Source: Acuticoccus yangtzensis
Lineage (GTDB): Bacteria > Pseudomonadota > Alphaproteobacteria > Rhizobiales > Amorphaceae
Reading direction: 5' to 3'
Assembly: GCF_001927245.1 (NCBI RefSeq)
Contig: NZ_MJUX01000009.1
Coordinates: forward strand, 62,001 to 126,000
DNA: 64,000 nucleotides
The notes below the pieces were generated by a model. It was given only the letters and a program-made list of their open reading frames with translations, searched no databases and was not told where the DNA came from. Every line of letters starts with the position of its first letter. The first letter of the stretch is position 1. The position numbers and the translations under genes were made by a program. Below, in pieces: positions 1 through 64,000 of this stretch.

Positions 1-1001
1 TGGGCGGGCGCCGCACCGGCGCCGATCGGCGCCACCGCCAGCGGCACCGTCAGCGTGCCGGCGTGCTCGAACGTCAACGTCACGTCCAAGGTGTCACCGG
101 CCGCGGGTGAACGGGCGAGATCCATGAACATGATGTGATAGCCGCCCGGCGCCAGGGTGACCGAGCCGCCGGCGGGGATTTCCAGCCCGCCTTCGATCGG
201 CTGCATCATCATCATCCCGTTGGTGACGGCCATCTGATGCACCTCGGCCCGGCCGGCGAAGTCGGCGCTGACGGCGACGAGCCTGTCGGGCTCGGAACCG
301 GTGTTCGTCAGCGTCATGTAGCCGCCGCCGACCGACGCGCCGGGGGGCGGCTGGCGCATCCAAGCCGTGTCGACCGCCATGGTCGAGGCGGCCGCTTGCG
401 GGGCCGGTTCGTGCGACGTGCCGTGGTGCGCAGCGTCGGCCGCCTGCGCCACCTGCGACGCATCGACGACGGTCAGCACCGGTGCAGGGTGGGCAAGGTC
501 ATGCGGATCCTGCCCGGGCGCGGCGACATCGGACCACGAGATGGCGCCGTCCGCACAGGTCTGCACCACCTTGAACGGCAGCACGGTGCCCGGTTCCACC
601 CCGGTCACGTGTCCCTGAAAGGCGAACTCGTCGGACGAAGCGTCCGGCAGATTGCCGCCGCTCCAGCGGATTTCGGTCACGCCGGAGGCGACGCTCTCGC
701 CGCGCGACGCATCAGGCGCGGCGTCGTCCGCAGTCGAGACGTCCAGCGTCCAGCCTGGCTTGGGCATCGGCTTCACGGCGGCGAAGCCCTCCGGCACCGT
801 CACGGCGACGGCGGTGGTGGGCTGGCCGTCGCAGCCATGGGGCACGCGCAGGACGGCCTTGAAGGTGGCACCGGCGGGCGCCTGCGCGACCACGAAAGAG
901 ACGTGCGCGCTGGCGCCCGTTGCGCCGACGAGCGCCGTGCCGGCGACGAATAGAGGAAGGGTGAGCGCGAGCGCCGTCGCGCCGCGCAACGCGCGGGTCA
1001 T
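1..1001 (-). CDS. DUF1775 (YcnI-like)-PCuAC copper chaperone fusion, C-terminus cut by window edge
   Basis: Reading leftward from the ATG at 1001, one frame stays open for 333 codons to the window edge. Residues 1-32 form a signal peptide (hydrophobic core, then GASA|HVSF), so the mature protein would begin with His33, the position used as a copper ligand in YcnI-type proteins. Residues 33-185 look like DUF1775. A His-rich linker (HHGTSHE, about 190-200) follows. From about residue 208 a PCuAC domain (DUF461) begins, with GYMTLTN, H255-x-M, the M263-M265 run and H288-x-M290 matching the family Cu(I) motif H-M...M...HxM. Both domains are periplasmic copper-trafficking modules. Here they are one polypeptide, so a single chain could acquire Cu and hand it on, for example to cytochrome oxidase. 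The C-terminal tail is not visible. The function of each domain is family knowledge; the fusion is read directly. Confidence 0.86.
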   Translation of the reverse strand, partial: MTRALRGATALALTLPLFVAGTALVGATGASAHVSFVVAQAPAGATFKAVLRVPHGCDGQPTTAVAVTVPEGFAAVKPMPKPGWTLDVSTADDAAPDASRGESVASGVTEIRWSGGNLPDASSDEFAFQGHVTGVEPGTVLPFKVVQTCADGAISWSDVAAPGQDPHDLAHPAPVLTVVDASQVAQAADAAHHGTSHEPAPQAAASTMAVDTAWMRQPPPGASVGGGYMTLTNTGSEPDRLVAVSADFAGRAEVHQMAVTNGMMMMQPIEGGLEIPAGGSVTLAPGGYHIMFMDLARSPAAGDTLDVTLTFEHAGTLTVPLAVAPIGAGAAPA

Positions 1002-1067
1002 ATGAGGCATCGATCTGTCCTGAATGTCGGTTGAGGGCCGCCCGGTAAAGGCGGATGCGGTTCCGTT

Positions 1068-1631
1068 TCAGGACAGCGGCGGGGCTCTGATGCGCGGGCG
1101 CCCGGCCCAGTCATGGCCGGCGATGCGGACGGTGAGCCCCGGCAGACGCGCGGCCAGAGGCTGCTCGTCCGGAGGGGCGACATCGGGCAGCTCCGGCGCG
1201 ATGGCCACCGCATAACAGAGGCAGCAGGAGGCCGCGTCGATCGCGGTGCGGGCCTTGTCGTCCGGCGCGGGAGCGGGTGCGGCGCCCCAGCAGATGACGC
1301 CTTGATCGGCCTCGGCCATCGCCATGGAGGGGACGAAGAGGTTGAACAGCGCGAGGACGATCCCCAGCGCCGCCAGCGGCCCCCTCAACGCGCGCAGGAC
1401 GGCGAGCCCGCCTCGCCCTTCGGGGCGGCGGACCGTGACCTCACGCGGCAAGGGTGGCTGCGTTCCGATGATGACCCTCGATCGGCTGACAAGGCCCGCG
1501 CCTGCACCGCCCGCCTCGGCGACGCGCGCTGCTGGATGTGTTCGTCTTATTGCGGCTGGGAGGCGCCCTGTCCACCCGCCTGCCGCCTGCGTGATGCCGG
1601 TGCAACGGCGCAGGGTGTGGCCGCGTCGCAT
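1068..1631 (-). CDS. DUF2946-like small secreted protein (start uncertain)
   Basis: The convincing part is the last ~105 residues: a hydrophobic stretch (ALGIVLALFNLFVPSMAMA) followed by a short Cys-containing tail with CWG and SCCLCY. This resembles DUF2946-type proteins, which are often encoded with copper genes. The frame stays open upstream to 1736, but that part is Arg-rich, crosses an AT-rich stretch near 1670-1710, and does not look like protein. The interval uses the ATG at 1631, which has no good ribosome site. The real start may be a rare codon near 1390-1450, which would put the hydrophobic stretch at the N-terminus as a signal peptide. It lies 66 bp upstream of the copper-chaperone fusion on the same strand and is probably co-transcribed with it. 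Function unknown. Confidence 0.55.
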   Translation of the reverse strand: MRRGHTLRRCTGITQAAGGWTGRLPAAIRRTHPAARVAEAGGAGAGLVSRSRVIIGTQPPLPREVTVRRPEGRGGLAVLRALRGPLAALGIVLALFNLFVPSMAMAEADQGVICWGAAPAPAPDDKARTAIDAASCCLCYAVAIAPELPDVAPPDEQPLAARLPGLTVRIAGHDWAGRPRIRAPPLS

Positions 1632-1782
1632 CACGCATTTCGTGTGGATGGGCGATCGCCGTGGGGTCCCCCCAAGGTAAACTTTTGTTTTCCTTTTCAG
1701 CGTCAACGTGTTCCATCGGCCCACGGATCCGGGCACGGCGTGACGGGCCTGCAGTGGGCGCGCTATTCAGGGATGATCGACG

Positions 1783-2151
1783 ATGATCGAGAGCATTGAC
1801 CATGCGCGCATCAGCGAGCGCGCCTACGCGATTTGGGAACAATCCGGCTGCCCCGGCGGGGATGCACTGGAGCATTGGTACCGGGCCGAGAGCGAGCTTC
1901 GGACCGAGTATCTGATCACGCTGGCCGCCGCCCCGGCCGCCGAAGCGGCGCCCGCCCGCACGCGCGCGGCCCCGAAAGCGGCCCCGAAAGCGGCCAAGTC
2001 TGCCGCCGCGAAGCCTGCCGCCGCCGCGAAGCAAAAGGCGGCGCCCGCCAAGGCGGCCAAGGCACCGAAAGCGGCCGCCGCCGACACCGCGCCGAAGCGC
2101 AAACGCCGGCCCCGGCCCGCCGCCGATCAAGCGCCCGCCACGCTCAACTGA
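1783..2151 (+). CDS. DUF2934 domain protein with Ala/Lys/Pro-rich histone-like tail
   Basis: A 122-residue protein. Residues 7-47 match the DUF2934 pattern (RISERAYAIWEQSG, then HWYRAE), a small helical domain common in Rhizobiales and of unknown function. Residues 55-122 are a low-complexity tail of AAPKAAK-type repeats ending in a basic patch (KRKRRPRP), similar to histone-H1-like or AlgP-like tails that bind nucleic acid. The DNA contains two perfect copies of a 12-bp unit (GCGGCCCCGAAA) around 1967-1990. A strong terminator follows 20 bp after the stop. The domain call is by pattern; DNA binding by the tail is inference. Confidence 0.75.
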   Translation: MIESIDHARISERAYAIWEQSGCPGGDALEHWYRAESELRTEYLITLAAAPAAEAAPARTRAAPKAAPKAAKSAAAKPAAAAKQKAAPAKAAKAPKAAAADTAPKRKRRPRPAADQAPATLN

Positions 2152-2170
2152 GGCCGGGCCGCAGAAACGC

Positions 2171-2197
2171 AAAGGGCCGCCGTCGCGGCCCTTTTTC
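2171..2197. terminator. Bidirectional intrinsic terminator
   Basis: AAAGGGCCGC, loop CGTC, then GCGGCCCTTT: a perfect 10-bp stem with a T-run on the right and an A-run on the left. It lies between the convergent DUF2934 and mmcB genes and can end transcription from both sides. Confidence 0.9.
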
Positions 2198-2205
2198 ATG
2201 TCCGC

Positions 2206-2691
2206 TCACAGGGCGGCGGATACCTGAGGCTGGGGGTCCTCCAGCTCGTGCAGGCGGCGCGCGGCGGTCTGCGCCACCCTGAGGTGAATGGCCCGGCGCG
2301 CGGGGGCGGAAAGGCGCTGCGTCACCGCCTCGCGGATGAAGGCGGCGTCGTAACCGTCGGTGAAGATGAGCCCTTCCTCGGCCGGGAAGATGTCGCCCAC
2401 CTCCGGCACCGAGGCGAAATAAAAGCGGTCGCAGGCGCGCTTGTAGGCGGGCCACTTCAGGTCGGCACGAAAGTCCGCCAGCGAGGATTTGATTTCGACG
2501 ATGACGATGTCGCCGCCGGTCCCGACGGCGAGGAGATCCGCCCGGCGCCCGTCGGCCAGCACCAGCTCCGGCACGACCGCATAGCCGAGGTCGCGCAGCA
2601 GGCGGGCGGCGCCGCGGCGGATCTTGATGGCGTTCGCGGATTGGCGGCCGTCGACCATCGGGGCGACGTCGAACACGGAGAGGAGCGGCAT
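2206..2691 (-). CDS. mmcB: MmcB family DNA-repair protein
   Basis: A 161-residue protein matching the alphaproteobacterial MmcB family throughout. It is a PD-(D/E)xK-like putative endonuclease, known in Caulobacter as an SOS gene for mitomycin C resistance. Visible hallmarks are the GRRADLLAV strand (catalytic Asp), IVIVEIKSS (the E-x-K of the nuclease core), DFRADLKW, and YKRACDRFYFA. The ATG at 2691 follows an AAGG ribosome site. It sits downstream of chrA on the same strand with a 78-bp gap. I see no clear LexA box in that gap. Confidence 0.9.
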   Translation of the reverse strand: MPLLSVFDVAPMVDGRQSANAIKIRRGAARLLRDLGYAVVPELVLADGRRADLLAVGTGGDIVIVEIKSSLADFRADLKWPAYKRACDRFYFASVPEVGDIFPAEEGLIFTDGYDAAFIREAVTQRLSAPARRAIHLRVAQTAARRLHELEDPQPQVSAAL

Positions 2692-2769
2692 AGCACTGAC
2701 CTTTATGCTGCCGGTCCATCAAGACTCAGCGGCGGGGCGGGTGCAAGCCTCCTGCAGCATAGGGCCGGC

Positions 2770-4191
2770 TCAGAGCAGCGCGGCCCCGGCGAGACCTGCC
2801 GCCACCACCACGGCCCATGGCGGCGCGCCGAAGTGCCGCAGCGCCACGAAGGCGGCAACGGCGACCGCGAGGGCCGCGTTCGAGGTGATGCCGCCGGTGA
2901 TGACGGGGTCCCAAAAGGCGGCGCCGAGGAGACCGACGACGGCGGCGTTGACCCCTGCGAGAGCGCGGCGGGCCCACGCGCGGCGCCGCAGCGCGTCCCA
3001 GAAGGGCATGACGCCGACGACGAGAAGCACCGACGGCAGGAAGATCCCCGCGAGCGCCACGGCCGCGCCTGCGATCCCGCCGAAGGGGGTCGCCACCGCA
3101 CCGAGGAAGGCGGCGAAGGTGAAGAGCGGCCCCGGTACGGCCTGCGCGGCGCCATAGCCGGCCAGGAAGGCGTCCGGTGCGACGAGGCCGGCGAGCTCGC
3201 CCTCCAGCAGCGGCAACACCACGTGACCGCCGCCGAACACGAGCGCCCCGGCGCGATAGGTGCGGTCGAACAGGTCCGCCGCCGGACCCCATTGTGCGGC
3301 CAGCGGCAGCAGGACGAGCCCCGCCGCGAAGAGGACGAGGGCGACGGCGCCGAGCGTGCGGTTGTGCACGGCCGCAGCGGGCGCGGCGCTTCGATCAGAC
3401 GCCTGCGCGCCGGGCGCGGGCGGGGCGCCGAGGAGGAAGCCGCACAGTCCCCCCGCCAGGATGACGCCGATCTGCACCAGAGCCGGGACCGGGGCGAGCA
3501 GCATGGCGACGGCGGCCGCGGCAGCGATGGCGGCGCGCCCGCGCGTTGCGGCGAGGCTGGCGGCCATGCCCATGAGCGCGTTGGCGACGACCGCTGCGGC
3601 GGCGGCTTTCAGCCCCAGCAACCAGCCCGCGTGCGGGCCGATGTCGACCGATGCGACGACGAGGCCGAACAGCGCCAGCGCGACGGCCGAGGGCAAGGTG
3701 AATGCGGTCCATGCCGCGGCGAGGCCGAGGAACCCGGCCCGCTGCAGGCCGATCGCCATCCCAACCTGGCTGGAGGCGGGGCCGGGGAGGAACTGGCACA
3801 GTGCGACGAGGTCGGCGTAGGCGGCGTCGCTCATCCAAGAGCGCCGCTCGACGAAGGCGGTGCGGAAGAAGCCGAGATGGGCGACCGGCCCGCCGAAGGA
3901 GGTGAGCCCGAGCGGCAGAAAGGCGGCGAACACTTCTGCGGCGCTGCCCCGCGGGGCGGGCGCATCCGGTGCCCCGCTCTCCCCTGTGCCGGGCGCTGCA
4001 GGTGAGGCGCTGCCCTGCGGGCCGGGCGATGTTGCGGCGGCTCGCCGGCCGGGCGATGTGGCGGCGACGTCCGGCGTTGAAGGGGTGCGGGGGTCGGTCT
4101 GTGTCACGGCGGCCTGGTCCTCGCCCGGTCGATCGGTGCCGCACGCCGCCTCGGCGGACACATCGGCCCGCCCCGCATCGCGGCTCTTCAT
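2770..4191 (-). CDS. chrA: Chromate transporter ChrA (long-chain, two CHR domains)
   Basis: A 473-residue inner-membrane protein of the CHR family, which exports chromate. Two homologous halves are visible. The first (about 85-245) carries FGGPVAHLGF and QFLPGPASSQVGMAIG. The second (about 290-473) carries FGGGHVVLPLLEGEL and the PGPLFTFAAFLG motif. Both halves are rich in hydrophobic helices. Residues 1-80 are a Pro/Ala/Ser/Gly-rich leader with an internal near-repeat (AATSPGRRA / AATSPGPQG) not found in typical ChrA, so the true start may lie further in. The ATG at 4191 has a weak ribosome site. It lies downstream of actR, with no terminator seen between. Confidence 0.88.
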   Translation of the reverse strand: MKSRDAGRADVSAEAACGTDRPGEDQAAVTQTDPRTPSTPDVAATSPGRRAAATSPGPQGSASPAAPGTGESGAPDAPAPRGSAAEVFAAFLPLGLTSFGGPVAHLGFFRTAFVERRSWMSDAAYADLVALCQFLPGPASSQVGMAIGLQRAGFLGLAAAWTAFTLPSAVALALFGLVVASVDIGPHAGWLLGLKAAAAAVVANALMGMAASLAATRGRAAIAAAAAVAMLLAPVPALVQIGVILAGGLCGFLLGAPPAPGAQASDRSAAPAAAVHNRTLGAVALVLFAAGLVLLPLAAQWGPAADLFDRTYRAGALVFGGGHVVLPLLEGELAGLVAPDAFLAGYGAAQAVPGPLFTFAAFLGAVATPFGGIAGAAVALAGIFLPSVLLVVGVMPFWDALRRRAWARRALAGVNAAVVGLLGAAFWDPVITGGITSNAALAVAVAAFVALRHFGAPPWAVVVAAGLAGAALL

Positions 4192-4376
4192 GACAGCAGG
4201 ATGACGGCCGCGTGGCGGGGCACCAAACGAAAACGGCGCGAGAGCGGGCTCTGCGCCGTCTTGAACTCAGCGGCCGCGCGTCGCGCCTCCGCGGCGCGGG
4301 AGCGCGTCACCCGGCCTGGGTGTGGTGCGTCCCAGCGCCGAGGCCGCGCACTCAGCACGCGGCGCGCTTCCCGCGC

Positions 4377-4940
4377 TCAGCGCGGGGCGCGTTTGGCGAG
4401 GATGCGCTGCAGCGTGCGGCGGTGCATGTTGAGGCGGCGCGCGGTCTCCGACACGTTGCGGTCGCACATCTCGTAAACGCGCTGGATGTGTTCCCAGCGC
4501 ACCCGGTCGGCCGACATCGGATTTTCGGGAAGCTCCGGCCGCTCGGCGCCTTCGCGGGTCAGCGCGCTGAACACTTCGTCCGCATCGGCAGGCTTGGCGA
4601 GATAATCCACCGCGCCGAGCTTCACCGCCGTGACCGCGGTGGCGATATTGCCGTAGCCGGTGAGGATCACCGCACGAGCGTCGGGCTTGCGGCGGCGGAT
4701 CCGTTCGACGACTTCCAGACCGTTGCCGTCGCCCAGCCGCATGTCGACCACGGCGAAATCGGGCGGGTTGCGCTCGCTCATCGCGCTGGCGTCCTGCGCG
4801 CTCTCGGCAACCTCGGTCACGAAACCGCGCTTCTCCATCGCACGGGCCAAGCGCTGGCCGAACGCGGCATCGTCGTCGACGATCAGAAGCCGGCTTCCAT
4901 CTACGGTGCGCGCGGGGGCAACTTGCGGCATGGCATCCAT
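4377..4940 (-). CDS. actR: ActR/RegA/PrrA redox response regulator
   Basis: A 187-residue global redox regulator. Its receiver domain (17-130) has the acidic pocket VDDD, phospho-acceptor Asp66 in VVDMRLGDGNG, the Thr/Ser switch in ILTGYGN and the Lys in YLAKP. A short linker leads to the Fis-type helix-turn-helix (about 160-185: SETARRLNMHRRTLQRILAKR), which is almost invariant in RegA/ActR. It is partner of the ActS kinase just upstream. In this family phosphorylated RegA/ActR controls respiration, carbon and nitrogen fixation and acid tolerance. The ATG at 4940 has an AAGGGA ribosome site. Confidence 0.95.
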   Translation of the reverse strand: MDAMPQVAPARTVDGSRLLIVDDDAAFGQRLARAMEKRGFVTEVAESAQDASAMSERNPPDFAVVDMRLGDGNGLEVVERIRRRKPDARAVILTGYGNIATAVTAVKLGAVDYLAKPADADEVFSALTREGAERPELPENPMSADRVRWEHIQRVYEMCDRNVSETARRLNMHRRTLQRILAKRAPR

Positions 4941-5020
4941 GCAAAGGTCCCTTCGATTTTTTCGGTCTTGTGTGACTATTTAGGTCCGACTGCCGCGCCC
5001 TGCCCCTTCATGACGAGAAT

Positions 5021-6337
5021 TTAATTCCGCTCGGGAAGCATCGATCGCAGGATCCGTCGCGGCCATGCGACAGTCACCGTCGCACCGGCGCGCTTCTCGA
5101 AGGTGACGGTCGCGCCGGTCCGCTCCAGCAGCGTTTTGGCGATGAAGATGCCGAGACCCAGCCCGCCGCCGCGCTGGTCGGACGATTTGTCCGAGGCACG
5201 ACGGGAAATATACGGATCGCCGAGCCGGTCGAGCACGTCGTCGGTGAAGCCCGGGCCGTCGTCGGCGATGACGATGGTGAGGTCCTCCTCCGTCCATTCC
5301 GCCGAAACGCGCACCAGAGTGGATGCGAAATCGACTGCGTTCTCAACGAGGTTGCCGAGGCCATAGAGGATGGCTGGATTGCGCGGGACGATCGGCTGCT
5401 CGCCGGTGTCGCCCGCCAACAGGATGTCGATCTCGATGCCGACGCCGCGGTGCGGGCCGGCCACCTCCTCCAGCAGCGTATGAACGTTGAGGCGCACCAG
5501 GGGGCTGTCGCCGTCTTCACCCAGGCTCTTCAACTGTCCCAGGATCTCCCGGCACCGCTCGGCCTGCGAGCGCAGCAGGGTGACGTCGTCGTAGAGCGCG
5601 CTTCCGGGGTCGAGCTCGCGCTCCATCTCGCGCGCGACCATGAGGATCGTGCCGAGCGGCGTGCCGAGTTCATGCGCAGCGGCGGCGGCGAGCCCGTCCA
5701 GCGCGTGGAGGTTCTGCTCGCGGCTGAGAACGATCTCGGTGGCGCCGAGCGCATCCGCGAGAAGGCGATTTTCCTCCGACACGCGGAAGGCATAGCTTCC
5801 CATGAAGATGAGGCTGCACACCAGAGAGAGCCATATTCCGCCGATGAACAGGAAAGGCGGGCTATAATGCTCGCCCGAATACCAGGGCAGCGGCGCGTGG
5901 GCGATGACGAGGACGGTCGCCGCCAGCAGCACCAGCACGCCGAGCGTCAACGTGCGCCCCGCCGACAAGGTGGTGGCCGACACCATGACGGGCGCGATCA
6001 ACAACAGCGCGAAAGGGTTGGTGAGCCCGCCGGTCAAGCCGAGCTGTAGTGTCAGTTGAGCGATGTCGAAGGCCATGACCGCGGTGGTCCAGCCCTCCGG
6101 CATGCGTCGGTTGTCCGCGAACTTGATCCGCAGGAAGACGTTGGTCCACGCGGCGAGGGCGACGAGACCGAGGCAGGCGGCCAACGGCATGTCGAATTCG
6201 AGGACGACGCCGACGAAGAGGATGGCGGTCAACTGGCCCAATATGGCGAGCCACCTCAGAAGCAGCAGCGTGCGCACCCGCACAACGCGATCCCGGAGGG
6301 TGAAACTGCGTGTTTCGTCCGTCACTCTTCCACACAC
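5021..6337 (-). CDS. actS: ActS/RegB/PrrB redox sensor histidine kinase
   Basis: A 438-residue membrane kinase. Six hydrophobic helices (about 25-185) include the ubiquinone-sensing heptad GGLTNPF at 103-109. The H-box AAAHELGTPLGT places the phospho-His at 222, and the redox-active cysteine is present as Cys262 in ERCREIL (H225 and C265 in Rhodobacter RegB). The N box (NLVENAVDFAS) and G boxes (DDGPGF, GGGLGLGIFIAKTLLE) are intact, so the kinase should be functional. It is transcribed toward actR with an 80-bp gap. The start at 6337 is a GTG with a poor ribosome site; another GTG lies four codons inside. Confidence 0.95.
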   Translation of the reverse strand: MCGRVTDETRSFTLRDRVVRVRTLLLLRWLAILGQLTAILFVGVVLEFDMPLAACLGLVALAAWTNVFLRIKFADNRRMPEGWTTAVMAFDIAQLTLQLGLTGGLTNPFALLLIAPVMVSATTLSAGRTLTLGVLVLLAATVLVIAHAPLPWYSGEHYSPPFLFIGGIWLSLVCSLIFMGSYAFRVSEENRLLADALGATEIVLSREQNLHALDGLAAAAAHELGTPLGTILMVAREMERELDPGSALYDDVTLLRSQAERCREILGQLKSLGEDGDSPLVRLNVHTLLEEVAGPHRGVGIEIDILLAGDTGEQPIVPRNPAILYGLGNLVENAVDFASTLVRVSAEWTEEDLTIVIADDGPGFTDDVLDRLGDPYISRRASDKSSDQRGGGLGLGIFIAKTLLERTGATVTFEKRAGATVTVAWPRRILRSMLPERN

Positions 6338-6364
6338 ATCCTGATCATCGAGTCGGTGTTTCTA

Positions 6365-6376
6365 GGCAAACTTGCC
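6365..6376. promoter_or_regulatory. Short inverted repeat in actS/phaZ divergent promoter region
   Basis: GGCAA-AC-TTGCC lies in the 130-bp region between the divergent actS and phaZ genes. The flanking DNA is less GC-rich than its neighbours. It could be an operator for either gene; no binding protein can be named from sequence alone. Confidence 0.35.
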
Positions 6377-6467
6377 AAAACGCGCTGCCGGGGTGATATG
6401 TTGCGGTGCAGCATGAGCATGAGCGCGGCGGCCGGGAGCGGCCCCCACAACCACGGTCCGAGGTTCT

Positions 6468-9173
6468 ATGTACTATCATCTTTATGAGCTGAACCACGCA
6501 TTCTTGAGCCCGGCACGCGCTCTCAATGATGCCGTCAGACTGTATTATAAGAACCCGCTCAATCCCTTAACCTATACTCAGTTCGGCCGTCAGGTCGCCG
6601 CGGCGACCGATGTGTTCGAGCGCGTGACCCGCCGCTACGGCAAGCCGAGCTTCGGCCTGACCGAGACGACGGTGAACGGCGTGACCGTCCCGGTGACCGA
6701 AGAGGTCGTATGGGAGCGGCCCTTCTGCAAGCTCCTGCGCTTCAACCGCGCATTCCCCGCCGGGGCCGCACCGCAGCCCAACCTCGTCATCGTCGCGCCG
6801 ATGTCCGGCCACTATGCCACGCTGCTGCGCGGGACGGTGGAGACCATGCTGCCGCACTTCAACGTGCATATCACCGACTGGGTGGACGCGCGCATGGTGC
6901 CGCTCTCCAAAGGGAGCTTCGATTTCGGCGATTATGTCGAATATGTCGCCGACATCACGCGCCATTTCGGCGGCGATTGCCATATCGTCGCGGTGTGCCA
7001 GCCGACGGTGCCGGTGTTCGTCGCGATGGCGGTGCTGGAGCAGAACGGCGACGTGACGCCGAAGTCGGTCACCATGATGGGCGGCCCGCTCGACACGCGC
7101 GAGAATCCGACCGAGGTGAACGACTACGCCGCCAAGCACGATCTCGACTGGTTCCGCCGCAACGTCGTCATGTCCGTGCCGCTGCCGCATCCGGGGTTCA
7201 TGCGGCCGGTCTACCCCGGCTTCCTGCAGCTCACCGGGTTCATGACGATGAACCTGGACCGGCACATGGCCGCCCACTACGACTACTTCGACCATCTGGT
7301 GGAAGGTGACGGCGACAGCGCCGAGAAACACCGCGACTTCTACGACGAATATCTGTCCGTGATGGATCTCACCGCCGAGTTCTATCTGGAGACGGTGGAC
7401 TACGTCTTCTTGCGCCAGCTCCTGCCGAAGGGGGAGATGATGCACAAGGGCGAGGCGGTCGACCCGGCGGCCATCACGAAGACGCCGATCTTCACCGTGG
7501 AGGGCGAGAAGGACGACATCTCCGGCATCGGCCAGACGAAGGCCGCACACCGGATGACGCCGAACCTCGCCGCCGAGATGCACCAGCACTACGAGCAGCC
7601 CTCCGTGGGGCACTACGGGGTGTTCAACGGGTCGCGCTTCCGCAAGGAGATCGCGCCGCGCATCGTCGAATTCGCGTACCGGTACGACGGCGGCAGCACG
7701 TCGGCGGACACGCCGATCAGCAGCGCCCAGGTGGATGCGATGGTGGCCGAAGCGGCGGTCGACACGCCTCCCGCGTCGCACGGTATGCGCGGCTGGCTCC
7801 CGCTGACCCACGTCGGCGCGGAGGCGATCGCGCAGACCTTCGGAGCCGCGTCGGACCGGATGGAGTTGCAGCCCGACCTCACGCACATTCCGGCGACGGT
7901 GGAGAGCGCGGCGCGGATGCTGCACCGTCCTTTCACGGTGACGGCGGGTGCGGCGGCCGAGACCGCGGAGGCGATGGCGGCCGCCGTGTCGGCGTCGATC
8001 TCCAGCCTGTCCGCGGTGCTGGGATCGGCGGTGGATGCGGGCGGCCAGGCGGCCGGCATCACCAGTGGAATGTCCGACAGTCTGGCCGGCGCGCTGACGA
8101 AGACGGCGGAGAGATTGGCCGATTCCACCTACGAGCTCGGCCGCTTGGCGCGGATGGACCTGACCATCCCGACCAAGATCGCGGTCGAGGCCGCGGCGGT
8201 CGCCGAATCCGAGGTAGAGCCCGCGCCGGACGCGATCGCCGAGGCGCCAGTGGGCGACGCTCCCGAGGTTGAAGCGGCCGAGGTTGAAGCGGCCGAGGCG
8301 CCGGTGGAGGCGGGGGCCGCGTTGGCCGACACCGCGCTCACCGCCGGCGATGACATCGGCGCGGCGGCCACGGAGACGGCCGGCACCGTGATCGATGAGA
8401 CCGCCGCGGTGGCGGGCGCCGCAACGGACGCGGCGGCCGATGCCTCGGTCGCGGCGGCCGAGGCGGTCACGCAGAGCGCCGAGGCCATCACCGATGCGGC
8501 GATCTCCGTGACCGAAGACACCGCGAAGGCCGCAGCGGTCGTCACCGAGGCCGAAGCCGACGTGGCCGAGGACGTCACGAGCGACGTGTCCGACACTGTG
8601 GAAGAGGCCGCGGAGGCCCTGCCGGAATCGGCCGATGCAGCGATCGAGGTCGCCTCGAGCGCGCCGGCCCAAGCCGAGTTCATGCTGGACCGGGCGGCGG
8701 CCGAAAGCCGCGGGGCCGATGTGGCGCCCTCCGAATTGGTCGCCGAGGCAGCGGAGACCGCCGCCGACGAGGCGGATGCCGTGGCCGAGGAGACGGAAAC
8801 CTTCGTCGAGGCGGCGGAGCCCGTCGCCGCGACGGAACCCGTGATGGAAACCGCGGAGCCCGTCGCCGAGGAAACATTGGCGTCGGTGATCGACGATCCG
8901 GATGCGGTCAGCACGCCGGTGGAACACGCTGCCGAGGAGGCGGCCCCGTTCGCCGCGGCGCCGACCGAGATGGATGGGGCAGAACCGGACGCTCTCCCTG
9001 CGGAGACGGCGGCGGATGCGCCGACCGCACCGGCGGCGGACGTGCAGACCGTGGAGGAGACGGCGGTGGAGGAGACGGCAGCCGCGAAGACGCCCGCCCC
9101 CCGCAAGCCGCGCGCCCGGCGCAAGCCCGGCACGCCGCGCCTCTCCCGCTCTCCGCGCAAGCCGAAAGCCTGA
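6468..9173 (+). CDS. phaZ: Intracellular polyhydroxybutyrate depolymerase with ~490-residue C-terminal extension
   Basis: Residues 1-408 are a complete intracellular PHB depolymerase (alpha/beta hydrolase). The nucleophile motif is VCQPTVP with Cys177 in place of Ser, as in the Ralstonia PhaZ1 type; an acidic residue lies in EGEKDD and the catalytic His is in SVGHYGVFNGSRF. It mobilises stored PHB granules in the cytosol. Family members usually stop near here. This protein continues with residues 409-570 (helical, amphipathic, Ala-rich, phasin-like in texture), then about 300 residues of Ala/Glu/Thr/Val-rich acidic sequence, and ends in a basic Pro/Arg/Lys tail (APRKPRARRKP...SPRKPKA) like histone H1. 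The reading frame is continuous, with no frameshift. A CCGAGG ribosome site precedes the ATG. The core call is firm; the role of the extension (granule or DNA binding) is inference. Confidence 0.9.
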   Translation: MYYHLYELNHAFLSPARALNDAVRLYYKNPLNPLTYTQFGRQVAAATDVFERVTRRYGKPSFGLTETTVNGVTVPVTEEVVWERPFCKLLRFNRAFPAGAAPQPNLVIVAPMSGHYATLLRGTVETMLPHFNVHITDWVDARMVPLSKGSFDFGDYVEYVADITRHFGGDCHIVAVCQPTVPVFVAMAVLEQNGDVTPKSVTMMGGPLDTRENPTEVNDYAAKHDLDWFRRNVVMSVPLPHPGFMRPVYPGFLQLTGFMTMNLDRHMAAHYDYFDHLVEGDGDSAEKHRDFYDEYLSVMDLTAEFYLETVDYVFLRQLLPKGEMMHKGEAVDPAAITKTPIFTVEGEKDDISGIGQTKAAHRMTPNLAAEMHQHYEQPSVGHYGVFNGSRFRKEIAPRIVEFAYRYDGGSTSADTPISSAQVDAMVAEAAVDTPPASHGMRGWLPLTHVGAEAIAQTFGAASDRMELQPDLTHIPATVESAARMLHRPFTVTAGAAAETAEAMAAAVSASISSLSAVLGSAVDAGGQAAGITSGMSDSLAGALTKTAERLADSTYELGRLARMDLTIPTKIAVEAAAVAESEVEPAPDAIAEAPVGDAPEVEAAEVEAAEAPVEAGAALADTALTAGDDIGAAATETAGTVIDETAAVAGAATDAAADASVAAAEAVTQSAEAITDAAISVTEDTAKAAAVVTEAEADVAEDVTSDVSDTVEEAAEALPESADAAIEVASSAPAQAEFMLDRAAAESRGADVAPSELVAEAAETAADEADAVAEETETFVEAAEPVAATEPVMETAEPVAEETLASVIDDPDAVSTPVEHAAEEAAPFAAAPTEMDGAEPDALPAETAADAPTAPAADVQTVEETAVEETAAAKTPAPRKPRARRKPGTPRLSRSPRKPKA
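8265..8294 (+). repeat. 15-bp tandem duplication inside phaZ extension
   Basis: Two perfect copies of GAGGTTGAAGCGGCC sit back to back and a third begins (GAGG). They encode EVEAAEVEAAE in the acidic segment. The unit length keeps the frame, consistent with expansion of the low-complexity tail by slippage. Confidence 0.85.
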
Positions 9174-9177
9174 CGGG

Positions 9178-9213
9178 GCGGAGGGCCGGGACGCCTTAAG
9201 CCCGGCCCGCCGC
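9178..9213. terminator. Hairpin between convergent phaZ and acyl-CoA synthetase genes
   Basis: GGGCCGGG (9183-9190) pairs with CCCGGCCC (9201-9208) around a 10-nt loop, and flanking bases extend the stem with one mismatch. There is no T-run on either strand. Its placement in a 47-bp convergent gap suggests a shared terminator. Confidence 0.55.
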
Positions 9214-9220
9214 CGCGGTC

Positions 9221-10822
9221 TCAGGCGGCGGTGTCTTCCAGCGCCACTTCGCGGAACGCGCGGCGGATGACCTTGCCCGAGGTCGTCAGCGGGATCTCCG
9301 ACACGAAGACGATCTCGCGCGGGTAGAAGTGCGCCGACAGCCGCCCGCGCACGAAGGTCTTCAACGCCTTGCGCTGCTCGTCGCCCGCAGGCGCGCCGGG
9401 CCGCTGCTTCACGAACGCCACGACCACCTCGCCGCGCAGCGCATCGGGACGGCCGACCACCGCCGCCAGCTCCACGTCGGGGTGACCGGCGAGACAATCC
9501 TCGATCTCGCCGGGGCCGATGCGGTAGCCGGCCGAGTTGATGAGATCGTCGTCGCGCCCGACGAAGCGGACGCCGCCCGGCCCCGCGATGCCCTGGTCGC
9601 CGGTCAGCATCCAGCGCCCGCGGAACTTCGCCGCCGTCGCCGCGGGATCGTTCCAGTAGCCGAGGAACATCACCGGGTCCGGCGCGGCCACCGCGATTGT
9701 CCCTTGCGTGCCGTCCGGCAGCGGCCTGCCGGCGTCGTCGACGATCGCGACCTCGTGCCCCGGAACGGCGCGGCCGATGATGCCGGGCGCGGCCACACCC
9801 CAGCCGGAGCAGCTCGCCAGAACGAGGTTCACCTCGGTCTGCCCGTAGGCCTCGTTGATGGTGACGCCGAGATGGCGGCGCGCCCACTCGAAGGTTTCGG
9901 CGCCGAGAGGCTCGCCCGCGGAGCCGGCCGAGCGCAGCGCCAGGCGGGGCCGCGTGTCGCGCATCATGCGCAGCGCGGTCGGCGGAATGAAGGCGTTGCG
10001 CACGCCCGCCGCGGCCGCCCAGTCGAGCGCCTCGTCGGGGTCGAAGCGGGCGGCGCGCTGGGCGACGACGGGCACGCCCATGGCCAGCGACGGCAGGAGC
10101 ACGTTGAGGAGCCCGCCCGCCCACGCCCAGTCGGCCGGCGTCCAAAAGCGGTCGCCCGGCGCGGGCAGACGGTCCTGATACATCTGCACGCCCGGCATGT
10201 GGCCATAGAGCACACGGTGGCCGTGGACGGCGCCCTTCGGCGGCCCGGTGGTGCCCGAGGTGAAGATGATGAGCGCCGGATCGTCTGGCCCCGTGTCCGC
10301 CACATCGCGCCGGTCGCTGGCGGCGGCGGTGAGGGCGGTCAGGTCGACGCCGGGCCCGCCGTCCACGGTGACGAGCGTCGCCTCGCAGTCCGGCGCGGTG
10401 GCCGCCCCTTCGGCGGTGGTGACGAGAAGGCGCGCCCCGGAGGCGGTGAGGCGGTAGGCCATCGCCTCGGTGCCGAAGAGCATCGCCATCGGCACGGCGA
10501 TGGCGCCGAGCTTGTAGGCGGCGAGATGCACCGCCACCGTTTCCAGCCGCTGGCCGAGCTTGATGGCGATGCGGTCGCCGCGCCCGACGCCGAGCGCGGC
10601 GAAGGCGTTGGCGGTGCGGTTCACCAGCTTCTGCAGCGCGCCGTAACTGACCTCGTAGGGCGCGCCATTCGCATCGGCGAACACCAGCGCGGTGCGGTCC
10701 GGCGCGGTGTCGGCCCAGGCGTCGCACGCGGCGGTGGCGATGTTGTAGCGGGCCGGCTGCGGCCAGACGAATCCGGCTCTGGCGGCGGCATAGGTGTCGA
10801 ACCGGGAAAGATCGGCCGTCAC
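9221..10822 (-). CDS. AMP-forming acyl-CoA synthetase
   Basis: A 533-residue class I adenylate-forming enzyme that activates a carboxylic acid to its CoA thioester via an acyl-AMP. Visible motifs are the P-loop-like IIFTSGTTGPPKGAVHGH (A3), NEAYGQTEVN (A5), LTGDQG (A7), DDDLINSAGYRIGPGEIED (A8 hinge) and the C-terminal catalytic Lys in TTSGKVIRR. Overall it resembles medium-chain or acetoacetyl-like synthetases, but the substrate cannot be read. The start is GTG at 10822 behind GAGGAGAG. It ends opposite phaZ; whether it feeds PHB turnover is unknown. Confidence 0.88.
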   Translation of the reverse strand: MTADLSRFDTYAAARAGFVWPQPARYNIATAACDAWADTAPDRTALVFADANGAPYEVSYGALQKLVNRTANAFAALGVGRGDRIAIKLGQRLETVAVHLAAYKLGAIAVPMAMLFGTEAMAYRLTASGARLLVTTAEGAATAPDCEATLVTVDGGPGVDLTALTAAASDRRDVADTGPDDPALIIFTSGTTGPPKGAVHGHRVLYGHMPGVQMYQDRLPAPGDRFWTPADWAWAGGLLNVLLPSLAMGVPVVAQRAARFDPDEALDWAAAAGVRNAFIPPTALRMMRDTRPRLALRSAGSAGEPLGAETFEWARRHLGVTINEAYGQTEVNLVLASCSGWGVAAPGIIGRAVPGHEVAIVDDAGRPLPDGTQGTIAVAAPDPVMFLGYWNDPAATAAKFRGRWMLTGDQGIAGPGGVRFVGRDDDLINSAGYRIGPGEIEDCLAGHPDVELAAVVGRPDALRGEVVVAFVKQRPGAPAGDEQRKALKTFVRGRLSAHFYPREIVFVSEIPLTTSGKVIRRAFREVALEDTAA

Positions 10823-11067
10823 GGCACTCTCCTCAATGGCCGCGCGGCAGGCATCGGCGGCGGCCGGCCCGCGGGGTCGTCGCGGGCCATGATACGCAGT
10901 TACACAAATCTCTTAGCTGCCTGGATAACATGCTCGAATTGTGAGGCAACGTAGGATTTCGCAGGATCTCATCAGATCGTGTGACGGGGCTTGGTCGCCA
11001 GCGCGGAGAAATGCCCGTAGGCTGGGTGCGATCGGCTGGAGATGCGCCGAGTTCTGCGAGAGGCGCA

Positions 11068-11499
11068 ATGTTCCGCTTAGCTATAATTGCAGCGATATTG
11101 ATTTGGCCCTGGACCATCGCGACGGCGTCGGCCCAGGATGACTGCCAAACCGAAACCTATGACCACAACGGTTCCGCGATGGACGTCACCGTGTGCCGCG
11201 CCGATGTCACGATCCGCTATCGCGTGCCGCGGCGGGGGCTGGCCCGGCATGGCGTCGTGCCGGGGACGGTCCTGTTCGCCGGGCGCTTCGTGCCGCAGGA
11301 TGTCACGGGCGACACGGCAGCGGACGAGGTCTCGCCGCTGGCGGGCACGGCCTACGTGTTCAAGGCCGGGTGCGCGCCCGCGGGCTATGCCGTCAGCGGC
11401 GCCATGCACGCACGGATCGAGCTGCACGGCGACGCTCCGGTTCGCGGCGCCGATTGCCGCGTGACCGGCTATCGAAGCGACGAGCTGATCTTCGACTGA
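11068..11499 (+). CDS. Small secreted protein of unknown function
   Basis: Starting at the ATG at 11068, behind GAGAGG, gives a 143-residue protein with a clear signal peptide (FRLAIIAAILIWPWTIATASAQ|DD). The frame is open 29 codons further upstream, but that part is not protein-like. The mature part has five cysteines and a beta-rich look with motifs GSAMDVTVC, GTVLFAGRF and GTAYVFKAGC. I do not recognise the family with certainty; similar hypothetical periplasmic proteins occur in Rhizobiales. It stands alone, and a hairpin follows the stop. Confidence 0.68.
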   Translation: MFRLAIIAAILIWPWTIATASAQDDCQTETYDHNGSAMDVTVCRADVTIRYRVPRRGLARHGVVPGTVLFAGRFVPQDVTGDTAADEVSPLAGTAYVFKAGCAPAGYAVSGAMHARIELHGDAPVRGADCRVTGYRSDELIFD

Positions 11500-11500
11500 A

Positions 11501-11532
11501 CGCCGCCGGGTCGACAGGGCACACCGGCGGCG
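11501..11532. terminator. Hairpin between convergent genes
   Basis: CGCCGCCGG (11501-11509) pairs perfectly with CCGGCGGCG (11524-11532) around a 14-nt loop, immediately after the small secreted protein gene and before the proV stop. There is no T-run. Confidence 0.55.
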
Positions 11533-11544
11533 GGTGGCGCAGCC

Positions 11545-12861
<1,317 letters not shown>

Positions 12862-12927
12862 AGACTCAGCGGCTCCTGGCGGGGCGGACGGGCGGCGCGA
12901 AACAGCGGGGGGCGGCGGCGCGCGGGA

Positions 12928-13959
12928 TCAATGCGCCACCTGCCTGTGCTTCTGCGCGCGGGCGCCCGCGGCCTGGCTGATCCGGTCGAAGACGATGGCG
13001 AGCATGACGATGGCGATGCCGCCGATGAGGCCCTGCCCCGCATCGTTGCGCTGCAGGCCGATGAGGACGGTCTGGCCGACGCCGCGCGCGCCGATCATGG
13101 AGCCGATGACGACCATGGCCAGCGCCATCATGACCGTCTGGTTGATGCCTTGCATGATGGACGGGAGCGCCAGCGGGATCTGCACGCCGGTCAGCATCTG
13201 CCGCCGCGTCGCCCCGAAGGCGCGGGAGGCTTCCACCACTTCGGCGTCGACATAGCGGATGCCGAGGTCGGTGAGGCGGATGAGCGGCGGGGTGGCGTAG
13301 ATGACGGTGGCGAGGACGGCCGACACGTTGCCGAGGCCGAACAGCATCAGGGCCGGGATGAGGTAGACGAAGCTGGGGATCGTCTGCATCAGGTCCAGCA
13401 CCGGGTTGATGATCTTGCGGGCGGTGTTGGAGCGGGCGTTGAGGACGCCGACGGGAATGCCGAGGATGATGGAGATGCCGACCGAGACGAGCATGATCGA
13501 CACAGTCTGCATCGCCTGTTCCCAGAGGCCGAGCGTGCCGATGAAGTAGAGCGCGACGACCATGCCGGCGGCCATGGCGAGGCGGCGCGAGGCGAGGTAG
13601 GCGAGCGCGCCGACCGCGAAGAGGACCAGCGGGACCGGCGCGTCGCGCAGGGTGCGTTCCAGCGTCACCAGGGTGCGCAGGACCGGCTCGGAAATGGCGT
13701 CGAAGAAGTCGCCATAGTTGACGACGAGGAAGCGGACGAAGTCGTTGGTGGCGCCGCGGATGGTGCGGCCGAGGTCACCGTCGAAGAACAGCGTGTCGAG
13801 CGGGACGAAGGCGAGGGCCTGGGTGAGCACGAGGACGCCGAGGGCCGAGGCGACGGCGCTGGCGCGGTTGGAGGTGCTGCGGTCGACCATGATGCCGACG
13901 GCGAGGGCGACGGCGAAAATGGTGAGTTGGGTCGGCCAGCCAAGCCAGAGATCAGACAT
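12928..13959 (-). CDS. proW: Glycine betaine/proline ABC importer, permease
   Basis: A 343-residue inner-membrane permease. The binding-protein-dependent transport core shows the EAA-type loop EASRAFGATRRQMLTGVQIPLALPSIMQGINQ near residues 235-270, flanked by hydrophobic helices (VSVGISIILGIPVGVL, IPSFVYLIPALMLFGLGN). The N-terminal ~100 residues carry extra helices, as in ProW. It is transcribed with proV. The nearest binding-protein gene lies 620 bp upstream on the same strand, so proX probably has its own transcript or a long leader links them. Confidence 0.93.
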   Translation of the reverse strand: MSDLWLGWPTQLTIFAVALAVGIMVDRSTSNRASAVASALGVLVLTQALAFVPLDTLFFDGDLGRTIRGATNDFVRFLVVNYGDFFDAISEPVLRTLVTLERTLRDAPVPLVLFAVGALAYLASRRLAMAAGMVVALYFIGTLGLWEQAMQTVSIMLVSVGISIILGIPVGVLNARSNTARKIINPVLDLMQTIPSFVYLIPALMLFGLGNVSAVLATVIYATPPLIRLTDLGIRYVDAEVVEASRAFGATRRQMLTGVQIPLALPSIMQGINQTVMMALAMVVIGSMIGARGVGQTVLIGLQRNDAGQGLIGGIAIVMLAIVFDRISQAAGARAQKHRQVAH

Positions 13960-14580
13960 GCGCTCTCGTCGCGTTGTGGTCGGTCAGGGTGAAGGGCGGG
14001 CGGGTCGATGGGCGATCCGCCCCGCGGTCGTCGGGTTGAGCCGGTGATCGATGTGCGCCGTTAGATAGGGCGCGAGGGCCGAACCGCACACTCCGACAAT
14101 GGGTGCGCGTGCCGGTGGGCGTGCGGGCCGATGGTGGGCGCCCTCGTGAACCGGGCGTTCGCGGCAGGCCCGCCCGTCGTGGCGAGGCCGGTGCGAGAGG
14201 GCGGGCCGGGCCGCCCTCTCTCGGCATATGCGCGGGGCGCTTCGGCACGCCGTCGTGCGGAAGCGTGGCCTCTGCGTCCGTCCGGCGCGGCGCGGGGCCG
14301 CACAAACGCATGCAGCGCATGCGAGGCGGCCCCATATGGCGCTCGCTGCGCGTGCCGGCTGTGTCCACTTCCTCGCCCGCCGGTGGGATGCCGCAGCGTC
14401 CCGGGCATGGACGAGGAGTATCCGCGCGCCACGTCAGTTCGGGCGGGCGCAAGAGCCGCCGCCTGAACCGACGGCGAGGCGGCCCTTGGCGCTACCCATG
14501 AGCCAAGGCCGTTCGGCCGGACGGGCGCGCCGTCACGCCATGTGGGTTTGCGTGCCGGGCGCCCGTGCATCGGGGCCGGC
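13960..14580. other. 620-bp gap between proX and proW
   Basis: No open frame here looks like protein: all are Arg/Pro-rich shadow frames. The only structure I see is the hairpin at 14195-14220. The gap separates the binding-protein gene from the permease gene, which are normally adjacent. Confidence 0.6.
14195..14220. terminator. GC-rich hairpin in the proX-proW gap
   Basis: GAGAGGGCGG, loop GCCGGG, then CCGCCCTCTC: a perfect 10-bp stem with no T-run. It could attenuate transcription between proX (high level) and proWV (low level), a common arrangement for binding proteins. Inference only. Confidence 0.4.
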
Positions 14581-15639
14581 TCAGGACTGGAGCGCGGCCT
14601 TGACCTTTTCGGCGACCTCGGCCGGAAGCCAGCCCGTCCAGGTCTCGACGTTGTTCTGCATCCACCACTCGGCCGCTTCGTCGGCGGAGGCGGACTCGTC
14701 CTGCATGTAGGCGAGACCGGTCGAGATGGTTTGAGCGTCGAGCGCGTACTTGCCGAGGAACTCGGTGATCGTCGGCGCGGCGTCGCCGAACTCGGAGTTG
14801 ACGGCGATCGAGACCGAGATGGTCGGATAGGCGGTCGCCTCGGTGTCGGCGGTCACGTCTTCGACGGCCATGGAGTCGAGCGCGGTCCAGGCGGTTTCGT
14901 CATAGGCCGGCTCTTCCAGCGGGGTCACCTGATCGCCGATCTTGCCGAGCACCCAGGTCGGGCCCCAGTAGTAGAAGAGGATGGGCTCTTCGCGCAGAAT
15001 GGCCGCCTCGATCGCCGAGGCGAGCGCGCCGCCCGTACCGGGGCGGAAGTTCGTGTAGCTCTCGGTCAGGCCGTAGGCGCGGAGCTTCTTGGTGTTGATG
15101 ACCTCGCAGCCCCAGCCGAGGATGCAGTTGTAGAAGCGGCCTTTGCCGGGCTCCTCGGGGTCTTCGAACACGCCGGCATAGTCCGGCAGCTCGGACACGG
15201 AGGTGAGACCGGCGGCGGGCGCATCGTCACCCTCGACGAGGTATTTGGGGACGTACCAGGCCTGCGTCGCATCGGGATAGGAGGTGCCGACTTCGCGCAC
15301 CGTGCCGTCGGCCTCGGCCGCGTCCCAAGCGTCCTTCACGTTGGGGATCCACATTTCCATGGTGATGTCGATGTCACCGCGGATCATGCCGTTCAGCAGC
15401 GGGATGGTGGAGCCGGGGATCGACTCGGTGTCGCAACCGTAGCCGTTCTCGAGGATGAAGGCGGCGATGCCGTTGTTGAAGGAGTTGGAGTCCCAGTCGA
15501 GTCCGGCGAAGACGACCGGCCGGCCAAGACCATCGCAATCGTCCTGGGCGAGTGCAGCGCTGGAGGTTGCCATCGTCATGGCCGGCGCGGCCATCAGGCC
15601 GGCGGCGAGCAGGATCTTTTTCAAACCGTGTCTCCTCAT
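14581..15639 (-). CDS. proX: Glycine betaine-type ABC substrate-binding protein (copy 1)
   Basis: A 352-residue periplasmic binding protein (OpuAC/ProX fold). The ATG at 15639 gives a Lys-containing signal peptide (RRHGLKKILLAAGLMAAP...ALAQ|DD); an earlier start would spoil it. Conserved features are VVFAGLDWDSNSF at the N-terminus, IPGSTIPLLNGMIRGDIDI, EMWIPNV, and the paired cysteines of FYNCILGWGCEVINTKK. Aromatic residues suitable for a cation-pi box around a quaternary amine are present (W, Y in ILFYYWGPTWVLGK). It is paralogous to the next gene. A sigma-70-like promoter lies about 150 bp upstream. Confidence 0.91.
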   Translation of the reverse strand: MRRHGLKKILLAAGLMAAPAMTMATSSAALAQDDCDGLGRPVVFAGLDWDSNSFNNGIAAFILENGYGCDTESIPGSTIPLLNGMIRGDIDITMEMWIPNVKDAWDAAEADGTVREVGTSYPDATQAWYVPKYLVEGDDAPAAGLTSVSELPDYAGVFEDPEEPGKGRFYNCILGWGCEVINTKKLRAYGLTESYTNFRPGTGGALASAIEAAILREEPILFYYWGPTWVLGKIGDQVTPLEEPAYDETAWTALDSMAVEDVTADTEATAYPTISVSIAVNSEFGDAAPTITEFLGKYALDAQTISTGLAYMQDESASADEAAEWWMQNNVETWTGWLPAEVAEKVKAALQS

Positions 15640-15988
15640 TAGGGGCCCATCACCCGGAGAGGCCGGCTCACGCGAACCCACCGGCAATCATACCAGCGCC
15701 CAAACCATCCGGACCACGGACTGTCATCACGAACCATGGCCCCGCGGCAGGGATGCCGAAGGGCGCGCCAAAGTTCATTTGAGGAAGACTATAGAGCGCT
15801 GAGGCCCTATGTAAAGTCGTGTACGGCCATAACATTTGCCATGCGGCCGTCCTGCCCTGGCCACGCTGGCTAAAATGCCGGGCGCCCCGGAATTATCTCG
15901 CAGCACATGCAGGAGGACGGCAAAACCGCCCCCGTTGTTATTGGTTCGCGCCCCGGCTTCACCAGCACAGCAGCGAGAAATACTTCAG
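15640..15988. other. Intergenic region between the two proX paralogues
   Basis: No gene is seen in 349 bp. It is less GC-rich than its surroundings near 15780-15840 and holds the candidate promoter for proX copy 1. Confidence 0.55.
15788..15815 (-). promoter_or_regulatory. Candidate sigma-70 promoter for proX copy 1
   Basis: Read on the minus strand: TTTACA, 16 bp, TATAGT. This is a good match to the -35/-10 consensus in otherwise GC-rich DNA and points at proX copy 1 with a leader of roughly 140 nt. Confidence 0.45.
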
Positions 15989-17014
15989 TTACTCGGTGAT
16001 GGATTTGGAGACCTTTTCAGCAACGTCCGCGGAAACCCAGCTCTTCCAGATGTCGCCATGGTTTTTCAAGAACACCGCCGCGGCCTCGTCGGGCGTGGCA
16101 TCCTCGTTGCGCATGTAGGCGAGGGCCGCGCTCGTCTCGGCGGCCGTGGTGCCGTAGGCCATGAAAAACTCGCGCAGAGCCGGAGCCGCCGCGGTGAACT
16201 CCGTATTGGCGCCGATGACGACGCGCGTCTCGGGATAGGCGGTCGCCTGCGTCGGCGTCTCCGCTTCCATCATCTCATCCCACACTGCTTGATCGAAGGG
16301 CGGCTCCTCCAGCTTCACGAAGTCGTACTTGCCGAGGAGCCAGGTGGGCGCCCAATGGTAGAAGAGGACCGGATCCTCACGCAGAACGGCCGACTCCACC
16401 GTCGCCGCCAGCGCCGCCCCGGCGCCCGGACGCACGTTGTTGTAGATCTCGTCGAGCCCGTAGGCGGTCAGCTTCTTGGTGTTCACCACCTCGCACTGCC
16501 AGCCGATGACGCAGTTGAGAAAGCGCCCCTTCCCCGGCTCTTCCGGATCGGCGAACAGGTCCGCATGGGCGGCGAGGTCGGCAACGGACTTGAGGTCCGG
16601 CGCGGCGGCCCCCTCCCCTTCGACGAGATAGCGCGGCACGAACCAGCCCTCGGTCGCGTCGGGGAAGGTGGCGCCGAGCCGCTCGACGGCGCCTTCGGCC
16701 TCCGCGTCGAGGAAGGCCTGCGCCGTGTTCGCGGTCCAAACCTCCATCAGGACATCGACGTCGCCGCGGCCCATGCCGGTGTTGAGCACCAGCGTGGTGC
16801 CGGGCACGACCTCGGTTTCGCAGCCATAACCGGCTTCGAGGATGGTCTTGGCGACAGCCGTGTGGAAGGCGGCGGAGTCGTAGTCGAGGCCGCCGAAGAC
16901 GACGGGGCGGTCGAGCCCGCCGCAGGTTTCGTCCTGAGCGGATGCGGGCGCCGCTGCGACGACGGCCAGCGCCACGGCGGCGCCCGTCAGGGTCAAGGTG
17001 GCACGCAGTGTCAT
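15989..17014 (-). CDS. Glycine betaine-type ABC substrate-binding protein (copy 2)
   Basis: A 341-residue paralogue of the neighbouring ProX with the same order of motifs: VVFGGLDYDSAAF, VPGTTLVLNTGMGRGDVDV, LMEVWTANT, FLNCVIGWQCEVVNTKK and VLFYHWAPTWLLGK. The signal peptide is MTLRAT...APASA|QD. Substitutions in ligand-contact stretches (WIPN to WTAN, YYWGP to YHWAP) suggest a related but different quaternary amine or proline betaine. It lies upstream of copy 1 on the same strand, so a tandem duplication is likely. No permease of its own is nearby; it probably shares ProWV. Confidence 0.9.
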   Translation of the reverse strand: MTLRATLTLTGAAVALAVVAAAPASAQDETCGGLDRPVVFGGLDYDSAAFHTAVAKTILEAGYGCETEVVPGTTLVLNTGMGRGDVDVLMEVWTANTAQAFLDAEAEGAVERLGATFPDATEGWFVPRYLVEGEGAAAPDLKSVADLAAHADLFADPEEPGKGRFLNCVIGWQCEVVNTKKLTAYGLDEIYNNVRPGAGAALAATVESAVLREDPVLFYHWAPTWLLGKYDFVKLEEPPFDQAVWDEMMEAETPTQATAYPETRVVIGANTEFTAAAPALREFFMAYGTTAAETSAALAYMRNEDATPDEAAAVFLKNHGDIWKSWVSADVAEKVSKSITE

Positions 17015-17197
17015 ATGAGGGTCGCCCTTCTGAAACGATCCCGTTCACCCTAACAAGAGGTGAGGGCGCCCTGACAACCCTCCGAAAGGGTCGATCGCGG
17101 GCACGGGTCCGGTGAGGCGAGCCCCATGCCGGGATTCCACTGGCGCCGATCTCGTGCCAAGGGCGACGCAGCGAACAACGAGATTAGGGAGGTCGCC

Positions 17198-17983
17198 ATG
17201 GCCGAATTCAGCGGGCGCGTCGTCATCGTCACCGGAACCACGGGGATCGGCCGAAGCTGCGCCCTGCGTTTCGCCCGCGCCGGGGCCGCCGTCGCCGCCT
17301 TCGGCATCGACGCGCCCAGCATCGACGCGCTCAACGCGCTCGCCGCGGCCGAAGGTCTCACCCTGTCGGCCGCGACCGTCGATGTCGCCGCGCCCGACGC
17401 GGTGGCCGCCGGCGTCGCCGAGGTCGCCGAGGAGCACGGCGGGGTCGACATCGTCGTCAACGCGGCCGCCGTGCATCCCTACGGTGACGCGGTGACGACC
17501 GAGTTCGACACCTTCACAACCGCAATGCAGGTCAATGTCGGCTCCATCCTGCTGACGGCCAAGCATGCGGTGCCGCACATGCAGCGGCGCGGCGGCGGGG
17601 TGATCGTCAACCTCGCAAGCGTGCAGGGCCACAACTGCCAGGCGGGCGTGGCGGCTTATGTCGCCTCGAAGGGCGCCATCCACGCCCTCACGCGCGCGCT
17701 CGCCATCGACCATGCGGCGGACGGCATCCGGGTCGTCTCGGTCAGCCCCGGCTCCATCCGCACGCCGATCCTGGAGCTCGCCGCCCGCACCTTCGACGGC
17801 GAGGACGCCGACATCGACGCCGTGTTCCAGCGCTTCGGTGCGGCCCACCCGCTGGGGCGCATCGGCGAGCCGGAGGAGGTGGCCGACCTCGTCGCCTTCC
17901 TCGCCTCCGACAAGGCCGCCTTCATCAGCGGGTCGGACCACAGGATCGACGGCGCGCTGACCGCGGGGCTCGCGGTGCGCTGA
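17198..17983 (+). CDS. SDR family NAD(P)-dependent oxidoreductase
   Basis: A classical short-chain dehydrogenase of 261 residues. The start at 17198 (MAEFSGRVVIVTG) is set by AGGGAGG six bases upstream; the frame is open another 24 codons but without protein character. Cofactor motif TGTTGIGRS, NAA in VNAAAVHPYG, active-site Ser in NLASVQG, Tyr and Lys in YVASKGA, and the PG motif in SVSPGSIRTP are all present. The substrate is unknown. It is convergent, with only 12 bp between, with the caiB-ech-MBL operon, and may supply a hydroxyacyl or alcohol oxidation step to the same catabolic region; that link is inference. Confidence 0.88.
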   Translation: MAEFSGRVVIVTGTTGIGRSCALRFARAGAAVAAFGIDAPSIDALNALAAAEGLTLSAATVDVAAPDAVAAGVAEVAEEHGGVDIVVNAAAVHPYGDAVTTEFDTFTTAMQVNVGSILLTAKHAVPHMQRRGGGVIVNLASVQGHNCQAGVAAYVASKGAIHALTRALAIDHAADGIRVVSVSPGSIRTPILELAARTFDGEDADIDAVFQRFGAAHPLGRIGEPEEVADLVAFLASDKAAFISGSDHRIDGALTAGLAVR

Positions 17984-17995
17984 GCCCGCCCGCCC

Positions 17996-18868
17996 CTAGA
18001 GCGTGAAGGCCCAGGGCTCCTGGATCAGCCGGTAGCCCTCGCCGCCCCGCGTCATGCGGGCGAAGCCGGGGAAGTGGACATGCATGCCGCCGACCAACAG
18101 CCGATCGGCGATGACCATGTCGAACGTGCGGCGGCGGCTTTCGACGCCGCGCTCCGGCTCCCAGTCGAAGACCATCGCCGCGTCCGGCCGCGGCACCTGA
18201 ACACCCGGAATGTGCACCGTGTCGCCCCAGACGAGCAGGCTGTCCGCACCTCCGTCGACGAGGTAGCCGGTGTGGCCGGGCGTGTGGCCGGGGATCGGCA
18301 CCGCGGTCACGCCCGGAAAGACCTCGCCCGCGGCCCAGCGCAGGCGGTCCTTGTAGGGCGCCACCTGAGCCCGGCCCCATTCGAAATAGCGCAGGCGGCG
18401 GCGCGCGTCGGTCGCCGCCATCGCCACGTCGTCGTGCCACAGACGGTAGTCCGCCTCGCCCACCACCACCTCGGCGTTGGGGAACTGCGCCGCGCCGGAC
18501 GGCGTCAGAAGCCCCGCCGAATGGTCCGGATGCATGTGGGTGAGGAGGACGGTGTCGACCTCCTCGGGCGCCACCCCGGCCGCAGCGAGCGAGGCGGGCA
18601 GCCATCCGCATGTCGGCCCCATCCGGTCGGACGAGCCGGCGTCGATCAACGCCGTCCGCCCGCCGCTGCGCACCATGAAGACGTTCACCGCCAGGCGCGG
18701 CGGGACCGGCTGACAGCCCTTCGTAAGAAGTGCTGCCGCCTCGTCCGCCGACACGGCGTGGAAGATGTCGAGGCCGGAGTCGAGATATCCATCCGACAAC
18801 GTGGTGACGAGGGCGTCACCCACCCGGTGATGATAGACACCCGGCACCTGCTCCGACGGCAGCATCAC
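17996..18868 (-). CDS. MBL-fold metallo-hydrolase
   Basis: A 290-residue metallo-beta-lactamase-fold hydrolase with the dinuclear metal motif THMHPDHSAGLL, the His in IPGHTPGHTGYLV and a downstream His in PGFARM...VHFPG. The fold is like lactonases and quorum-quenching or thioesterase members, so it could hydrolyse a lactone or a thioester. The start is GTG at 18868, overlapping the TGA of the enoyl-CoA hydratase gene (GTGA), so the two are translationally coupled. It is the last gene of the caiB-ech-MBL operon; a CoA-thioester or lactone intermediate would suit that context. Confidence 0.85.
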   Translation of the reverse strand: MMLPSEQVPGVYHHRVGDALVTTLSDGYLDSGLDIFHAVSADEAAALLTKGCQPVPPRLAVNVFMVRSGGRTALIDAGSSDRMGPTCGWLPASLAAAGVAPEEVDTVLLTHMHPDHSAGLLTPSGAAQFPNAEVVVGEADYRLWHDDVAMAATDARRRLRYFEWGRAQVAPYKDRLRWAAGEVFPGVTAVPIPGHTPGHTGYLVDGGADSLLVWGDTVHIPGVQVPRPDAAMVFDWEPERGVESRRRTFDMVIADRLLVGGMHVHFPGFARMTRGGEGYRLIQEPWAFTL

Positions 18869-19680
18869 CGACCCTTGAAGTTGGCTTTGCGCTTCTCGTT
18901 GAAGGCGTTCACACCCTCGTGCCGGTCTTCGGTCGGCACCATGCGGTTATAGGCCTCGATCTCGAAGGCGAGCCCGTCCGACAGGCTCATGTCGAGGCCG
19001 CGCCCGATCGACTGCTTGATCTGCCGCACCGAGATCGGCGCGTTCTCGGCAATGCGCGTGGCCGTGGCGATGGCCGCCGGCACCAGCTCGTCCAGCGTGC
19101 AGACCTTGTTGACGAAGCCCCACGCCTCGCCCTCGGCCGCGGTGAAGGGCAGGCCCGTGAGCGTGATCTCCTTGGCGCGGCGCGAACCGACCGCGCGGGC
19201 GAGGTTCTGCGTTCCGCCTGCGCCGGGCATGATGCCGAGCGTCACTTCGGTCAACGCGAACTTGGCGGTGTCGGCGGCGTAGATGAAGTCGCAGGCCGCG
19301 GCGATCTCGCAGCCGCCGCCATAGGCCGCGCCGTTGACCGCGCCGATCACCGGGATCGGGCAGCCAACCAGCGCGCGCACGGTCCGCTCGAAGATCGCGT
19401 GCTGGGTCTGCCACGTCTCGTCAGACATGCCGCGGCGCTCTTTGAGGTCGCCGCCCGCACAGAAGGCCTTGTCGCCGCGGCCGGTGATGACGATGGCGCG
19501 CGCGCCGTCGGTCGTCACCTGGAAGCGCTCGAACAGGGCCATCAGGTCGAGGCCCATCTGCGTGTTCATGGCGTTGCGGGCGTCCGGCCGGTCGAGCACG
19601 ACCATGAGGACATGCTCGGCCGGGTGCTCCAGCGTCAGGGTCGTGAAGTCCGGCAGCGCCGGGGGCATCGGGAGCGTCAT
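18865..19680 (-). CDS. Enoyl-CoA hydratase/isomerase
   Basis: A 271-residue crotonase-fold enzyme. The oxyanion-hole segments are ITGRGDKAFCAGGDLKE and NGAAYGGGCEIAAACDF. The glutamate of ALTEVTLGIMPGAGGTQNL occupies the acid/base position of hydratases (Glu144 equivalent). It hydrates a 2-enoyl-CoA. The ATG at 19680 overlaps the stop of caiB (ATGA), and its own stop overlaps the MBL start, so the three genes form a tightly coupled operon. Confidence 0.9.
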   Translation of the reverse strand: MTLPMPPALPDFTTLTLEHPAEHVLMVVLDRPDARNAMNTQMGLDLMALFERFQVTTDGARAIVITGRGDKAFCAGGDLKERRGMSDETWQTQHAIFERTVRALVGCPIPVIGAVNGAAYGGGCEIAAACDFIYAADTAKFALTEVTLGIMPGAGGTQNLARAVGSRRAKEITLTGLPFTAAEGEAWGFVNKVCTLDELVPAAIATATRIAENAPISVRQIKQSIGRGLDMSLSDGLAFEIEAYNRMVPTEDRHEGVNAFNEKRKANFKGR

Positions 19681-20801
19681 GCCTTGATCCTTTGATCGTG
19701 TTGGCCGAGTGCGGGTGCGGGAATCGTGGCGCGCGGCCGTTGACCATCCATCGTCAGCGGCACGCCCATCAAGGTGAGGCCGTCCGCTTCGACGCTCATT
19801 TTCAGCGCCTCGGTCTGCGGATGGCGCGACACGGCGTCCACCGACAGGAGCGGCGAGTTCGGCACGCCCACCTCGTCGAGCGCGGCGGCGAGTTCGTCGA
19901 ACCCGCGCGCGGCGACGGCATCGGCGATGATGGGAATGAGCCGTTCGCGATGGGTCACACGGCCGGCATTGGTCGCGTAGTCCGGGTCATCGGCCAGGCC
20001 GAGCCCGAGCACGCGGCAGAGCTTGGCGAAGAGATTGTCGTTGCCGGCGGCGATCATCATCCAGCCGTCTTTGGTCTGGAAGGCCTGGTAGGGGCAGATC
20101 TCGGCGACGCCCGAACCGTAGGGCTTACGCACCTGGCCGTCGGCCTCGTACCCGGCGAGGGGCACGGTCATCCAGGCGAGGCCGGTCTCGAACAGCGAGG
20201 TGGTGATGCGCGCGCCCTCGCCCGACTTCTCCCGCGCGAACAGCGCCGCCAGCATGCCGATGACGCTCCACATGCCGGAGCCCATGTCGACCAGCGACAC
20301 GCCGACGCGCACCGGCGGGCGGTTGCCTTCGCCGGTCACGCTCATGATGCCGGACGTCGCCTGCGCCAGCGGGTCGTAGCCCGGCTTGGCGGCGAGCGGG
20401 CCGGCGGCACCGAACGCGCCGAGGTCGCACCAGATGAGGCGCGGCCGCTGGCGGCGGATCTCGTCGGGATCGAAACCGAACTTGTCGAGGATGCCCGGAC
20501 GCAGGTTCTGGATGACGGCGTCGGCTTCCTCGGTCATGAGGCGGCGCAGGTGTGCCGCGTCGGCCGGGTCGCCCAGGTCGATGGTGATCCCTTCCTTGCC
20601 GCGGTTGAGAGCGGCGAAGGCGGACGCCGTATCGTGCCAGAACGGCGGCCCCCAGCCGCGTGCATAGTCCCCCTTGCCGGGGTTTTCGACTTTGATAACG
20701 CGCGCGCCGAGATCGGCGAGAATCATTCCCGCGTACGGCGCTGCGACGCTGTGACCGAGCTCGATAACTGTCACGCCGTCGAGCGGCTTTGTGGCGTCCA
20801 T
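19677..20801 (-). CDS. CaiB/BaiF family CoA-transferase (class III)
   Basis: A 374-residue class III CoA transferase, which moves CoA between a donor such as succinyl-CoA and a carboxylate. The ATG at 20801 follows a GAGG site and gives the usual N-terminus (LDGVTVIELGHSVAAPYAGMIL). LADLGARVIKVENPGKGDYAR is the CoA-binding signature. The catalytic Asp lies in VGVSLVDMGSGMW. This is the first gene of a three-gene operon whose promoter region carries a LacI-type operator. It likely activates the acid imported by the nearby TRAP system. Confidence 0.91.
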   Translation of the reverse strand: MDATKPLDGVTVIELGHSVAAPYAGMILADLGARVIKVENPGKGDYARGWGPPFWHDTASAFAALNRGKEGITIDLGDPADAAHLRRLMTEEADAVIQNLRPGILDKFGFDPDEIRRQRPRLIWCDLGAFGAAGPLAAKPGYDPLAQATSGIMSVTGEGNRPPVRVGVSLVDMGSGMWSVIGMLAALFAREKSGEGARITTSLFETGLAWMTVPLAGYEADGQVRKPYGSGVAEICPYQAFQTKDGWMMIAAGNDNLFAKLCRVLGLGLADDPDYATNAGRVTHRERLIPIIADAVAARGFDELAAALDEVGVPNSPLLSVDAVSRHPQTEALKMSVEADGLTLMGVPLTMDGQRPRATIPAPALGQHDQRIKA

Positions 20802-20856
20802 CCCAAACCTCGTTTCTGGTTGGCCGCACACTAGGGTGGCGTCCGGCGCCGGGTCA

Positions 20857-20870
20857 ATATAACGTTTCAT
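20857..20870. promoter_or_regulatory. LacI-family operator O1 in caiB/acs divergent promoter
   Basis: ATATAACGTTTCAT on the plus strand (ATGAAACGTTATAT on the minus strand), a palindrome centred on CG as is typical of LacI-family sites. On the caiB side it runs straight into TTGACC, followed after 18 bp by TAGTGT, a plausible promoter. The same 18-bp block GTCAATAWAACGTTTCAT occurs at 30629-30646. Confidence 0.75.
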
Positions 20871-20953
20871 GAGAAAATCGCCGTCCCGACCTGTTCGGTG
20901 AAATAACACCGGGGCAGCGCTTGACGCTGCGCCCGAACAAGGGAGATCGCCTC

Positions 20954-22510
20954 GTGAACCCGATTGCATGGCAAAACGAATGGGCGCCCGCCGCCGCGCG
21001 GTTCGCCGACCATGCGGCCGTCGTCGATATGGAAGGCGCGACCACCTATCGTGACATCTTCGCCGCCGCCGCCGGGATCGCAAACGCCCTCGGTGATCTG
21101 CCCGCAGGCAGCGTCGTCGCCACCTTGATGCCGAACAGCCGGCACGCGGTCGCCGCAGGCTACGGCGTCGCCCTCGCAGGGCTGACGGAAGCGGCGATCA
21201 ATCCCGCACTGTCGTCCGACGAGATCATTCACTGCATCAATCTGGCCGGAGCAGCGCGGGTTTTGACCGTCCCCGAGGTGGCCGCCAAGGTCCGCGGCGC
21301 CGTGCCGGTGGTCGACCCGCGGGGGCTGGCCTCGATGCCGCTCTCGGCCCTCGCCCCCGTCCCTGTCGCGGCGGATGCGCCGGGGCGGATCATCTTCACC
21401 TCCGGCACCACGGGGATGCCGAAGGGCATCGTTCATACCCATGGCGGGCGCTGGCTCGCCAACATCCTGCAGCGCGCCTCGCTGCAGGTCGCGCCGGTTC
21501 CGGGCCGCAACGTGCTGCTGATGACGCCCTATTCGCATGGCGCCAGCCTCGTCACCCAGGCCTTCCTCGACGGCGGGGCGACGGTGACACTGCTTCCCGG
21601 CATCGACCTGCCGCGAATCACCGAAGCGTTGGAGCAACGCACGCTCGACCAGATCTTCGCCTCGCCCACCGTGCTGACGCGCTTCGTGGATGAGTTCGCC
21701 GGCCGCAGGTTCGATCACATCCGCGCGATCTACACGGGGACCGCGCCGCTGTCGTCCGAGCTTTATCATGAGGTCAAGGCGATCTTCGGGCCGGTCGTGC
21801 GCCTCACCTACGGCAAGACCGAGGTAGTCAATCCGATCACCGTGCTGACGCCGGAGGAAACCGACGCCTTCTACACCTCGCCCGCGGCGGCGCCGTCCAA
21901 CTGCGTCGGCTGGCCGGCGAGCGGGGTCGAGGTGGCGTTCGGCGAGGCCGACGAGGGCGACGCCGCGGCGAGCGCCGGACCGGACGCACCGCGCCCGATC
22001 CTGTTGCGCGCACAACACATGCTCGCCGCCGAAATCGGGCCGGGCGGCACGAAATATCTCGCGCCCGGCGAATTCCACCGCACCGGCGACCTCGGCTTCA
22101 TGGACGAGGCGGGCCGTCTGCACCTCTCGGGGCGCGAGGCGGACGTGATCAAGACCGGCGGGTACCGCGTGACCCCGGACGAGATCGAGGCGCTTCTGCG
22201 TCCCGCCATGCCGGGCGGCGAACTCGTCATCATTTCATTGCCTTCGCGCGATTGGGGCGAGGTGATCACCGCGGTGGCGGCCGGTGCACCTGCCGGCTGG
22301 CAGGACGCGCTCAGCCCCGCGCTGGAGGCGATGACGAAGCACAAGCGCCCGCGCCTCTTCGCCGAACTCGACGCGATCCCGCGCAACGGGCTCGGCAAGA
22401 TCGTCCGCCGCCGCACGCGCGATGCGGTGCTGGAACACTATACTTTCGTCGACGGGCGCTACCCGGCGCTGACCCTTGCAAGCGAGCCGGCGGATGTTGA
22501 CAGTGCTTGA
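20954..22510 (+). CDS. AMP-dependent acyl-CoA synthetase/ligase
   Basis: A 518-residue adenylate-forming ligase. The GTG at 20954 is chosen because AAGGGAGA lies 7-8 bp upstream; the frame opens at a TTG 11 codons earlier without a ribosome site. Motifs: IIFTSGTTGMPKGIVHTHGG, LTYGKTEV, HRTGDLGFMDEAGRLHLSGREADVIKTGGYRVTPDEIE and C-terminal IPRNGLGKIVRR with the catalytic Lys. It activates a carboxylic acid with ATP and CoA. It is divergent from caiB across O1, so both a CoA-transferase and a CoA-ligase are under the same control, as seen in pathways with two acid intermediates. Confidence 0.88.
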   Translation: MNPIAWQNEWAPAAARFADHAAVVDMEGATTYRDIFAAAAGIANALGDLPAGSVVATLMPNSRHAVAAGYGVALAGLTEAAINPALSSDEIIHCINLAGAARVLTVPEVAAKVRGAVPVVDPRGLASMPLSALAPVPVAADAPGRIIFTSGTTGMPKGIVHTHGGRWLANILQRASLQVAPVPGRNVLLMTPYSHGASLVTQAFLDGGATVTLLPGIDLPRITEALEQRTLDQIFASPTVLTRFVDEFAGRRFDHIRAIYTGTAPLSSELYHEVKAIFGPVVRLTYGKTEVVNPITVLTPEETDAFYTSPAAAPSNCVGWPASGVEVAFGEADEGDAAASAGPDAPRPILLRAQHMLAAEIGPGGTKYLAPGEFHRTGDLGFMDEAGRLHLSGREADVIKTGGYRVTPDEIEALLRPAMPGGELVIISLPSRDWGEVITAVAAGAPAGWQDALSPALEAMTKHKRPRLFAELDAIPRNGLGKIVRRRTRDAVLEHYTFVDGRYPALTLASEPADVDSA

Positions 22511-22530
22511 GCACGTCGGCACTCTTTCTA

Positions 22531-22544
22531 ATGAAACGTTATAC
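22531..22544. promoter_or_regulatory. LacI-family operator O2 upstream of the lacI-type gene
   Basis: ATGAAACGTTATAC on the plus strand has the same left half and CG centre as O1 and O3. It lies 205 bp upstream of the regulator start and 20 bp after the acs stop. Its position suggests autoregulation. Confidence 0.65.
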
Positions 22545-22748
22545 AAGTTCGGGCCAGCGTCTCCCTCGGGACCAACGCAAGGCCCGGCGGAACGGGAGGA
22601 AGCGTGCGGCGTTCCGCCCTGCTATGTCACCCCCTCTGTCGACCGAGCCTGCATGAAACCTGCACGTCCGGGTGCGGCCCTGTCCGGCCGTCCATCAGCA
22701 GGGGGCGCACAGGCGGGGTAAAGGCTGCAGGCGGGAGAGCAGGACCGG

Positions 22749-23777
22749 ATGAATAAACGGCGCGGTGGACCCACCATCAAGGACGTCGCCGAAGCGGCAG
22801 GCGTCTCCATCGGCACCGCCTCGCGCGTCATCAACAAGAAGGCGACGGTGCGGCCCGAGATCCGCACCGCCGTTCTGTCGGCCATCGACAAGTTGAACTA
22901 TCGCCCGAACGCCGTCGCCCAGTCGATGCGCCGCAATTCCACGCAGCTCATCGGCTGCATCATCCGCGAGATCAACATTCCGTCGCTGGCCGCCTTCGTG
23001 CGCGCCACCCACGACGTGCTAGATCAGGCCGGCTACTCCCTCGTCATCTCCAATTCGGAGGGGATCCGCGAGCGCGAGATCGAGCTGATCGACCGGCTGG
23101 GGCGCCAACAGACGGACGGGGTGATCCTCGGCCCCTACAGCGCGGTCGACGGTGAGTTCGAGAAGGTGCTGCGCGACTTCGGCAGCCCGATCGTTCTCGT
23201 CGACCGCGACACGCCGGCCTGGTGCGATGCCGTGATGGCCGACCACGCCGGCTCGATCGAGGCCGCCACCACCCGGCTGTTGAACCTCGGCCACCGCCGC
23301 ATCTGCATCCTCACGGGTCAAACCGGGCTCTACCCGGCGCGCGAGCGCGTTCGGGGCTATCGCCGCGCCTTCGAGCGGGCGGGGCTGCCGGTGGACGAGA
23401 CCTACGTGCGCACCACCGGCTTCCTCGCCAACGAGGGGTTCCGGCACACCTCGTCCATGCTCGGCTCGGCCGTTCCCCCGACGGCGATCATCGCCGGCGG
23501 CATCGACATGCTGGCCGGTGTCCTGCGCGCGGTCCGGGTGCGAGGCCTGCGGATCCCGCACGACGTCTCCGTCATCGGGTCAGGCGAATCGGAGCTGGCG
23601 GAGCTGCACAGCCCGCCGGTCAGCATTCAGCGCTGGGATCAGGCGGAAATCGGCCAGACCGCCGCTCATCTGCTGCTGCGGCGCATATCCGGCGACCGCA
23701 CCAGCCCGCCGGAACACGTGCTCCTGCCGGCCGAGTTCGTCGAACGCGGGTCCATCGGCCCGCCCTCGGCAGGCTGA
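22749..23777 (+). CDS. LacI family transcriptional regulator
   Basis: A 342-residue regulator. The N-terminal LacI headpiece is clear: TIKDVAEAAGVSIGTASRVIN (HTH) followed by the hinge helix NYRPNAVAQSMRR. The rest is a periplasmic-binding-protein-like sensor domain (IGCIIREINIPSLAAF, GVILGPYSAVDG, RICILTGQTGLYPARERVRGYRRAFE, DVSVIGSGESELAELHSPPVSIQRWDQ). The ATG at 22749 follows GGAGAGCAGGA. Three matching palindromes in the window identify its probable sites: before caiB/acs, before itself, and before the lyase-TRAP operon. The inducer is unknown, perhaps the TRAP substrate or a CoA ester of it. Confidence 0.92.
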   Translation: MNKRRGGPTIKDVAEAAGVSIGTASRVINKKATVRPEIRTAVLSAIDKLNYRPNAVAQSMRRNSTQLIGCIIREINIPSLAAFVRATHDVLDQAGYSLVISNSEGIREREIELIDRLGRQQTDGVILGPYSAVDGEFEKVLRDFGSPIVLVDRDTPAWCDAVMADHAGSIEAATTRLLNLGHRRICILTGQTGLYPARERVRGYRRAFERAGLPVDETYVRTTGFLANEGFRHTSSMLGSAVPPTAIIAGGIDMLAGVLRAVRVRGLRIPHDVSVIGSGESELAELHSPPVSIQRWDQAEIGQTAAHLLLRRISGDRTSPPEHVLLPAEFVERGSIGPPSAG

Positions 23778-23911
23778 GGAGACGGGACAACCCGTCCACC
23801 AAAATCCGGAACTTTGCGCCGCTGACACCGGAGCGGACGGCGTCGCGCCCAGTCCATCGCGGTCCTGCTTTTGCGGAGAGCCGAGCGCACCGCTGACGCA
23901 CAACATAAAGC

Positions 23912-23940
23912 GTCCCCGGCGCCATGACGGCGCAGGGGAC
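23912..23940. terminator. Hairpin 1 between lacI and dctM
   Basis: GTCCCCGGCGCC pairs with GGCGCAGGGGAC with one mismatch around a short loop, in the gap between convergent genes. Confidence 0.6.
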
Positions 23941-23947
23941 GAAGTGA

Positions 23948-23971
23948 GCCGGGCCGGCGCACCGGCCCGGC
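23948..23971. terminator. Hairpin 2 between lacI and dctM
   Basis: GCCGGGCCGG, loop CGCA, CCGGCCCGGC: a perfect 10-bp stem directly before the dctM stop codon. There is no T-run. With hairpin 1 it probably ends transcription of the long leftward operon. Confidence 0.65.
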
Positions 23972-23981
23972 AGGGGGAAGC

Positions 23982-25262
23982 TCAGCCCAGAACCAGCGTC
24001 GGGAGCCACAGGGACAGGCCCGGCATGACCATCACCGCCAGCAAGAGCAGGGCGATCAGCACGACGAAGGGCCAGATCCCGGCGATCACCTCGGCCAGCG
24101 GGGCTTTGGTGATGGAGGACAGGACGAACAGGTTCAGTCCCACCGGCGGCGTCAACAGCGCCAGCTCCATGTTGATCGTCACGATCACGCCGAACTGGAT
24201 CGGGTTGATCCCGAATTCCGGCAGCAGCGGGATCAAGACCGGCAGCGCGATGAGGAGGACCGAGAAGACCTCCAGGAACATGCCGAGGACGAAGAAGAGC
24301 AGCGTCACGAAGACCAGGAAGGTCGCCGCGTTCAGCTCCTGCGCGCGGGCGAAGTCGACGATGGCCGCGGTGGCCCCGCTCTCCGTCACCCAGTGGCCGA
24401 AGATCAGCGCCGTGACGATGATGATCATGATCGTCGCCGCGTTGCGCGTGGCGAGCGCGATCAACGGCACCACCCCGGCGATCGACACCGTCCGGTAGCA
24501 GATGATGCTGACGAGGATGGCCGCGACCGCCGATAGCGCCGCCGCCTCGGTCACCGTGGCGATGCCGCCATAGATGCCGCCGAGCACGATCACCGGAATG
24601 GACAGCGCCGGAAGGGCCCGCAGGTTGGTCGCGACGAAGTCCCCGCGCGACACGGACTGCCCGGCGTTGAAGCGATACCCCTTGCGGCGGGCGTAGAAGA
24701 TGATCCAGCCCGAGATCAGCAGTGCCTGCAGGATGCCGGGGATGACACCGGCGAGGAACAGGCGCGGCACCGATTCGTCCGCCAGCACCCCGTAGACCAC
24801 CATGGCGAGGCTGGGCGGGATGAGGATGCCGAGCGTGCCCGAGGATCCGACGATGCCGGCCGCGAACTTGCGCTCATAACCCTCACGCAGCATCGCCGGC
24901 ACGAGGATGGTGCCCATGGCGAGCGCCGTGGCGACGCTGGAGCCGCACATCGCCGCGAAGATGGTGCAGGCGATGACGCAGACGATGCCGAGCCCGCCGC
25001 GCACCTGGCCGACCCAGGACAGCGCCGCGTCGATCAGCGCCTTCGCGACGCCGCCGCGTTCCATGAACGTCGCCGCGACGACGAAGAAGGGCACCGCGAT
25101 CAAGGTCTGCGAGTTCAGCTCGTCGACGATCTTTTGCGTGACCGCGATCATCGGCGTGTCGGCGACGAACAGCAGCACCGCGGCCGTGACGCCGAGGACG
25201 AGGTAGATGGGCAGGCCCAAGATGAGGAGGCCGCCGCCTCCGGCTACGAGTGCGGCATTCAT
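23982..25262 (-). CDS. dctM: TRAP transporter large permease DctM
   Basis: A 426-residue membrane protein with about a dozen hydrophobic helices. Family signatures include VPFFVVAATFMERGGVAKALIDAA, CGSSVATALAMGTILVPAM, GSSGTLGILIPPSLAMVVYGVL and TPPVGLNLFVLSSI near the C-terminus. It is the ion-coupled channel of a tripartite ATP-independent importer. The ATG at 25262 overlaps the dctQ stop (ATGA). It is the last gene of the operon. Confidence 0.94.
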   Translation of the reverse strand: MNAALVAGGGGLLILGLPIYLVLGVTAAVLLFVADTPMIAVTQKIVDELNSQTLIAVPFFVVAATFMERGGVAKALIDAALSWVGQVRGGLGIVCVIACTIFAAMCGSSVATALAMGTILVPAMLREGYERKFAAGIVGSSGTLGILIPPSLAMVVYGVLADESVPRLFLAGVIPGILQALLISGWIIFYARRKGYRFNAGQSVSRGDFVATNLRALPALSIPVIVLGGIYGGIATVTEAAALSAVAAILVSIICYRTVSIAGVVPLIALATRNAATIMIIIVTALIFGHWVTESGATAAIVDFARAQELNAATFLVFVTLLFFVLGMFLEVFSVLLIALPVLIPLLPEFGINPIQFGVIVTINMELALLTPPVGLNLFVLSSITKAPLAEVIAGIWPFVVLIALLLLAVMVMPGLSLWLPTLVLG

Positions 25263-25858
25263 ACCGGGTCCTCCTCGGCCATGTCGTTGGGGGCTTTCCA
25301 GCCGGCCAGGATGCCGACGACCGCCGCCACGTGGCCGATGGCGATCAGCGCCGCCGATACGGGGAGCGCCGCATAATAGATCCACAAGGGGAAGCGCAGT
25401 GCCGTGGCCGACACGTCCCCGAAGTCCCACGCCTCGAAGGCGACGGCATAGCCGTAGCGCGCCAGGAAGACGGCGAAGGCCACGCCGATGACGTTGGCGA
25501 GAATCTCAAGGCCCGTCTGCACCACGCGCGGCAGAAGCGTGACGACGAGGTCGGCACGGATATGGCGCCGCTCGCGCGTCACGCGGCCGACCGCCAACAG
25601 CACCGCCCACATGACGATATAGACCGTCAATTCTTCGGTGATGTGCGGTGCATATTCGGGCGCGAACCAGCGCAGGACGACGGTGTAGAGCACCAAGGCC
25701 AGCGCGCCGCCGACCATCAGCCCCGTGACCCAGACTTCAAGTCCGGTCCAGAAGGTGGCAAAGGCCCGCGCGGCGCGCACGAGCGGTGATGCGCTGCCGC
25801 CGCGTTCACGCGCGGCGGCAGCGCCAGGCCCTGAGGCCGCCTCAGTCGATGAGGCCAC
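25259..25858 (-). CDS. dctQ: TRAP transporter small permease DctQ
   Basis: A 199-residue protein with four hydrophobic helices, including GLMVGGALALVLYTVVLRW, ELTVYIVMWAVLLAVGRVTRERRHIRADLV and LWIYYAALPVSAALIAIGH. The ERRHIRADLV segment is typical of DctQ. The GTG start at 25858 overlaps the 3' end of dctP by 17 bp. It pairs with DctM in the membrane. Confidence 0.92.
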   Translation of the reverse strand: MASSTEAASGPGAAAARERGGSASPLVRAARAFATFWTGLEVWVTGLMVGGALALVLYTVVLRWFAPEYAPHITEELTVYIVMWAVLLAVGRVTRERRHIRADLVVTLLPRVVQTGLEILANVIGVAFAVFLARYGYAVAFEAWDFGDVSATALRFPLWIYYAALPVSAALIAIGHVAAVVGILAGWKAPNDMAEEDPV

Positions 25859-26864
25859 GCTCTTTCAGCTCTTCCATGGTGAAGGCGACCAGCTCGGGAT
25901 CAATCTCCATCTCGCTGACCAGGCCGTCCTGCAGCGGCATCAGCTTGCGCCGTGCCTCGGCGAGCGCCTCGTCGGTCGGCGTCGTCATGCCCATGCCTTC
26001 GGACACCAGCTTCTCACGCGCGCGAAGCTGCGCGTCGGCGGCCATCTTGCGCTCTTCCGGCACCGTCTCGGCCCACGCCTCGGTGATCGCCGCCTGCACC
26101 TCGGGGTCGAGATCGTCCCAGAAGCGCGAGGAGATCATCGGCACATATTGGCTGAACCACTGCTTGTCTTCGAAGGCGTGGGTCAGGCCGGAATCCCACA
26201 GCTGCGCGCTGACGATGCTTTCGTGCGTGGAGGACACCGCGTCGACCACGTTGGACGACAGCGCCAGCGGCACGTCCGGCCATGCGATCATGTTCGGAAC
26301 GCCGCCGAAGCCTTCGACGCGCGTGGCATTGGCCGTGCCGCCGGAGATGCGGACCTTGAGGTTCTGCATGTCGGCGTGCGTCTCGATCGGCGCACCAGTG
26401 GAGTAGTAGTTCGAGAAGCCGAGGTTGAACCACGGACCGGGGATGTGGACCCGCAGACGCTCTTCGGCGGTGGCGTTGATCTTCGCGCCGACCTCGCCGT
26501 CCATCAGCTCCAGAGTGACCTCTTCGGGAAGGCCGTAGAACATCGGCAGGGAGGAGAGGCCGAAGCTCGGAACGGTGCCGTCGAGCACCCAGGTGCCGGG
26601 AATGGCCATCTCGACAGCGCCCTGGCGCAGCGCGCGCGCCACGTCACGGTCGCGGTAGAGCTGAGCCGACGGGTAGACCTCGACGGTGAGCTTGTCGCCG
26701 GCCTTCTCGCGCAGCTTCTCGGCGAAGATCTCCACCGCCTTGTTGCGCACGTGGCTGGGGTTCGTGTCGAGCGAGATCCGCATCGTCTGCTGCGCGGCGG
26801 CGGGTCCGGCGAGGCCAAGCCCGAGGGCAAAGGCCGCGGTGATGCGGACAATCGGTAACGTCAT
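25842..26864 (-). CDS. dctP: TRAP transporter substrate-binding protein DctP
   Basis: A 340-residue periplasmic binding protein. The signal peptide is MTLPIVRITAAFALGLGLAGPAAAQ. DctP motifs follow: TNPSHVRNKAVEIFAEKLREK, VEVYPSAQLYRDRD, MAIPGTWVLDG, and MQNLKVRISGGTANATRVEGFGGVPN with the conserved Arg that salt-bridges the substrate carboxylate. That Arg indicates an organic acid ligand. A strong GGAGGAAA site precedes the ATG. It lies 53 bp after the MmgE/PrpD gene in the operon. Confidence 0.93.
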   Translation of the reverse strand: MTLPIVRITAAFALGLGLAGPAAAQQTMRISLDTNPSHVRNKAVEIFAEKLREKAGDKLTVEVYPSAQLYRDRDVARALRQGAVEMAIPGTWVLDGTVPSFGLSSLPMFYGLPEEVTLELMDGEVGAKINATAEERLRVHIPGPWFNLGFSNYYSTGAPIETHADMQNLKVRISGGTANATRVEGFGGVPNMIAWPDVPLALSSNVVDAVSSTHESIVSAQLWDSGLTHAFEDKQWFSQYVPMISSRFWDDLDPEVQAAITEAWAETVPEERKMAADAQLRAREKLVSEGMGMTTPTDEALAEARRKLMPLQDGLVSEMEIDPELVAFTMEELKERGLID

Positions 26865-26917
26865 GGAATTTCCTCCGGTTTATCGTTCCCCTGCCTCTGT
26901 GGGCAGGTATCTCGGTG

Positions 26918-28276
26918 TCAGTGGGGCGTCGCCAGCGGCAGGTCGCGCAGGGACGCAAGGTCGGCGATGTTGAGGAGCGTCGTGCACAGCGTCTCCGCTT
27001 CGGCGGCCGACATGCGGCGCGTGGCGCAGTCCATGAACTTCGCGCGCAGCTCCGTCTCGGTCAGGCGGCGCTCCCAGCTTCCCTTCGCGTGGGCCACCGG
27101 GTCGACCTCGAACCGCTTGCCGCCGGCCATCACGGTGACCGAATCGGTGGGGGCGAAGGCGGTGCCGGGGGCTTCCTTGTCGCCGACGGAGCAGACGACC
27201 TTCTCCATCGCCGCCATCACCTCGGGCCGGTTGACGAACTCGTCCGTCAGTTCCGACAGGCCGACGCGGCGGGCGACCAGCGCGGACGCCATGGCGAATT
27301 CCATCGAGAATTTCGCCTCCAGCCCGGTCTTGGGCTGGTGATTGCGCAGGGTGACGAGCGCGGTGTTGCCCGCCTTCACCTGCACCTCGTCGATATCGTC
27401 CGGCGTCAGGCCGTTCGTCTCGACGATTTCGAGCATGGCGTCGATCGCGCGGTGGGCGAAGTAGCACACCGGGTAGCGCTTCACGTTGACGCCGAGGTCC
27501 GGCAGCCGCCACTTTTCGCCGAGGGCGTGGTCCTTCTCGGCAAGGTCGGGCGTGCCGGAGGGGGAGTGCGCGCGCATGAAGCCGGTCTGGTGCTCCAGCG
27601 CGTCGGGCGAGCCGGTGAAGCCGTCCTTGGCGAGACGGGCGGCGATCACGCCCGCCTGCGCCGCGCGGCCGGCGTGCAGCGGCTTCGTCATCGTGCCGAA
27701 GTTGGCGACGAGGCCGGACGCCAGCGATGCGCCGATGGCGATGGCGTTGGCCGTCTGCTCGGCGCTGAGCTTGTTGAGGTGGGCGCAGGCGGCGGCGGTG
27801 GCGATGGCGCCCCAGGCCGCGGTCGGGTGGAAGCCGCGCTCGTGCAACTGGCCGGGCTCGAGCTCCTTCAGAAGCGCCCAGATCTCGTAACCGATCACGT
27901 AGGCGTTCAGCGCATCGCGGCCGGACGAGCCGAGCGCCCAGCCTTCGGCGAGGATCGCCGGGGCGAGCACCACGGACGTGTGGCCGTCCATCGCCACGTC
28001 GTCATAGTCGAGCGCGTGGCCGGCGACGCCGTTGACGAAGGCGGCGTCCTGCGCGCTGAGATTGCGGCCCGACGGGATCTGCGGCGCGCCGGTGTTGGCG
28101 GTCGACGTCTCGACGAGACGCGCGGCGATCTGCGCGCACGGCTCGTTGGAGCCTGCGATCATGACGCCGACGCAATCGGCGATGCCGATGATCGCCGCAT
28201 CGAGCGCGGCGTCCGGCACGTCGGTCAGCGGATAGTTGGCCGCGAAGGCGGCCGTTTGGCGGGTCAATCCGTCCAT
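26918..28276 (-). CDS. MmgE/PrpD family protein
   Basis: A 452-residue member of the MmgE/PrpD family, which includes 2-methylcitrate dehydratase and cis-aconitate (itaconate-forming) decarboxylase. Typical motifs are FVNGVAGHALDYDDVAMDGHTSVVLAPAILAEG, GYEIWALLKELEPGQLHERGFHPTAAWGAIATAAA and LKRYPVCYFAHRAIDAMLEI-like sequence. It probably catalyses a hydration/dehydration or decarboxylation of a tricarboxylate-like or branched acid. It lies 11 bp after the acyl-CoA dehydrogenase gene. The exact reaction cannot be read. Confidence 0.9.
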   Translation of the reverse strand: MDGLTRQTAAFAANYPLTDVPDAALDAAIIGIADCVGVMIAGSNEPCAQIAARLVETSTANTGAPQIPSGRNLSAQDAAFVNGVAGHALDYDDVAMDGHTSVVLAPAILAEGWALGSSGRDALNAYVIGYEIWALLKELEPGQLHERGFHPTAAWGAIATAAACAHLNKLSAEQTANAIAIGASLASGLVANFGTMTKPLHAGRAAQAGVIAARLAKDGFTGSPDALEHQTGFMRAHSPSGTPDLAEKDHALGEKWRLPDLGVNVKRYPVCYFAHRAIDAMLEIVETNGLTPDDIDEVQVKAGNTALVTLRNHQPKTGLEAKFSMEFAMASALVARRVGLSELTDEFVNRPEVMAAMEKVVCSVGDKEAPGTAFAPTDSVTVMAGGKRFEVDPVAHAKGSWERRLTETELRAKFMDCATRRMSAAEAETLCTTLLNIADLASLRDLPLATPH

Positions 28277-28287
28277 GGCGAAACCTC

Positions 28288-29481
28288 TCAGTAGGAGCGC
28301 GGCAGGCCGAGCACTTTGGTGCTCAGGAACGCGAGGATCATGTTCGAGGAAATGGGCGCGGTCTGGTAGAGCCGGGCCTCACGCCATTTGCGCTCGACGT
28401 CGTATTCCTTGGCGAAGCCGAAGCCGCCGTGGACCATCAGCGCCGCTTCGGCCGCCTGCCAGGTGGCCTCGGAGGCGAGGAGCTTCGCCATGTTGGCGTC
28501 CGCACCGCAGGGCTGGCCGGCCTCGAACAGAGCGGCGGCGCGGCGGGACATCATCTCGGCCGCCTCGAGCGAGGCGTAGGCGCGGGCGAGCGGGAACTGC
28601 ACGCCCTGGTTCTGGCCGATGGCACGGCCGAACACGTTGCGCTCGTTGGCGTAGGAGACACCCTTGTTGAGGAGCCACTTGCCGTCGCCGATGCACTCCT
28701 GCGCCACGAGGATGCGCTCCGCGTTCATCCCGTCGAGGATGTACTTGAAGCCCTTGCCCTCTTCGCCGATGAGGTTTTCGGCGGGCACCTCGAGATTGTC
28801 GAAGAACACCTCGGTGGTGTTGTGGTTGATCAGCGCGTCGATCGGCTTGATCTCGCAGCCGTTGCCCTTCGCCTCGCGCAGGTCGACGAGGAAGACGGAC
28901 AGCCCGTCCGTGCGCTTCTGGCACTCGGCGGCGGGCGTCGTGCGGGCCAGCAGCAGCATCAGGTCGGAATACAGAGCGCGCGAGGTCCAGACCTTCTGGC
29001 CGTTGACGATGTATTTATCGCCCTTGCGCTCGGCGCGGGTCTTGAGCTGCGTGGTGTCGGAGCCGGTGGTCGGCTCGGTCACGCCGAAGGCCTGCAACCG
29101 CAGCTCGCCCGAGGCGATGCCGGGAAGATAGCGCTGCTTCTGCTCCTCGCTGCCGTGACGCAGCAGGGTGCCCATGATGTACATCTGCGCGTGCGCCGGG
29201 CTCGCGGTGCAGCCGGAGGCGTTGATCTCTTCGAGGATCACCGCGGCGGCGCGCAGCGGCAGGCCCGAGCCGCCGTATTCTTCCGGGATCAGCGCGCCAA
29301 GGAAGCCGCCCTCGGTCAGCGCCTTCACGAACTCGGACGGGTAGGACGAGGTCTCTTCGAGCTTGCGCCAGTAGGCGGGCGGGAAGTCCTCGCAGATGCG
29401 GCGGACGGCTTCGCGCAGATCGCCGAAGTCCTCGCCGAGGGCGACCGTCACTTCCGACAGGTCGGTGGGCATCATGTTCAT
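28288..29481 (-). CDS. Acyl-CoA dehydrogenase
   Basis: A 397-residue flavoprotein that oxidises an acyl-CoA to the 2-enoyl-CoA. Visible motifs include FGVTEPTTGSDTT (FAD/substrate), KVWTSRALYSDLM, GKGFKYILDGMNAERILVA and the C-terminal MVHGGFGFAKEYDVERKWREARL. The usual C-terminal YEGT glutamate is replaced (YQTAPISS), while a Glu is present in GMNAERIL, the position of the catalytic base in isovaleryl-CoA and long-chain acyl-CoA dehydrogenases. This hints at a branched substrate. It lies 12 bp downstream of the lyase gene in the operon. Confidence 0.92.
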   Translation of the reverse strand: MNMMPTDLSEVTVALGEDFGDLREAVRRICEDFPPAYWRKLEETSSYPSEFVKALTEGGFLGALIPEEYGGSGLPLRAAAVILEEINASGCTASPAHAQMYIMGTLLRHGSEEQKQRYLPGIASGELRLQAFGVTEPTTGSDTTQLKTRAERKGDKYIVNGQKVWTSRALYSDLMLLLARTTPAAECQKRTDGLSVFLVDLREAKGNGCEIKPIDALINHNTTEVFFDNLEVPAENLIGEEGKGFKYILDGMNAERILVAQECIGDGKWLLNKGVSYANERNVFGRAIGQNQGVQFPLARAYASLEAAEMMSRRAAALFEAGQPCGADANMAKLLASEATWQAAEAALMVHGGFGFAKEYDVERKWREARLYQTAPISSNMILAFLSTKVLGLPRSY

Positions 29482-29493
29482 GGCGGGCTCTCC

Positions 29494-30423
29494 TCAGGCG
29501 GCCTGGCGGTGGTGGGTGGCGAAGGTCTTCGGCAGGCCCGACTGGGCGATCTGACCCGTCACCCGCTCGTCCGGCAACCACCCCGCGACGGTGTGCTGCA
29601 GCTCGACCAGCGCCTCGATGTCGATGCCGGTGGCAAATCCCATCGCCTCGGCGAGGAATGCGGCGTCTTCCAGGTTGATGTTGCCCGATGCGCCGGGCGC
29701 GAAGGGGCAGCCGCCGAGGCCGCCGATGGACGCATCGAACCTGCGCACGCCCACCTCCAGCGCGGCCGCCATGTTGGCAAGGCCGAGCCCGCGGGTGTCA
29801 TGCAGGTGCAGCAGCACCGGGATGTCCCCCACTTCCTTCATGACGCCGGTCAAGATGCGCTTCATCTGAGCCGGATTGGCGTAGCCCACGGTGTCGGCCA
29901 CGATGATCTCGTCCGCGCCGAGGCCGACGAGCTCGCCGGCGATCTCGAACACGCGCGCTTCGGGAACCTCACCCTGGATGGTGCAGCCGAAGGCCGTGGC
30001 GATGCCGGCGGCGAGGATCGTCTTGGGCGCCTTCTCGTTGCGCAGCTCCACGATGCGGCCGAAATCGTCGATCGAGGCCTGAGTGGAGCGGCGGATGTTG
30101 GCGAGGTTGTGCTCCTCGCTCGCCGAGAGGACGTAGTTCATCTTCGGGATGCCGAGGTCGAATCCGCGCTCGGCGCCGCGGCCGTTGGGGATCAGCGCCG
30201 ACGGAAGATAGCCGGGGATCGACAGGGTTCCTGCGGTGACCGCCTCGGCGTCGGCGAACTGGGGCGCGATCTTGGCGGGGACGAGGGAGGTGATCTCCAC
30301 CTCCGGCACGCCCGCGGCGACGACGCGGCGGCACCACTCGATCTTCTGCTCGGTCGGCACGATGGATTTGACCAGCTGCAAACCATCGCGCAGGCCGACA
30401 TCGCGCAAGATAACGTTTTCCAT
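29494..30423 (-). CDS. Hydroxymethylglutaryl-CoA lyase family protein
   Basis: A 309-residue DRE-TIM aldolase. The ATG at 30423 is set by GGAGAGGG eight bases upstream; the frame is open further but not protein-like. HMG-CoA lyase catalytic features are intact: RDGLQ with Arg12 and Asp13, LLHLHDTRG (metal-binding histidines), and the Cys loop GGLGGCPFAPGASGN. It cleaves a 3-hydroxy-3-methylglutaryl-CoA-like thioester to acetyl-CoA and an oxoacid; citramalyl-CoA-like substrates are also possible. It is the first gene of a six-gene operon behind operator O3. In context, the operon ends a chain-shortening pathway. Confidence 0.9.
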   Translation of the reverse strand: MENVILRDVGLRDGLQLVKSIVPTEQKIEWCRRVVAAGVPEVEITSLVPAKIAPQFADAEAVTAGTLSIPGYLPSALIPNGRGAERGFDLGIPKMNYVLSASEEHNLANIRRSTQASIDDFGRIVELRNEKAPKTILAAGIATAFGCTIQGEVPEARVFEIAGELVGLGADEIIVADTVGYANPAQMKRILTGVMKEVGDIPVLLHLHDTRGLGLANMAAALEVGVRRFDASIGGLGGCPFAPGASGNINLEDAAFLAEAMGFATGIDIEALVELQHTVAGWLPDERVTGQIAQSGLPKTFATHHRQAA

Positions 30424-30895
30424 GCCCTCTCCTATCGCTGCACGACACGGGATTTGGAAGCGCCCCACCGTCGACAGGCCGCCGTGGCCTTTCGGTGATG
30501 TTCCCCGAACGGGAAATTCCGGCGAACTCCGCTGTTGTTGGTCACAGCGGGGAGTTGGCCGGGGCGCACTCGCGAACGTGCAGCGTCTTGATCTTCTTTC
30601 CTCGACGGTAGGTCCCGGGCCGCGCCGTGTCAATAAAACGTTTCATATCGCGCTCCTATGGCACGATTCGAACACGCTGCAGGCATCGCGTAGATTTAAG
30701 TGATTGAAAGGACGGGGAAAGCGCAAATAGGTGCCGAGACACCTGGACAAAGGGTGCGATCCGCTCAGCCACTCGCCTCCGTGCGTCGCGTTGCCCCAGA
30801 GGACTTCGGCCTCCTGCGGCCGCTCCGGGCCGCCCGGCGCGGCCTTTGACGGCGCTGAATGCGCGCGGGGCGAGGAGGGCAGGACGGCGCCGATC
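30424..30895. other. Regulatory/non-coding region upstream of the lyase-TRAP operon
   Basis: No protein gene is seen in 472 bp. It contains operator O3 and an adjoining TTGACA promoter element. A conspicuous block at 30650-30785 holds an AT-rich core (TAGATTTAAGTGATTGA at 30691-30707), a small hairpin AGGTG-CCGAGA-CACCT (30729-30744) and tRNA-like fragments. The purpose of that block is unclear. Confidence 0.5.
30633..30646. promoter_or_regulatory. LacI-family operator O3 and promoter of the lyase-TRAP operon
   Basis: ATAAAACGTTTCAT on the plus strand (ATGAAACGTTTTAT on the minus strand). On the minus strand it is followed directly by a perfect -35 box TTGACA, then 17 bp and TACCGT. The combined ATGAAACGTTWTATTGAC block matches O1 at 17 of 18 positions. 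Confidence 0.75.
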
Positions 30896-31276
30896 TCAAT
30901 GCGTCGGTGCGCGGCCCAAGGCGGTCTCGAGACAGGCGATGATAGCCCGGTCCTGCACCGGCTTCTCCAACACGCACAAAGCCCCGCCTCGCAATGCCCG
31001 GCGACGCACCTGCTCGTCCCCGTACGAGGTGACGAAGATGATCGGCGGTGCACTCTTCTCACAAGCGAGGCGGCGTTGCAGATCGAGCCCGTTCATGCCG
31101 GGCATCTGAACATCCAGGATGAGGCAGGCGAGACCGCCGAGGTCGGACGCGCCGAGATAGTCGTCCGCCGTCGCGAAGACCGCGGCGCGGTAGCCCAGCG
31201 AGCCGACGAGATCCCGCAACGCCTCGCGCATGGATGCGTCGTCGTCGACGATGGCGACAAGCGGGGGAGCTGACAT
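30896..31276 (-). CDS. Single-domain response regulator (FixJ-type receiver)
   Basis: A 126-residue receiver domain with no output domain: VAIVDDDASMREALRDLVGSLGY (acidic pocket), phospho-Asp in CLILDVQMPGMNGLDLQ, switch Ser/Thr in IIFVTSYGD and Lys in VLEKPV. The start at ATG 31276 gives a normal N-terminus; a GTG ten codons upstream is possible. The receiver is FixJ-like. No kinase is adjacent; the kinase gene at 32780 is the nearest candidate partner. Confidence 0.87.
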   Translation of the reverse strand: MSAPPLVAIVDDDASMREALRDLVGSLGYRAAVFATADDYLGASDLGGLACLILDVQMPGMNGLDLQRRLACEKSAPPIIFVTSYGDEQVRRRALRGGALCVLEKPVQDRAIIACLETALGRAPTH

Positions 31277-31591
31277 CAATCGAGGCCTTTTCGGCAGAAG
31301 GAACACCGCTCAGGATGTGCCAGCCGGTCCCCTCCAGCCCAATTGATATTCATGTATAGGTCGGCGGAGGCGCAAACATGGGACAGCCCTTCGCCGCAGC
31401 CGCCTTTCGGATCAATGAGGTAGGCAGGCTGGCCCCACCTTGCCCATCGACTGGCGGCCGCGCGGGGCTCGGGTGATCGCGGTCCCGTCTAGCTCAAAGG
31501 CAATCGCGCGGTGGGCCGACGGGTGAGCGACGGCGCCGACGGCCGCCGCCGCCCGTCACTCGGCGCCATACCCGCCCGGATGGCGGCCGGG
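31277..31591. other. Gap between receiver gene and AraC gene
   Basis: A 315-bp region without a convincing gene. An AT-richer patch with ATTGATATTCATGTATAG lies near 31341-31358 and may be the promoter of the receiver gene. Nothing else is apparent. Confidence 0.45.
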
Positions 31592-32419
31592 TCAGTGACG
31601 TTGCATCCGCGACCGGCGCCAGCGAAAGGGCGTCTCCCGCACGCGGCGCTTGAAGACCGTGGTGAAGTGAGACTGAGTCTGAAATCCCACGCTGAACGCC
31701 ACTTCGGCGATCGGCATGTCGGTCGCCGACAAGAGCTCGCACGCGCGGTCGATCCGCCTGTCGACCAGGTATTCGTGCGGACGCACCCCCGTCGCGGCCC
31801 GGAACTGCGCCGCGAAGTGCATGCGGCTGAGCCCCGCCGCGGCCGCCATGTCGGCCAGGCCGATGGTTTCGCCGAGGTTGGCGTCGACATATCGCCGCAC
31901 TTTCTCGAGCCGCCACTTCAGCAGCCCTCCACGCGGCTCACTGGCCTCAGGGGCGGGCAGCTTCAGCGCCGCCAACCGCGACACCATCGCCAGGCAGAGG
32001 GCGTCGCGACACACTGGCACATGCGCCCCGTCCATCACCGCGATGGCATCGAGCGCACCGGCCAGCTCCGCGATCACCGGGTCGACCGCGGACGACGCCT
32101 TAGGCCCGGCTGAGCGCTCACGGCCGACCGCCGTGTCGGCCGCCGGCGCCCCGTCCGCAGAGGTCACCAGAACGCTCGCCTGCGCCGGTGAGGTGCGCCC
32201 CTTCGCGACCGTCAGCATGGTGGATTGCATCTCGTCGGCCTCGGTGTCCTCGGCCATCGCCACGGAGGCCGTGAGGTCGAGGGCGCGCAGCACCAGCGTC
32301 AAGGCCGCGGGGCCCGCTGCGGACCGGCTCGCGGCCACCGCACGCCCCATGATCGATGCCATCTGGTCATGGGTGAGATCGAACCCGGCGGTGTCGGACA
32401 TCGTGACGTTCCTGATCAA
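31592..32419 (-). CDS. AraC family transcriptional regulator
   Basis: A 275-residue regulator. The C-terminal ~100 residues form the double HTH of AraC/XylS proteins: IGLADMAAAAGLSRMHFAAQFRAATGVRPHEYLVDRRIDRACELL and IAEVAFSVGFQTQSHFTTVFKRRVRETPFRWRR. The N-terminal ~165 residues are Ala-rich and not a cupin; I do not recognise the sensor part. It is divergent from the sensor kinase gene across a 360-bp gap. Target unknown. Confidence 0.88.
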   Translation of the reverse strand: MIRNVTMSDTAGFDLTHDQMASIMGRAVAASRSAAGPAALTLVLRALDLTASVAMAEDTEADEMQSTMLTVAKGRTSPAQASVLVTSADGAPAADTAVGRERSAGPKASSAVDPVIAELAGALDAIAVMDGAHVPVCRDALCLAMVSRLAALKLPAPEASEPRGGLLKWRLEKVRRYVDANLGETIGLADMAAAAGLSRMHFAAQFRAATGVRPHEYLVDRRIDRACELLSATDMPIAEVAFSVGFQTQSHFTTVFKRRVRETPFRWRRSRMQRH

Positions 32420-32779
32420 TGTTTCGGACCGCGGAAAAGTCTACGGATCGCCTCGCCGATGGGCACTTATACGAAGGTTTTCGTCCGGCATCTGATGGGC
32501 GCGCCCGACCTATACAGCCCGCTGGAGGCCCCACCGCCGCCCGGATCCACCGCGCAAGGACTAACGCGCACGGACAGGGCGCTTGGCAGGCGGCGCAGGA
32601 CAAGCAGCGCAGGGACGCGCGGCCTCCTCCCCCGCCCCCCGGACCCGGACGGCGCCACCGCAGCACCGCGAGCGGACGGCGACGCGGGCCGCCGCCTCAC
32701 CCGCCCCACTTGCTGCGGCGGGCCTCCACCCCCTATCCCTTGAGGCGAGGCACAAGACGATTGCCGGAGGGGGACGCGC
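32420..32779. other. Divergent gap between AraC regulator and sensor kinase
   Basis: A 360-bp region with no convincing open frame; all frames are Arg/Pro-rich shadows. It should contain the promoters of both flanking genes, but no clear operator stands out. Confidence 0.45.
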
Positions 32780-34387
32780 TTGGACGACGCGGGCCGGGGA
32801 TCCATCTCACTCATCAGCGTGCCGTCACGCCCGGCAGACCGGCGCCTTGCCGCCGTCGTCGGCACCGGCCTCGCCGTCGCCCTCGCCGTCTCGCTCGCAA
32901 TGCCCCCTGCCGCTCTGGAGGGAAGCGAGGCGCTGCTGCCGGCCTACGCCGCGGCCCTCTTCATCAACGAGCTCATCACCTTCACGCTGCTGTCGGCGAT
33001 CGCGCTGGTCGAGCGGTCCCGCGCCGTGGTCATTTTGGCGACCGGCTATCTCTTCGGCAGCCTCGCCACCATCCCTTGGGTGCTGTCCTTCCCCGGCGCC
33101 TTCCCGCTCATCGGCCTGGACGCGGGGCTTCAGGGCACCGCCGTCATCGCCGCGACGACGCGCATCGGCTTCCCCTGCTTCGTCCTCGCCTACGCATTGC
33201 TGCGCCGCCGCCCTCCTGCACCGCACGGCGTGGAGCGGGCCGTCGTCATCGCGGTCGTCCTCGTCGCCGTCTTGGTGGCCTTCCTCACCGCACTCATCGT
33301 CGACGCCAAGACCGAGCTGCCCTCGCTGATGCGCGACACGCGCAACGTCACGGTGCTCTGGCATGTGGTGCCGCCCATGGCGCTCGCCCTCTATGGCGCG
33401 GCCATCGCCGCCCTGTGGCGCGGGCCGCGCAGCATCCTCGACTGTTGGCTGATGGTGGTGGTGGCCACGCTCGCCGCCGAACTCGTGATCCTGTCCTATG
33501 TCAGCGGCGGCGTGCGGCTCAGCGGCGGATGGTGGACAGGGCGCATCTGCGGATTGATCTCCGCCAGTATCGTCCTTTTCGTCCTCATCTCCTCCACCAC
33601 CGCGCTTTATGCCCGCCTCGCCCGCACCCTCCTCGACGAGCGGCAGACCCGTGCCAACCGCCTCATCGAGATGCGTGCCCTCACCGCCGCCATCGCTCAC
33701 GAGGTGAACCAGCCGCTCGCCGGCATCGTCACCAACGCCGATGCGGCGCTGCGCTGGCTGCGGCGCGGCGCACCCGATCTCGGCGAGGCGGAGGCCGCCC
33801 TTCAGCGCATCGCCAGGGACGGCCACCGCACCAGCCGGCTGGTGCACGACATCCGCGCCCTCATCCGCAGCGACATGGCCGAGCACGCGCCGCTCGACCT
33901 CAATGACGTCATTCTCGCCGTTGCCGCCGCGCGCCGCGATGAGGCCCGCCGCCGCGGCGTCACGCTCGGCCTTTACCTCGGCGACGCGCCGATGGTCGGC
34001 GCCGGGCGCCTGCAGATGGAGATCGTCATCGACAATCTCCTGACCAACGGGCTCGATGCCGCGGCCGCGCAGGGCGGGCCGCAGCAGTCCGTCACCGTCA
34101 CCACGCGGCGCAACAAGGCGGGCGATGCGGACGTGTCGGTCACCGACTCCGGCCCTGGGATCGACGCCGCCGTACGCGCGCGGATCTTCGACCCATTCGT
34201 GACCACGAAGCCGGGCGGCATGGGGATGGGACTCATGATCTGCCGGTCGATCGTCGAGACGAGCGGCGGGCAGATCGCCGCCGAGGACGTCACCCCGCGC
34301 GGCACGTCGATCCGCTTCACGCTGCCGCCGGCGCCCGCCACGGCGCACGACGGGGCCGCCACGCACGACGGGGCCGACGCGGGCTGA
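32780..34387 (+). CDS. Membrane sensor histidine kinase (MASE4-like sensor)
   Basis: A 535-residue kinase. Residues about 20-285 hold eight or so hydrophobic helices of a MASE4-like integral sensor with no periplasmic domain. The kinase core follows: H-box AAIAHEVNQPLAGI with phospho-His307, N-box DNLLTNGLDAA, G1 DSGPGID, F-box FDPFVTTKPGG and G2 GMGLMICRSIVE. This FixL/DctB-type core normally works with FixJ-like regulators. The start is TTG at 32780, behind GGAGGGGG, a rare start supported by that strong site. Candidate partners are the receivers at 30896, 40752 and 41455. Confidence 0.88.
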   Translation: MDDAGRGSISLISVPSRPADRRLAAVVGTGLAVALAVSLAMPPAALEGSEALLPAYAAALFINELITFTLLSAIALVERSRAVVILATGYLFGSLATIPWVLSFPGAFPLIGLDAGLQGTAVIAATTRIGFPCFVLAYALLRRRPPAPHGVERAVVIAVVLVAVLVAFLTALIVDAKTELPSLMRDTRNVTVLWHVVPPMALALYGAAIAALWRGPRSILDCWLMVVVATLAAELVILSYVSGGVRLSGGWWTGRICGLISASIVLFVLISSTTALYARLARTLLDERQTRANRLIEMRALTAAIAHEVNQPLAGIVTNADAALRWLRRGAPDLGEAEAALQRIARDGHRTSRLVHDIRALIRSDMAEHAPLDLNDVILAVAAARRDEARRRGVTLGLYLGDAPMVGAGRLQMEIVIDNLLTNGLDAAAAQGGPQQSVTVTTRRNKAGDADVSVTDSGPGIDAAVRARIFDPFVTTKPGGMGMGLMICRSIVETSGGQIAAEDVTPRGTSIRFTLPPAPATAHDGAATHDGADAG

Positions 34388-34600
34388 GCCGCCGCACCCG
34401 TCCGGGCGCGATACCGAGGTATAGTTGCTGCCAACCCTTGCGGCGGGTCAACTAAGGCCAACGCCGCTCACGGCCGCGCAGCAACGGCCCGCTGAAACGG
34501 TTCTTTCGCCCTTCGCCTGACACCGGCGCATCCGCGTGGCCCCCCGCCGCGCGGGACGGCCATCCTTTTGCGTCACGCAGTCAACACGGTGGACACGCTC

Positions 34601-35272
34601 ATGAGCATCACGGCAACCGCGACCCCCGGCAAAGGTCTCCTGACCCCGGCCGACCACACCCTCATCATGATCGACTTCCAGTCGCAGATGGCGTTCGCGA
34701 CGCATTCGATCGACGCCACGATTCTGCGCAACAATGCCGGCCTCGTCGCCAAGGCCGCGGCGGGCTTCGGCGTGTCGACCGTCCTCACCACGGTGGCCGA
34801 GAAGAGCTTCTCCGGGCCGATGTTCGCCGAGGTCACCGCGCCCTTCCCCGGCCTCAGCCTCCTCGACAGAACGTCGATGAACACGTGGGAGGATGCCGCC
34901 GTCATCGACGCCGTCAACGCCATCGGCAAGACGCGGATCGTGCTGGCCGGCCTGTGGACGTCGGTCTGCATCGTCGGCCCGGCCTTGTCGGCGCTCGACC
35001 AGGGGTTCGAGGTCTACGTGATCGCCGACGCTTGCGGCGACGTGAGCACCGAGGCGCACGAGCGGGCGATGGAGCGCATGGTTCAGGCCGGGGCGCGGCC
35101 GATGACGTCGGTGCAATATCTGCTGGAGCTGCAGCGCGACTGGGCCCGCACCGCGACCTACGACATGACCACCGGCATCGCCAAGGAGAGCGCGGGCGCC
35201 TATGGCCTCGGCATCATCTACGCCAAGACGATGTTCGGGGCGAGCGAAGGCCACAGCGCCGCCGCCGAATAG
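34601..35272 (+). CDS. Isochorismatase-like hydrolase (YcaC type)
   Basis: A 223-residue cysteine hydrolase. Catalytic Asp lies in TLIMIDFQSQMAF, Lys in TTVAEKSFSGP, and the nucleophile Cys in LAGLWTSVCIVGPAL preceded by a cis-peptide-type stretch. This resembles YcaC-like amidohydrolases and nicotinamidase relatives acting on small amides or carbamates; the substrate is unknown. The ATG at 34601 gives the conserved N-terminus. It is the first of a rightward series with XapX and amidohydrolase genes, with a gap of only 16 bp to the next. Confidence 0.87.
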   Translation: MSITATATPGKGLLTPADHTLIMIDFQSQMAFATHSIDATILRNNAGLVAKAAAGFGVSTVLTTVAEKSFSGPMFAEVTAPFPGLSLLDRTSMNTWEDAAVIDAVNAIGKTRIVLAGLWTSVCIVGPALSALDQGFEVYVIADACGDVSTEAHERAMERMVQAGARPMTSVQYLLELQRDWARTATYDMTTGIAKESAGAYGLGIIYAKTMFGASEGHSAAAE

Positions 35273-35288
35273 ACCCGGAGCGGCGGCG

Positions 35289-35561
35289 ATGAAGCCCTAT
35301 CTCCTGTCCCTCGGCGCCGGGCTCGTCGTCGGCGTCGTCTACAGCCTGTTCGGCGTGCGCTCGCCTGCGCCACCGGTGATCGCCCTCGTCGGCCTGCTCG
35401 GCATTTTGGTGGGCGAGCAAATGCTGCCCGTCGCGCGGCATCTGTTGGGCGACCGGCCCGCCGCGCAGGGCCTCAGCGGCTCCGCCCGGCACATCTTCGG
35501 GCGCCTTCCGACGCATCACGAACCGGCCCCGCACCCGCACCACGAGGACCGCCGCGCATGA
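35289..35561 (+). CDS. XapX domain (DUF1427) small membrane protein
   Basis: A 90-residue protein. Residues 1-52 match the XapX/DUF1427 pattern (YLLSLGAGLVVGVVYSLFGVRSPAPPVIALVGLLGILVGEQ), predicted as two membrane segments. The C-terminus is His/Pro-rich (HHEPAPHPHHEDRR). XapX proteins are often encoded beside amidohydrolase and isochorismatase-like genes, exactly as here, but their role is unknown. Its stop overlaps the next gene's ATG (ATGA). Confidence 0.86.
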   Translation: MKPYLLSLGAGLVVGVVYSLFGVRSPAPPVIALVGLLGILVGEQMLPVARHLLGDRPAAQGLSGSARHIFGRLPTHHEPAPHPHHEDRRA

Positions 35562-37522
35562 CCGCCCTCACCCGGCGCGCGGTGCTGGCGGGGTCCGCCT
35601 CGCTCGCCGCAGCGCCCGCGTTCGCACGGAGTACCGATCCTATGACGATGACTCCCAACCAGCCAACCGAGCTTCTACTCGTCAACGCCAAGGTGACGAC
35701 GCTGGACCGCGCCACTCCCGCCGCCGACGCCGTGCTGGTGCGGGACGGGCGCATCGCCGCCGTGGGTGCCGAAGGGGCGGTTCGTGCCGCAGCCGCGCCG
35801 GGTGTGCGCGTCGTCGACCTCGGCGGGCGGCGGGTCATCCCGGGCCTCATCGACAGCCACCTGCACCTCATCCGCGGCGGGCTGAACTACAACATGGAGC
35901 TGCGGTGGGACGGCGTGCCGACGCTGGCCGACGCCATGGCCATGCTGAAGCGCCAGGCCGCATCGACCCCGCCGCCCCAATGGGTGCGCGTCGTCGGCGG
36001 CTTCACCGCGCACCAGTTCGCCGAGAAGCGGCTGCCGACGCTTGACGAGATCAACGCCGCCGCACCCGATACGCCGGTCTTCATCCTCCACCTCTACGAC
36101 CGCGCCCTCCTCAACGCCGCCGCGCTCAGGGCCGTCGGCTACACGAAGGACACGCCCGATCCGCCCGGCGGCATCATCGCCCGTGATGCGGCGGGCAACC
36201 CGACCGGCCTTTTGATCGCCAGCCCCAACGCCACGATCCTCTATGCGACGCTGGCCAAGGGGCCGAAGCTGCCGCCGGATTACCAGAAGAACTCGACCCG
36301 CCATTTCATGCGCGAATTGAACCGGCTCGGCATCACCAGCGTGATCGACGCGGGGGGCGGTTTCCAGAACTATCCCGACGATTACGAGATCATCGAGGAG
36401 CTGCACCGGGACGGCGAATTGACGGTCCGCATCGCCTACAACCTCTTCACCCAGAAGCCGAAGGAGGAGCTGGCCGACTTCGCCGGATGGGTGAAAACGG
36501 TGAGCCCCGGCCGGGGCGACGACCTCTACCGCCACAACGGCGCGGGCGAGATGCTGGTCTACACCGCCGCCGACTTCGAGGATTTCCGCGTGGAGCGGCC
36601 GGATATGCCGCCCTCCATGGAGGCCGACCTTGAACCCGTCGTGCGCCTGCTGGCGGAAAACCGCTGGCCCTGGCGGCTCCATGCGACCTACGACGAGACC
36701 ATCGGCCGCGCGCTCGACGTGTTCGAGAAGGTCAACGCCGACGTGCCGCTGACCGGCCTCAACTGGTTCTTCGACCATGCCGAGACCGTCTCCGACCGCA
36801 ACATCGACCGGATCGCGGCGCTGGGCGGCGGCATCGCCGTGCAGCACCGCATGGCCTATCAGGGCGAGGATTTCATCGCCCGTTATGGCGAGCGGGCGGC
36901 CGAGCGCACCCCGCCGATCGGCCGCATGCTGGCCGCGGGCGTCCCCGTCGGCGCGGGTACGGACGCGACGCGGGTCGCTTCGTACAATCCGTGGGTGTCG
37001 CTGTCGTGGCTGGTGACGGGGCGCACGGTGGGCGGCACCGCGCTCTACCCCGCCGCCAACCGGCTGGACCGGCACGAGGCGCTGCGCCTGTGGACCGACG
37101 CGAATACATGGTTCTCCGCCGAGACGGGCAAGAAGGGCCGCCTCGCGCCCGGCATGCTCGCCGATCTGGTGGTGCTGTCGGACGACTATTTCACCGTGCC
37201 CGAGGGTGACATCGCCGGGATCACCGCGGTCCTCACCATGCTCGGCGGGCGGATCGTCCACGGCAGCGGCGACTTTGCGGGCGAAGCGCCGGACCTGCCG
37301 CCCGCGATGCCGGACTGGTCCCCGGTGAAGACGTTCGGCGGCTATCACCAGCGGGCCGCGGCGGCCACGCTGCCGGCCACTGTGGCGGCCACCGCGTGCG
37401 GCTGCGCCAGCGCGTGCGGCGTTCACGGCCATGCCCATGCGGAGGCCTGGGGCGCGCCGGTCCCGGCGGGGGATCGCGGCTCCTTCTGGGGCGCGCTCGG
37501 CTGCTCCTGCTGGGCCTTCTGA
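35558..37522 (+). CDS. YtcJ-like amidohydrolase with twin-arginine leader and Cys/His-rich C-terminus
   Basis: A 654-residue amidohydrolase-3 family enzyme. The N-terminus reads TRRAVLAGSASLAAAPAFA, a twin-arginine-type export signal. Metal ligands appear in GLIDSHLHLIRGG, and the C-terminal half shows LNWFFDHAETVS, GGIAVQHRMAYQGED and VGAGTDATRVASYNPW, typical of YtcJ-like enzymes. The last ~45 residues are unusual: ATACGCASACGVHGHAHAEAW followed by ALGCSCWAF, six Cys and three His that could bind a metal. It is coupled to XapX upstream, and one base separates it from the DoxX gene. The substrate is unknown, probably an amide or cyclic amide. Confidence 0.87.
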   Translation: MTALTRRAVLAGSASLAAAPAFARSTDPMTMTPNQPTELLLVNAKVTTLDRATPAADAVLVRDGRIAAVGAEGAVRAAAAPGVRVVDLGGRRVIPGLIDSHLHLIRGGLNYNMELRWDGVPTLADAMAMLKRQAASTPPPQWVRVVGGFTAHQFAEKRLPTLDEINAAAPDTPVFILHLYDRALLNAAALRAVGYTKDTPDPPGGIIARDAAGNPTGLLIASPNATILYATLAKGPKLPPDYQKNSTRHFMRELNRLGITSVIDAGGGFQNYPDDYEIIEELHRDGELTVRIAYNLFTQKPKEELADFAGWVKTVSPGRGDDLYRHNGAGEMLVYTAADFEDFRVERPDMPPSMEADLEPVVRLLAENRWPWRLHATYDETIGRALDVFEKVNADVPLTGLNWFFDHAETVSDRNIDRIAALGGGIAVQHRMAYQGEDFIARYGERAAERTPPIGRMLAAGVPVGAGTDATRVASYNPWVSLSWLVTGRTVGGTALYPAANRLDRHEALRLWTDANTWFSAETGKKGRLAPGMLADLVVLSDDYFTVPEGDIAGITAVLTMLGGRIVHGSGDFAGEAPDLPPAMPDWSPVKTFGGYHQRAAAATLPATVAATACGCASACGVHGHAHAEAWGAPVPAGDRGSFWGALGCSCWAF

Positions 37523-37523
37523 G

Positions 37524-37958
37524 GTGGCGCTCCATACCGCGGCCAGCGTCGTCCTGCGGCTCGCCCTCGCCGCACCCTTCCTCGTCAGCGGACTGCTGAA
37601 GCTCACCGATTTCGGCGCGGCGCGGGCCGAGGTCGCGGCCCTCGGCCTTTCCCCGCCGGAGCTGTTCGCCGCCGCGGTCGTCGTCGCCCAGCTCGGCGGT
37701 TCGGCGCTGCTTCTGTCGGGCCGCTTCCAGCGGGCCGGTGCCGTCGTCCTCGCGGGCTTCACCGTGGCGGCGACGCTGCTCGCGCACCCCTTCTGGGCGA
37801 TGGACGCGACCGTGCGTGTGCCGCAGGCGATGACCTTTCTGGAACACGTCGCCATCGTCGGCGGCTTCGGCCTCGTCGCCCTTGGCGGGGCGCGCGTCGC
37901 CGGAACGCGCGGCATCGGGGCACCGGCCCGGCCGCATCACACCGGAGCCGCCACATGA
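37524..37958 (+). CDS. DoxX family membrane protein
   Basis: A 144-residue, four-helix membrane protein. The GTG at 37524 follows the amidohydrolase stop by one base. DoxX features: VVLRLALAAPFLVSGLLKLTDFGA, VVVAQLGGSALLLSGRFQRAGAVVLAGFTVAATLLAHPFW and the C-terminal helix HVAIVGGFGLVALGG. DoxX proteins are poorly characterised quinone-associated membrane proteins. Its stop overlaps the start of the MFS gene. Confidence 0.85.
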   Translation: MALHTAASVVLRLALAAPFLVSGLLKLTDFGAARAEVAALGLSPPELFAAAVVVAQLGGSALLLSGRFQRAGAVVLAGFTVAATLLAHPFWAMDATVRVPQAMTFLEHVAIVGGFGLVALGGARVAGTRGIGAPARPHHTGAAT

Positions 37959-39694
37959 CCGCCACCACCCGCGGCCCATCCGAGCCCGCATCGACCGGCC
38001 CGGGGTCATCTGACTTGGCGCCGACTGGCCCGGCCCGGTCTGGCACGGCGCCGTCCGGCCCCGTTCCGCCAGCTCCGGCGGGCGCGCTCGCTCCGTTCCG
38101 CCACACCGTGTTCGCCGTCCTGTGGGCGGCGACCGTGTTCGGCACCGTCGGCACCTTCATGCGCGACGTGGCGAGCCAGTGGATCGTCTCCGGGCTCACC
38201 CCGTCGCCGGCCGCGGTGGCGATGATCCAGGCCGCAGGAACGCTGCCCATCTTCCTCCTCGCCATCCCCGCGGGCGTCCTCTCCGACATCCTCGACCGGC
38301 GCCGCTTCCTCATCGCCGTGCAGGCCGGCCTCGCCCTCGTCAGCCTGTCCTTGGCGACGCTGGCGGGGCTCGGCGCGATGACCGTCTCCAACCTCGTCCT
38401 CCTCACCTTCCTCGGCGGCATCGGCGCCGCGCTCGTCATGCCGACGTGGCAGGCGATCGTGCCCGAGCTCGTCCCGCGCGCGGAGCTGAAGAGCGCGGTG
38501 GCGCTGAACTCGCTCGGCTTCAACATCTCGCGCGCCATCGGCCCGGCGATGGGCGGGCTCATCCTCTCCGTTGCAGGCGCCGCCGCGACCTACGGGGCGG
38601 ACGTCGTCACCTACCTCATCGTCATCGCCGCGCTCTTGTGGTGGCGGCGTCCGGCGAAGGAGGCGGACGATCTCGGCGAGCACTTCGGCGGGGCGATGCG
38701 GGCGGGCCTGCGCTACGCCCTCGCCAGCCGCGCGATGCACCGCGTCCTGTGGCGCGCGGCACTGTTCTTCGCGTTCGGCAGCGCGGTGTGGGCACTGCTG
38801 CCGCTGGTCGCGCGGGTGCAGCTCGGCGGCGGGCCGGGCTTTTACGGCGTCATGCTGGGGAGCCTCGGCGCCGGTGCCATCGCCGGTGCGGTGGTGATGC
38901 CGCGCCTACGCGCCAGGCTCGGCCAGGACGGGCTCGTGCTCGCCGCCACCGTGCTCGCCGGCCTCGCCGCCGCCGTGCTCGGGCTCGCCCGCGTAGAGGC
39001 GCTGGCGCTCGCCGCCACCTTCCTCCTCGGCGGGGCGTGGATCGCCGTCGTCGTCACCCTAAACGCGGCCACACAGGCAATCCTGCCCAATTGGGTGCGC
39101 GGGCGCGGCCTCGCCGTCTACCTCACCGTGTTCAACGGGGCGATGGCGGCGGGCGCGCTCACGTGGGGCGTCGTCGCCGAGGTTTTCGGCATCGACATGA
39201 CGCTGCTCGCCGCCGCGCTGTGCCTCGTCGCGCTGGGTCCGCTCACCTTCCGCGCCAAGCTGCCGCAGGGCGAGGCGGACCTCACGCCGTCCGGCCACTG
39301 GCCGGAGCCTGCCATCAGCGACCGGGTCGAGCACGACCGCGGCCCGGTCTCGATCATGGTCACCTACCGCGTCGACCCGGGAGACCGGGATGCCTTTCTG
39401 GACGCAGCGGCGGCGCTCGCCGAAACGCGCCGGGCGGGCGGCGCATCGTCCTGGAGCATCGCCGAGGACACCGCCGATCCGAGCGTTCTGGTCGAGACCT
39501 TCGTCGTGCCGTCCTGGGCCGAGCATCTGCGCCAGCACAAGCGCGTGTCGCAGGCGGACGCGGAGATCCAGGCGCGCCTTCAGGCCTTCCACCGCGGCGC
39601 CGAACCGCCAACCGTCGTCCACCTTCTGGCGCTGAGCACGGGTAGCCGCCGCCGTGCCAACGCGGCGCGGCACCACCGCCGGGGCGGGCGATGA
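37955..39694 (+). CDS. MFS transporter (MFS_3/EntS-like) with C-terminal ABM-like domain
   Basis: A 579-residue protein. Residues about 40-450 form 12 hydrophobic helices with the MFS_3 pattern (SQWIVSGLTPSPAAVAMIQAAGTLPIFLLAIPAG, LSDILDRRRFLIAVQ, MPTWQAIVPELVPRAELKSAVALNS, NISRAIGPAMGG). This group contains exporters such as EntS. Residues about 465-565 form a soluble ABM-like domain (VSIMVTYRVDPGDRDAFLDAAAAL, WSIAEDTADPSVLVETFVVPSWAEHLRQH), a known addition in this subfamily. The N-terminal 35 residues are Pro/Ser/Thr-rich. It overlaps both neighbours by 4 bp, so it is part of the cluster. Confidence 0.88.
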   Translation: MTATTRGPSEPASTGPGSSDLAPTGPARSGTAPSGPVPPAPAGALAPFRHTVFAVLWAATVFGTVGTFMRDVASQWIVSGLTPSPAAVAMIQAAGTLPIFLLAIPAGVLSDILDRRRFLIAVQAGLALVSLSLATLAGLGAMTVSNLVLLTFLGGIGAALVMPTWQAIVPELVPRAELKSAVALNSLGFNISRAIGPAMGGLILSVAGAAATYGADVVTYLIVIAALLWWRRPAKEADDLGEHFGGAMRAGLRYALASRAMHRVLWRAALFFAFGSAVWALLPLVARVQLGGGPGFYGVMLGSLGAGAIAGAVVMPRLRARLGQDGLVLAATVLAGLAAAVLGLARVEALALAATFLLGGAWIAVVVTLNAATQAILPNWVRGRGLAVYLTVFNGAMAAGALTWGVVAEVFGIDMTLLAAALCLVALGPLTFRAKLPQGEADLTPSGHWPEPAISDRVEHDRGPVSIMVTYRVDPGDRDAFLDAAAALAETRRAGGASSWSIAEDTADPSVLVETFVVPSWAEHLRQHKRVSQADAEIQARLQAFHRGAEPPTVVHLLALSTGSRRRANAARHHRRGGR

Positions 39695-40551
39695 CCGACC
39701 GCACCACACTCGCCCGCGCCGCAGTGGTTTGCGCCTGCTTCGCGGCCCCCGTCTCGGCCCAGGATGCGCCGCCGGCGGGGATCGACTTCGAGTTCCAGGG
39801 CGTCATCCAGCCCTTCGCCTCCGTCACCGTCGCCAACCGGGAAACGGGGGTGATCGAGAGCATCGCCTTTCAGGGCGGCGAGCGGGTGGAGGCTGGCAGC
39901 GTGCTCGCCACCATGGACGCCGCCGCCGCCAGGATCGCCGTCGACGCCGCACGTGCCGCGGTGGAGGAGGCGGCCGCGCGCCTGAACCTCGCCGAGGGGG
40001 CGGCGTCCCGCGCCGCCGCACTCGCCGCCCGCGGAACGGGATCCCGGGTCGACGCCGACAGCACGGAGGGCGCAAGGCAGATCGCCGCCGCCGCCCTCGT
40101 CGGGGCCCGTGCCGCGCTCGCCGGCGCCGAACTCGCCCTCTCCCATATGACGATCACCGCCCCCATCGCCGGGACGATCGGCCCGCCGCAGGTGGCGCCG
40201 GGCGCGTTCGTGGAGGCCGAGGCCGGTGCCGCGATCGGCGAGATCATGACGCTGGACCCGGTGCGCGTGGCCTATGGCGTTCCCTATACCGTGCGCCAGC
40301 GGGCGATGGCCGCCACCGGCGCGACCGGCAGCCATTCGATGTTCGAGCGGTTGCGCATCCGCCTCGTCCTGCCGGACGGTTCGACCTATCCCCATGACGG
40401 CCGGCCCCGGTTCGAGAGCGGCGCCATGGACCCCGCGACCGGCCTCCTCACCTCGTGGGGCGAGGTGCCGAACCCGGACGGCACGCTGGTGCCGGGACTT
40501 CGCGTGACGGTACAGTCGTGGGTCGTGCCGGCCCCCGACGTCTCCGATTAG
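39691..40551 (+). CDS. HlyD/RND-type efflux periplasmic adaptor
   Basis: A 286-residue membrane-fusion protein. The signal peptide is VVCACFAAPVSA|QD. A split lipoyl domain is visible (IAFQGGERVEAGSVLATMD ... MTITAPIAGTIGPPQVAPGAFVEAEA), with an Ala-rich coiled-coil hairpin between (about 85-150) and a beta-barrel after. It is shorter than most AcrA-like adaptors (about 350-400). No RND pump gene follows; it overlaps the MFS exporter gene by 4 bp, which suggests it works with that exporter or a remote pump. Confidence 0.84.
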   Translation: MTDRTTLARAAVVCACFAAPVSAQDAPPAGIDFEFQGVIQPFASVTVANRETGVIESIAFQGGERVEAGSVLATMDAAAARIAVDAARAAVEEAAARLNLAEGAASRAAALAARGTGSRVDADSTEGARQIAAAALVGARAALAGAELALSHMTITAPIAGTIGPPQVAPGAFVEAEAGAAIGEIMTLDPVRVAYGVPYTVRQRAMAATGATGSHSMFERLRIRLVLPDGSTYPHDGRPRFESGAMDPATGLLTSWGEVPNPDGTLVPGLRVTVQSWVVPAPDVSD

Positions 40552-40751
40552 CGTGGGAGGCAGACGCGGCCTGGGCCGGAGGTGCAGGACATATTGTGCA
40601 ACGCCCCTCGCATTTTCTTCACGTCAACGAGGGCGCGATCCGCTAGTCTCACCGTGAGGCATGCCGACCAAGACGGCACGCCGTCGCCCTCGCACCGGAA
40701 GGCCGGTTCATGGCCGCGATGCCCTGAACCGGCGCAACTTGAGGACGCCGC

Positions 40752-41438
40752 ATGGAGAGCCTGACGCTGATCGACCCCGTCGCCGCGCATGGCACGGACC
40801 GACCGTGGCGACCCGGCGACTCGGCCCCCACCGTGATCGTGGTCGACGATGACGAGGCACTGCGCGACGGCCTGTCCAGCCTGTTCCGCTCCGTCGGCCT
40901 GACCTGCCTGCCCTTCGCCTCGGCCGCCGCGCTCGACGACGGCGTCTTCGCCGACGGTATACGCTGCCTCGTGCTCGATGTCCGGATGCCCGGCCTCAGC
41001 GGCCTAGAGCTGCAAGCCAAGATCAACCGGTCGGGGCTCGAGATCCCCGTGATCTTTATGAGCGGCTTTGCGGACGTGCCGATGTCCGTCCACGCCATGA
41101 AGGCCGGCGCCGTCGATTTTCTGACGAAGCCCTTCCGCGACCAGGAATTGCTCGACGCGGTGCACATCGCGCTGCACCGCGACCAGGCGCGGTTCGAGGC
41201 CGGCCGGGCGCTCGCCAAGGTCCGCGCGCTGCACCAGGCGCTGACACCGCGCGAGCAGGAGGTGATGGCCCACGTCGTCGCCGGGCTGATGAACAAGCAG
41301 ATCGCCTACGAGCTCGGGCTCAGCGAGATCACCGTGAAGGTCCATCGCGGCCACGTGATGCGCAAGATGAACGCCCGGTCGCTGCCCGAACTGGTGCGGA
41401 TCGCCGAGCTCCTCAATCCCGCCGCGCCGCTCAACTGA
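40752..41438 (+). CDS. FixJ family two-component response regulator
   Basis: A 228-residue regulator. The receiver domain (about 25-145) has [12 protein letters not shown], phospho-Asp in [40 protein letters not shown]. The LuxR-type HTH (about 165-225) reads [43 protein letters not shown]. Closest in design to FixJ/TodT. It lies at the far end of the rightward cluster, whose other end has the kinase gene at 32780, so the two may be a split pair. It is convergent with the next receiver gene (16-bp gap). Confidence 0.92.
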
Positions 41439-41454
41439 GCCGGACGCGCGTGCC

Positions 41455-41841
41455 TCATTCGCGGCCGAACCGCGCCAACCCCGTGCGCACGGCGTCGATC
41501 AGCTCCTCCGGCGGGACCGGCTTGATCAGGAAGGCGATGGCGCCCAGCTCCAGCGCCCGGCTCGCCGAGGCCGCATCGGCATGGCCGCTCATGAGGATGA
41601 CCGGAAGCTCGATCCCCTGCTCGGCCAGTTCGGCCTGAAAGCTGATCCCGCTCTGGCCGGGAAGCCGCACGTCCAACAGGAGGCAGCCGGGCGCGGGAAA
41701 GCTGCCGCTGGCTTTGAACGCCGCGACCGAGGCGAAGGCCTCGACGCGAAAACCGCAGGACCGCAGCAGCGCATCGAGCGCGATCCGCACATCGTCGTCA
41801 TCGTCGACCAGGAAGACGGCCGGGCCGTCCTCATCCGCCAT
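41455..41841 (-). CDS. Single-domain response regulator receiver
   Basis: A 128-residue receiver: VFLVDDDDDVRIALDALLRSCGF, phospho-Asp in CLLLDVRLPGQSGISFQ, LMSGHADAASASRALELGAIAFLIKPV. There is no output domain. The ATG at 41841 sits where an upstream open frame ends with a histidine-kinase-like C-terminus and a TGA overlapping the start region, the usual kinase-receiver arrangement. The kinase itself is mostly missing. Confidence 0.87.
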   Translation of the reverse strand: MADEDGPAVFLVDDDDDVRIALDALLRSCGFRVEAFASVAAFKASGSFPAPGCLLLDVRLPGQSGISFQAELAEQGIELPVILMSGHADAASASRALELGAIAFLIKPVPPEELIDAVRTGLARFGRE

Positions 41842-41905
41842 GGACGCACGCGGGCATGGTGACGATGAACAGCGCACCCCGTACGGCGGTTACGCGCGGC
41901 GCTAG
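41833..41905 (-). pseudogene. Possible 3' remnant of a histidine kinase gene
   Basis: On the minus strand, just before the receiver, the frame reads RVTAVRGALFIVTMPAC...GG then TGA. This resembles the end of the kinase ATPase domain (GALF-V-T-MPA). Only about 20 residues look kinase-like; upstream the frame shows no G or N boxes. It may be a deletion scar. Weak evidence because the match is short. Confidence 0.3.
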
Positions 41906-42257
41906 GTCGCGCGGTCCGCCACGGGCCGCGCCGTTGCCGAGCGCCGCCCGCGCGGCGGGCGTTTCGATCGACGCGCCGTCACCGTTGCGGCGCGCAGCGC
42001 GATGAAGGCAGGTCCCGTCGTCCCGCGCCGATTTGCGAAGACTATACTGCTCGAAAGAGTGCACCTCCGCCCGACCTCGCTCGAATATCCTCGGTCGTAC
42101 GGTACTCCCGCGCGGCGCTCCCCCAGCATATACATTGGGATATAGCCCCCGACCGCGTTGTCCCGGCCGGGGCGTAGGGTCATGGGAGCGCCGCGCGGCG
42201 GCCGCCGTCCGCCCCCGGTGCGGGGCGGGCGCCGACCTCCTGCCCGCCGGTGTGCGG

Positions 42258-42716
42258 TCAGTAACTCTTGTAGGGCAGGAACTTGCCGGACATCGTGACC
42301 TTCACGCGGTCGCCCTTCTCGTGCGGCACGCGGGTGATGTCCATGTCGAAGTCGATCGCCGACATGATGCCGTCGCCGAATTCCTCCTCGATCAGCGCCT
42401 TCATCGTCGTGCCGTAGACCGACACGATCTCGTAGAGGCGGTAGATCAGAGGGTCGGTCGGCACCGCGGTCGGCAGCGAGCCGCGGTAGGGCACCATCAT
42501 CAGGAGCGCGATCTCCTCGTCGGAGAAGTTGAGGCCGAGCGAGTTGCCGGCCTTCTCCGCCTGCTCCTTGGTGAGCGAGATCTGGCCCATCAGCGCCGCC
42601 GTGGTCCACTCCTTCGACATGCCCACCGCATCAGCGATCTCGCTCCACTTCTTCCCCGTGAAGGTCTTGTGGGCGACGATCTTCTCGGTCAGTTCGGCAC
42701 GTTTTGCGTTCAGCAT
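42258..42716 (-). CDS. cynS: Cyanase (cyanate hydratase)
   Basis: A 152-residue enzyme that converts cyanate and bicarbonate to ammonia and CO2. The catalytic triad is intact: Arg93 and Glu96 in IYRLYEIVSVYG and Ser119 in GIMSAIDFDM (R96, E99, S122 in E. coli). The N-terminal HTH-like domain includes KKWSEIADAVGMSKEWTTAALMGQ. It is the last gene of the substrate-binding/permease/ATPase operon, 21 bp after the ATPase, identifying cyanate as a likely substrate of that importer. The product ammonia would serve as nitrogen source. Confidence 0.96.
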   Translation of the reverse strand: MLNAKRAELTEKIVAHKTFTGKKWSEIADAVGMSKEWTTAALMGQISLTKEQAEKAGNSLGLNFSDEEIALLMMVPYRGSLPTAVPTDPLIYRLYEIVSVYGTTMKALIEEEFGDGIMSAIDFDMDITRVPHEKGDRVKVTMSGKFLPYKSY

Positions 42717-42737
42717 GGTTCTATCGCTTCTTGATTG

Positions 42738-43628
42738 TCAGGCGGCCCGCCCTTTCGCGGCGGGCTCCACGACGGGGGGATGGCGGGGATCGTAGGTCGA
42801 CGCCGTGACCTCGGCGCGGAAGGTCTTCGAGCGGTTGACCAGGAACTCGATGAGGTGGTTGCGCATCGGGTAGTAGTTCGGGTCGGTGTGCATGTTCTGC
42901 CGGGTGCGGGACTTCGGCAGCGTGTTCTTGACGATCTCGCACACCCGCGCCTCAGGCCCGTTGGTCATCAGCACGATGCGGTCGGCGAGCAGGATCGCCT
43001 CGTCGATGTCGTGGGTGATCATGAACGAGGTCTGGTTGGTCTGCCGGCAGATCGACACGAGTTCGTCCTGCAGCGCCCCGCGGGTGAGGGCGTCGAGAGC
43101 GGAGAAGGGCTCGTCCATCAGGAGGATCTTGGGCTCGATGGAGAAGGCGCGGGCGATGCCGACGCGCTGCTTCATGCCGCCCGACAGCATCGAGGGGCGC
43201 TTGTCCTCCGATCCGGTCAGGTGGACCATGTCGATATATTTCTGGCAGTGGGCGCGGATCTTCGCCTTGTCCCATGACGGCCAGCGCGATTTGACCGCGA
43301 AGGCGATGTTGGCGAGCGCGCTCATCCACGGCATCAAGGCGTGGCCCTGGAAGACCACCGCGCGGTCCAGGGACGGCCCGTCGATCTCCTTGTCGGCGAC
43401 GATGACGTGGCCTTCGGTCGGCTTGTCCAGCCCGGCGAGGATGTTGAGGAGGGTGGTCTTGCCGCAGCCCGAGTGGCCGATGAGGCAGACGAATTCACCC
43501 TCCGCGACATCGAACCAGACATCGCCGAACACCTCGGTGGTGCCTTTGCCGTCCGGCGTGGGGAAGCACTTCTTGAGGCCCTCGACGCGGATCGCCTTGC
43601 GCGCCGGGGCGGTCGCGGGTTCGGCCAT
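42738..43628 (-). CDS. Nitrate/cyanate-type ABC importer, ATP-binding subunit
   Basis: A 296-residue ATPase of the NrtD/SsuB/CynD group. The ATG at 43628 has AAGGAG six bases upstream and is preferred over upstream in-frame starts. Walker A LIGHSGCGKTTLLN, signature LSGGMKQRVGIARAF, Walker B ILLMDEPFSALDAL and the H-loop MITHDIDEA are intact; LDRAVVFQGHALMPW is the Q-loop. The C-terminal segment (RNHLIEFLVNRSK) is usual in NrtD-type subunits. It lies between permease and cyanase genes. Confidence 0.93.
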   Translation of the reverse strand: MAEPATAPARKAIRVEGLKKCFPTPDGKGTTEVFGDVWFDVAEGEFVCLIGHSGCGKTTLLNILAGLDKPTEGHVIVADKEIDGPSLDRAVVFQGHALMPWMSALANIAFAVKSRWPSWDKAKIRAHCQKYIDMVHLTGSEDKRPSMLSGGMKQRVGIARAFSIEPKILLMDEPFSALDALTRGALQDELVSICRQTNQTSFMITHDIDEAILLADRIVLMTNGPEARVCEIVKNTLPKSRTRQNMHTDPNYYPMRNHLIEFLVNRSKTFRAEVTASTYDPRHPPVVEPAAKGRAA

Positions 43629-43672
43629 CGGGACTCCTTGGGTGGGCACGGGTACGCGTTGCTGCATGGCGC

Positions 43673-44518
43673 TCACTCCGTGTAGGCGACGAGGCGCGCC
43701 GCGCGGGCGAGGGCAAGGTCCAGGAGCATCCCGACGACGCCGATGAAGACGATCGCGGAGATCACCCCGGTGATCGACAGGTTGTTCCACTCGTTCCAGA
43801 CGAAGTAGCCGATGCCGGTGCCGCCCACGAGCATCTCCGCCGCGACGATGACGAGCCAGGCGATGCCGATGGAGATGCGCATGCCGGTGAGGATCGTCGG
43901 CGCCGCGGCGGGGAGGATGACCGCGAAGGCGGTGCGCAGGCGGGACACCTCCAGCGTGCGCGCGACGTTCAGCCACTCGCGCCGGACGCCGGCGACGCCG
44001 AAGGCGGTGTTGATCAGCATCGGCCAGATCGAGCAGATGAAGATCACGAAGATCGCCGACAGGGACGAGTCCTTGATGGTGTAGAGGGCGAGCGGCATCC
44101 AGGCGAGCGGCGACACCGGTTTCAGGAGCTGGATGAACGGGTTGAACGCCCGGCTCGCCAGTTCCGACATGCCGATGAGGAAGCCGACAGGGATCGCCAC
44201 CAGCGCCGCCAGCCCGAACCCGGTCAGGACGCGGAACAGCGAATAGGCCAGCTGGATGCCGATGCCCTTGTCGTTGGGTCCGGCATCATAGAACGGGTCG
44301 CGGATGTGCTCCCACAGCGCCGCGCCGACCTCCAGCGGCTTGGGGAGGGCCGAGGCCCCCTCCGTCGCCTGTTTGCCGAGGAGCGCGGCATAGGCGGGGT
44401 CGAGCCCTTCGGCCGCGTCGCCCTGCTGCGCCACCACGAGAAGGTGCCAGGTCACGAGGAACAGGCCGAGGATGACGATCGACAGGATCCCGGCGCGCAG
44501 TCCGAAGGGGACGCTCAT
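43673..44518 (-). CDS. Nitrate/cyanate-type ABC importer, permease
   Basis: A 281-residue permease of the NrtB/SsuC group. The hydrophobic N-terminal helix is followed by a periplasmic stretch and five helices. The EAA loop is NVARTLEVSRLRTAFAVILPAAAPTILTGMRISIGIAWLVIVAAEML; the FIQLLKPVSPLAWMPLALY segment is typical of NrtB. It lies 4 bp after the binding-protein gene in the cyanate operon. Confidence 0.93.
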   Translation of the reverse strand: MSVPFGLRAGILSIVILGLFLVTWHLLVVAQQGDAAEGLDPAYAALLGKQATEGASALPKPLEVGAALWEHIRDPFYDAGPNDKGIGIQLAYSLFRVLTGFGLAALVAIPVGFLIGMSELASRAFNPFIQLLKPVSPLAWMPLALYTIKDSSLSAIFVIFICSIWPMLINTAFGVAGVRREWLNVARTLEVSRLRTAFAVILPAAAPTILTGMRISIGIAWLVIVAAEMLVGGTGIGYFVWNEWNNLSITGVISAIVFIGVVGMLLDLALARAARLVAYTE

Positions 44519-44522
44519 CGCC

Positions 44523-45899
44523 TCAGGCCCGTCCGATCGCGAAGGACGTCGCGTAGGCCTCGGGCTCGGCCGGGTCGAAGGTCTTGCCCATGATCGTGTG
44601 CGACTTGTAGGTGACCTCGGGCGGGGTGAAGCCCATCTCCTTCATCACCGCCGCGGCGTCGGTGGCGAGGTAGACCTGCTCGGCGACGGCCTTGTAGTCG
44701 ATGTCGCCTTCGATATAGCCCCAGCGCTTCATCTGGGTGAGGATCCAGACCGCGAAGGAGTGGTAGGGGAAGGGGTCGAAGCCGATGCGGTCCGGCACCT
44801 GGCGCACGTTGCCCTTGCCGTCCGCGAAGGTGCCGGTCAGCACCTGCTCCACCACCGTCACCGGCTGGTTGAGGTAGTTGCGCGGGGAGATCGCGGCGGC
44901 GATTTCCTTACGGTTGTCCGGGTTGTTGGAATAGGCCGTCGCGTCGAGGATGGACTTGTAGAGCGCCAGGAAGGTGTTCGGATTTTCCTCGATGAAAGCC
45001 TGGCTGGCGGCGAAGGCGCAGCACGGGTGGCCGTCCCAGATCTCCTTCGTCAGAAGGTGGATGTAGCCCACACCGTCATACACCGCGCGCTGGTTGAACG
45101 GGTCCGGCGACAGGTAGCCGTCGAGGTTGCCGGCGGACAGGTTGGCGACCATCTCCGGCGGCGGCACGACGCGGATCTGAATGTCCTGGTCGGGGTCCAG
45201 CCCCGCTTCCGCCACGTAGTAGCGTAGCAGGAAGTTGTGCATCGAATATTCGAACGGCACGCCGAAGGTGAAGCCCTTCCACATGGACGGGTCGTCCTTG
45301 TCGCGGTGCTTCATGGCGAGCGTGATCGCCTGGCCGTTGATGTTTTCGACGGCGGGCATGGTCCATGGCGTGGCGGTGGACCCGGCGCCGACGGTGATGG
45401 CGAGCGGCATCGGCGTCAGCATGTGCGCCGCGTCGTATTCGCCGGCGAGGGACTTGTCGCGGCTGACGGCCCAGCCCGCGGTCTTGATGACGTCGACGTC
45501 TAGCCCGTACTTTTCGTAGAAGCCGAGCGGCGAGGCCATGATGATCGGCGTCGCGCAGGTGATCGGCACGAAGCCGACATTGAGCTTGGTCTTCTCCAGC
45601 GGGCCGTTGGCGTCGGCGATGGCGGCTTTCACCTTGTCGAGCGGGATGAACTGGGAGATGGCGGCCAGCGCGGTGGCCCCGCCGACGCCGCGCAGGAAGG
45701 CGCGCCGGTTGGCGTCGGAGCCGAACAGGCCCTTCAGCACCGCCGACTCGACGGTGCGCGACAGGAGCGCGTCCTCGTCGGTGCCGTCGATGACGCTCGT
45801 GTGCGCCGCGTCGTGCTCGGCTTGGGACGCGTGTTTGCCGCAAGGGCAGCCGGTCCACAGTGTGGCGTCGGGATCGAACGGATCAGAGGTCGCAGCCAT
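44523..45899 (-). CDS. Nitrate/cyanate-type ABC importer, substrate-binding protein
   Basis: A 458-residue NrtA/CmpA-like binding protein. An N-terminal cytosolic-looking segment (TGCPCGKHASQAEHD, with clustered Cys) precedes a twin-arginine-like signal (NRRAFLRGVGGATALAAI), so it is probably exported folded. The binding domain includes LNVGFVPITCATPIIMASPLGFYEKYGLDV, MLTPMPLAITVGAGS, FTFGVPFEYSMHNFLLRYYVAEAGLDP and GYLSPDPFNQRAVYDG. It begins the operon that ends with cynS, so cyanate is the likely ligand; nitrate or bicarbonate remain possible. Confidence 0.92.
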   Translation of the reverse strand: MAATSDPFDPDATLWTGCPCGKHASQAEHDAAHTSVIDGTDEDALLSRTVESAVLKGLFGSDANRRAFLRGVGGATALAAISQFIPLDKVKAAIADANGPLEKTKLNVGFVPITCATPIIMASPLGFYEKYGLDVDVIKTAGWAVSRDKSLAGEYDAAHMLTPMPLAITVGAGSTATPWTMPAVENINGQAITLAMKHRDKDDPSMWKGFTFGVPFEYSMHNFLLRYYVAEAGLDPDQDIQIRVVPPPEMVANLSAGNLDGYLSPDPFNQRAVYDGVGYIHLLTKEIWDGHPCCAFAASQAFIEENPNTFLALYKSILDATAYSNNPDNRKEIAAAISPRNYLNQPVTVVEQVLTGTFADGKGNVRQVPDRIGFDPFPYHSFAVWILTQMKRWGYIEGDIDYKAVAEQVYLATDAAAVMKEMGFTPPEVTYKSHTIMGKTFDPAEPEAYATSFAIGRA

Positions 45900-46027
45900 G
45901 CTCAGGTCCCCATGATGTGTGCGGCGGGTCGCAGCGTTGTCTGACGGCGACGCTAATGAGGCGCCCGCGAACCCGGCAATGAAAATTCGCCAATCTCGTC
46001 GAAATTGCGCGCGGGCGGCGCTGGATA

Positions 46028-46045
46028 ATTACGAAAAGTCGTAAT
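46028..46045. promoter_or_regulatory. Inverted repeat ATTACGA-N4-TCGTAAT
   Basis: A perfect 7-bp inverted repeat with a 4-bp spacer (AAAG), in the 179-bp divergent region between the cyanate operon and the regulator gene and 34 bp before the regulator start. AT-rich arms in GC-rich DNA suggest a real operator, probably for the adjacent Fis-type regulator. Confidence 0.6.
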
Positions 46046-46078
46046 ACGGTGGGGGCGTGATCGAACGCACGCGGCCGA

Positions 46079-47962
46079 ATGACCCCTGATTCCCTCCTCC
46101 GGCGCCCCGTCGCGCTCGACCCCGTCGCCGACCTCCTGGAACGGTCCGAAGCCGGCATCCTCGCCCTCGACCCGATCGGCGACCGCATCGCCGCCGCCAA
46201 CGCCACCGCCGCCACCATGCTCGGCCATCCGGGCGCGCAGCTCCGCGGGCAGCGGCCGAGCGAACTCTTCCGCGCCGTCCTCCCCGCCCTCTTGGCCCTC
46301 ACCGAGGAGTGCATGGCGCTCGGCCACGCCTGGCACCCGTCGTTGATGGTGCAGCCCCGTGCCGAGCCGCAGGTGGAGGTGGAGGTGTTCGCCTCACTCG
46401 CCGCGCGGATGGAGCGGACCACGGTCACGCTCCTGATGCTGGACGCGCGCCGCCAGCGCCGCCGCCACGCCAAGCGCGAGTTCGAGCGGCTCTACCGGCT
46501 GGACCAGCTCACCGGCGGCGGATTCGACACGATCTTCCGCGAGATCGAGCGCGGCAACCGGCTGATCCTCGACGCGGCGGGCGACGGCATCTACGGCGTC
46601 AACGCGCGCGGCGAGACGACCTTCGTGAACCCCGCCGCCGAGGCGATGCTGGGCTGGAAGGCGGAGGACCTGATCGGCGCCCTCGCCCACTCGGTCTTCC
46701 ACCACAGCCACGAGGACGGCTCGTCCTACGCGGTGCACGACTGCCCGATCTACGCCGCCTTCCGTGACGGCACGGTCCACCGCGTCGAGGGCGAGGTGTT
46801 CTGGCGCCGGGACGGGACGTCCTTCCCGGTCGACTACACGTCGACGCCGATTTACGACGACGCCCGCCTCGTCGGCGCCGTGGTGCTGTTCCGCGACGTG
46901 TCGGAACGGCTGGCGCAGGAGCGGCGCATCACGTCGGCGCTGGCCGAGGTGGAGCGCCTGCGCCACCGGCTGGAGCTGGAAAACGCCTACCTGACCGACG
47001 AGATCGGCGCCCGCCACAATCACCACCGGCTGGTCGGCAGCAGCGCCGCCGTCGAGCACCTCTCCCGGCAGATCGACGCGGTGGCCGCCAGCGACGCCGC
47101 CGTTCTCGTCACCGGCGAGCCGGGCTCGGGGCGCGAGCTCGTGGCCCGCGCGATCCACGACGCCAGTGCGCGGCGCCAGCGGCCCTTCGTGCGCGTCCAC
47201 TGCGCCGCCGAAACGGGGCTCGAGGACGAGCTGTTCGGCCACGCCGCCGCCGCGGGCGCCCACGCGCGGGTCGGCCGCTACGAGCTGGCCGATGGCGGCA
47301 CGTTGTTCCTGCAGGACGTCGCCGCGCTTCCCTTCCCGCTGCAGGTGCGCCTCGCCCGCGCCATCGAGGAAGGCCGCTTCGAGCGCACGGGCGACGACCG
47401 GCCGATCGCCGCCAGCGTCCGCCTCGTCGCCTCGGCGGAGGGTGACCTCGCCGCGCGCGTGGAAGACGGCAACTTCTACGACCGCCTCTATTGGCGCCTC
47501 GCGACCTTCCCCATCGCCGTCCCCGCCCTGCGCGAACGGCGGGAGGACGTGCGCGCCCTCGCCCAGCACGTCATCACCACCGTCGCCGCGCGGCTCGGCA
47601 AGCCCGCGCCGCGCCTGTCCGTCGCCAACCTCGCCGCGCTGGAGGCCTACGGCTGGCCCGGTAATGTGCGCGAGCTGGAAACGGTGGTGGAACGCGCGGT
47701 GATCGTCGCGCGGGACGAGCGGCTGCATCTCGACCTCGGCGAGGGGCCGGCCGGCGAGGTGGAGCCGCGCCGCACGGTCGCCGGCGTCCCCACCGCCGAC
47801 GAGCTGCGGCAGATCGAACGCGAGGCGATCACCACGGCGCTGGCCCGCTGCCGCGGCCGCGTGTCCGGCCCGAAGGGCGCGGCGACGCTGCTCGGCCTGA
47901 AACCCACCACCCTCTATTCGCGCCTGAAGCGCCTCGGCATCGAGGCGAGCGATTATAAATGA
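46079..47962 (+). CDS. PAS-AAA+-Fis regulator with degenerate sigma-54 contact motif
   Basis: A 627-residue NtrC-family-like regulator. Two PAS regions are visible: residues about 20-130, and about 165-285 with [31 protein letters not shown] short coiled coil follows, then an AAA+ domain (about 315-545) and a Fis-type HTH at the C-terminus ([38 protein letters not shown]). The AAA+ domain is altered: Walker A is GEPGSGRE (Lys to Arg), the GAFTGA loop is absent ([16 protein letters not shown]), and Walker B reads [12 protein letters not shown]. It therefore probably does not open sigma-54 promoters and may act as a conventional repressor or activator. It is divergent from the cyanate operon and is its likely regulator (inference). 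Confidence 0.9.
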
Positions 47963-47975
47963 AAGGAACCGCCCG

Positions 47976-48440
47976 ATGAGCCGACCGCCGCTGCCCCCCT
48001 TCGACGCCGCCGCCGCCGCGCAGAAGGCCCGCATGGCCGAGGACGCCTGGAACTCGCGCGATCCGGAGCGCGTGGCCGGCGCCTATACCGAGGACTGCGC
48101 ATGGCGCAACCGGGCGGAGATGTTCGCCGGCCGCGACGCCATCGTCGCCTTCCTCACCCGCAAGTGGGCGAAAGAGCTGGACTACCGGCTGATCAAGGAG
48201 GTGTGGGCCTTTAACGAGAACCGCATCGCCGTGCGCTTCGCCTACGAGTGGCACGACGATTCCGGGTCCTGGTTCCGCTCCTACGGCAACGAGAACTGGG
48301 AGTTCGACGGCGCCGGGCTGATGCGCCGCCGCATCGCCTCCATCAACGATCTGCCGATCGCCGCCGCCGACCGCCTCTTCCACTGGCCGCTCGGCCGGCG
48401 GCCCGACGATCATCCGGGCCTCTCCGACCTCGGCCTGTAG
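47976..48440 (+). CDS. DUF1348 / NTF2-like protein
   Basis: A 154-residue protein of the SnoaL/NTF2-like superfamily, matching DUF1348: [69 protein letters not shown] and [29 protein letters not shown]. The fold is a small alpha/beta cone that binds hydrophobic ligands; the activity is unknown. It starts 13 bp after the Fis-type regulator and is probably co-transcribed with it. Confidence 0.9.
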
Positions 48441-48459
48441 CGGCGGCGGCGGCCCGTCG

Positions 48460-49311
48460 TCAGAGCGGCCGTGCCGCCATCGCCGGGCGTGCGGCCTGGT
48501 GCAGGGCCTCGCCCATCCTGCGCGCCTCGTCCTCGAGCACCGGCAGGATCTTGTCGATCCGAGACGGCGGCAGCTTGTCGGAAATGGCGATCACGGTCAT
48601 CGACATGGGGTGGCCGGCGATGGCCACCGAGATGCCGCGAAACCCCGGGATTACGCAGCCGACGCTCATCGCATAGCCTCGCCCCCGCGCGGCGGCGATG
48701 AGCTCCAGCACCCGCTGCGGTGTCAGGCGATGGCGCACATAGCGCTCGGCGTTGCGCGCCGCGACGGCCTCGGCCGTCTCCTGCGGAAGCGCGGCCATGA
48801 TCGACAACGAGCTGGCGCCCAGCCCGAGCGGCCGGCGATGGCCCACCTGGGTCGGGATCGCCTGAAAGCCGTCGCGCCCCTCCCGCCGGTCGAGGCACAG
48901 GCCGTCGTCGCCGCTGCGGCTGTGCAGATAGGTGCAGTCGCCGATCTGGTCGACGACCCTTTGCAGGAACGGGGCGCACACGGCGCGCGTGTCCACCTCG
49001 GGCGCCGCCGCAATTCCCAGCTCGTAGACGAGCCGGCCGAGGCGGACGCCCCGCTCGCCCGGCACCCGCTCGATCAACCCTTCCTCGGTCAAGAGATCGA
49101 GCAGCCGGTGAACAGTGGGTTTGGGCAGATGCGTGGCATGGGCGAGCTGCGTCAGCGTCGCCGTCCCCTCCCGGCAATAGGCAAGTTCCTTCAGGAGCGA
49201 GATCGCCCGGCGCGTCCCGCGGGTCGCTGACTTCTTCTCGGGCGGCGCGCTGGCGGGCGTGGCGGTGGCGGTGGCGGTGGCGGGCGTGGCGGCCAGAGTG
49301 TGCATGTCCAT
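48460..49311 (-). CDS. IclR family transcriptional regulator
   Basis: A 283-residue regulator. The ATG at 49311 follows GGAGGAAGG. Residues 7-17 are an ATATAT repeat from a (GGTGGC)n tract in the DNA. The winged HTH (about 33-95) reads AISLLKELAYCREGTATLTQLAHATHLPKPTVHRLLDLLTEEGLIERV, and the IclR effector domain follows (VVDQIGDCTYLHSRSGDDGLCLDRREG, GASSLSIMAALP, GYAMSVGCVIPGFRGISVAI). It is divergent from the TTT transporter operon and is probably its regulator, responding to the imported acid or a product. Confidence 0.92.
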   Translation of the reverse strand: MDMHTLAATPATATATATPASAPPEKKSATRGTRRAISLLKELAYCREGTATLTQLAHATHLPKPTVHRLLDLLTEEGLIERVPGERGVRLGRLVYELGIAAAPEVDTRAVCAPFLQRVVDQIGDCTYLHSRSGDDGLCLDRREGRDGFQAIPTQVGHRRPLGLGASSLSIMAALPQETAEAVAARNAERYVRHRLTPQRVLELIAAARGRGYAMSVGCVIPGFRGISVAIAGHPMSMTVIAISDKLPPSRIDKILPVLEDEARRMGEALHQAARPAMAARPL

Positions 49312-49396
49312 AAACGTCCTTCCTCCCGCGCCGGGAATGCAAGGATGGCGCCGCCCCGGACACCGGCGCCCCTCACCCCCGAGAAGTTCCACTCAG

Positions 49397-49406
49397 CGGA
49401 ATTCCG
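49397..49406. promoter_or_regulatory. Palindrome CGGAATTCCG, candidate IclR operator
   Basis: A perfect 10-bp palindrome in the 217-bp divergent region between the IclR gene and tctC. IclR-family sites often have GGAA/TTCC half-sites. A second, spaced repeat TTTTGT-N14-ACAAAA lies at 49436-49461. Confidence 0.4.
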
Positions 49407-49528
49407 GCGATTTTGCGCTTCCATCGCGCCGACGCTTTTGTACCCTCGCCGCATAACAAAAACAAAGTCGCGACCCACCGCGCACAGCAACGGGGAGGCG
49501 CTGCAACAACAAACCTCAAGGTACGATC

Positions 49529-50554
49529 ATGAAACGGACTCCCGCTCGGTGCGGCGCATCAAACACTCGTGGTTCAGCGCCCAACAGCCTGCTGCGCGCA
49601 GCGGCATCTGCGGTCGTGCTGGCCGGAATGACTTCCGCAGCCGCGGCGCAATCGTCGTTCCCGGACCACACGATCACCCTGGTCGCCCCCTTTCCTCCCG
49701 GCGGCGCGGCGGACGTGATCTCGCGCATGCTGTCGGACCCGCTGGGCGAAGCGCTCGGCCAGACGGTGATCGTCGAGAACCGCGCCGGCGGCGGTGGGCG
49801 CATCGGCACCGACGCGGTGGTGCGCGCCGAGCCGGACGGCTACACGCTGCTGATGGGCAGCCAGGCCACCCACTCCATCAATCCCGAGCTCTACGACAAT
49901 CTCGGCTACGACCCGGCGGTCGACACGGCCCCTGTCGCCATCGCCGGCGCCGTCGGCTACGTCATCTACGTGAACAAGGACGTGCCGGTCGACTCGATCG
50001 CCGACCTCGTGGAAAGCGCCAAGTCCGATCCGGGCGGGATCGCCTACGGTTCGGCCGGCTACGGCGGCGGCTCGCACCTTTGCATCGAGCTCTTGCAGTC
50101 GATGATCGAGGGGGAATTCACCCACATTCCGTTCCAGGGCACGGCACCCGCCACCACCGCCCTTCTCGGCGGAGAGGTGGACATGCTGTGCGACGTCATC
50201 ACCACCGGCCGCCCGCACATCGAGGCCGGCGCGGTGAAGGCGCTCGCCGTCACCACGCCCGAGCGGCACCCGCAGCTTCCGGACCTGCCCACCGTCGCCG
50301 AGGCCGGCGTGCCGGGATATGAGGCGGTCAGCTATTACGGCCTCTTCGCCCCCGCGAACGTGCCCGAGGACGTGCTCACCACGCTGCGCGAGACCGCGCG
50401 TGAGGTGATCGCCCAGCCGGAGGTGGCCGCGCGTCTCGGCGAACTCGGCATGGTTCCGGTGGACGTCGACGCGCAGGGCTTTGCCGACTACGTCGCCAAG
50501 GACCGCGCGGTGTGGGGCGCCGTCATCGACGGTGCCGGGATCACGGTGAACTGA
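49529..50554 (+). CDS. TTT-family substrate-binding protein (TctC/Bug)
   Basis: A 341-residue periplasmic Bug protein. A signal peptide runs to about residue 41 (AAASAVVLAGMTSAAAAQ). Family motifs include ITLVAPFPPGGAADVISRML, VIVENRAGGGGRIGTDAVVRAEPDGYTLLMGS, IAYGSAGYGGGSHLCIELL and HIPFQGTAPATTALLGGEVDMLCD. It binds a carboxylate and delivers it to TctAB. It is the first gene of the operon; the cyclase follows after 6 bp. Confidence 0.92.
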   Translation: MKRTPARCGASNTRGSAPNSLLRAAASAVVLAGMTSAAAAQSSFPDHTITLVAPFPPGGAADVISRMLSDPLGEALGQTVIVENRAGGGGRIGTDAVVRAEPDGYTLLMGSQATHSINPELYDNLGYDPAVDTAPVAIAGAVGYVIYVNKDVPVDSIADLVESAKSDPGGIAYGSAGYGGGSHLCIELLQSMIEGEFTHIPFQGTAPATTALLGGEVDMLCDVITTGRPHIEAGAVKALAVTTPERHPQLPDLPTVAEAGVPGYEAVSYYGLFAPANVPEDVLTTLRETAREVIAQPEVAARLGELGMVPVDVDAQGFADYVAKDRAVWGAVIDGAGITVN

Positions 50555-50560
50555 CCCGCC

Positions 50561-51250
50561 ATGGAAATCGTCGATCTCAGCCGCGAGCTCTTCCATCGCA
50601 CGGCCACGCACCCGGCCCATCCGCCCGTCATCATGACCGTGTGGAACGACCATTCCGAGAAGAAGGTCGCCGGTGACACGGTGTTCTCCAGCAAAGCGAT
50701 GTCCATCGCCTTCAGCGACCACGCCGGAACCCACGTGGATGCGCCCATCCACTTCGACCCGCGCCCCGATGCGCTGACCATCGACCAGGTGCCGCTGGAG
50801 AACTTCATCACCGAGGCCTTCTGCGTGGACCTGCGCGACACGCCGCTCGGCCACGCGGTGACGGTGGAGGAGCTGAAGGCGGCCGTGGAGGCCACGGGCG
50901 AGACCATCAAGCCCCGCGACACGGTGCTGATCCTGCTCGGCACGAACGAGAAGCTCCTCGGCAAGCCGGCCTATCAGCACGACTTCGCCGGCCTCTCGAT
51001 CGAAGCGATCCATTGGCTGGCGGACCAGGGCATCGGCATGTTCGGCGTGGAGGCGGTGAGCCCGTCGCCGGAGGGTGAGTTGAACTTCAAGGCGCATATG
51101 GCCTGCGCCGAGCGGGGCATCACCCACATGGAGTGCCTCGCCAACCTGGAGGCGGTGGCCGGCCGCGGGCGCTTCCGCTTCATCGGCCTTCCGCTGAAGC
51201 TGCGCGGCGGGACGGCGAGCCCCATCCGCGCCGTCGCCCTCTTCGAGTAG
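50561..51250 (+). CDS. Cyclase family protein (kynurenine-formamidase-like)
   Basis: A 229-residue metal-dependent hydrolase of the cyclase/KynB family. The signature AFSDHAGTHVDAPIHFDPRP contains the HxGTHxDxPxH metal-binding motif, and the C-terminal His/Glu pair is in GIGMFGVEAVSP. Such enzymes hydrolyse formyl-amides or cyclic amides and imides. It sits between tctC and tctB, so it likely acts on the transported compound. Confidence 0.89.
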   Translation: MEIVDLSRELFHRTATHPAHPPVIMTVWNDHSEKKVAGDTVFSSKAMSIAFSDHAGTHVDAPIHFDPRPDALTIDQVPLENFITEAFCVDLRDTPLGHAVTVEELKAAVEATGETIKPRDTVLILLGTNEKLLGKPAYQHDFAGLSIEAIHWLADQGIGMFGVEAVSPSPEGELNFKAHMACAERGITHMECLANLEAVAGRGRFRFIGLPLKLRGGTASPIRAVALFE

Positions 51251-51409
51251 ACGCCGACCGGTGGCCGCCGTGCGGTCCGCCGTCATGGCGACCACCGCGG
51301 CGACCACCGCGGCGGCCACCCCGCCCATTGCGCCCCTCTTCGCGCGCCCACCGCGGTGCGGCGCGGCCGCCCTCCGCCAGCACCGCGCGGCGAGAACGGA
51401 GCATCCCAC

Positions 51410-51859
51410 ATGCAACAGCCTGACTATCGCGACATCTTGGGGGGAGGGCTCCTTCTTCTCCTCGGCCTCTTCATGATCTGGTACGCCGCCTCGTCCCTCT
51501 CGCTGGGGACGATCAGGCGGATGGGGCCGGGCATGTTCCCGATGGGCGTCGGCGGGCTCCTGGCCATGTTCGGCCTCCTCATCGCCGTGCCCGCGCTGTT
51601 CCGGCGGAGCGACTTCCCGGCCGTGGAATGGCGCACCGCGGCGGCCGTCCTCGCCGGCATCGCCGCGTTCGCCATCGCCATCCGCACGGTGGGGCTCGCC
51701 CCGGCCATCATCGCCCAGCTCGTCGTCACCGCCGGGGCGGAACGCGAGTTCCGGCCGCTGGCGCTTCTCGTCATGGCGCTGACCTTCCCGCTGGCGGCCT
51801 ACCTCATCTTCGGCGTCGGCCTCGGCCTGCCGGTCCCCATGCTGCGCTGGCCGGCATGA
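51410..51859 (+). CDS. TTT transporter small membrane subunit TctB
   Basis: A 149-residue protein with four hydrophobic helices: DILGGGLLLLLGLFMIWYAASSL with the following LGTIRRMGPGMFPMGVGGLLAMFGLLIAV, the conserved TctB signature, then two more helices. The ATG at 51410 gives the conserved start (MQQPDYRDILGG). Its stop overlaps the tctA start (ATGA). Confidence 0.9.
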   Translation: MQQPDYRDILGGGLLLLLGLFMIWYAASSLSLGTIRRMGPGMFPMGVGGLLAMFGLLIAVPALFRRSDFPAVEWRTAAAVLAGIAAFAIAIRTVGLAPAIIAQLVVTAGAEREFRPLALLVMALTFPLAAYLIFGVGLGLPVPMLRWPA

Positions 51860-53397
51860 GCGGCGTGTTCGACGGCCTCGGCGGCAACCTCGCCCTCGGA
51901 CTGGGCGTCGCCCTGTCCTTCTCCAATCTCGCCTACTGCTTCCTCGGCGTGCTCCTCGGCACCGTGGTCGGCGTGATCCCCGGCATCGGCGCCCTCGCCG
52001 CGATCTCGATGCTGTTCCCGATCACCTTCCACCTCGACCCGACGGCGGCGCTCATCATGCTGGCCGGCATCTGGTACGGCTCGACCTATGGCGGGTCCAC
52101 GGCAGCGATCCTCCTCAACATCCCCGGCACGCCGTCCACCGCCGTCACCGCGCTCGACGGTTATCCGATGAGCCGCAACGGGCGCGGCGGCGTGGCGCTG
52201 CTGATGTCGACGGTCGCGTCCTTCGCGGGGGGCTCGGTCGGCATCCTTCTCATGATGCTGTTCTCCCCGCTCATCACCCAATATGCGCTGTCCTTCGGCG
52301 CGGCGGAATATTTCGCGCTGATGGTGCTCGGCCTCGTCGCCGCCTCCACGATCTCAGAGGGCTCGGCGGTGAAGGGCCTCGCCATGGTGGTGCTCGGCAT
52401 CGCCTTCGGCACGGTGGGGATGGACATCTATACCGGCGCCGAGCGCTTCACCTTCGGCTCCATGGGGCTCTTGGACGGGATCAGCCTGGTCGCGCTCGCC
52501 ATGGGGATCTTCGGGGTGGCCGAGATCATCGCCTCGCGCAGCCAGATGGATCACAAGACCTTGGACCGCACGTCCGTCAGCCTCAGCGCCATGAAGCCGA
52601 CGCGCGACGACGTGCGCCGCTCGATCCCGGCGATGATCCGCGGCTCGGCCATCGGCTCCTTCTTCGGCACGCTGCCGGGGACCGGGCCGTCGGTCGCCGC
52701 CTTCATCGCCTACGCGGCCGAGAAGCGCTCCTCGCGCGACCCGTCACGCTTCGGCAAGGGCACCATCGAAGGCGTGATGGCGCCCGAATCGGCCAACAAC
52801 GCCGCGGACCAGACCGCCTTCATCCCGACGATGACGCTCGGCATTCCGGGCAGTCCCACCATGGCGCTGCTGTTGGGCGCGCTCATCATCCACGGCATCT
52901 CGCCCGGACCGCAGCTGATGACGACCCAGCCCGATCTCTTCTGGGGCCTCGTCATGAGCTTCTGGATCGGCAATCTGCTGCTGCTCATCCTCAACATTCC
53001 GCTCGTCGGGCTGTGGGTGCGGCTGCTCCTGATCCCCTATCACCTCCTCTATCCGGCAGTGCTGATGTTCATCTGCATCGGCGTCTACACGGTGAACAAC
53101 ACCGCGTTCGACGTGTGGCTGGTCGCCGCCTTCGGGGCGATCGGCTATCTGATGCGGCTGTTGGGTTTCCAGGCGGCGCCGCTCCTGCTGGGCTTCGTCC
53201 TGGGACCCTTGATGGAAGAGCACGTGCGCCGTGCTCTGCTGATCTCGCGCGGCGATCCGATGACGTTCATCGAGCGGCCGATCAGCTGCACGATCCTGGT
53301 GGCGACGCTGCTGCTGCTCGTTTGGAGCGGGGTCGGCGCGCTGCGCAAGCGGCGCGCGGCGGATGCGCCCGCCGTCCCCGTCCTTGCCGATGAATGA
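51856..53397 (+). CDS. TTT transporter large membrane subunit TctA
   Basis: A 513-residue permease with 11-12 helices. TctA signatures include GTVVGVIPGIGALAAISMLFP, WYGSTYGGSTAAILLNIPGTPSTAVTALDGYPM, GTLPGTGPSVAAFIAYAAEKR and GVMAPESANNAADQTAFIPTMTLGIPGSPTMALLLGAL. It starts at the ATG overlapping the tctB stop. It imports the acid bound by the Bug protein. Confidence 0.94.
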   Translation: MSGVFDGLGGNLALGLGVALSFSNLAYCFLGVLLGTVVGVIPGIGALAAISMLFPITFHLDPTAALIMLAGIWYGSTYGGSTAAILLNIPGTPSTAVTALDGYPMSRNGRGGVALLMSTVASFAGGSVGILLMMLFSPLITQYALSFGAAEYFALMVLGLVAASTISEGSAVKGLAMVVLGIAFGTVGMDIYTGAERFTFGSMGLLDGISLVALAMGIFGVAEIIASRSQMDHKTLDRTSVSLSAMKPTRDDVRRSIPAMIRGSAIGSFFGTLPGTGPSVAAFIAYAAEKRSSRDPSRFGKGTIEGVMAPESANNAADQTAFIPTMTLGIPGSPTMALLLGALIIHGISPGPQLMTTQPDLFWGLVMSFWIGNLLLLILNIPLVGLWVRLLLIPYHLLYPAVLMFICIGVYTVNNTAFDVWLVAAFGAIGYLMRLLGFQAAPLLLGFVLGPLMEEHVRRALLISRGDPMTFIERPISCTILVATLLLLVWSGVGALRKRRAADAPAVPVLADE

Positions 53398-53440
53398 TCC
53401 GCTTTCGCGACCCGTCGCCCTCACCACGAAGGATCGAACC

Positions 53441-54856
53441 ATGGCCGACACTGCGGCGACCGAAACCTGGCGCATGGGAGCGTGCGCTCTCGCAGAGCGT
53501 CTGGAGCGCGGTGCGGTCTCGCCGGTGGACCTCGTCGAGGAGAGCTTTGCGCGCATCGCCCGGCTGGACCCGGTGCTGAACGCCTTCGTGCATCTGGACC
53601 ATGAGGGCGCGCGCGCGGCGGCGGCGGAGGCGGCGGACCGCCAGCGCTCCGGCACCCGGCGCGGCCCGCTGGACGGCATCCCCGTCTCGGTGAAGGACAA
53701 CCTTTATGTGGCCGGGATGCCCGCCCGTTGGGGCAGCCTTCTCCTGAAGGATTTCGTGCCACCGCAGGACGACATCTGCGCCGAGCGGCTGAAGGCCGCG
53801 GGCGCCATCATCGTCGGCAAGACGACGACGCCCGAGTTCGCCCTCATGGGGCGCACCGAAAGCCGCCTCACCGGATCGACGCGCAACCCCTGGGACCCCG
53901 CGCTCACGCCGGGCGGGTCGAGCGGCGGGGCGGTCGCCTCCGTGGCGGCCGGCATGGTGCCGCTGGCGCTCGGCACCGACGCGGGTGGCTCCACCCGCAC
54001 CCCGGCCTCCTATACCGGGCTCGTCGGCCTGCGCGGCTCCAACGGGCGCGTTCCGCGGGCCTTCGGTTTTCCGCCGATGGCGCTCGACTTCCAGGCGATC
54101 GGCCTTTTCGCCCGCTCCATGGCCGACCTTGATCTTCTCCTGTCGGTTCTATCCGCGCCGGACGCGCGCGACCCGACCTCCCGTCTCCTGCCGCCTCTGC
54201 GTGACGAGAGCGGGCCGCGGCGCATCGGCTGGTTCACCGGCGTCGGCGGGCACAGCGCGGACGATGCGGTGATCGCCTCCCATGCGGACGCCCGGGCCGC
54301 GCTGGCCGATGCCGGTCACCAGTTGGTCGAGGTGGCACCGCCCTACGACCTCGACGAGCTGGCGGACCTCTGGGGCACGCTGACGGCCGCCGGCGCCGCC
54401 CGCGCAGCCGATCAACTGCCCGGAGATAAAAGCCTTCTCACCGACCAGATCGCGGGACTTCTCGCCAAGGGATCCGCGATCGGCGCGATGGACTATGTGC
54501 GCACGGTCGACCGGCTTCAGGCCTTCCGCCGGACGACGTCCGCGCAGTGGGGCGACGTCGACGCGCTGTTGATCCCCTCCGCCGCCTCCCCAGCCTTCGA
54601 CGCCGCGCGCGCCGCGCCGGAGACCATCGGCGGCGAGCCCGGGTCGATGAAGGCGCAAGGGATGTTCGGCGGCTGGGTCAACGCGATGGGCTATTGCGGC
54701 CTCAACGTCCCCGCACTGCCGCATCCGGACGGCCGGCCGATCGGCATGCAGATCGTGGTGCGCGCGGGCGACGACGCCGTGGCGCTCGGCCTCGGGCGCG
54801 CGCTGGAGGCCGCGCGCCCCTTAGCGGACCGCTGGCCCCTCCTCGCCTTGTCCTGA
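53441..54856 (+). CDS. Amidase (amidase signature family)
   Basis: A 471-residue amidase. The ATG at 53441 has AAGGA seven bases upstream; an upstream in-frame ATG overlapping the tctA stop is possible. The Ser-cisSer-Lys triad is visible: Lys in IPVSVKDNLYVAG, the cis-Ser in TPGGSSGGAVASVAAGM and the nucleophile Ser in GTDAGGSTRTPASYTGLVGLRGSNGR. It cleaves an amide to acid and ammonia. It follows tctA, so the operon probably imports and hydrolyses an amide-containing acid together with the cyclase. Confidence 0.9.
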   Translation: MADTAATETWRMGACALAERLERGAVSPVDLVEESFARIARLDPVLNAFVHLDHEGARAAAAEAADRQRSGTRRGPLDGIPVSVKDNLYVAGMPARWGSLLLKDFVPPQDDICAERLKAAGAIIVGKTTTPEFALMGRTESRLTGSTRNPWDPALTPGGSSGGAVASVAAGMVPLALGTDAGGSTRTPASYTGLVGLRGSNGRVPRAFGFPPMALDFQAIGLFARSMADLDLLLSVLSAPDARDPTSRLLPPLRDESGPRRIGWFTGVGGHSADDAVIASHADARAALADAGHQLVEVAPPYDLDELADLWGTLTAAGAARAADQLPGDKSLLTDQIAGLLAKGSAIGAMDYVRTVDRLQAFRRTTSAQWGDVDALLIPSAASPAFDAARAAPETIGGEPGSMKAQGMFGGWVNAMGYCGLNVPALPHPDGRPIGMQIVVRAGDDAVALGLGRALEAARPLADRWPLLALS

Positions 54857-55046
54857 CGCCGCCGGGGACACTCGCGCGCACGCCCCGCGCCCGAGGTCTG
54901 GTCGCCGCCATCCCGTCCCTCGCGACCGGCGGGGACGCGCCGAGCGGAAGGCGCGCTCGGACGGACCTGCACGGCGGCCCCGCACGAGCGCAGGGGAACG
55001 ATCCGCGCGCCTTGCCCGCTGTCCCCCCAATAGAAGGAGGCATCGC

Positions 55047-56045
55047 ATGAACAAACCGAAGCTTTGCGTCGCCGGGGCGAGCGGGCTCGTGGGGTCGAAC
55101 ATCGTCAAAGCCGCGCTCGCGGCGGGGTACGACGTTCACGGCACCATGCGCGACGCCACGGACGAAACCAAACGTCCGTGGCTGATGGCGCTCCCCGGCG
55201 CGGCCGAGCGACTGACGCTCCATTCCGCCGAGGCCGAGACCGGGGCCGGCTTCGACGCCGCGTTGAGCGGAGCGGACGCCGTCTTCATCGCCTGCTTTCC
55301 GCCGATCTATCGCGGCCGCGACGGTACGCCCGCACGCGAGCTCGATGCACAGCGCGGATTCGACGAGATCGTCCGCCCTGTGCGCGACGGGTGCCTGAAC
55401 GTCCTCGCCGCCGCCGAACGGCAAGGGGTCCGGACCGTGGTCCTGTGCTCGTCCACATCGTCGACGAACCCGCCCGTTCCCGTGGCGGTCAAGACGGAGG
55501 CGAATGCCGTCTCCGATCCCGACCAGCAGATGGCGGACGGCAAGTTCACCTCCGCCGAGAAGATCGTCATGGAGCGCGCGGCCGCCGAATTCTGCGCCGC
55601 CCACGCGATGCGTCTCGCCATCCTGCTGCCAACCATGATGCTGGGCCCCGTGGTCCTGCCGCAGCACCTCGACGGCGACTCGATGGCGCTGCCAACCGGG
55701 CTTCTCGCCGGCCGCAAGCGGCACGAGAGGGTTCCGGCCGGGTCGATCTCGCTGAGCCATGTGTAGGATGTCGGCAAGCTGTTCCTCGCCGCATACGAGA
55801 CCAGCGCCGAAGGCCGCTATTTCGCCGTCTACGACTCGTGGCCCTGGCGCGATCTCTATGCCGAGTTCGCCAAGCACGTGCCCGCCGCGTCGCTCCCCGC
55901 ACCGCTCGAGGGTGAGGCCGAACCGCCGACGCGCTTCGATTTCACCCGCCGCGACAGCCTCGGCGTTGCGATGCGCGACATTCCGGCGACCATCGCCCAG
56001 ACCATGGACTGGCTGAAGAGCGACCCCTTCAAGGGCGCCGCTTGA
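55047..56045 (+). pseudogene. NAD-dependent epimerase/reductase gene interrupted by one in-frame amber codon
   Basis: A 332-codon frame of the extended SDR/NmrA type. The N-terminus has the Rossmann motif LCVAGASGLVGSNIVKAAL, with a perfect AGAAGGAGG site before the ATG at 55047. Codon 240 (55764-55766) is TAG inside the conserved SLSHV-x-DVGKLFLAA stretch. The frame then continues with normal protein (FAVYDSWPWRDLYAEFAKHV...DWLKSDPFKGAA) to TGA at 56043. There is no frameshift, so it is either a recent nonsense mutation or a sequencing error. The residue lost is probably an Asp, Lys or Arg in the usual HVxDV motif. The first 239 residues could still be made. Confidence 0.85.
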
Positions 56046-56070
56046 GCGACCCCTCCAAGGGCGCCGCCTG
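56019..56070 (+). repeat. 26-bp tandem duplication at the end of the epimerase gene
   Basis: Two copies of a 26-bp unit starting AGCGACCCC and ending GCCGCYTG (24 of 26 identical) lie back to back, and a third copy begins (AGCGACG). The first unit encodes the last residues SDPFKGAA and stop; the second repeats them after the stop. Confidence 0.85.
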
Positions 56071-56136
56071 AGCGACGCCGTGCAGAGCCGTTACCGGGCG
56101 GCGGCCGGGTTCGCCCGGTCGCCGCCCGCGGTTTGC

Positions 56137-56904
56137 TCACGAGAGCAGGAACGCCTTCAGCGGCATCCAGAGGCCCATCACAATCATCATCAGGCTCTCG
56201 GTGAGGGACACGAAGCCGAGCGGCACGGACGAGCCGCCCCCCACGCAGGCGCACTTCAGCTCGCGCTTGTCGACATAGACCGCCTTGAAGATGCTGACCG
56301 CGCCCACCGTGCCGATAAAAAAGGCCACCGGGGCGGCCAGAAAGATCAGCGCGCCGGCGGTCATCGCGATACCGGCGAAGGCTTCGGCGAAGGGATAGAT
56401 CTTGCCGTAGGGCACCCAGCGCTTGGCGAGGAGGTCGTAGTTCAGGAACATCGTGGAGAAGCTCTCGACGTCCTGCAGCTTCTGGATGGCGAGGATCGTC
56501 ATCGACAGCGAAATGAACCATTCCGCGCCACGCAGCGTCAGCGGATTGCCGTACTGGTGGAACGAGAGCCCGAGCGCCAGCAGCGCAGCCACCGCGAAGA
56601 TGGCGATCACCGGCTGATAGGTGGTGTCGCTCTGCTGATCCTTCGGCGGGTCGATCCCGAAGTGAACGCGCAGATCGTCGTAGCCGCCGACACGCCGGCC
56701 GTCGATGAAGGTTTGCGGCGTCGTCTCGACACCGTGCTCCTTCATGAAGGCTTCGGTCTCGGCCCGCGTTGTCAGATGATGGTCCTCGACCCGCAAGCCT
56801 CGACGCTCCAACAGATCCTTCGACTTCAGGCCGAAGGGGCAGGTGTGCTCGGGCATGACCATTCGGTAGAGGGTGGCCGTCTTCGCAGGAACGTGCTGCT
56901 GCAT
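56137..56904 (-). CDS. Glutaredoxin-like / MauE-DoxX membrane fusion
   Basis: A 255-residue protein. Residues 1-85 are a glutaredoxin-like domain (ATLYRMVMPEHTCPFGLKSKDLLERRG; TTPQTFIDGRRVGGYDDL) with a single-Cys active site (CPFG). Residues about 95-255 form four helices of a MauE/DoxX-type quinone- or thiol-redox membrane protein, with a Cys pair in ELKCACVGGG. The combination resembles electron-relay proteins moving reducing power across the membrane. A strong AAGGAGGA site precedes the ATG. It is 116 bp downstream of the DUF305 gene on the same strand. Confidence 0.87.
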   Translation of the reverse strand: MQQHVPAKTATLYRMVMPEHTCPFGLKSKDLLERRGLRVEDHHLTTRAETEAFMKEHGVETTPQTFIDGRRVGGYDDLRVHFGIDPPKDQQSDTTYQPVIAIFAVAALLALGLSFHQYGNPLTLRGAEWFISLSMTILAIQKLQDVESFSTMFLNYDLLAKRWVPYGKIYPFAEAFAGIAMTAGALIFLAAPVAFFIGTVGAVSIFKAVYVDKRELKCACVGGGSSVPLGFVSLTESLMMIVMGLWMPLKAFLLS

Positions 56905-57020
56905 GGTTGTCCTCCTTCAGACGCGTCTTTCGACTGCCGTGGGATCGCCGGGCTCATCCGTGCCTCGATCCGGCATGGCGGTTGGGGGCGCCGGGCGCGT
57001 GTGCCGCGCTCGACCAGGTG

Positions 57021-57890
57021 TCAGGCGCCGCAGCCATAGGTGCCGATATATCCGGTGCTCAGCCCCCTCTCGAGGGTCATGCTGAGGGTGGCCGCGGTCC
57101 GCGATCCGTCCGTTTCGCCAAGCGCATCCTCGCCGGGGCCGCCGATCTCCATCACGATGCCCGGAGCCGCCGCGGTCGGTCCTGTCGTCAGGGTCGCGGC
57201 GTCCGCCTCCAGGCGCACGAGGTCGCCGCTGATCTTGACGAGGGCGGACCCGTCGTCCGCCAGGGCGAGCACCGGGCGGCTGCCCTCGATGTAGGTGAAG
57301 GTGCACCGGGCCCCGGCGGGAAGCGCTTCGGCCATCTCCGCGCCCGAGATGAACTGGGGATCGAGAGTGGCGATGTCGGCCGTCGAAAGCGCGTCGTCCA
57401 GCGTCACGACAGCGGCCGGCTCCGTCTGCTGCCCCGCCGCGTCGCCCGTCCTCTCGATCGAGTCGATGAGGTAGCGCATCTCGGCGATCTCTTTGTCTTG
57501 GGCGTAAATGATCTCGTCGGCCAACTTGCGCACCCGCGGGTCCGAGATATCGGCGCGACTTGACGTCATGATCGCGATCGAATGGTGGGGAATCATCGCC
57601 CGCATGTAGGACGTGTCGCCGACGGTGATCTGACTGCGGACCAAGTAGAGCGATCCGGCGAAGACGACGGCGGACACCGCGAAGATGACCGCATTCAACC
57701 GCATGTTCTTGTACATGCCGAGCATGAAGGCGAGCATGATGATCGCCATGGTCGCGCCCATCATGATCGCCATGTAGGTGCGCGTCTCTGAGAAGAACAC
57801 ATGCTCGAAGAGGTATGTGTTCAGATACATCAGCCCGAACATGATGATGGTCGACGTCACGATCATCGCGCCGAATCGGAGATAGGACAT
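57021..57890 (-). CDS. Membrane DUF305 protein with C-terminal extension
   Basis: A 289-residue protein. The ATG at 57890 follows AAGGAGGG. Three hydrophobic helices (about 8-105) lead to a DUF305 segment: TSYMRAMIPHHSIAIMTSSRADISDPRVRKLADEIIYAQDKEIAEM, with the M-x4-HH-x3-M pattern linked to metal (often copper) handling. Residues about 150-289 are an extra domain with a Cys pair (GARCTFTYIEG, TYGCGA) that I do not recognise. It probably lies in the periplasm. Upstream of the glutaredoxin-MauE gene, so a shared redox or metal role is plausible. Confidence 0.86.
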   Translation of the reverse strand: MSYLRFGAMIVTSTIIMFGLMYLNTYLFEHVFFSETRTYMAIMMGATMAIIMLAFMLGMYKNMRLNAVIFAVSAVVFAGSLYLVRSQITVGDTSYMRAMIPHHSIAIMTSSRADISDPRVRKLADEIIYAQDKEIAEMRYLIDSIERTGDAAGQQTEPAAVVTLDDALSTADIATLDPQFISGAEMAEALPAGARCTFTYIEGSRPVLALADDGSALVKISGDLVRLEADAATLTTGPTAAAPGIVMEIGGPGEDALGETDGSRTAATLSMTLERGLSTGYIGTYGCGA

Positions 57891-58240
57891 ACTCTCACCC
57901 TCCTTGCGTCCAAAGGGGTAAGGCAAAGGCGGGTGGGATTGTTCCAGGCTGGGCGCCGCCGCCGGCCGCCCGCGGACCGGTCCCGCGGCATGGTTCGGCC
58001 GCCCGGGCCGCTTCTTCAGGAGGCCGGTTTGCGGGGCGGTGTGGCGGTCACGCCTCATATACGTATGATAAGTGACGCTTAGGGCACCCCGAACCGGCGC
58101 CCCGACGATGGGCGACCACCGGAAGCGACGCATGGGAGAACGGCACTGCCCCTTACCATGGACGTGTCTCGGCGCCGTCTCGGTGCCGCGTCCGGCCGGT
58201 GCCGCCCCTAGGACGCTCGACAAGGACAGGTGGACACAGC
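57891..58240. other. Divergent promoter region between DUF305 gene and chaA
   Basis: A 350-bp region with no gene. An AT-rich patch with an 8-bp palindrome ATACGTAT (58059-58066) in TCATATACGTATGATA is the likely promoter or operator site. Confidence 0.45.
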
Positions 58241-59323
58241 GTGCATATGAATTCGTGGCGGGTCATCGCCCTGCCGGTGGCCGCGGCGGCCGTTGCGGTC
58301 TTGGAACACGCCGAGCTGCTCAACCTTCATTCCCTGCCGGTGCTGATCGTCGCCGTCGCCTTCCTGATCGGGACCGTGTTCTGCGCCGTCCACCATGCCG
58401 AAGTGATCGCGCTGAAGATCGGCGAGCCGTTGGGGTCGCTCGTCCTCGCCGTCGCGGTCACGGTGATCGAGGTCTCGCTGGTCATCTCGATCATGATGGC
58501 AACGCCGGAGACCAGCTCCGAGGTGGCGCGGGACACGGTGTTCGCGGCCATGATGATCGTGCTGACCGGCATCGTCGGCGTCTGCCTTCTCACCGGCGGT
58601 CTTAGGCACCGCGAGCAGGCGTTTCATGCGCAGGGTGCCATGGGCGCGCTCAGCGTCTTGGCGACGCTCGCCACGTTGGCGCTGATCCTGCCGAACTATA
58701 CGGTCGCGGTGCACGGCCCTTATTATTCCCAAGGCCAGCTCATCGCGGTGAGCGCCATCTCGCTCGCGCTTTATTTCCTGTTCCTGTTCGTGCAGTCCTT
58801 CCGCCACCGCGAATATTTCCTTGATGCTGCCGTTGCCGGGGACGTCGGCTCCGCGGTCACCATCACGCCCGCGACCGTCCTCACCAGCATCGTGATGCTG
58901 CTCGTCTCGCTCACGGCCGTGGTGCTGATCGCGGAAGGCCTGTCGCCGGTGCTGGACGACGCGATCGAGTCGAGCGGCCTTCCGTCCTCCTTCGTCGGCG
59001 TCGTCATCGCGGCGGTGATCCTGCTGCCGGAGTCGATCGCCGCCTTCAGGGCCGCGCGCGAGAACCGCATTCAGCAGAGCCTCAATCTGGCGTTCGGGTC
59101 GGTGCTCGCCAGCATCGGGCTGACCATCCCGGCGGTCGCCATGGCCTCGGTCCTTCTCGACATCCCGCTCGGACTCGGCCTCGAGGCCGAACACACGTTG
59201 CTCCTGGTGCTCGCCCTCTTCACCACCATGCTGACGATGGTCACCGGGCGCAGCAATATTCTGCAAGGCGGCGTCCACCTCGTGATCTTCGTCGCCTTCC
59301 TCGTCATCGCAGCGATCCCCTGA
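58241..59323 (+). CDS. chaA: Calcium:proton antiporter (ChaA/CaCA family)
   Basis: A 360-residue membrane protein with 10-11 helices. Both CaCA alpha repeats are visible: AVTVIEVSLVISIMMATPETSSEVARDTVFAAMMIV in the N-half and VIAAVILLPESIAAFRAARENRIQQSLNLAFGSVLASIGLTIPAVA in the C-half, each with the conserved Glu needed for ion exchange. The start is GTG at 58241 (ATG two codons later), behind AAGGACAGG. It probably exports Ca2+ or Na+ in exchange for H+. Confidence 0.88.
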   Translation: MHMNSWRVIALPVAAAAVAVLEHAELLNLHSLPVLIVAVAFLIGTVFCAVHHAEVIALKIGEPLGSLVLAVAVTVIEVSLVISIMMATPETSSEVARDTVFAAMMIVLTGIVGVCLLTGGLRHREQAFHAQGAMGALSVLATLATLALILPNYTVAVHGPYYSQGQLIAVSAISLALYFLFLFVQSFRHREYFLDAAVAGDVGSAVTITPATVLTSIVMLLVSLTAVVLIAEGLSPVLDDAIESSGLPSSFVGVVIAAVILLPESIAAFRAARENRIQQSLNLAFGSVLASIGLTIPAVAMASVLLDIPLGLGLEAEHTLLLVLALFTTMLTMVTGRSNILQGGVHLVIFVAFLVIAAIP

Positions 59324-59609
59324 CCCGGCCGGCCCCGCGGCCGACGACCCCTGCCCGCCGCGCCGTTCCGGTGACCGGGCACCGGCACGGGGGGCGGGCT
59401 AGCTCGGGACCATCGAGCCGGGCTAATCCTCGCGCGTGCCGCAACGGCAGCGTCACGCGGCTGCGGCACATGCGGGCCGGATCCACGCGGCACCGGCGCA
59501 AGAACTTGAAAAGCTTTCGCAGACTGCTCAAAGAAGGAGCCGCTACCGGGACCCGCACGTGGTGCTGCCCGGCTGGACGCTTGCCAACGTGTCGGACGGG
59601 GAAAGAACC

Positions 59610-62402
59610 ATGAGCCTTTACGAAGACTATCTGTCGGAAATCGAGACCCGCAAGGCCGAAGGGTTGAGCCCCAAGCCGATCGACGATGCCGCGCTCCTGC
59701 GGGAGGTGATCGCGCACATCGAGGACCCGGCGAGCCCGCACCGGGCCGACTGCCTGCACTACTTCACCTACAACACGCTGCCGGGCACCACGAGCGCGGC
59801 CGGTGAAAAGGCGCAGTTCCTGAAGCGGATCATCGATGGTGACGCGGTGGTCCCCGAGATCACCCCCGCCTTCGCGTTCGAGCTTCTATCCCACATGAAG
59901 GGCGGCCCGTCGGTCAAGGTGCTTCTCGACCTCGCGCTCGGCGAGGACGAGGCGAACGCGCGCGACGCCGGCGAGGTTCTGAAGACGCAGGTCTTCCTCT
60001 ACGAAGCCGACACGGACCGCCTGAAGGCCGCCTACGAGGCCGGCAACCCCGTCGCCGAAGACATCCTGAAGAGCTACGCCGAGGCGGAATTCTTCACCAA
60101 GCTTCCCGATGTCGAGGACGAGATCGAGGTGGTGACCTACATCGCCGCCGAGGGTGACATCTCCACCGACCTCCTTTCGCCCGGCAACCAGGCCCACTCG
60201 CGCTCGGACCGCGAGCTGCACGGCAAGTGCATGATCTCCGAGCAGGCGCAGAAGGAAATCGAGGCGCTCAAGCTGCAGCATCCCGGCAAGCGGGTGATGC
60301 TGATCGCCGAGAAGGGCACCATGGGCGTCGGCTCCTCGCGCATGTCGGGCGTCAACAACGTCGCGCTGTGGACCGGCAAGCAGGCCTCGCCCTACGTGCC
60401 GTTCGTCAATTATGCGCCGGTCGTGGCGGGCACCAACGGGATTTCGCCGATCTTCCTCACCACGGTCGGGGTGACGGGTGGCATCGGCGTCGACCTCAAG
60501 AACTGGGTGAAGGTGCTGGGCGAGGACGGCAAACCGATCCTCGGCAACGACGGCAACCCGATCCTGGAACAGAAATATTCCGTCGCCACCGGCACCGTTC
60601 TGAAGATCGACACCCGCAGCAAGAAGCTCCTCACCGAGGACGGCGGGGAAGAGCTGGCCGACATCGCCGACAGCTTCACCCCGCAGAAGGTGGAGTTCAT
60701 GAAGGCGGGCAGCTCCTACGCCATCGTCTTCGGCAAGATGCTGCAGACCTTCGCGTGTGAGACGCTGGGCATCCCGCTGAAGTCGGCCTTCGCCCCGGCG
60801 CGTGAGATCAGCCACGAGGGCCAGGGTCTGACGGCGGTGGAGAAGATCTTCAACGCCAACGCCCGCGGCAAGGCGACCGACAAGCCGCTCCACGCCGGGT
60901 CCGACGTGCGCGTGAAGGTCAACATCGTCGGCAGCCAGGACACCACCGGCCTCATGACCTCGCAGGAGCTCGAGGCGATGGCGGCCACGGTCATCTCGCC
61001 GTCGGTCGACGGGGCGTTCCAGTCCGGCTGTCACACAGCCTCGGTGTGGGATCTGAAGGCGCAGGCCAACACGCCGCGGCTTATGGCGTTCATGAACCGC
61101 TTCGGCCTGATCACCGCGCGCGATCCCAAAGGCGTCTATCACTCCATGACGGACGTCATCCACAAGGTGCTGAACGACATCACCGTGGACGATTGGGCCA
61201 TCATCATCGGCGGTGACAGCCATACGCGCATGTCGAAGGGCGTGGCGTTCGGGGCCGACTCGGGCACCGTGGCGCTGGCGTTGGCCACCGGTGAGGCGAC
61301 GATGCCGATCCCGCAGTCGGTCAAGGTGACCTTCAAGGGCGAGATGGCGCCCCACATGGACTTCCGCGACGTCGTCCACGCGACGCAGGCGCAGATGTTG
61401 GCCCAGCATGGCGACAACGTCTTCCAGGGCCGCGTGATCGAGGTTCACACCGGCACGCTGCTGGCGGACCAGGCCTTCACCTTCACCGACTGGACGGCCG
61501 AGATGAAGGCCAAGGCCTCCATCTGCATCACCGACGACGAGACGCTGATCCAGTCGCTGGAGATCGCCAAGTCGCGCATCGCCATCATGATCGAGAAGGG
61601 CATGGACAACGAGGCGGGCATGCTGGCCGGCCTGATCGCCATTGCCGACAACCGGATCGCGCAGATCCGCTCGGGCGAGAAGCCGGCGCTGAAGCCTGAC
61701 GACAATGCGAAATATTTCGCCGAAGTCGTCGTCGACCTCGATGCGATCGTGGAGCCGATGATCGCCGATCCGGACGTCGAGAACCCGGACCCGTCGCGCC
61801 GCTACACGCACGACACGATCCGGCCGATCTCGTACTACGGTGCGCAGAAGAAGGTCGATCTCGGCTTCGTCGGCTCCTGCATGGTGCACAAGGGCGACAT
61901 CAAGATCGTCGCGCAGATGTTGCGCAACTTGGAGGCCGACCAGGGCAAGGTGGAGTTCCAGGCGCCGCTGGTGGTCGCCGCGCCGACCTACAACATCATC
62001 GACGAGTTGAAGGAAGAGGGCGACTGGGAGATCCTGCAGAAATATTGCGGGTTCGAGTTCGACGACGCGGCGCCGAAAACCAACGCGCGCACGGCGTACG
62101 AGAACATCCTCTACCTCGAGCGGCCGGGCTGTAACCTTTGCATGGGCAACCAGGAGAAGGCGGCGAAGGGCGACACGGTGCTGGCCACGTCGACCCGCCT
62201 CTTCCAGGGCCGCGTCGTCGCCGATTCGGAGACGAAGAAGGGCGAGTCCCTGCTCGGCTCTACGCCGGTCGTCGTGCTGTCGGCCATTCTGGGCCGCACG
62301 CCGACGCTCGAGGAGTACAAAGGTGCCGTCGAGGGGATCGACCTGACAAAGTTCGCTCCGCCGGTGAAGACGCCGCTGGACAGCCTGTCGGTCCACTTCT
62401 GA
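59610..62402 (+). CDS. acnB: Aconitate hydratase B (aconitase / 2-methylisocitrate dehydratase)
   Basis: A 930-residue AcnB-type aconitase. The N-terminal HEAT-like region (about 1-170) and swivel region precede the catalytic domains. The iron-sulfur cysteines lie in FVGSCMVHKGD and RPGCNLCMGNQ. Substrate motifs include KGTMGVGSSRMSGVNN, IVGSQDTTGLMTSQELEAM, IIGGDSHTRMSKGVAFGADSGTVALALATGEA and VLATSTRLFQGRV. It is about 65 residues longer than E. coli AcnB, mostly an insertion near 290-350 (GEDGKPILGNDGNPIL). It catalyses citrate to isocitrate in the TCA cycle and may serve the 2-methylcitrate cycle. The ATG at 59610 follows GGGAAAG. Confidence 0.95.
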   Translation: MSLYEDYLSEIETRKAEGLSPKPIDDAALLREVIAHIEDPASPHRADCLHYFTYNTLPGTTSAAGEKAQFLKRIIDGDAVVPEITPAFAFELLSHMKGGPSVKVLLDLALGEDEANARDAGEVLKTQVFLYEADTDRLKAAYEAGNPVAEDILKSYAEAEFFTKLPDVEDEIEVVTYIAAEGDISTDLLSPGNQAHSRSDRELHGKCMISEQAQKEIEALKLQHPGKRVMLIAEKGTMGVGSSRMSGVNNVALWTGKQASPYVPFVNYAPVVAGTNGISPIFLTTVGVTGGIGVDLKNWVKVLGEDGKPILGNDGNPILEQKYSVATGTVLKIDTRSKKLLTEDGGEELADIADSFTPQKVEFMKAGSSYAIVFGKMLQTFACETLGIPLKSAFAPAREISHEGQGLTAVEKIFNANARGKATDKPLHAGSDVRVKVNIVGSQDTTGLMTSQELEAMAATVISPSVDGAFQSGCHTASVWDLKAQANTPRLMAFMNRFGLITARDPKGVYHSMTDVIHKVLNDITVDDWAIIIGGDSHTRMSKGVAFGADSGTVALALATGEATMPIPQSVKVTFKGEMAPHMDFRDVVHATQAQMLAQHGDNVFQGRVIEVHTGTLLADQAFTFTDWTAEMKAKASICITDDETLIQSLEIAKSRIAIMIEKGMDNEAGMLAGLIAIADNRIAQIRSGEKPALKPDDNAKYFAEVVVDLDAIVEPMIADPDVENPDPSRRYTHDTIRPISYYGAQKKVDLGFVGSCMVHKGDIKIVAQMLRNLEADQGKVEFQAPLVVAAPTYNIIDELKEEGDWEILQKYCGFEFDDAAPKTNARTAYENILYLERPGCNLCMGNQEKAAKGDTVLATSTRLFQGRVVADSETKKGESLLGSTPVVVLSAILGRTPTLEEYKGAVEGIDLTKFAPPVKTPLDSLSVHF

Positions 62403-62434
62403 TCCGGCGCGACCGGGACCACGGCTGAGACCTC

Positions 62435-62468
62435 TCCCGCTCCGCTGGCCCACGCCTGCGGAGCGGGA
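62435..62468. terminator. Hairpin downstream of acnB
   Basis: TCCCGCTCCGC (62435-62445) pairs perfectly with GCGGAGCGGGA (62458-62468) around a 12-nt loop, between convergent acnB and the rhodanese gene. There is no T-run. Confidence 0.65.
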
Positions 62469-62475
62469 CGGGATC

Positions 62476-62509
62476 GCGGCGCGCTCACCCCGTCGGCGGG
62501 GCGCGCCGC
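62476..62509. terminator. Second hairpin between acnB and rhodanese gene
   Basis: GCGGCGCGC (62476-62484) pairs with GCGCGCCGC (62501-62509); a 16-nt loop. With the preceding hairpin it forms a double barrier between convergent transcripts. Confidence 0.55.
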
Positions 62510-62569
62510 TGTTCGCACAATGTGGCAGGCGAAGGACCGGCGGGAACGAGACCCGCGGTCACGCAGCGG

Positions 62570-62953
62570 TCATTGCTCGACGGGCAATCCCGCCGACTTC
62601 CAACCGTTCAAGCCCCCTTCGATGACGTCCGCGTCATAGCCCATGCGCTGCAGCGTGTCGGCCGCCAACGCCGCCCGGCCGCCGACGGCGCAGAGGACAT
62701 GGACGCGCCCGGTGCCGCGCTGCGCGGTCAACCTGGCCTCGGCGCTCTCCGCTGTCGCATCCGCGCGCGTCTCCAAAAGGCCGCGCGGCACGTGCAGCGC
62801 TCCGGCCACCCGTCCTGCGGTCTCGAGCTCCGCCGGCTCGCGCACGTCCAGGATGAGGTCACCGCCCGCGGCCGCCTGCTGGGCCTCCTGCGGTGACACC
62901 GTGGCGACGCGGGTCCGCGCGTCGGCGACAAGGTCTTTCATGGTCAGGCTCAT
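62570..62953 (-). CDS. Rhodanese-like sulfurtransferase
   Basis: A 127-residue single rhodanese domain. The fold is visible in DLILDVREPAELETAGRVAGALHVPRGLLE, and the active-site loop is VHVLCAVGGRAALAA with catalytic Cys. It transfers sulfane sulfur to a thiophilic acceptor such as glutathione. It lies 9 bp downstream of the persulfide-dioxygenase-like MBL gene; this pairing is the classic sulfide-detoxification module. Confidence 0.9.
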   Translation of the reverse strand: MSLTMKDLVADARTRVATVSPQEAQQAAAGGDLILDVREPAELETAGRVAGALHVPRGLLETRADATAESAEARLTAQRGTGRVHVLCAVGGRAALAADTLQRMGYDADVIEGGLNGWKSAGLPVEQ

Positions 62954-62962
62954 GGTGCCTCC

Positions 62963-63874
62963 TTAGAAGCGGTCGACGGGCAGTTTCAGGTAGACGTGAC
63001 CGTCGTCCTCGGCGGGCGGCAAACGGCCCCCGCGCAGGTTGATCTGCAGTGCGGCGAGAATGCGGTCCGGAAGGGGAAGCGTGGCGTCGCGCTCCTCGCG
63101 GCGCTTGATCCACTCCTCACGAACGGTGCCGTCTTTCACATGCTGGTTGCCGGCTTTGTGTTCGGCCACCGTCGCTTCCCACATCGGCTCGTCGCGGTCG
63201 TCCGTCCCGTAATCGTGGCCGACGAAGAGCCGCGTTTCGGCCGGGAGCGCGAGGATCTGCTGGATCGAATCCCAGAGTTGACCTGTATCGCCGCCGGGGA
63301 AGTCCGCGCGCGAGGTGCCCACGTCCGGCTGCATCAGCGTGTCGTGGGTGAAGGCGGCATCGCCAACCACATAGGTGACGGATCCGAGGGTGTGGCCGGG
63401 GGAGAGCATCACGCGAGCCTCCATCGCGCCGATGCGGAACGTCTCGCCCGCAGCGAACAGATGGTCGAAGTCGCGATCGGGGGCGAAGACGTGCGGCATG
63501 TTGTAGATCTCCTCCCAGAGCGCTGCGATCTCGTGCACCTTCTCACCGATCCCGTTCGGCGCGCCGGTGCGCTCCTTCAAGTGCGCCGAGGCCATGATAT
63601 GGTCAGCGTGAGGGTGAGTGTCGAGCACCCACGCCACAGTCAGCCCCTGATCGCGCACCAGGTCCATCACCTGATCCATGCTTCCGGTCGAGAAGCGGTA
63701 GTGCTTGGTATCGAAGTTCCACACGACATCGATGAGCGCGGCCGCCTTCGTCTGCGGATCGGCACACACGTACTGGATCGAACCGGTGTCGGGCTCGTAA
63801 ACGCCCCAGACGTCGGGACTGCCGGGCCCGCGCGAAGGCGAATGACGGACGACGCGCTCTGAGAGCTTGCTCAT
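62963..63874 (-). CDS. MBL-fold persulfide-dioxygenase-like protein
   Basis: A 303-residue metallo-beta-lactamase-fold enzyme. Metal ligands: WVLDTHPHADHIMASAHLKERTG (HxHxDH), SPGHTLGSVTY, FTHDTLMQPDVGTSRADFPGG (Asp) and RLFVGHDYGTDDRDEP (His). It resembles ETHE1/Blh-type persulfide dioxygenases, which oxidise glutathione persulfide to sulfite. AAAGGAG precedes the ATG at 63874. Its ATG overlaps the stop of an upstream gene (ATGA). It forms an operon with the rhodanese. Confidence 0.91.
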   Translation of the reverse strand: MSKLSERVVRHSPSRGPGSPDVWGVYEPDTGSIQYVCADPQTKAAALIDVVWNFDTKHYRFSTGSMDQVMDLVRDQGLTVAWVLDTHPHADHIMASAHLKERTGAPNGIGEKVHEIAALWEEIYNMPHVFAPDRDFDHLFAAGETFRIGAMEARVMLSPGHTLGSVTYVVGDAAFTHDTLMQPDVGTSRADFPGGDTGQLWDSIQQILALPAETRLFVGHDYGTDDRDEPMWEATVAEHKAGNQHVKDGTVREEWIKRREERDATLPLPDRILAALQINLRGGRLPPAEDDGHVYLKLPVDRF

Positions 63875-64000
63875 CGGGAGGCTCCTTTGGGCTGAAAGGC
63901 GGGAAGGCGCGCGGCGTTCGAGCCGAGCCACAGGCCGGCCAGCATCGCCGGCACGAAAACGAGCGTTCCGGGGGCGAGGAGCGGAAGGGCGGTCCATGCC
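63871..64000 (-). CDS. C-terminal end of a membrane protein, probably TauE/SafE-type (5' part outside window)
   Basis: On the minus strand a frame enters from the window edge, reads 42 residues (TALPLLAPGTLVFVPAMLAGLWLGSNAARLPAFQPKG and a short tail) and stops at TGA 63871-63873. That stop overlaps the start of the persulfide-dioxygenase-like gene (ATGA). One hydrophobic helix followed by a basic tail fits the C-terminus of a TauE/SafE sulfite exporter, a frequent third member of such operons. The family call is inference from context. Confidence 0.5.
   Translation of the reverse strand, partial: AWTALPLLAPGTLVFVPAMLAGLWLGSNAARLPAFQPKGASR

Follow-up and report, generated by a model that had tools for sequence, protein, structure and literature searches.

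Three predicted operators tie a LacI-family regulator to a candidate branched-acid catabolic regulon in Acuticoccus yangtzensis

The part of the LacI-family survey of Ravcheev et al. (2014) drawn on here (PMC4052901) places 176 of 182 pathway-assigned groups in the control of carbohydrate metabolism, and names nucleoside regulators, NtdR and PurR as exceptions. The local regulons in that part resemble the one proposed here for a 64-kb stretch of DNA (the window) in pairing a LacI helix-turn-helix (HTH) with a periplasmic-binding-like domain, in their even, CG-centred palindromes, in autoregulation judged by site position and in clustering of regulator and targets. They differ in their targets, which in the window are CoA-thioester enzymes and a TRAP carrier. 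PckR of Rhizobiales, covered in the same part of the survey, is also an alphaproteobacterial LacI-type protein for which repression or activation is predicted by site position, but PckR acts globally on central carbon genes, whereas the window regulator looks single-locus.

The closest described pathway is the branched short-chain dicarboxylate cluster PA0878–PA0886 of Pseudomonas aeruginosa, with its core of Ict, Ich and Ccl. As described in the part of PMC9875883 consulted, it has in common with the window an acyl-CoA dehydrogenase, an MmgE/PrpD isomerase, a lactonase and a putative transporter, all in one cluster. The window differs in its HMG-CoA-lyase-type lyase and crotonase-type hydratase, in a putative lactonase of the MBL fold instead of the 127-aa Rdo protein, and in the LacI type of its regulator. 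We found no publications on the window regulon in the literature searched.

We consider it likely that the three predicted sites listed below are operators of the regulator encoded at 22749–23777, and that together they place about 11 genes for importing and degrading a branched acid in a single local regulon, controlled by repression. The regulatory wiring is ordinary in kind. The features are as follows.

17996–18868, minus strand: MBL-fold hydrolase, lactonase/methyl parathion hydrolase group (profiles; solved relatives are lactonases)
18865–19680, minus strand: enoyl-CoA hydratase, crotonase (family profiles)
19677–20801, minus strand: CoA-transferase family III, CaiB/BaiF (predicted start ATG 20801)
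20829–20857, minus strand: putative caiB promoter, predicted from sequence: TTGACC, imposed 17-nt spacer, CTAGTG; one -35 base common with operator 1
20857–20870, minus strand: predicted operator 1, ATGAAACGTTATAT, between divergent caiB and acs (sequence match)
20954–22510, plus strand: AMP-binding acyl-CoA ligase, divergent from caiB (open reading frame 20921–22510; predicted start GTG 20954)
22497–22525, plus strand: putative lacI promoter: TTGACA, imposed 17-nt spacer, CACTCT; homologous to the hydantoinase-TRAP-lacI promoter of G005
22531–22544, plus strand: predicted operator 2, ATGAAACGTTATAC, upstream of lacI, 5 bp past the -10-like hexamer
22749–23777, plus strand: LacI-family regulator gene, 342 aa (PF00356, PF13377; orthologs; alignment)
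23982–25430, minus strand: TRAP large permease DctM (open reading frame; real start probably near 25.3 kb)
25259–25858, minus strand: TRAP small permease DctQ (open reading frame)
25842–26864, minus strand: TRAP solute-binding protein DctP (profiles)
26918–28276, minus strand: MmgE/PrpD family protein (closest solved relative an iminodisuccinate epimerase)
28288–29481, minus strand: acyl-CoA dehydrogenase (profiles)
29494–30423, minus strand: HMG-CoA lyase-like protein, first in the lyase-TRAP operon (profile; solved relatives)
30605–30633, minus strand: putative lyase operon promoter: TTGACA, imposed 17-nt spacer, TACCGT; one -35 base common with operator 3
30633–30646, minus strand: predicted operator 3, ATGAAACGTTTTAT, upstream of the lyase-TRAP operon (sequence match)

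All three sites of the original prediction were located at the predicted positions with their exact sequence. They are CG-centred as claimed, but as palindromes they are imperfect, with complementary pairs (counted by eye) at 6/7 positions in site 3, 5/7 in site 1 and 4/7 in site 2; the full palindrome ATGAAACGTTTCAT occurs in some relatives. AACGTT is present in every site counted, an exact core that the neighbourhood and promoter scans demanded. With up to two mismatches the window contains four matches, namely the three sites and the opposite-strand reading of site 3, against 0.07 expected, and none of 100 shuffles reached four. In the 5.04 Mb host genome (Acuticoccus yangtzensis; the assembly searched is 96.22% complete) exact ATGAAACGTTWTA occurs at these three sites only. 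A looser pattern again returned the same three at zero mismatches, together with two scattered one-mismatch matches (C12:374248 and C22:322720), and the reversed-pattern control gave no genome match with either the strict or the looser pattern. A position weight matrix (PWM) was built from 15 typed site strings of relatives, each type being represented by one or a few strings; G005, a genome of the same genus, supplied some of them, and some are identical to window sites. It scored the three sites 29.7, 27.8 and 23.8, with a runner-up in 64 kb of 9.9. The claim that there is no fourth copy holds for the window at that next score, and for exact matches in the genome.

Two other places were considered as operators and rejected. 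The one-mismatch match at C28:211334 is the ATG AAA CGT TTG start of a solute-binding-protein gene directly downstream of another gene, and the weak place at 30408 (PWM 9.7) coincides with the start codon of the HMG-CoA lyase-like gene.

The product of 22749–23777 belongs to the LacI family, with matches to PF00356 (LacI HTH; 63.8 bits, cut-off 27) and PF13377 (Peripla_BP sensor; 119.7 bits, cut-off 26.5). Its recognition helix, VS[I/T/V]G[T/S][A/V]SRV, is conserved in 13/13 aligned sequences. The GND and GYDD stretches of RbsR, positions that we take to be the usual ligand contacts of the family, align to GGI and GSGE in the window regulator, and all 13 aligned orthologs have GG[I/L]D and lack FDD. 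Because these presumed contact residues are replaced, the effector would probably be a non-sugar compound, a signal that would be unusual for the LacI family.

Twenty ortholog loci have ≥47% identity, and the sites were followed in the genomes of 15 of them (L013, from the same genome as G002, and L018, L024, L027 and L028 were left out). In all of these genomes (15/15) lacI has a site nearby with no more than one mismatch, and all 13 exact sites found in them are near the lacI ortholog. Close relatives have sites before the orthologous genes, as do Rhizobium, the Ochrobactrum group, Paracoccus and Methylobacterium; as in the window, G005, G002 and G022 each have one directly ahead of CaiB. 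The genes for CaiB, ECH, HMGL, ACAD, MmgE and MBL precede lacI in 15/19 loci (L014–L032). In the Rhizobium, Paracoccus, Ochrobactrum and Methylobacterium group the operon starts with liv ABC genes ~11 kb upstream of lacI, where the genome scan found the site; the neighbourhood scan, which required an exact AACGTT core, saw none within ~10 kb of lacI. Three Bradyrhizobium loci have a site ~95–107 bp before lacI, with no target genes found within 10 kb. As in local regulons of the LacI family, the predicted site is conserved before target operons, G004 excepted: near the lacI of this genome (57% ortholog) the PWM found no clear site, and there is no exact site genome-wide. Crotonase and MBL genes are present in the 40 kb fetched from G004, whose contig begins 10 kb away. 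Within the host genus, the regulator is found at the ortholog cut-off in only 3/7 other listed genomes. The motif is rare in the genome scans and conserved before orthologous genes in several groups, the two points by which the original prediction proposed to be judged.

A CG-centred even palindrome is a motif type common to the LacI family, at least in the part of PMC4052901 used here, and the sites might in principle be bound by a different LacI paralog or by an unrelated factor. We regard this as very improbable, as only two other LacI-family genes were found in the host genome, both with different recognition helices, and the motif tracks the ortholog of the window regulator in 15/15 scanned genomes. 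The original reading of one regulator and one regulon is supported by the rarity of the sites, their conservation near orthologs and the differing helices of the paralogs.

The operators are joined to their promoters in a fixed way. The original prediction placed two of the sites in a shared 18-bp block, ATGAAACGTTWTATTGAC, with the -35 box abutting the operator; this stands at two sites, and site 2 lacks the abutting arrangement. Across relatives, the join ATGAAACGTTWYAT/TGAC is present at 19/19 structural promoters versus 0/10 other sites, although these promoters are non-independent and the three from the Ochrobactrum group are almost identical. This count took sites with at most two mismatches and an exact AACGTT core in 15 fetched loci, seven sites from G005, G002 and G022 picked from the neighbourhood scan, and the three window sites; where a locus had two sites, the one closer to the operon was labelled structural. 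The -35 boxes of the 19 promoters are TTGACA in 14, TTGACC in three and TTGACG in two. Promoters were called from TTGAC, a single imposed spacing of 17 nt and conservation, and the hexamers at the imposed spacing match TATAAT at a mean of only 2.05/6 positions. A stock sigma-70 scanner called no promoter in 20500–31000. Operator 2 and its two counterparts lie 30–34 bp downstream of a TTGACA.

The caiB and lyase promoters have 12/17 spacer bases in common (by eye) and could stem from a duplication, which would allow the sites to be chance or inherited promoter repeats with no regulatory role. We give this almost no credence: the spacers of the 19 promoters have a mean identity of only 34% while the operator is kept, and none of 40 null windows scored as high as the weakest of the three sites.

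The geometry also bears on the sign of regulation. Assuming a 17-nt spacer and a start 7 nt past the -10 hexamer, the operator would be centred at -41.5, the classical activator position. The same regulon might then be served by a dual regulator, an activator at the structural promoters (acting at about -41.5, the class II position) and a repressor at its own promoter (acting at about +1). The constant register of operator to TTGAC in 19/19 structural promoters, the weak -10 hexamers and the different site position at lacI-type promoters would fit such a protein. Class II activator promoters, however, usually have poor -35 boxes, and those of the 19 promoters are near-perfect. The exact register is also explicable without selection, since operator and -35 box overlap by one base, with no neutral linker between them. 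On the side of dual control, Rhizobiales PckR is predicted to act both ways from site position (PMC4052901). Overall we find dual regulation unlikely. A fuller version, in which the protein responds to a branched organic acid, its lactone or its CoA ester in place of a sugar, acts as class II activator from a fixed -41.5 and as its own repressor, and uses a composite operator/-35 element conserved in Hyphomicrobiales and Paracoccus, appears somewhat less likely still. Repression of the regulon promoters remains our default reading, and we infer that the regulator binds the three sites, represses from them and responds to an organic acid.

Autoregulation is indicated by position alone, from sites upstream of lacI (operator 2 and the Bradyrhizobium sites). 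In two relatives the counterpart of operator 2 heads a hydantoinase-TRAP-lacI operon, which seems to have been lost in the window lineage. Operator 2 appears to derive from the promoter of this larger operon ending in lacI, and its role as a dedicated lacI operator would therefore be secondary.

The original estimate of about ten genes over 10 kb was too small: the crotonase and MBL genes come after caiB, which brings the predicted extent to ~11 genes and ~12.6 kb (17996–30646). The regulon probably serves branched-dicarboxylate catabolism. Among the best 25 rows per protein, NCBIfam models assigned no substrate, as CoA-enzyme matches fell below cut-offs save for the HMG-CoA lyase subfamily model (PRK05692, 251.7 bits, cut-off 246, scored on the long open reading frame 29494–30633). 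By this score and by its solved relatives, HMG-CoA lyases that include 6nds and 1ydo, the lyase-like protein belongs to the HMG-CoA lyase family, but it may act on a different substrate. Solved relatives of the CaiB/BaiF protein include succinate-hydroxymethylglutarate CoA-transferase (SUGCT), third in the list. As substrate, a C6 compound (3-methylglutarate or 3-methylglutaconate, for example) would be a better fit than itaconate.

We propose that a branched short-chain dicarboxylate or its lactone would be imported by the TRAP carrier and CoA transferred onto it by CaiB or the ligase. The acyl-CoA dehydrogenase would then act, followed by hydration by the crotonase and cleavage by the HMG-CoA-lyase-like protein; the MmgE/PrpD protein may be an isomerase and the MBL protein a lactonase. 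With effector absent, a dimer sitting immediately ahead of the -35 box would keep RNA polymerase from both the caiB and the lyase promoter, and lacI would be repressed by its own dimer bound near +1. A pathway compound would free the regulator from its operators.

These results provide a candidate regulator-operator pair and a candidate single-locus regulon for a catabolic pathway that occurs in several groups of Alphaproteobacteria. The set of genes inside the regulon (CaiB, crotonase, HMGL, ACAD, MmgE, MBL, ligase, and TRAP or ABC uptake) limits the range of substrates to consider, and because operator and -35 box keep a fixed geometry, the choice between repressor and activator can be posed cleanly. 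Should the effector be an organic acid, the finding would extend a family of regulators associated mainly with sugars and nucleosides.

The three 14-mers reported in the original prediction are present in the window, at these positions and on these strands, and precede the following genes:

20857-20870, minus: operator 1, before caiB, between it and the divergent acs
from 20801, minus: CaiB/BaiF CoA-transferase, then crotonase and MBL hydrolase
22531-22544, plus: operator 2, before lacI
plus: acyl-CoA ligase, then lacI (22749-23777)
30633-30646, minus: operator 3, before the lyase-TRAP operon
from 30423, minus: HMG-CoA-lyase-like protein (HMGL), acyl-CoA dehydrogenase, MmgE/PrpD, DctP, DctQ and DctM

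The assignment of these genes to one regulon was judged right, and a regulon of ordinary type, comprising 11 genes over ~12.6 kb, is a well-supported prediction. At up to two mismatches, the pattern occurs four times in the 64-kb window against an expectation of 0.07, a count reached in none of 100 shuffles. The motif is rare in the host genome (5.04 Mb searched, 96.22% complete): the three operators are the sole exact matches to ATGAAACGTTWTA, one further place matches with a mismatch, and the reversed-pattern control gave zero. A looser pattern at one mismatch added two scattered places (C12:374248 and C22:322720), and its control was again zero. Sites from relatives, among them the same-genus genomes G005 and G002, were combined into a symmetric matrix with the window's own sites left out; it scored the operators at 29.7 (30633), 27.8 (20857) and 23.8 (22531). 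The next best place in the 64 kb scored 9.9, and 40 simulated windows never exceeded 18.3; the claim that there is no fourth copy therefore holds for the window.

Matches to the regulator at E 1e-60 were found in 8 of 150 genomes, host counted; four of the seven other listed genomes of the host's genus had none at this threshold. Identity is 57-88% in G005, G002, G022 and G004, and matches at 38-40% in G147, G094 and G024 are probably not orthologs. The named collection contains the regulator at 47-55% identity in Rhizobium, Ochrobactrum-group, Paracoccus, Methylobacterium and Bradyrhizobium loci. At 15 of 19 loci (L014-L032), genes for CaiB, ECH, HMGL, ACAD, MmgE and MBL lie before lacI; the other four are L028, a short contig, and three Bradyrhizobium loci. 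In those three (L029-L031), regulator and operator are kept and the catabolic cluster is absent within 10 kb; neighbours in L030 include an FAA-hydrolase fragment and a PPDK-like protein. After lacI in a Falsochrobactrum locus (L016, 11144-17428) lie, among others, two old-yellow-enzyme-type FMN oxidoreductases, an Asp/Glu racemase family protein, a second MmgE/PrpD and an acyl-CoA ligase, a set hinting at an unsaturated substrate.

The predicted conservation of sites before orthologous genes was borne out, with sites near lacI in all 15 genomes scanned in full. Thirteen genomes yielded 13 exact sites, all on the lacI contig, either ~11 kb upstream of lacI (preceding livK in the loci read) or, in Bradyrhizobium, ~95-107 bp before it; the other two have one-mismatch sites at the same positions. 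Elsewhere in these genomes there were 26 one-mismatch places versus 45 control rows, which count strands. CaiB is preceded by a site in each of G005, G002 and G022; further sites stand before a second TRAP operon (G005 and G022), HMGL (G005) and MmgE (G002). Some results count against this conservation. In G004 (57% ortholog), an exact site is absent genome-wide, and the best place within 40 kb around lacI scored only 12.4, 7 kb away. By matrix, a strong site (score 25.7) lies 4 kb before lacI in only one of the three relatives at 38-40% identity; another carries a weaker one (16.4), and the third none. The strong site, GTGAAACGTTTCAT (L065, 5436-5449), is that of G147, where the LacI-family gene is 39% identical; a related regulon using the same operator may exist there.

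TTGAC overlaps the operator's last base, read in operon direction, at 19 of 19 structural promoters (those before catabolic operons) and at none of 10 other sites (three lacI/TRAP2 promoters, four distal and three Bradyrhizobium sites). Spacers of structural promoters average 34% identity, and thus the promoters diverged while the operator/-35 join did not. The operator centre is computed at -41.5 on two assumptions: the spacer is 17 nt, and transcription begins 7 nt downstream of the -10 hexamer. Activation from this position is conceivable: the register is exact, and the hexamers falling at -10 under the imposed spacer match TATAAT at only 2.05 of 6 positions on average. However, exact register is expected even without selection for it, given that the -35 box and the operator have one base in common. 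In the window, G005 and G022, operator 2 or its counterpart begins 34, 34 and 30 bp beyond the first base of a TTGACA and so would sit near +1, a classical repressor position. A predicted local repressor is the best reading, favoured by the family default, the near-perfect -35 boxes and this +1-proximal site at lacI. Three Methylobacterium species and R. smilacinae carry two sites before a liv-caiB operon, the second lying 150-153 bp upstream of the first (L085, 2857/3008; L086, 2809/2959; L087, 444/594; L093, 2455/2608), and looping is possible.

In G005 and G022 the equivalent of operator 2 precedes a ~7-kb operon that encodes hydantoinases A and B and a TRAP system and includes lacI (families from Pfam calls in G022 only); the hydantoinase-TRAP genes are kept between acs and lacI (L057/L058 and L061/L062). 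The window and G005 promoters align over a stretch that starts at the acs end, includes operator 2 and runs into the first hydantoinase A codons (score 95 versus at most 34 in 100 shuffles), and separately at the lacI start (77 versus at most 25). The best host match to G022 hydantoinase A is only 41% identical. These comparisons suggest that the operon was probably lost in the window lineage, leaving operator 2 before lacI. The interval 22545-22749 resembles a deletion scar of this operon.

All 13 aligned regulators share the recognition-helix stretch VS[I/T/V]G[T/S][A/V]SRV; the host's two other LacI-family proteins have VSKSTVSRA and VSTATVSRA. The GND and GYDD stretches of RbsR, positions that usually make ligand contacts, align to GGI and GSGE in the window regulator, and GG[I/L]D is kept and FDD absent in 13 of 13; judging from these residues, the effector may therefore not be a sugar.

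Nearest solved structures are CaiB/BaiF proteins (4ed9, 4hl6), then succinate-hydroxymethylglutarate CoA-transferase, for the CoA-transferase; HMG-CoA lyases for HMGL; iminodisuccinate epimerase and bacterial IRG1 for MmgE/PrpD; hydrolases named organophosphorus or methyl parathion hydrolase, and lactonase, for the MBL protein; and TRAP dicarboxylate binders for DctP. The host encodes four more HMGL-like genes (36-41% identity), so the regulon's HMGL is probably not the housekeeping lyase. Adjoining the regulon are two neighbouring OpuAC-type binding-protein genes (14581-15687 and 15989-17014), 51% identical over 335 aa.

The nearest enzyme set found is the P. aeruginosa branched-dicarboxylate cluster (PMC9875883), in which Ict, Ich and Ccl are accompanied by an acyl-CoA dehydrogenase, a lactonase and an isomerase of the MmgE/PrpD family. 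The HMGL and crotonase of the window regulon suggest that its compound is longer by one carbon. Of 182 LacI groups with an assigned pathway, Ravcheev et al. (2014; PMC4052901) place 176 in carbohydrate metabolism, and they name nucleoside regulators, NtdR and PurR as non-carbohydrate groups. The pathway of this regulon is unusual for the LacI family.
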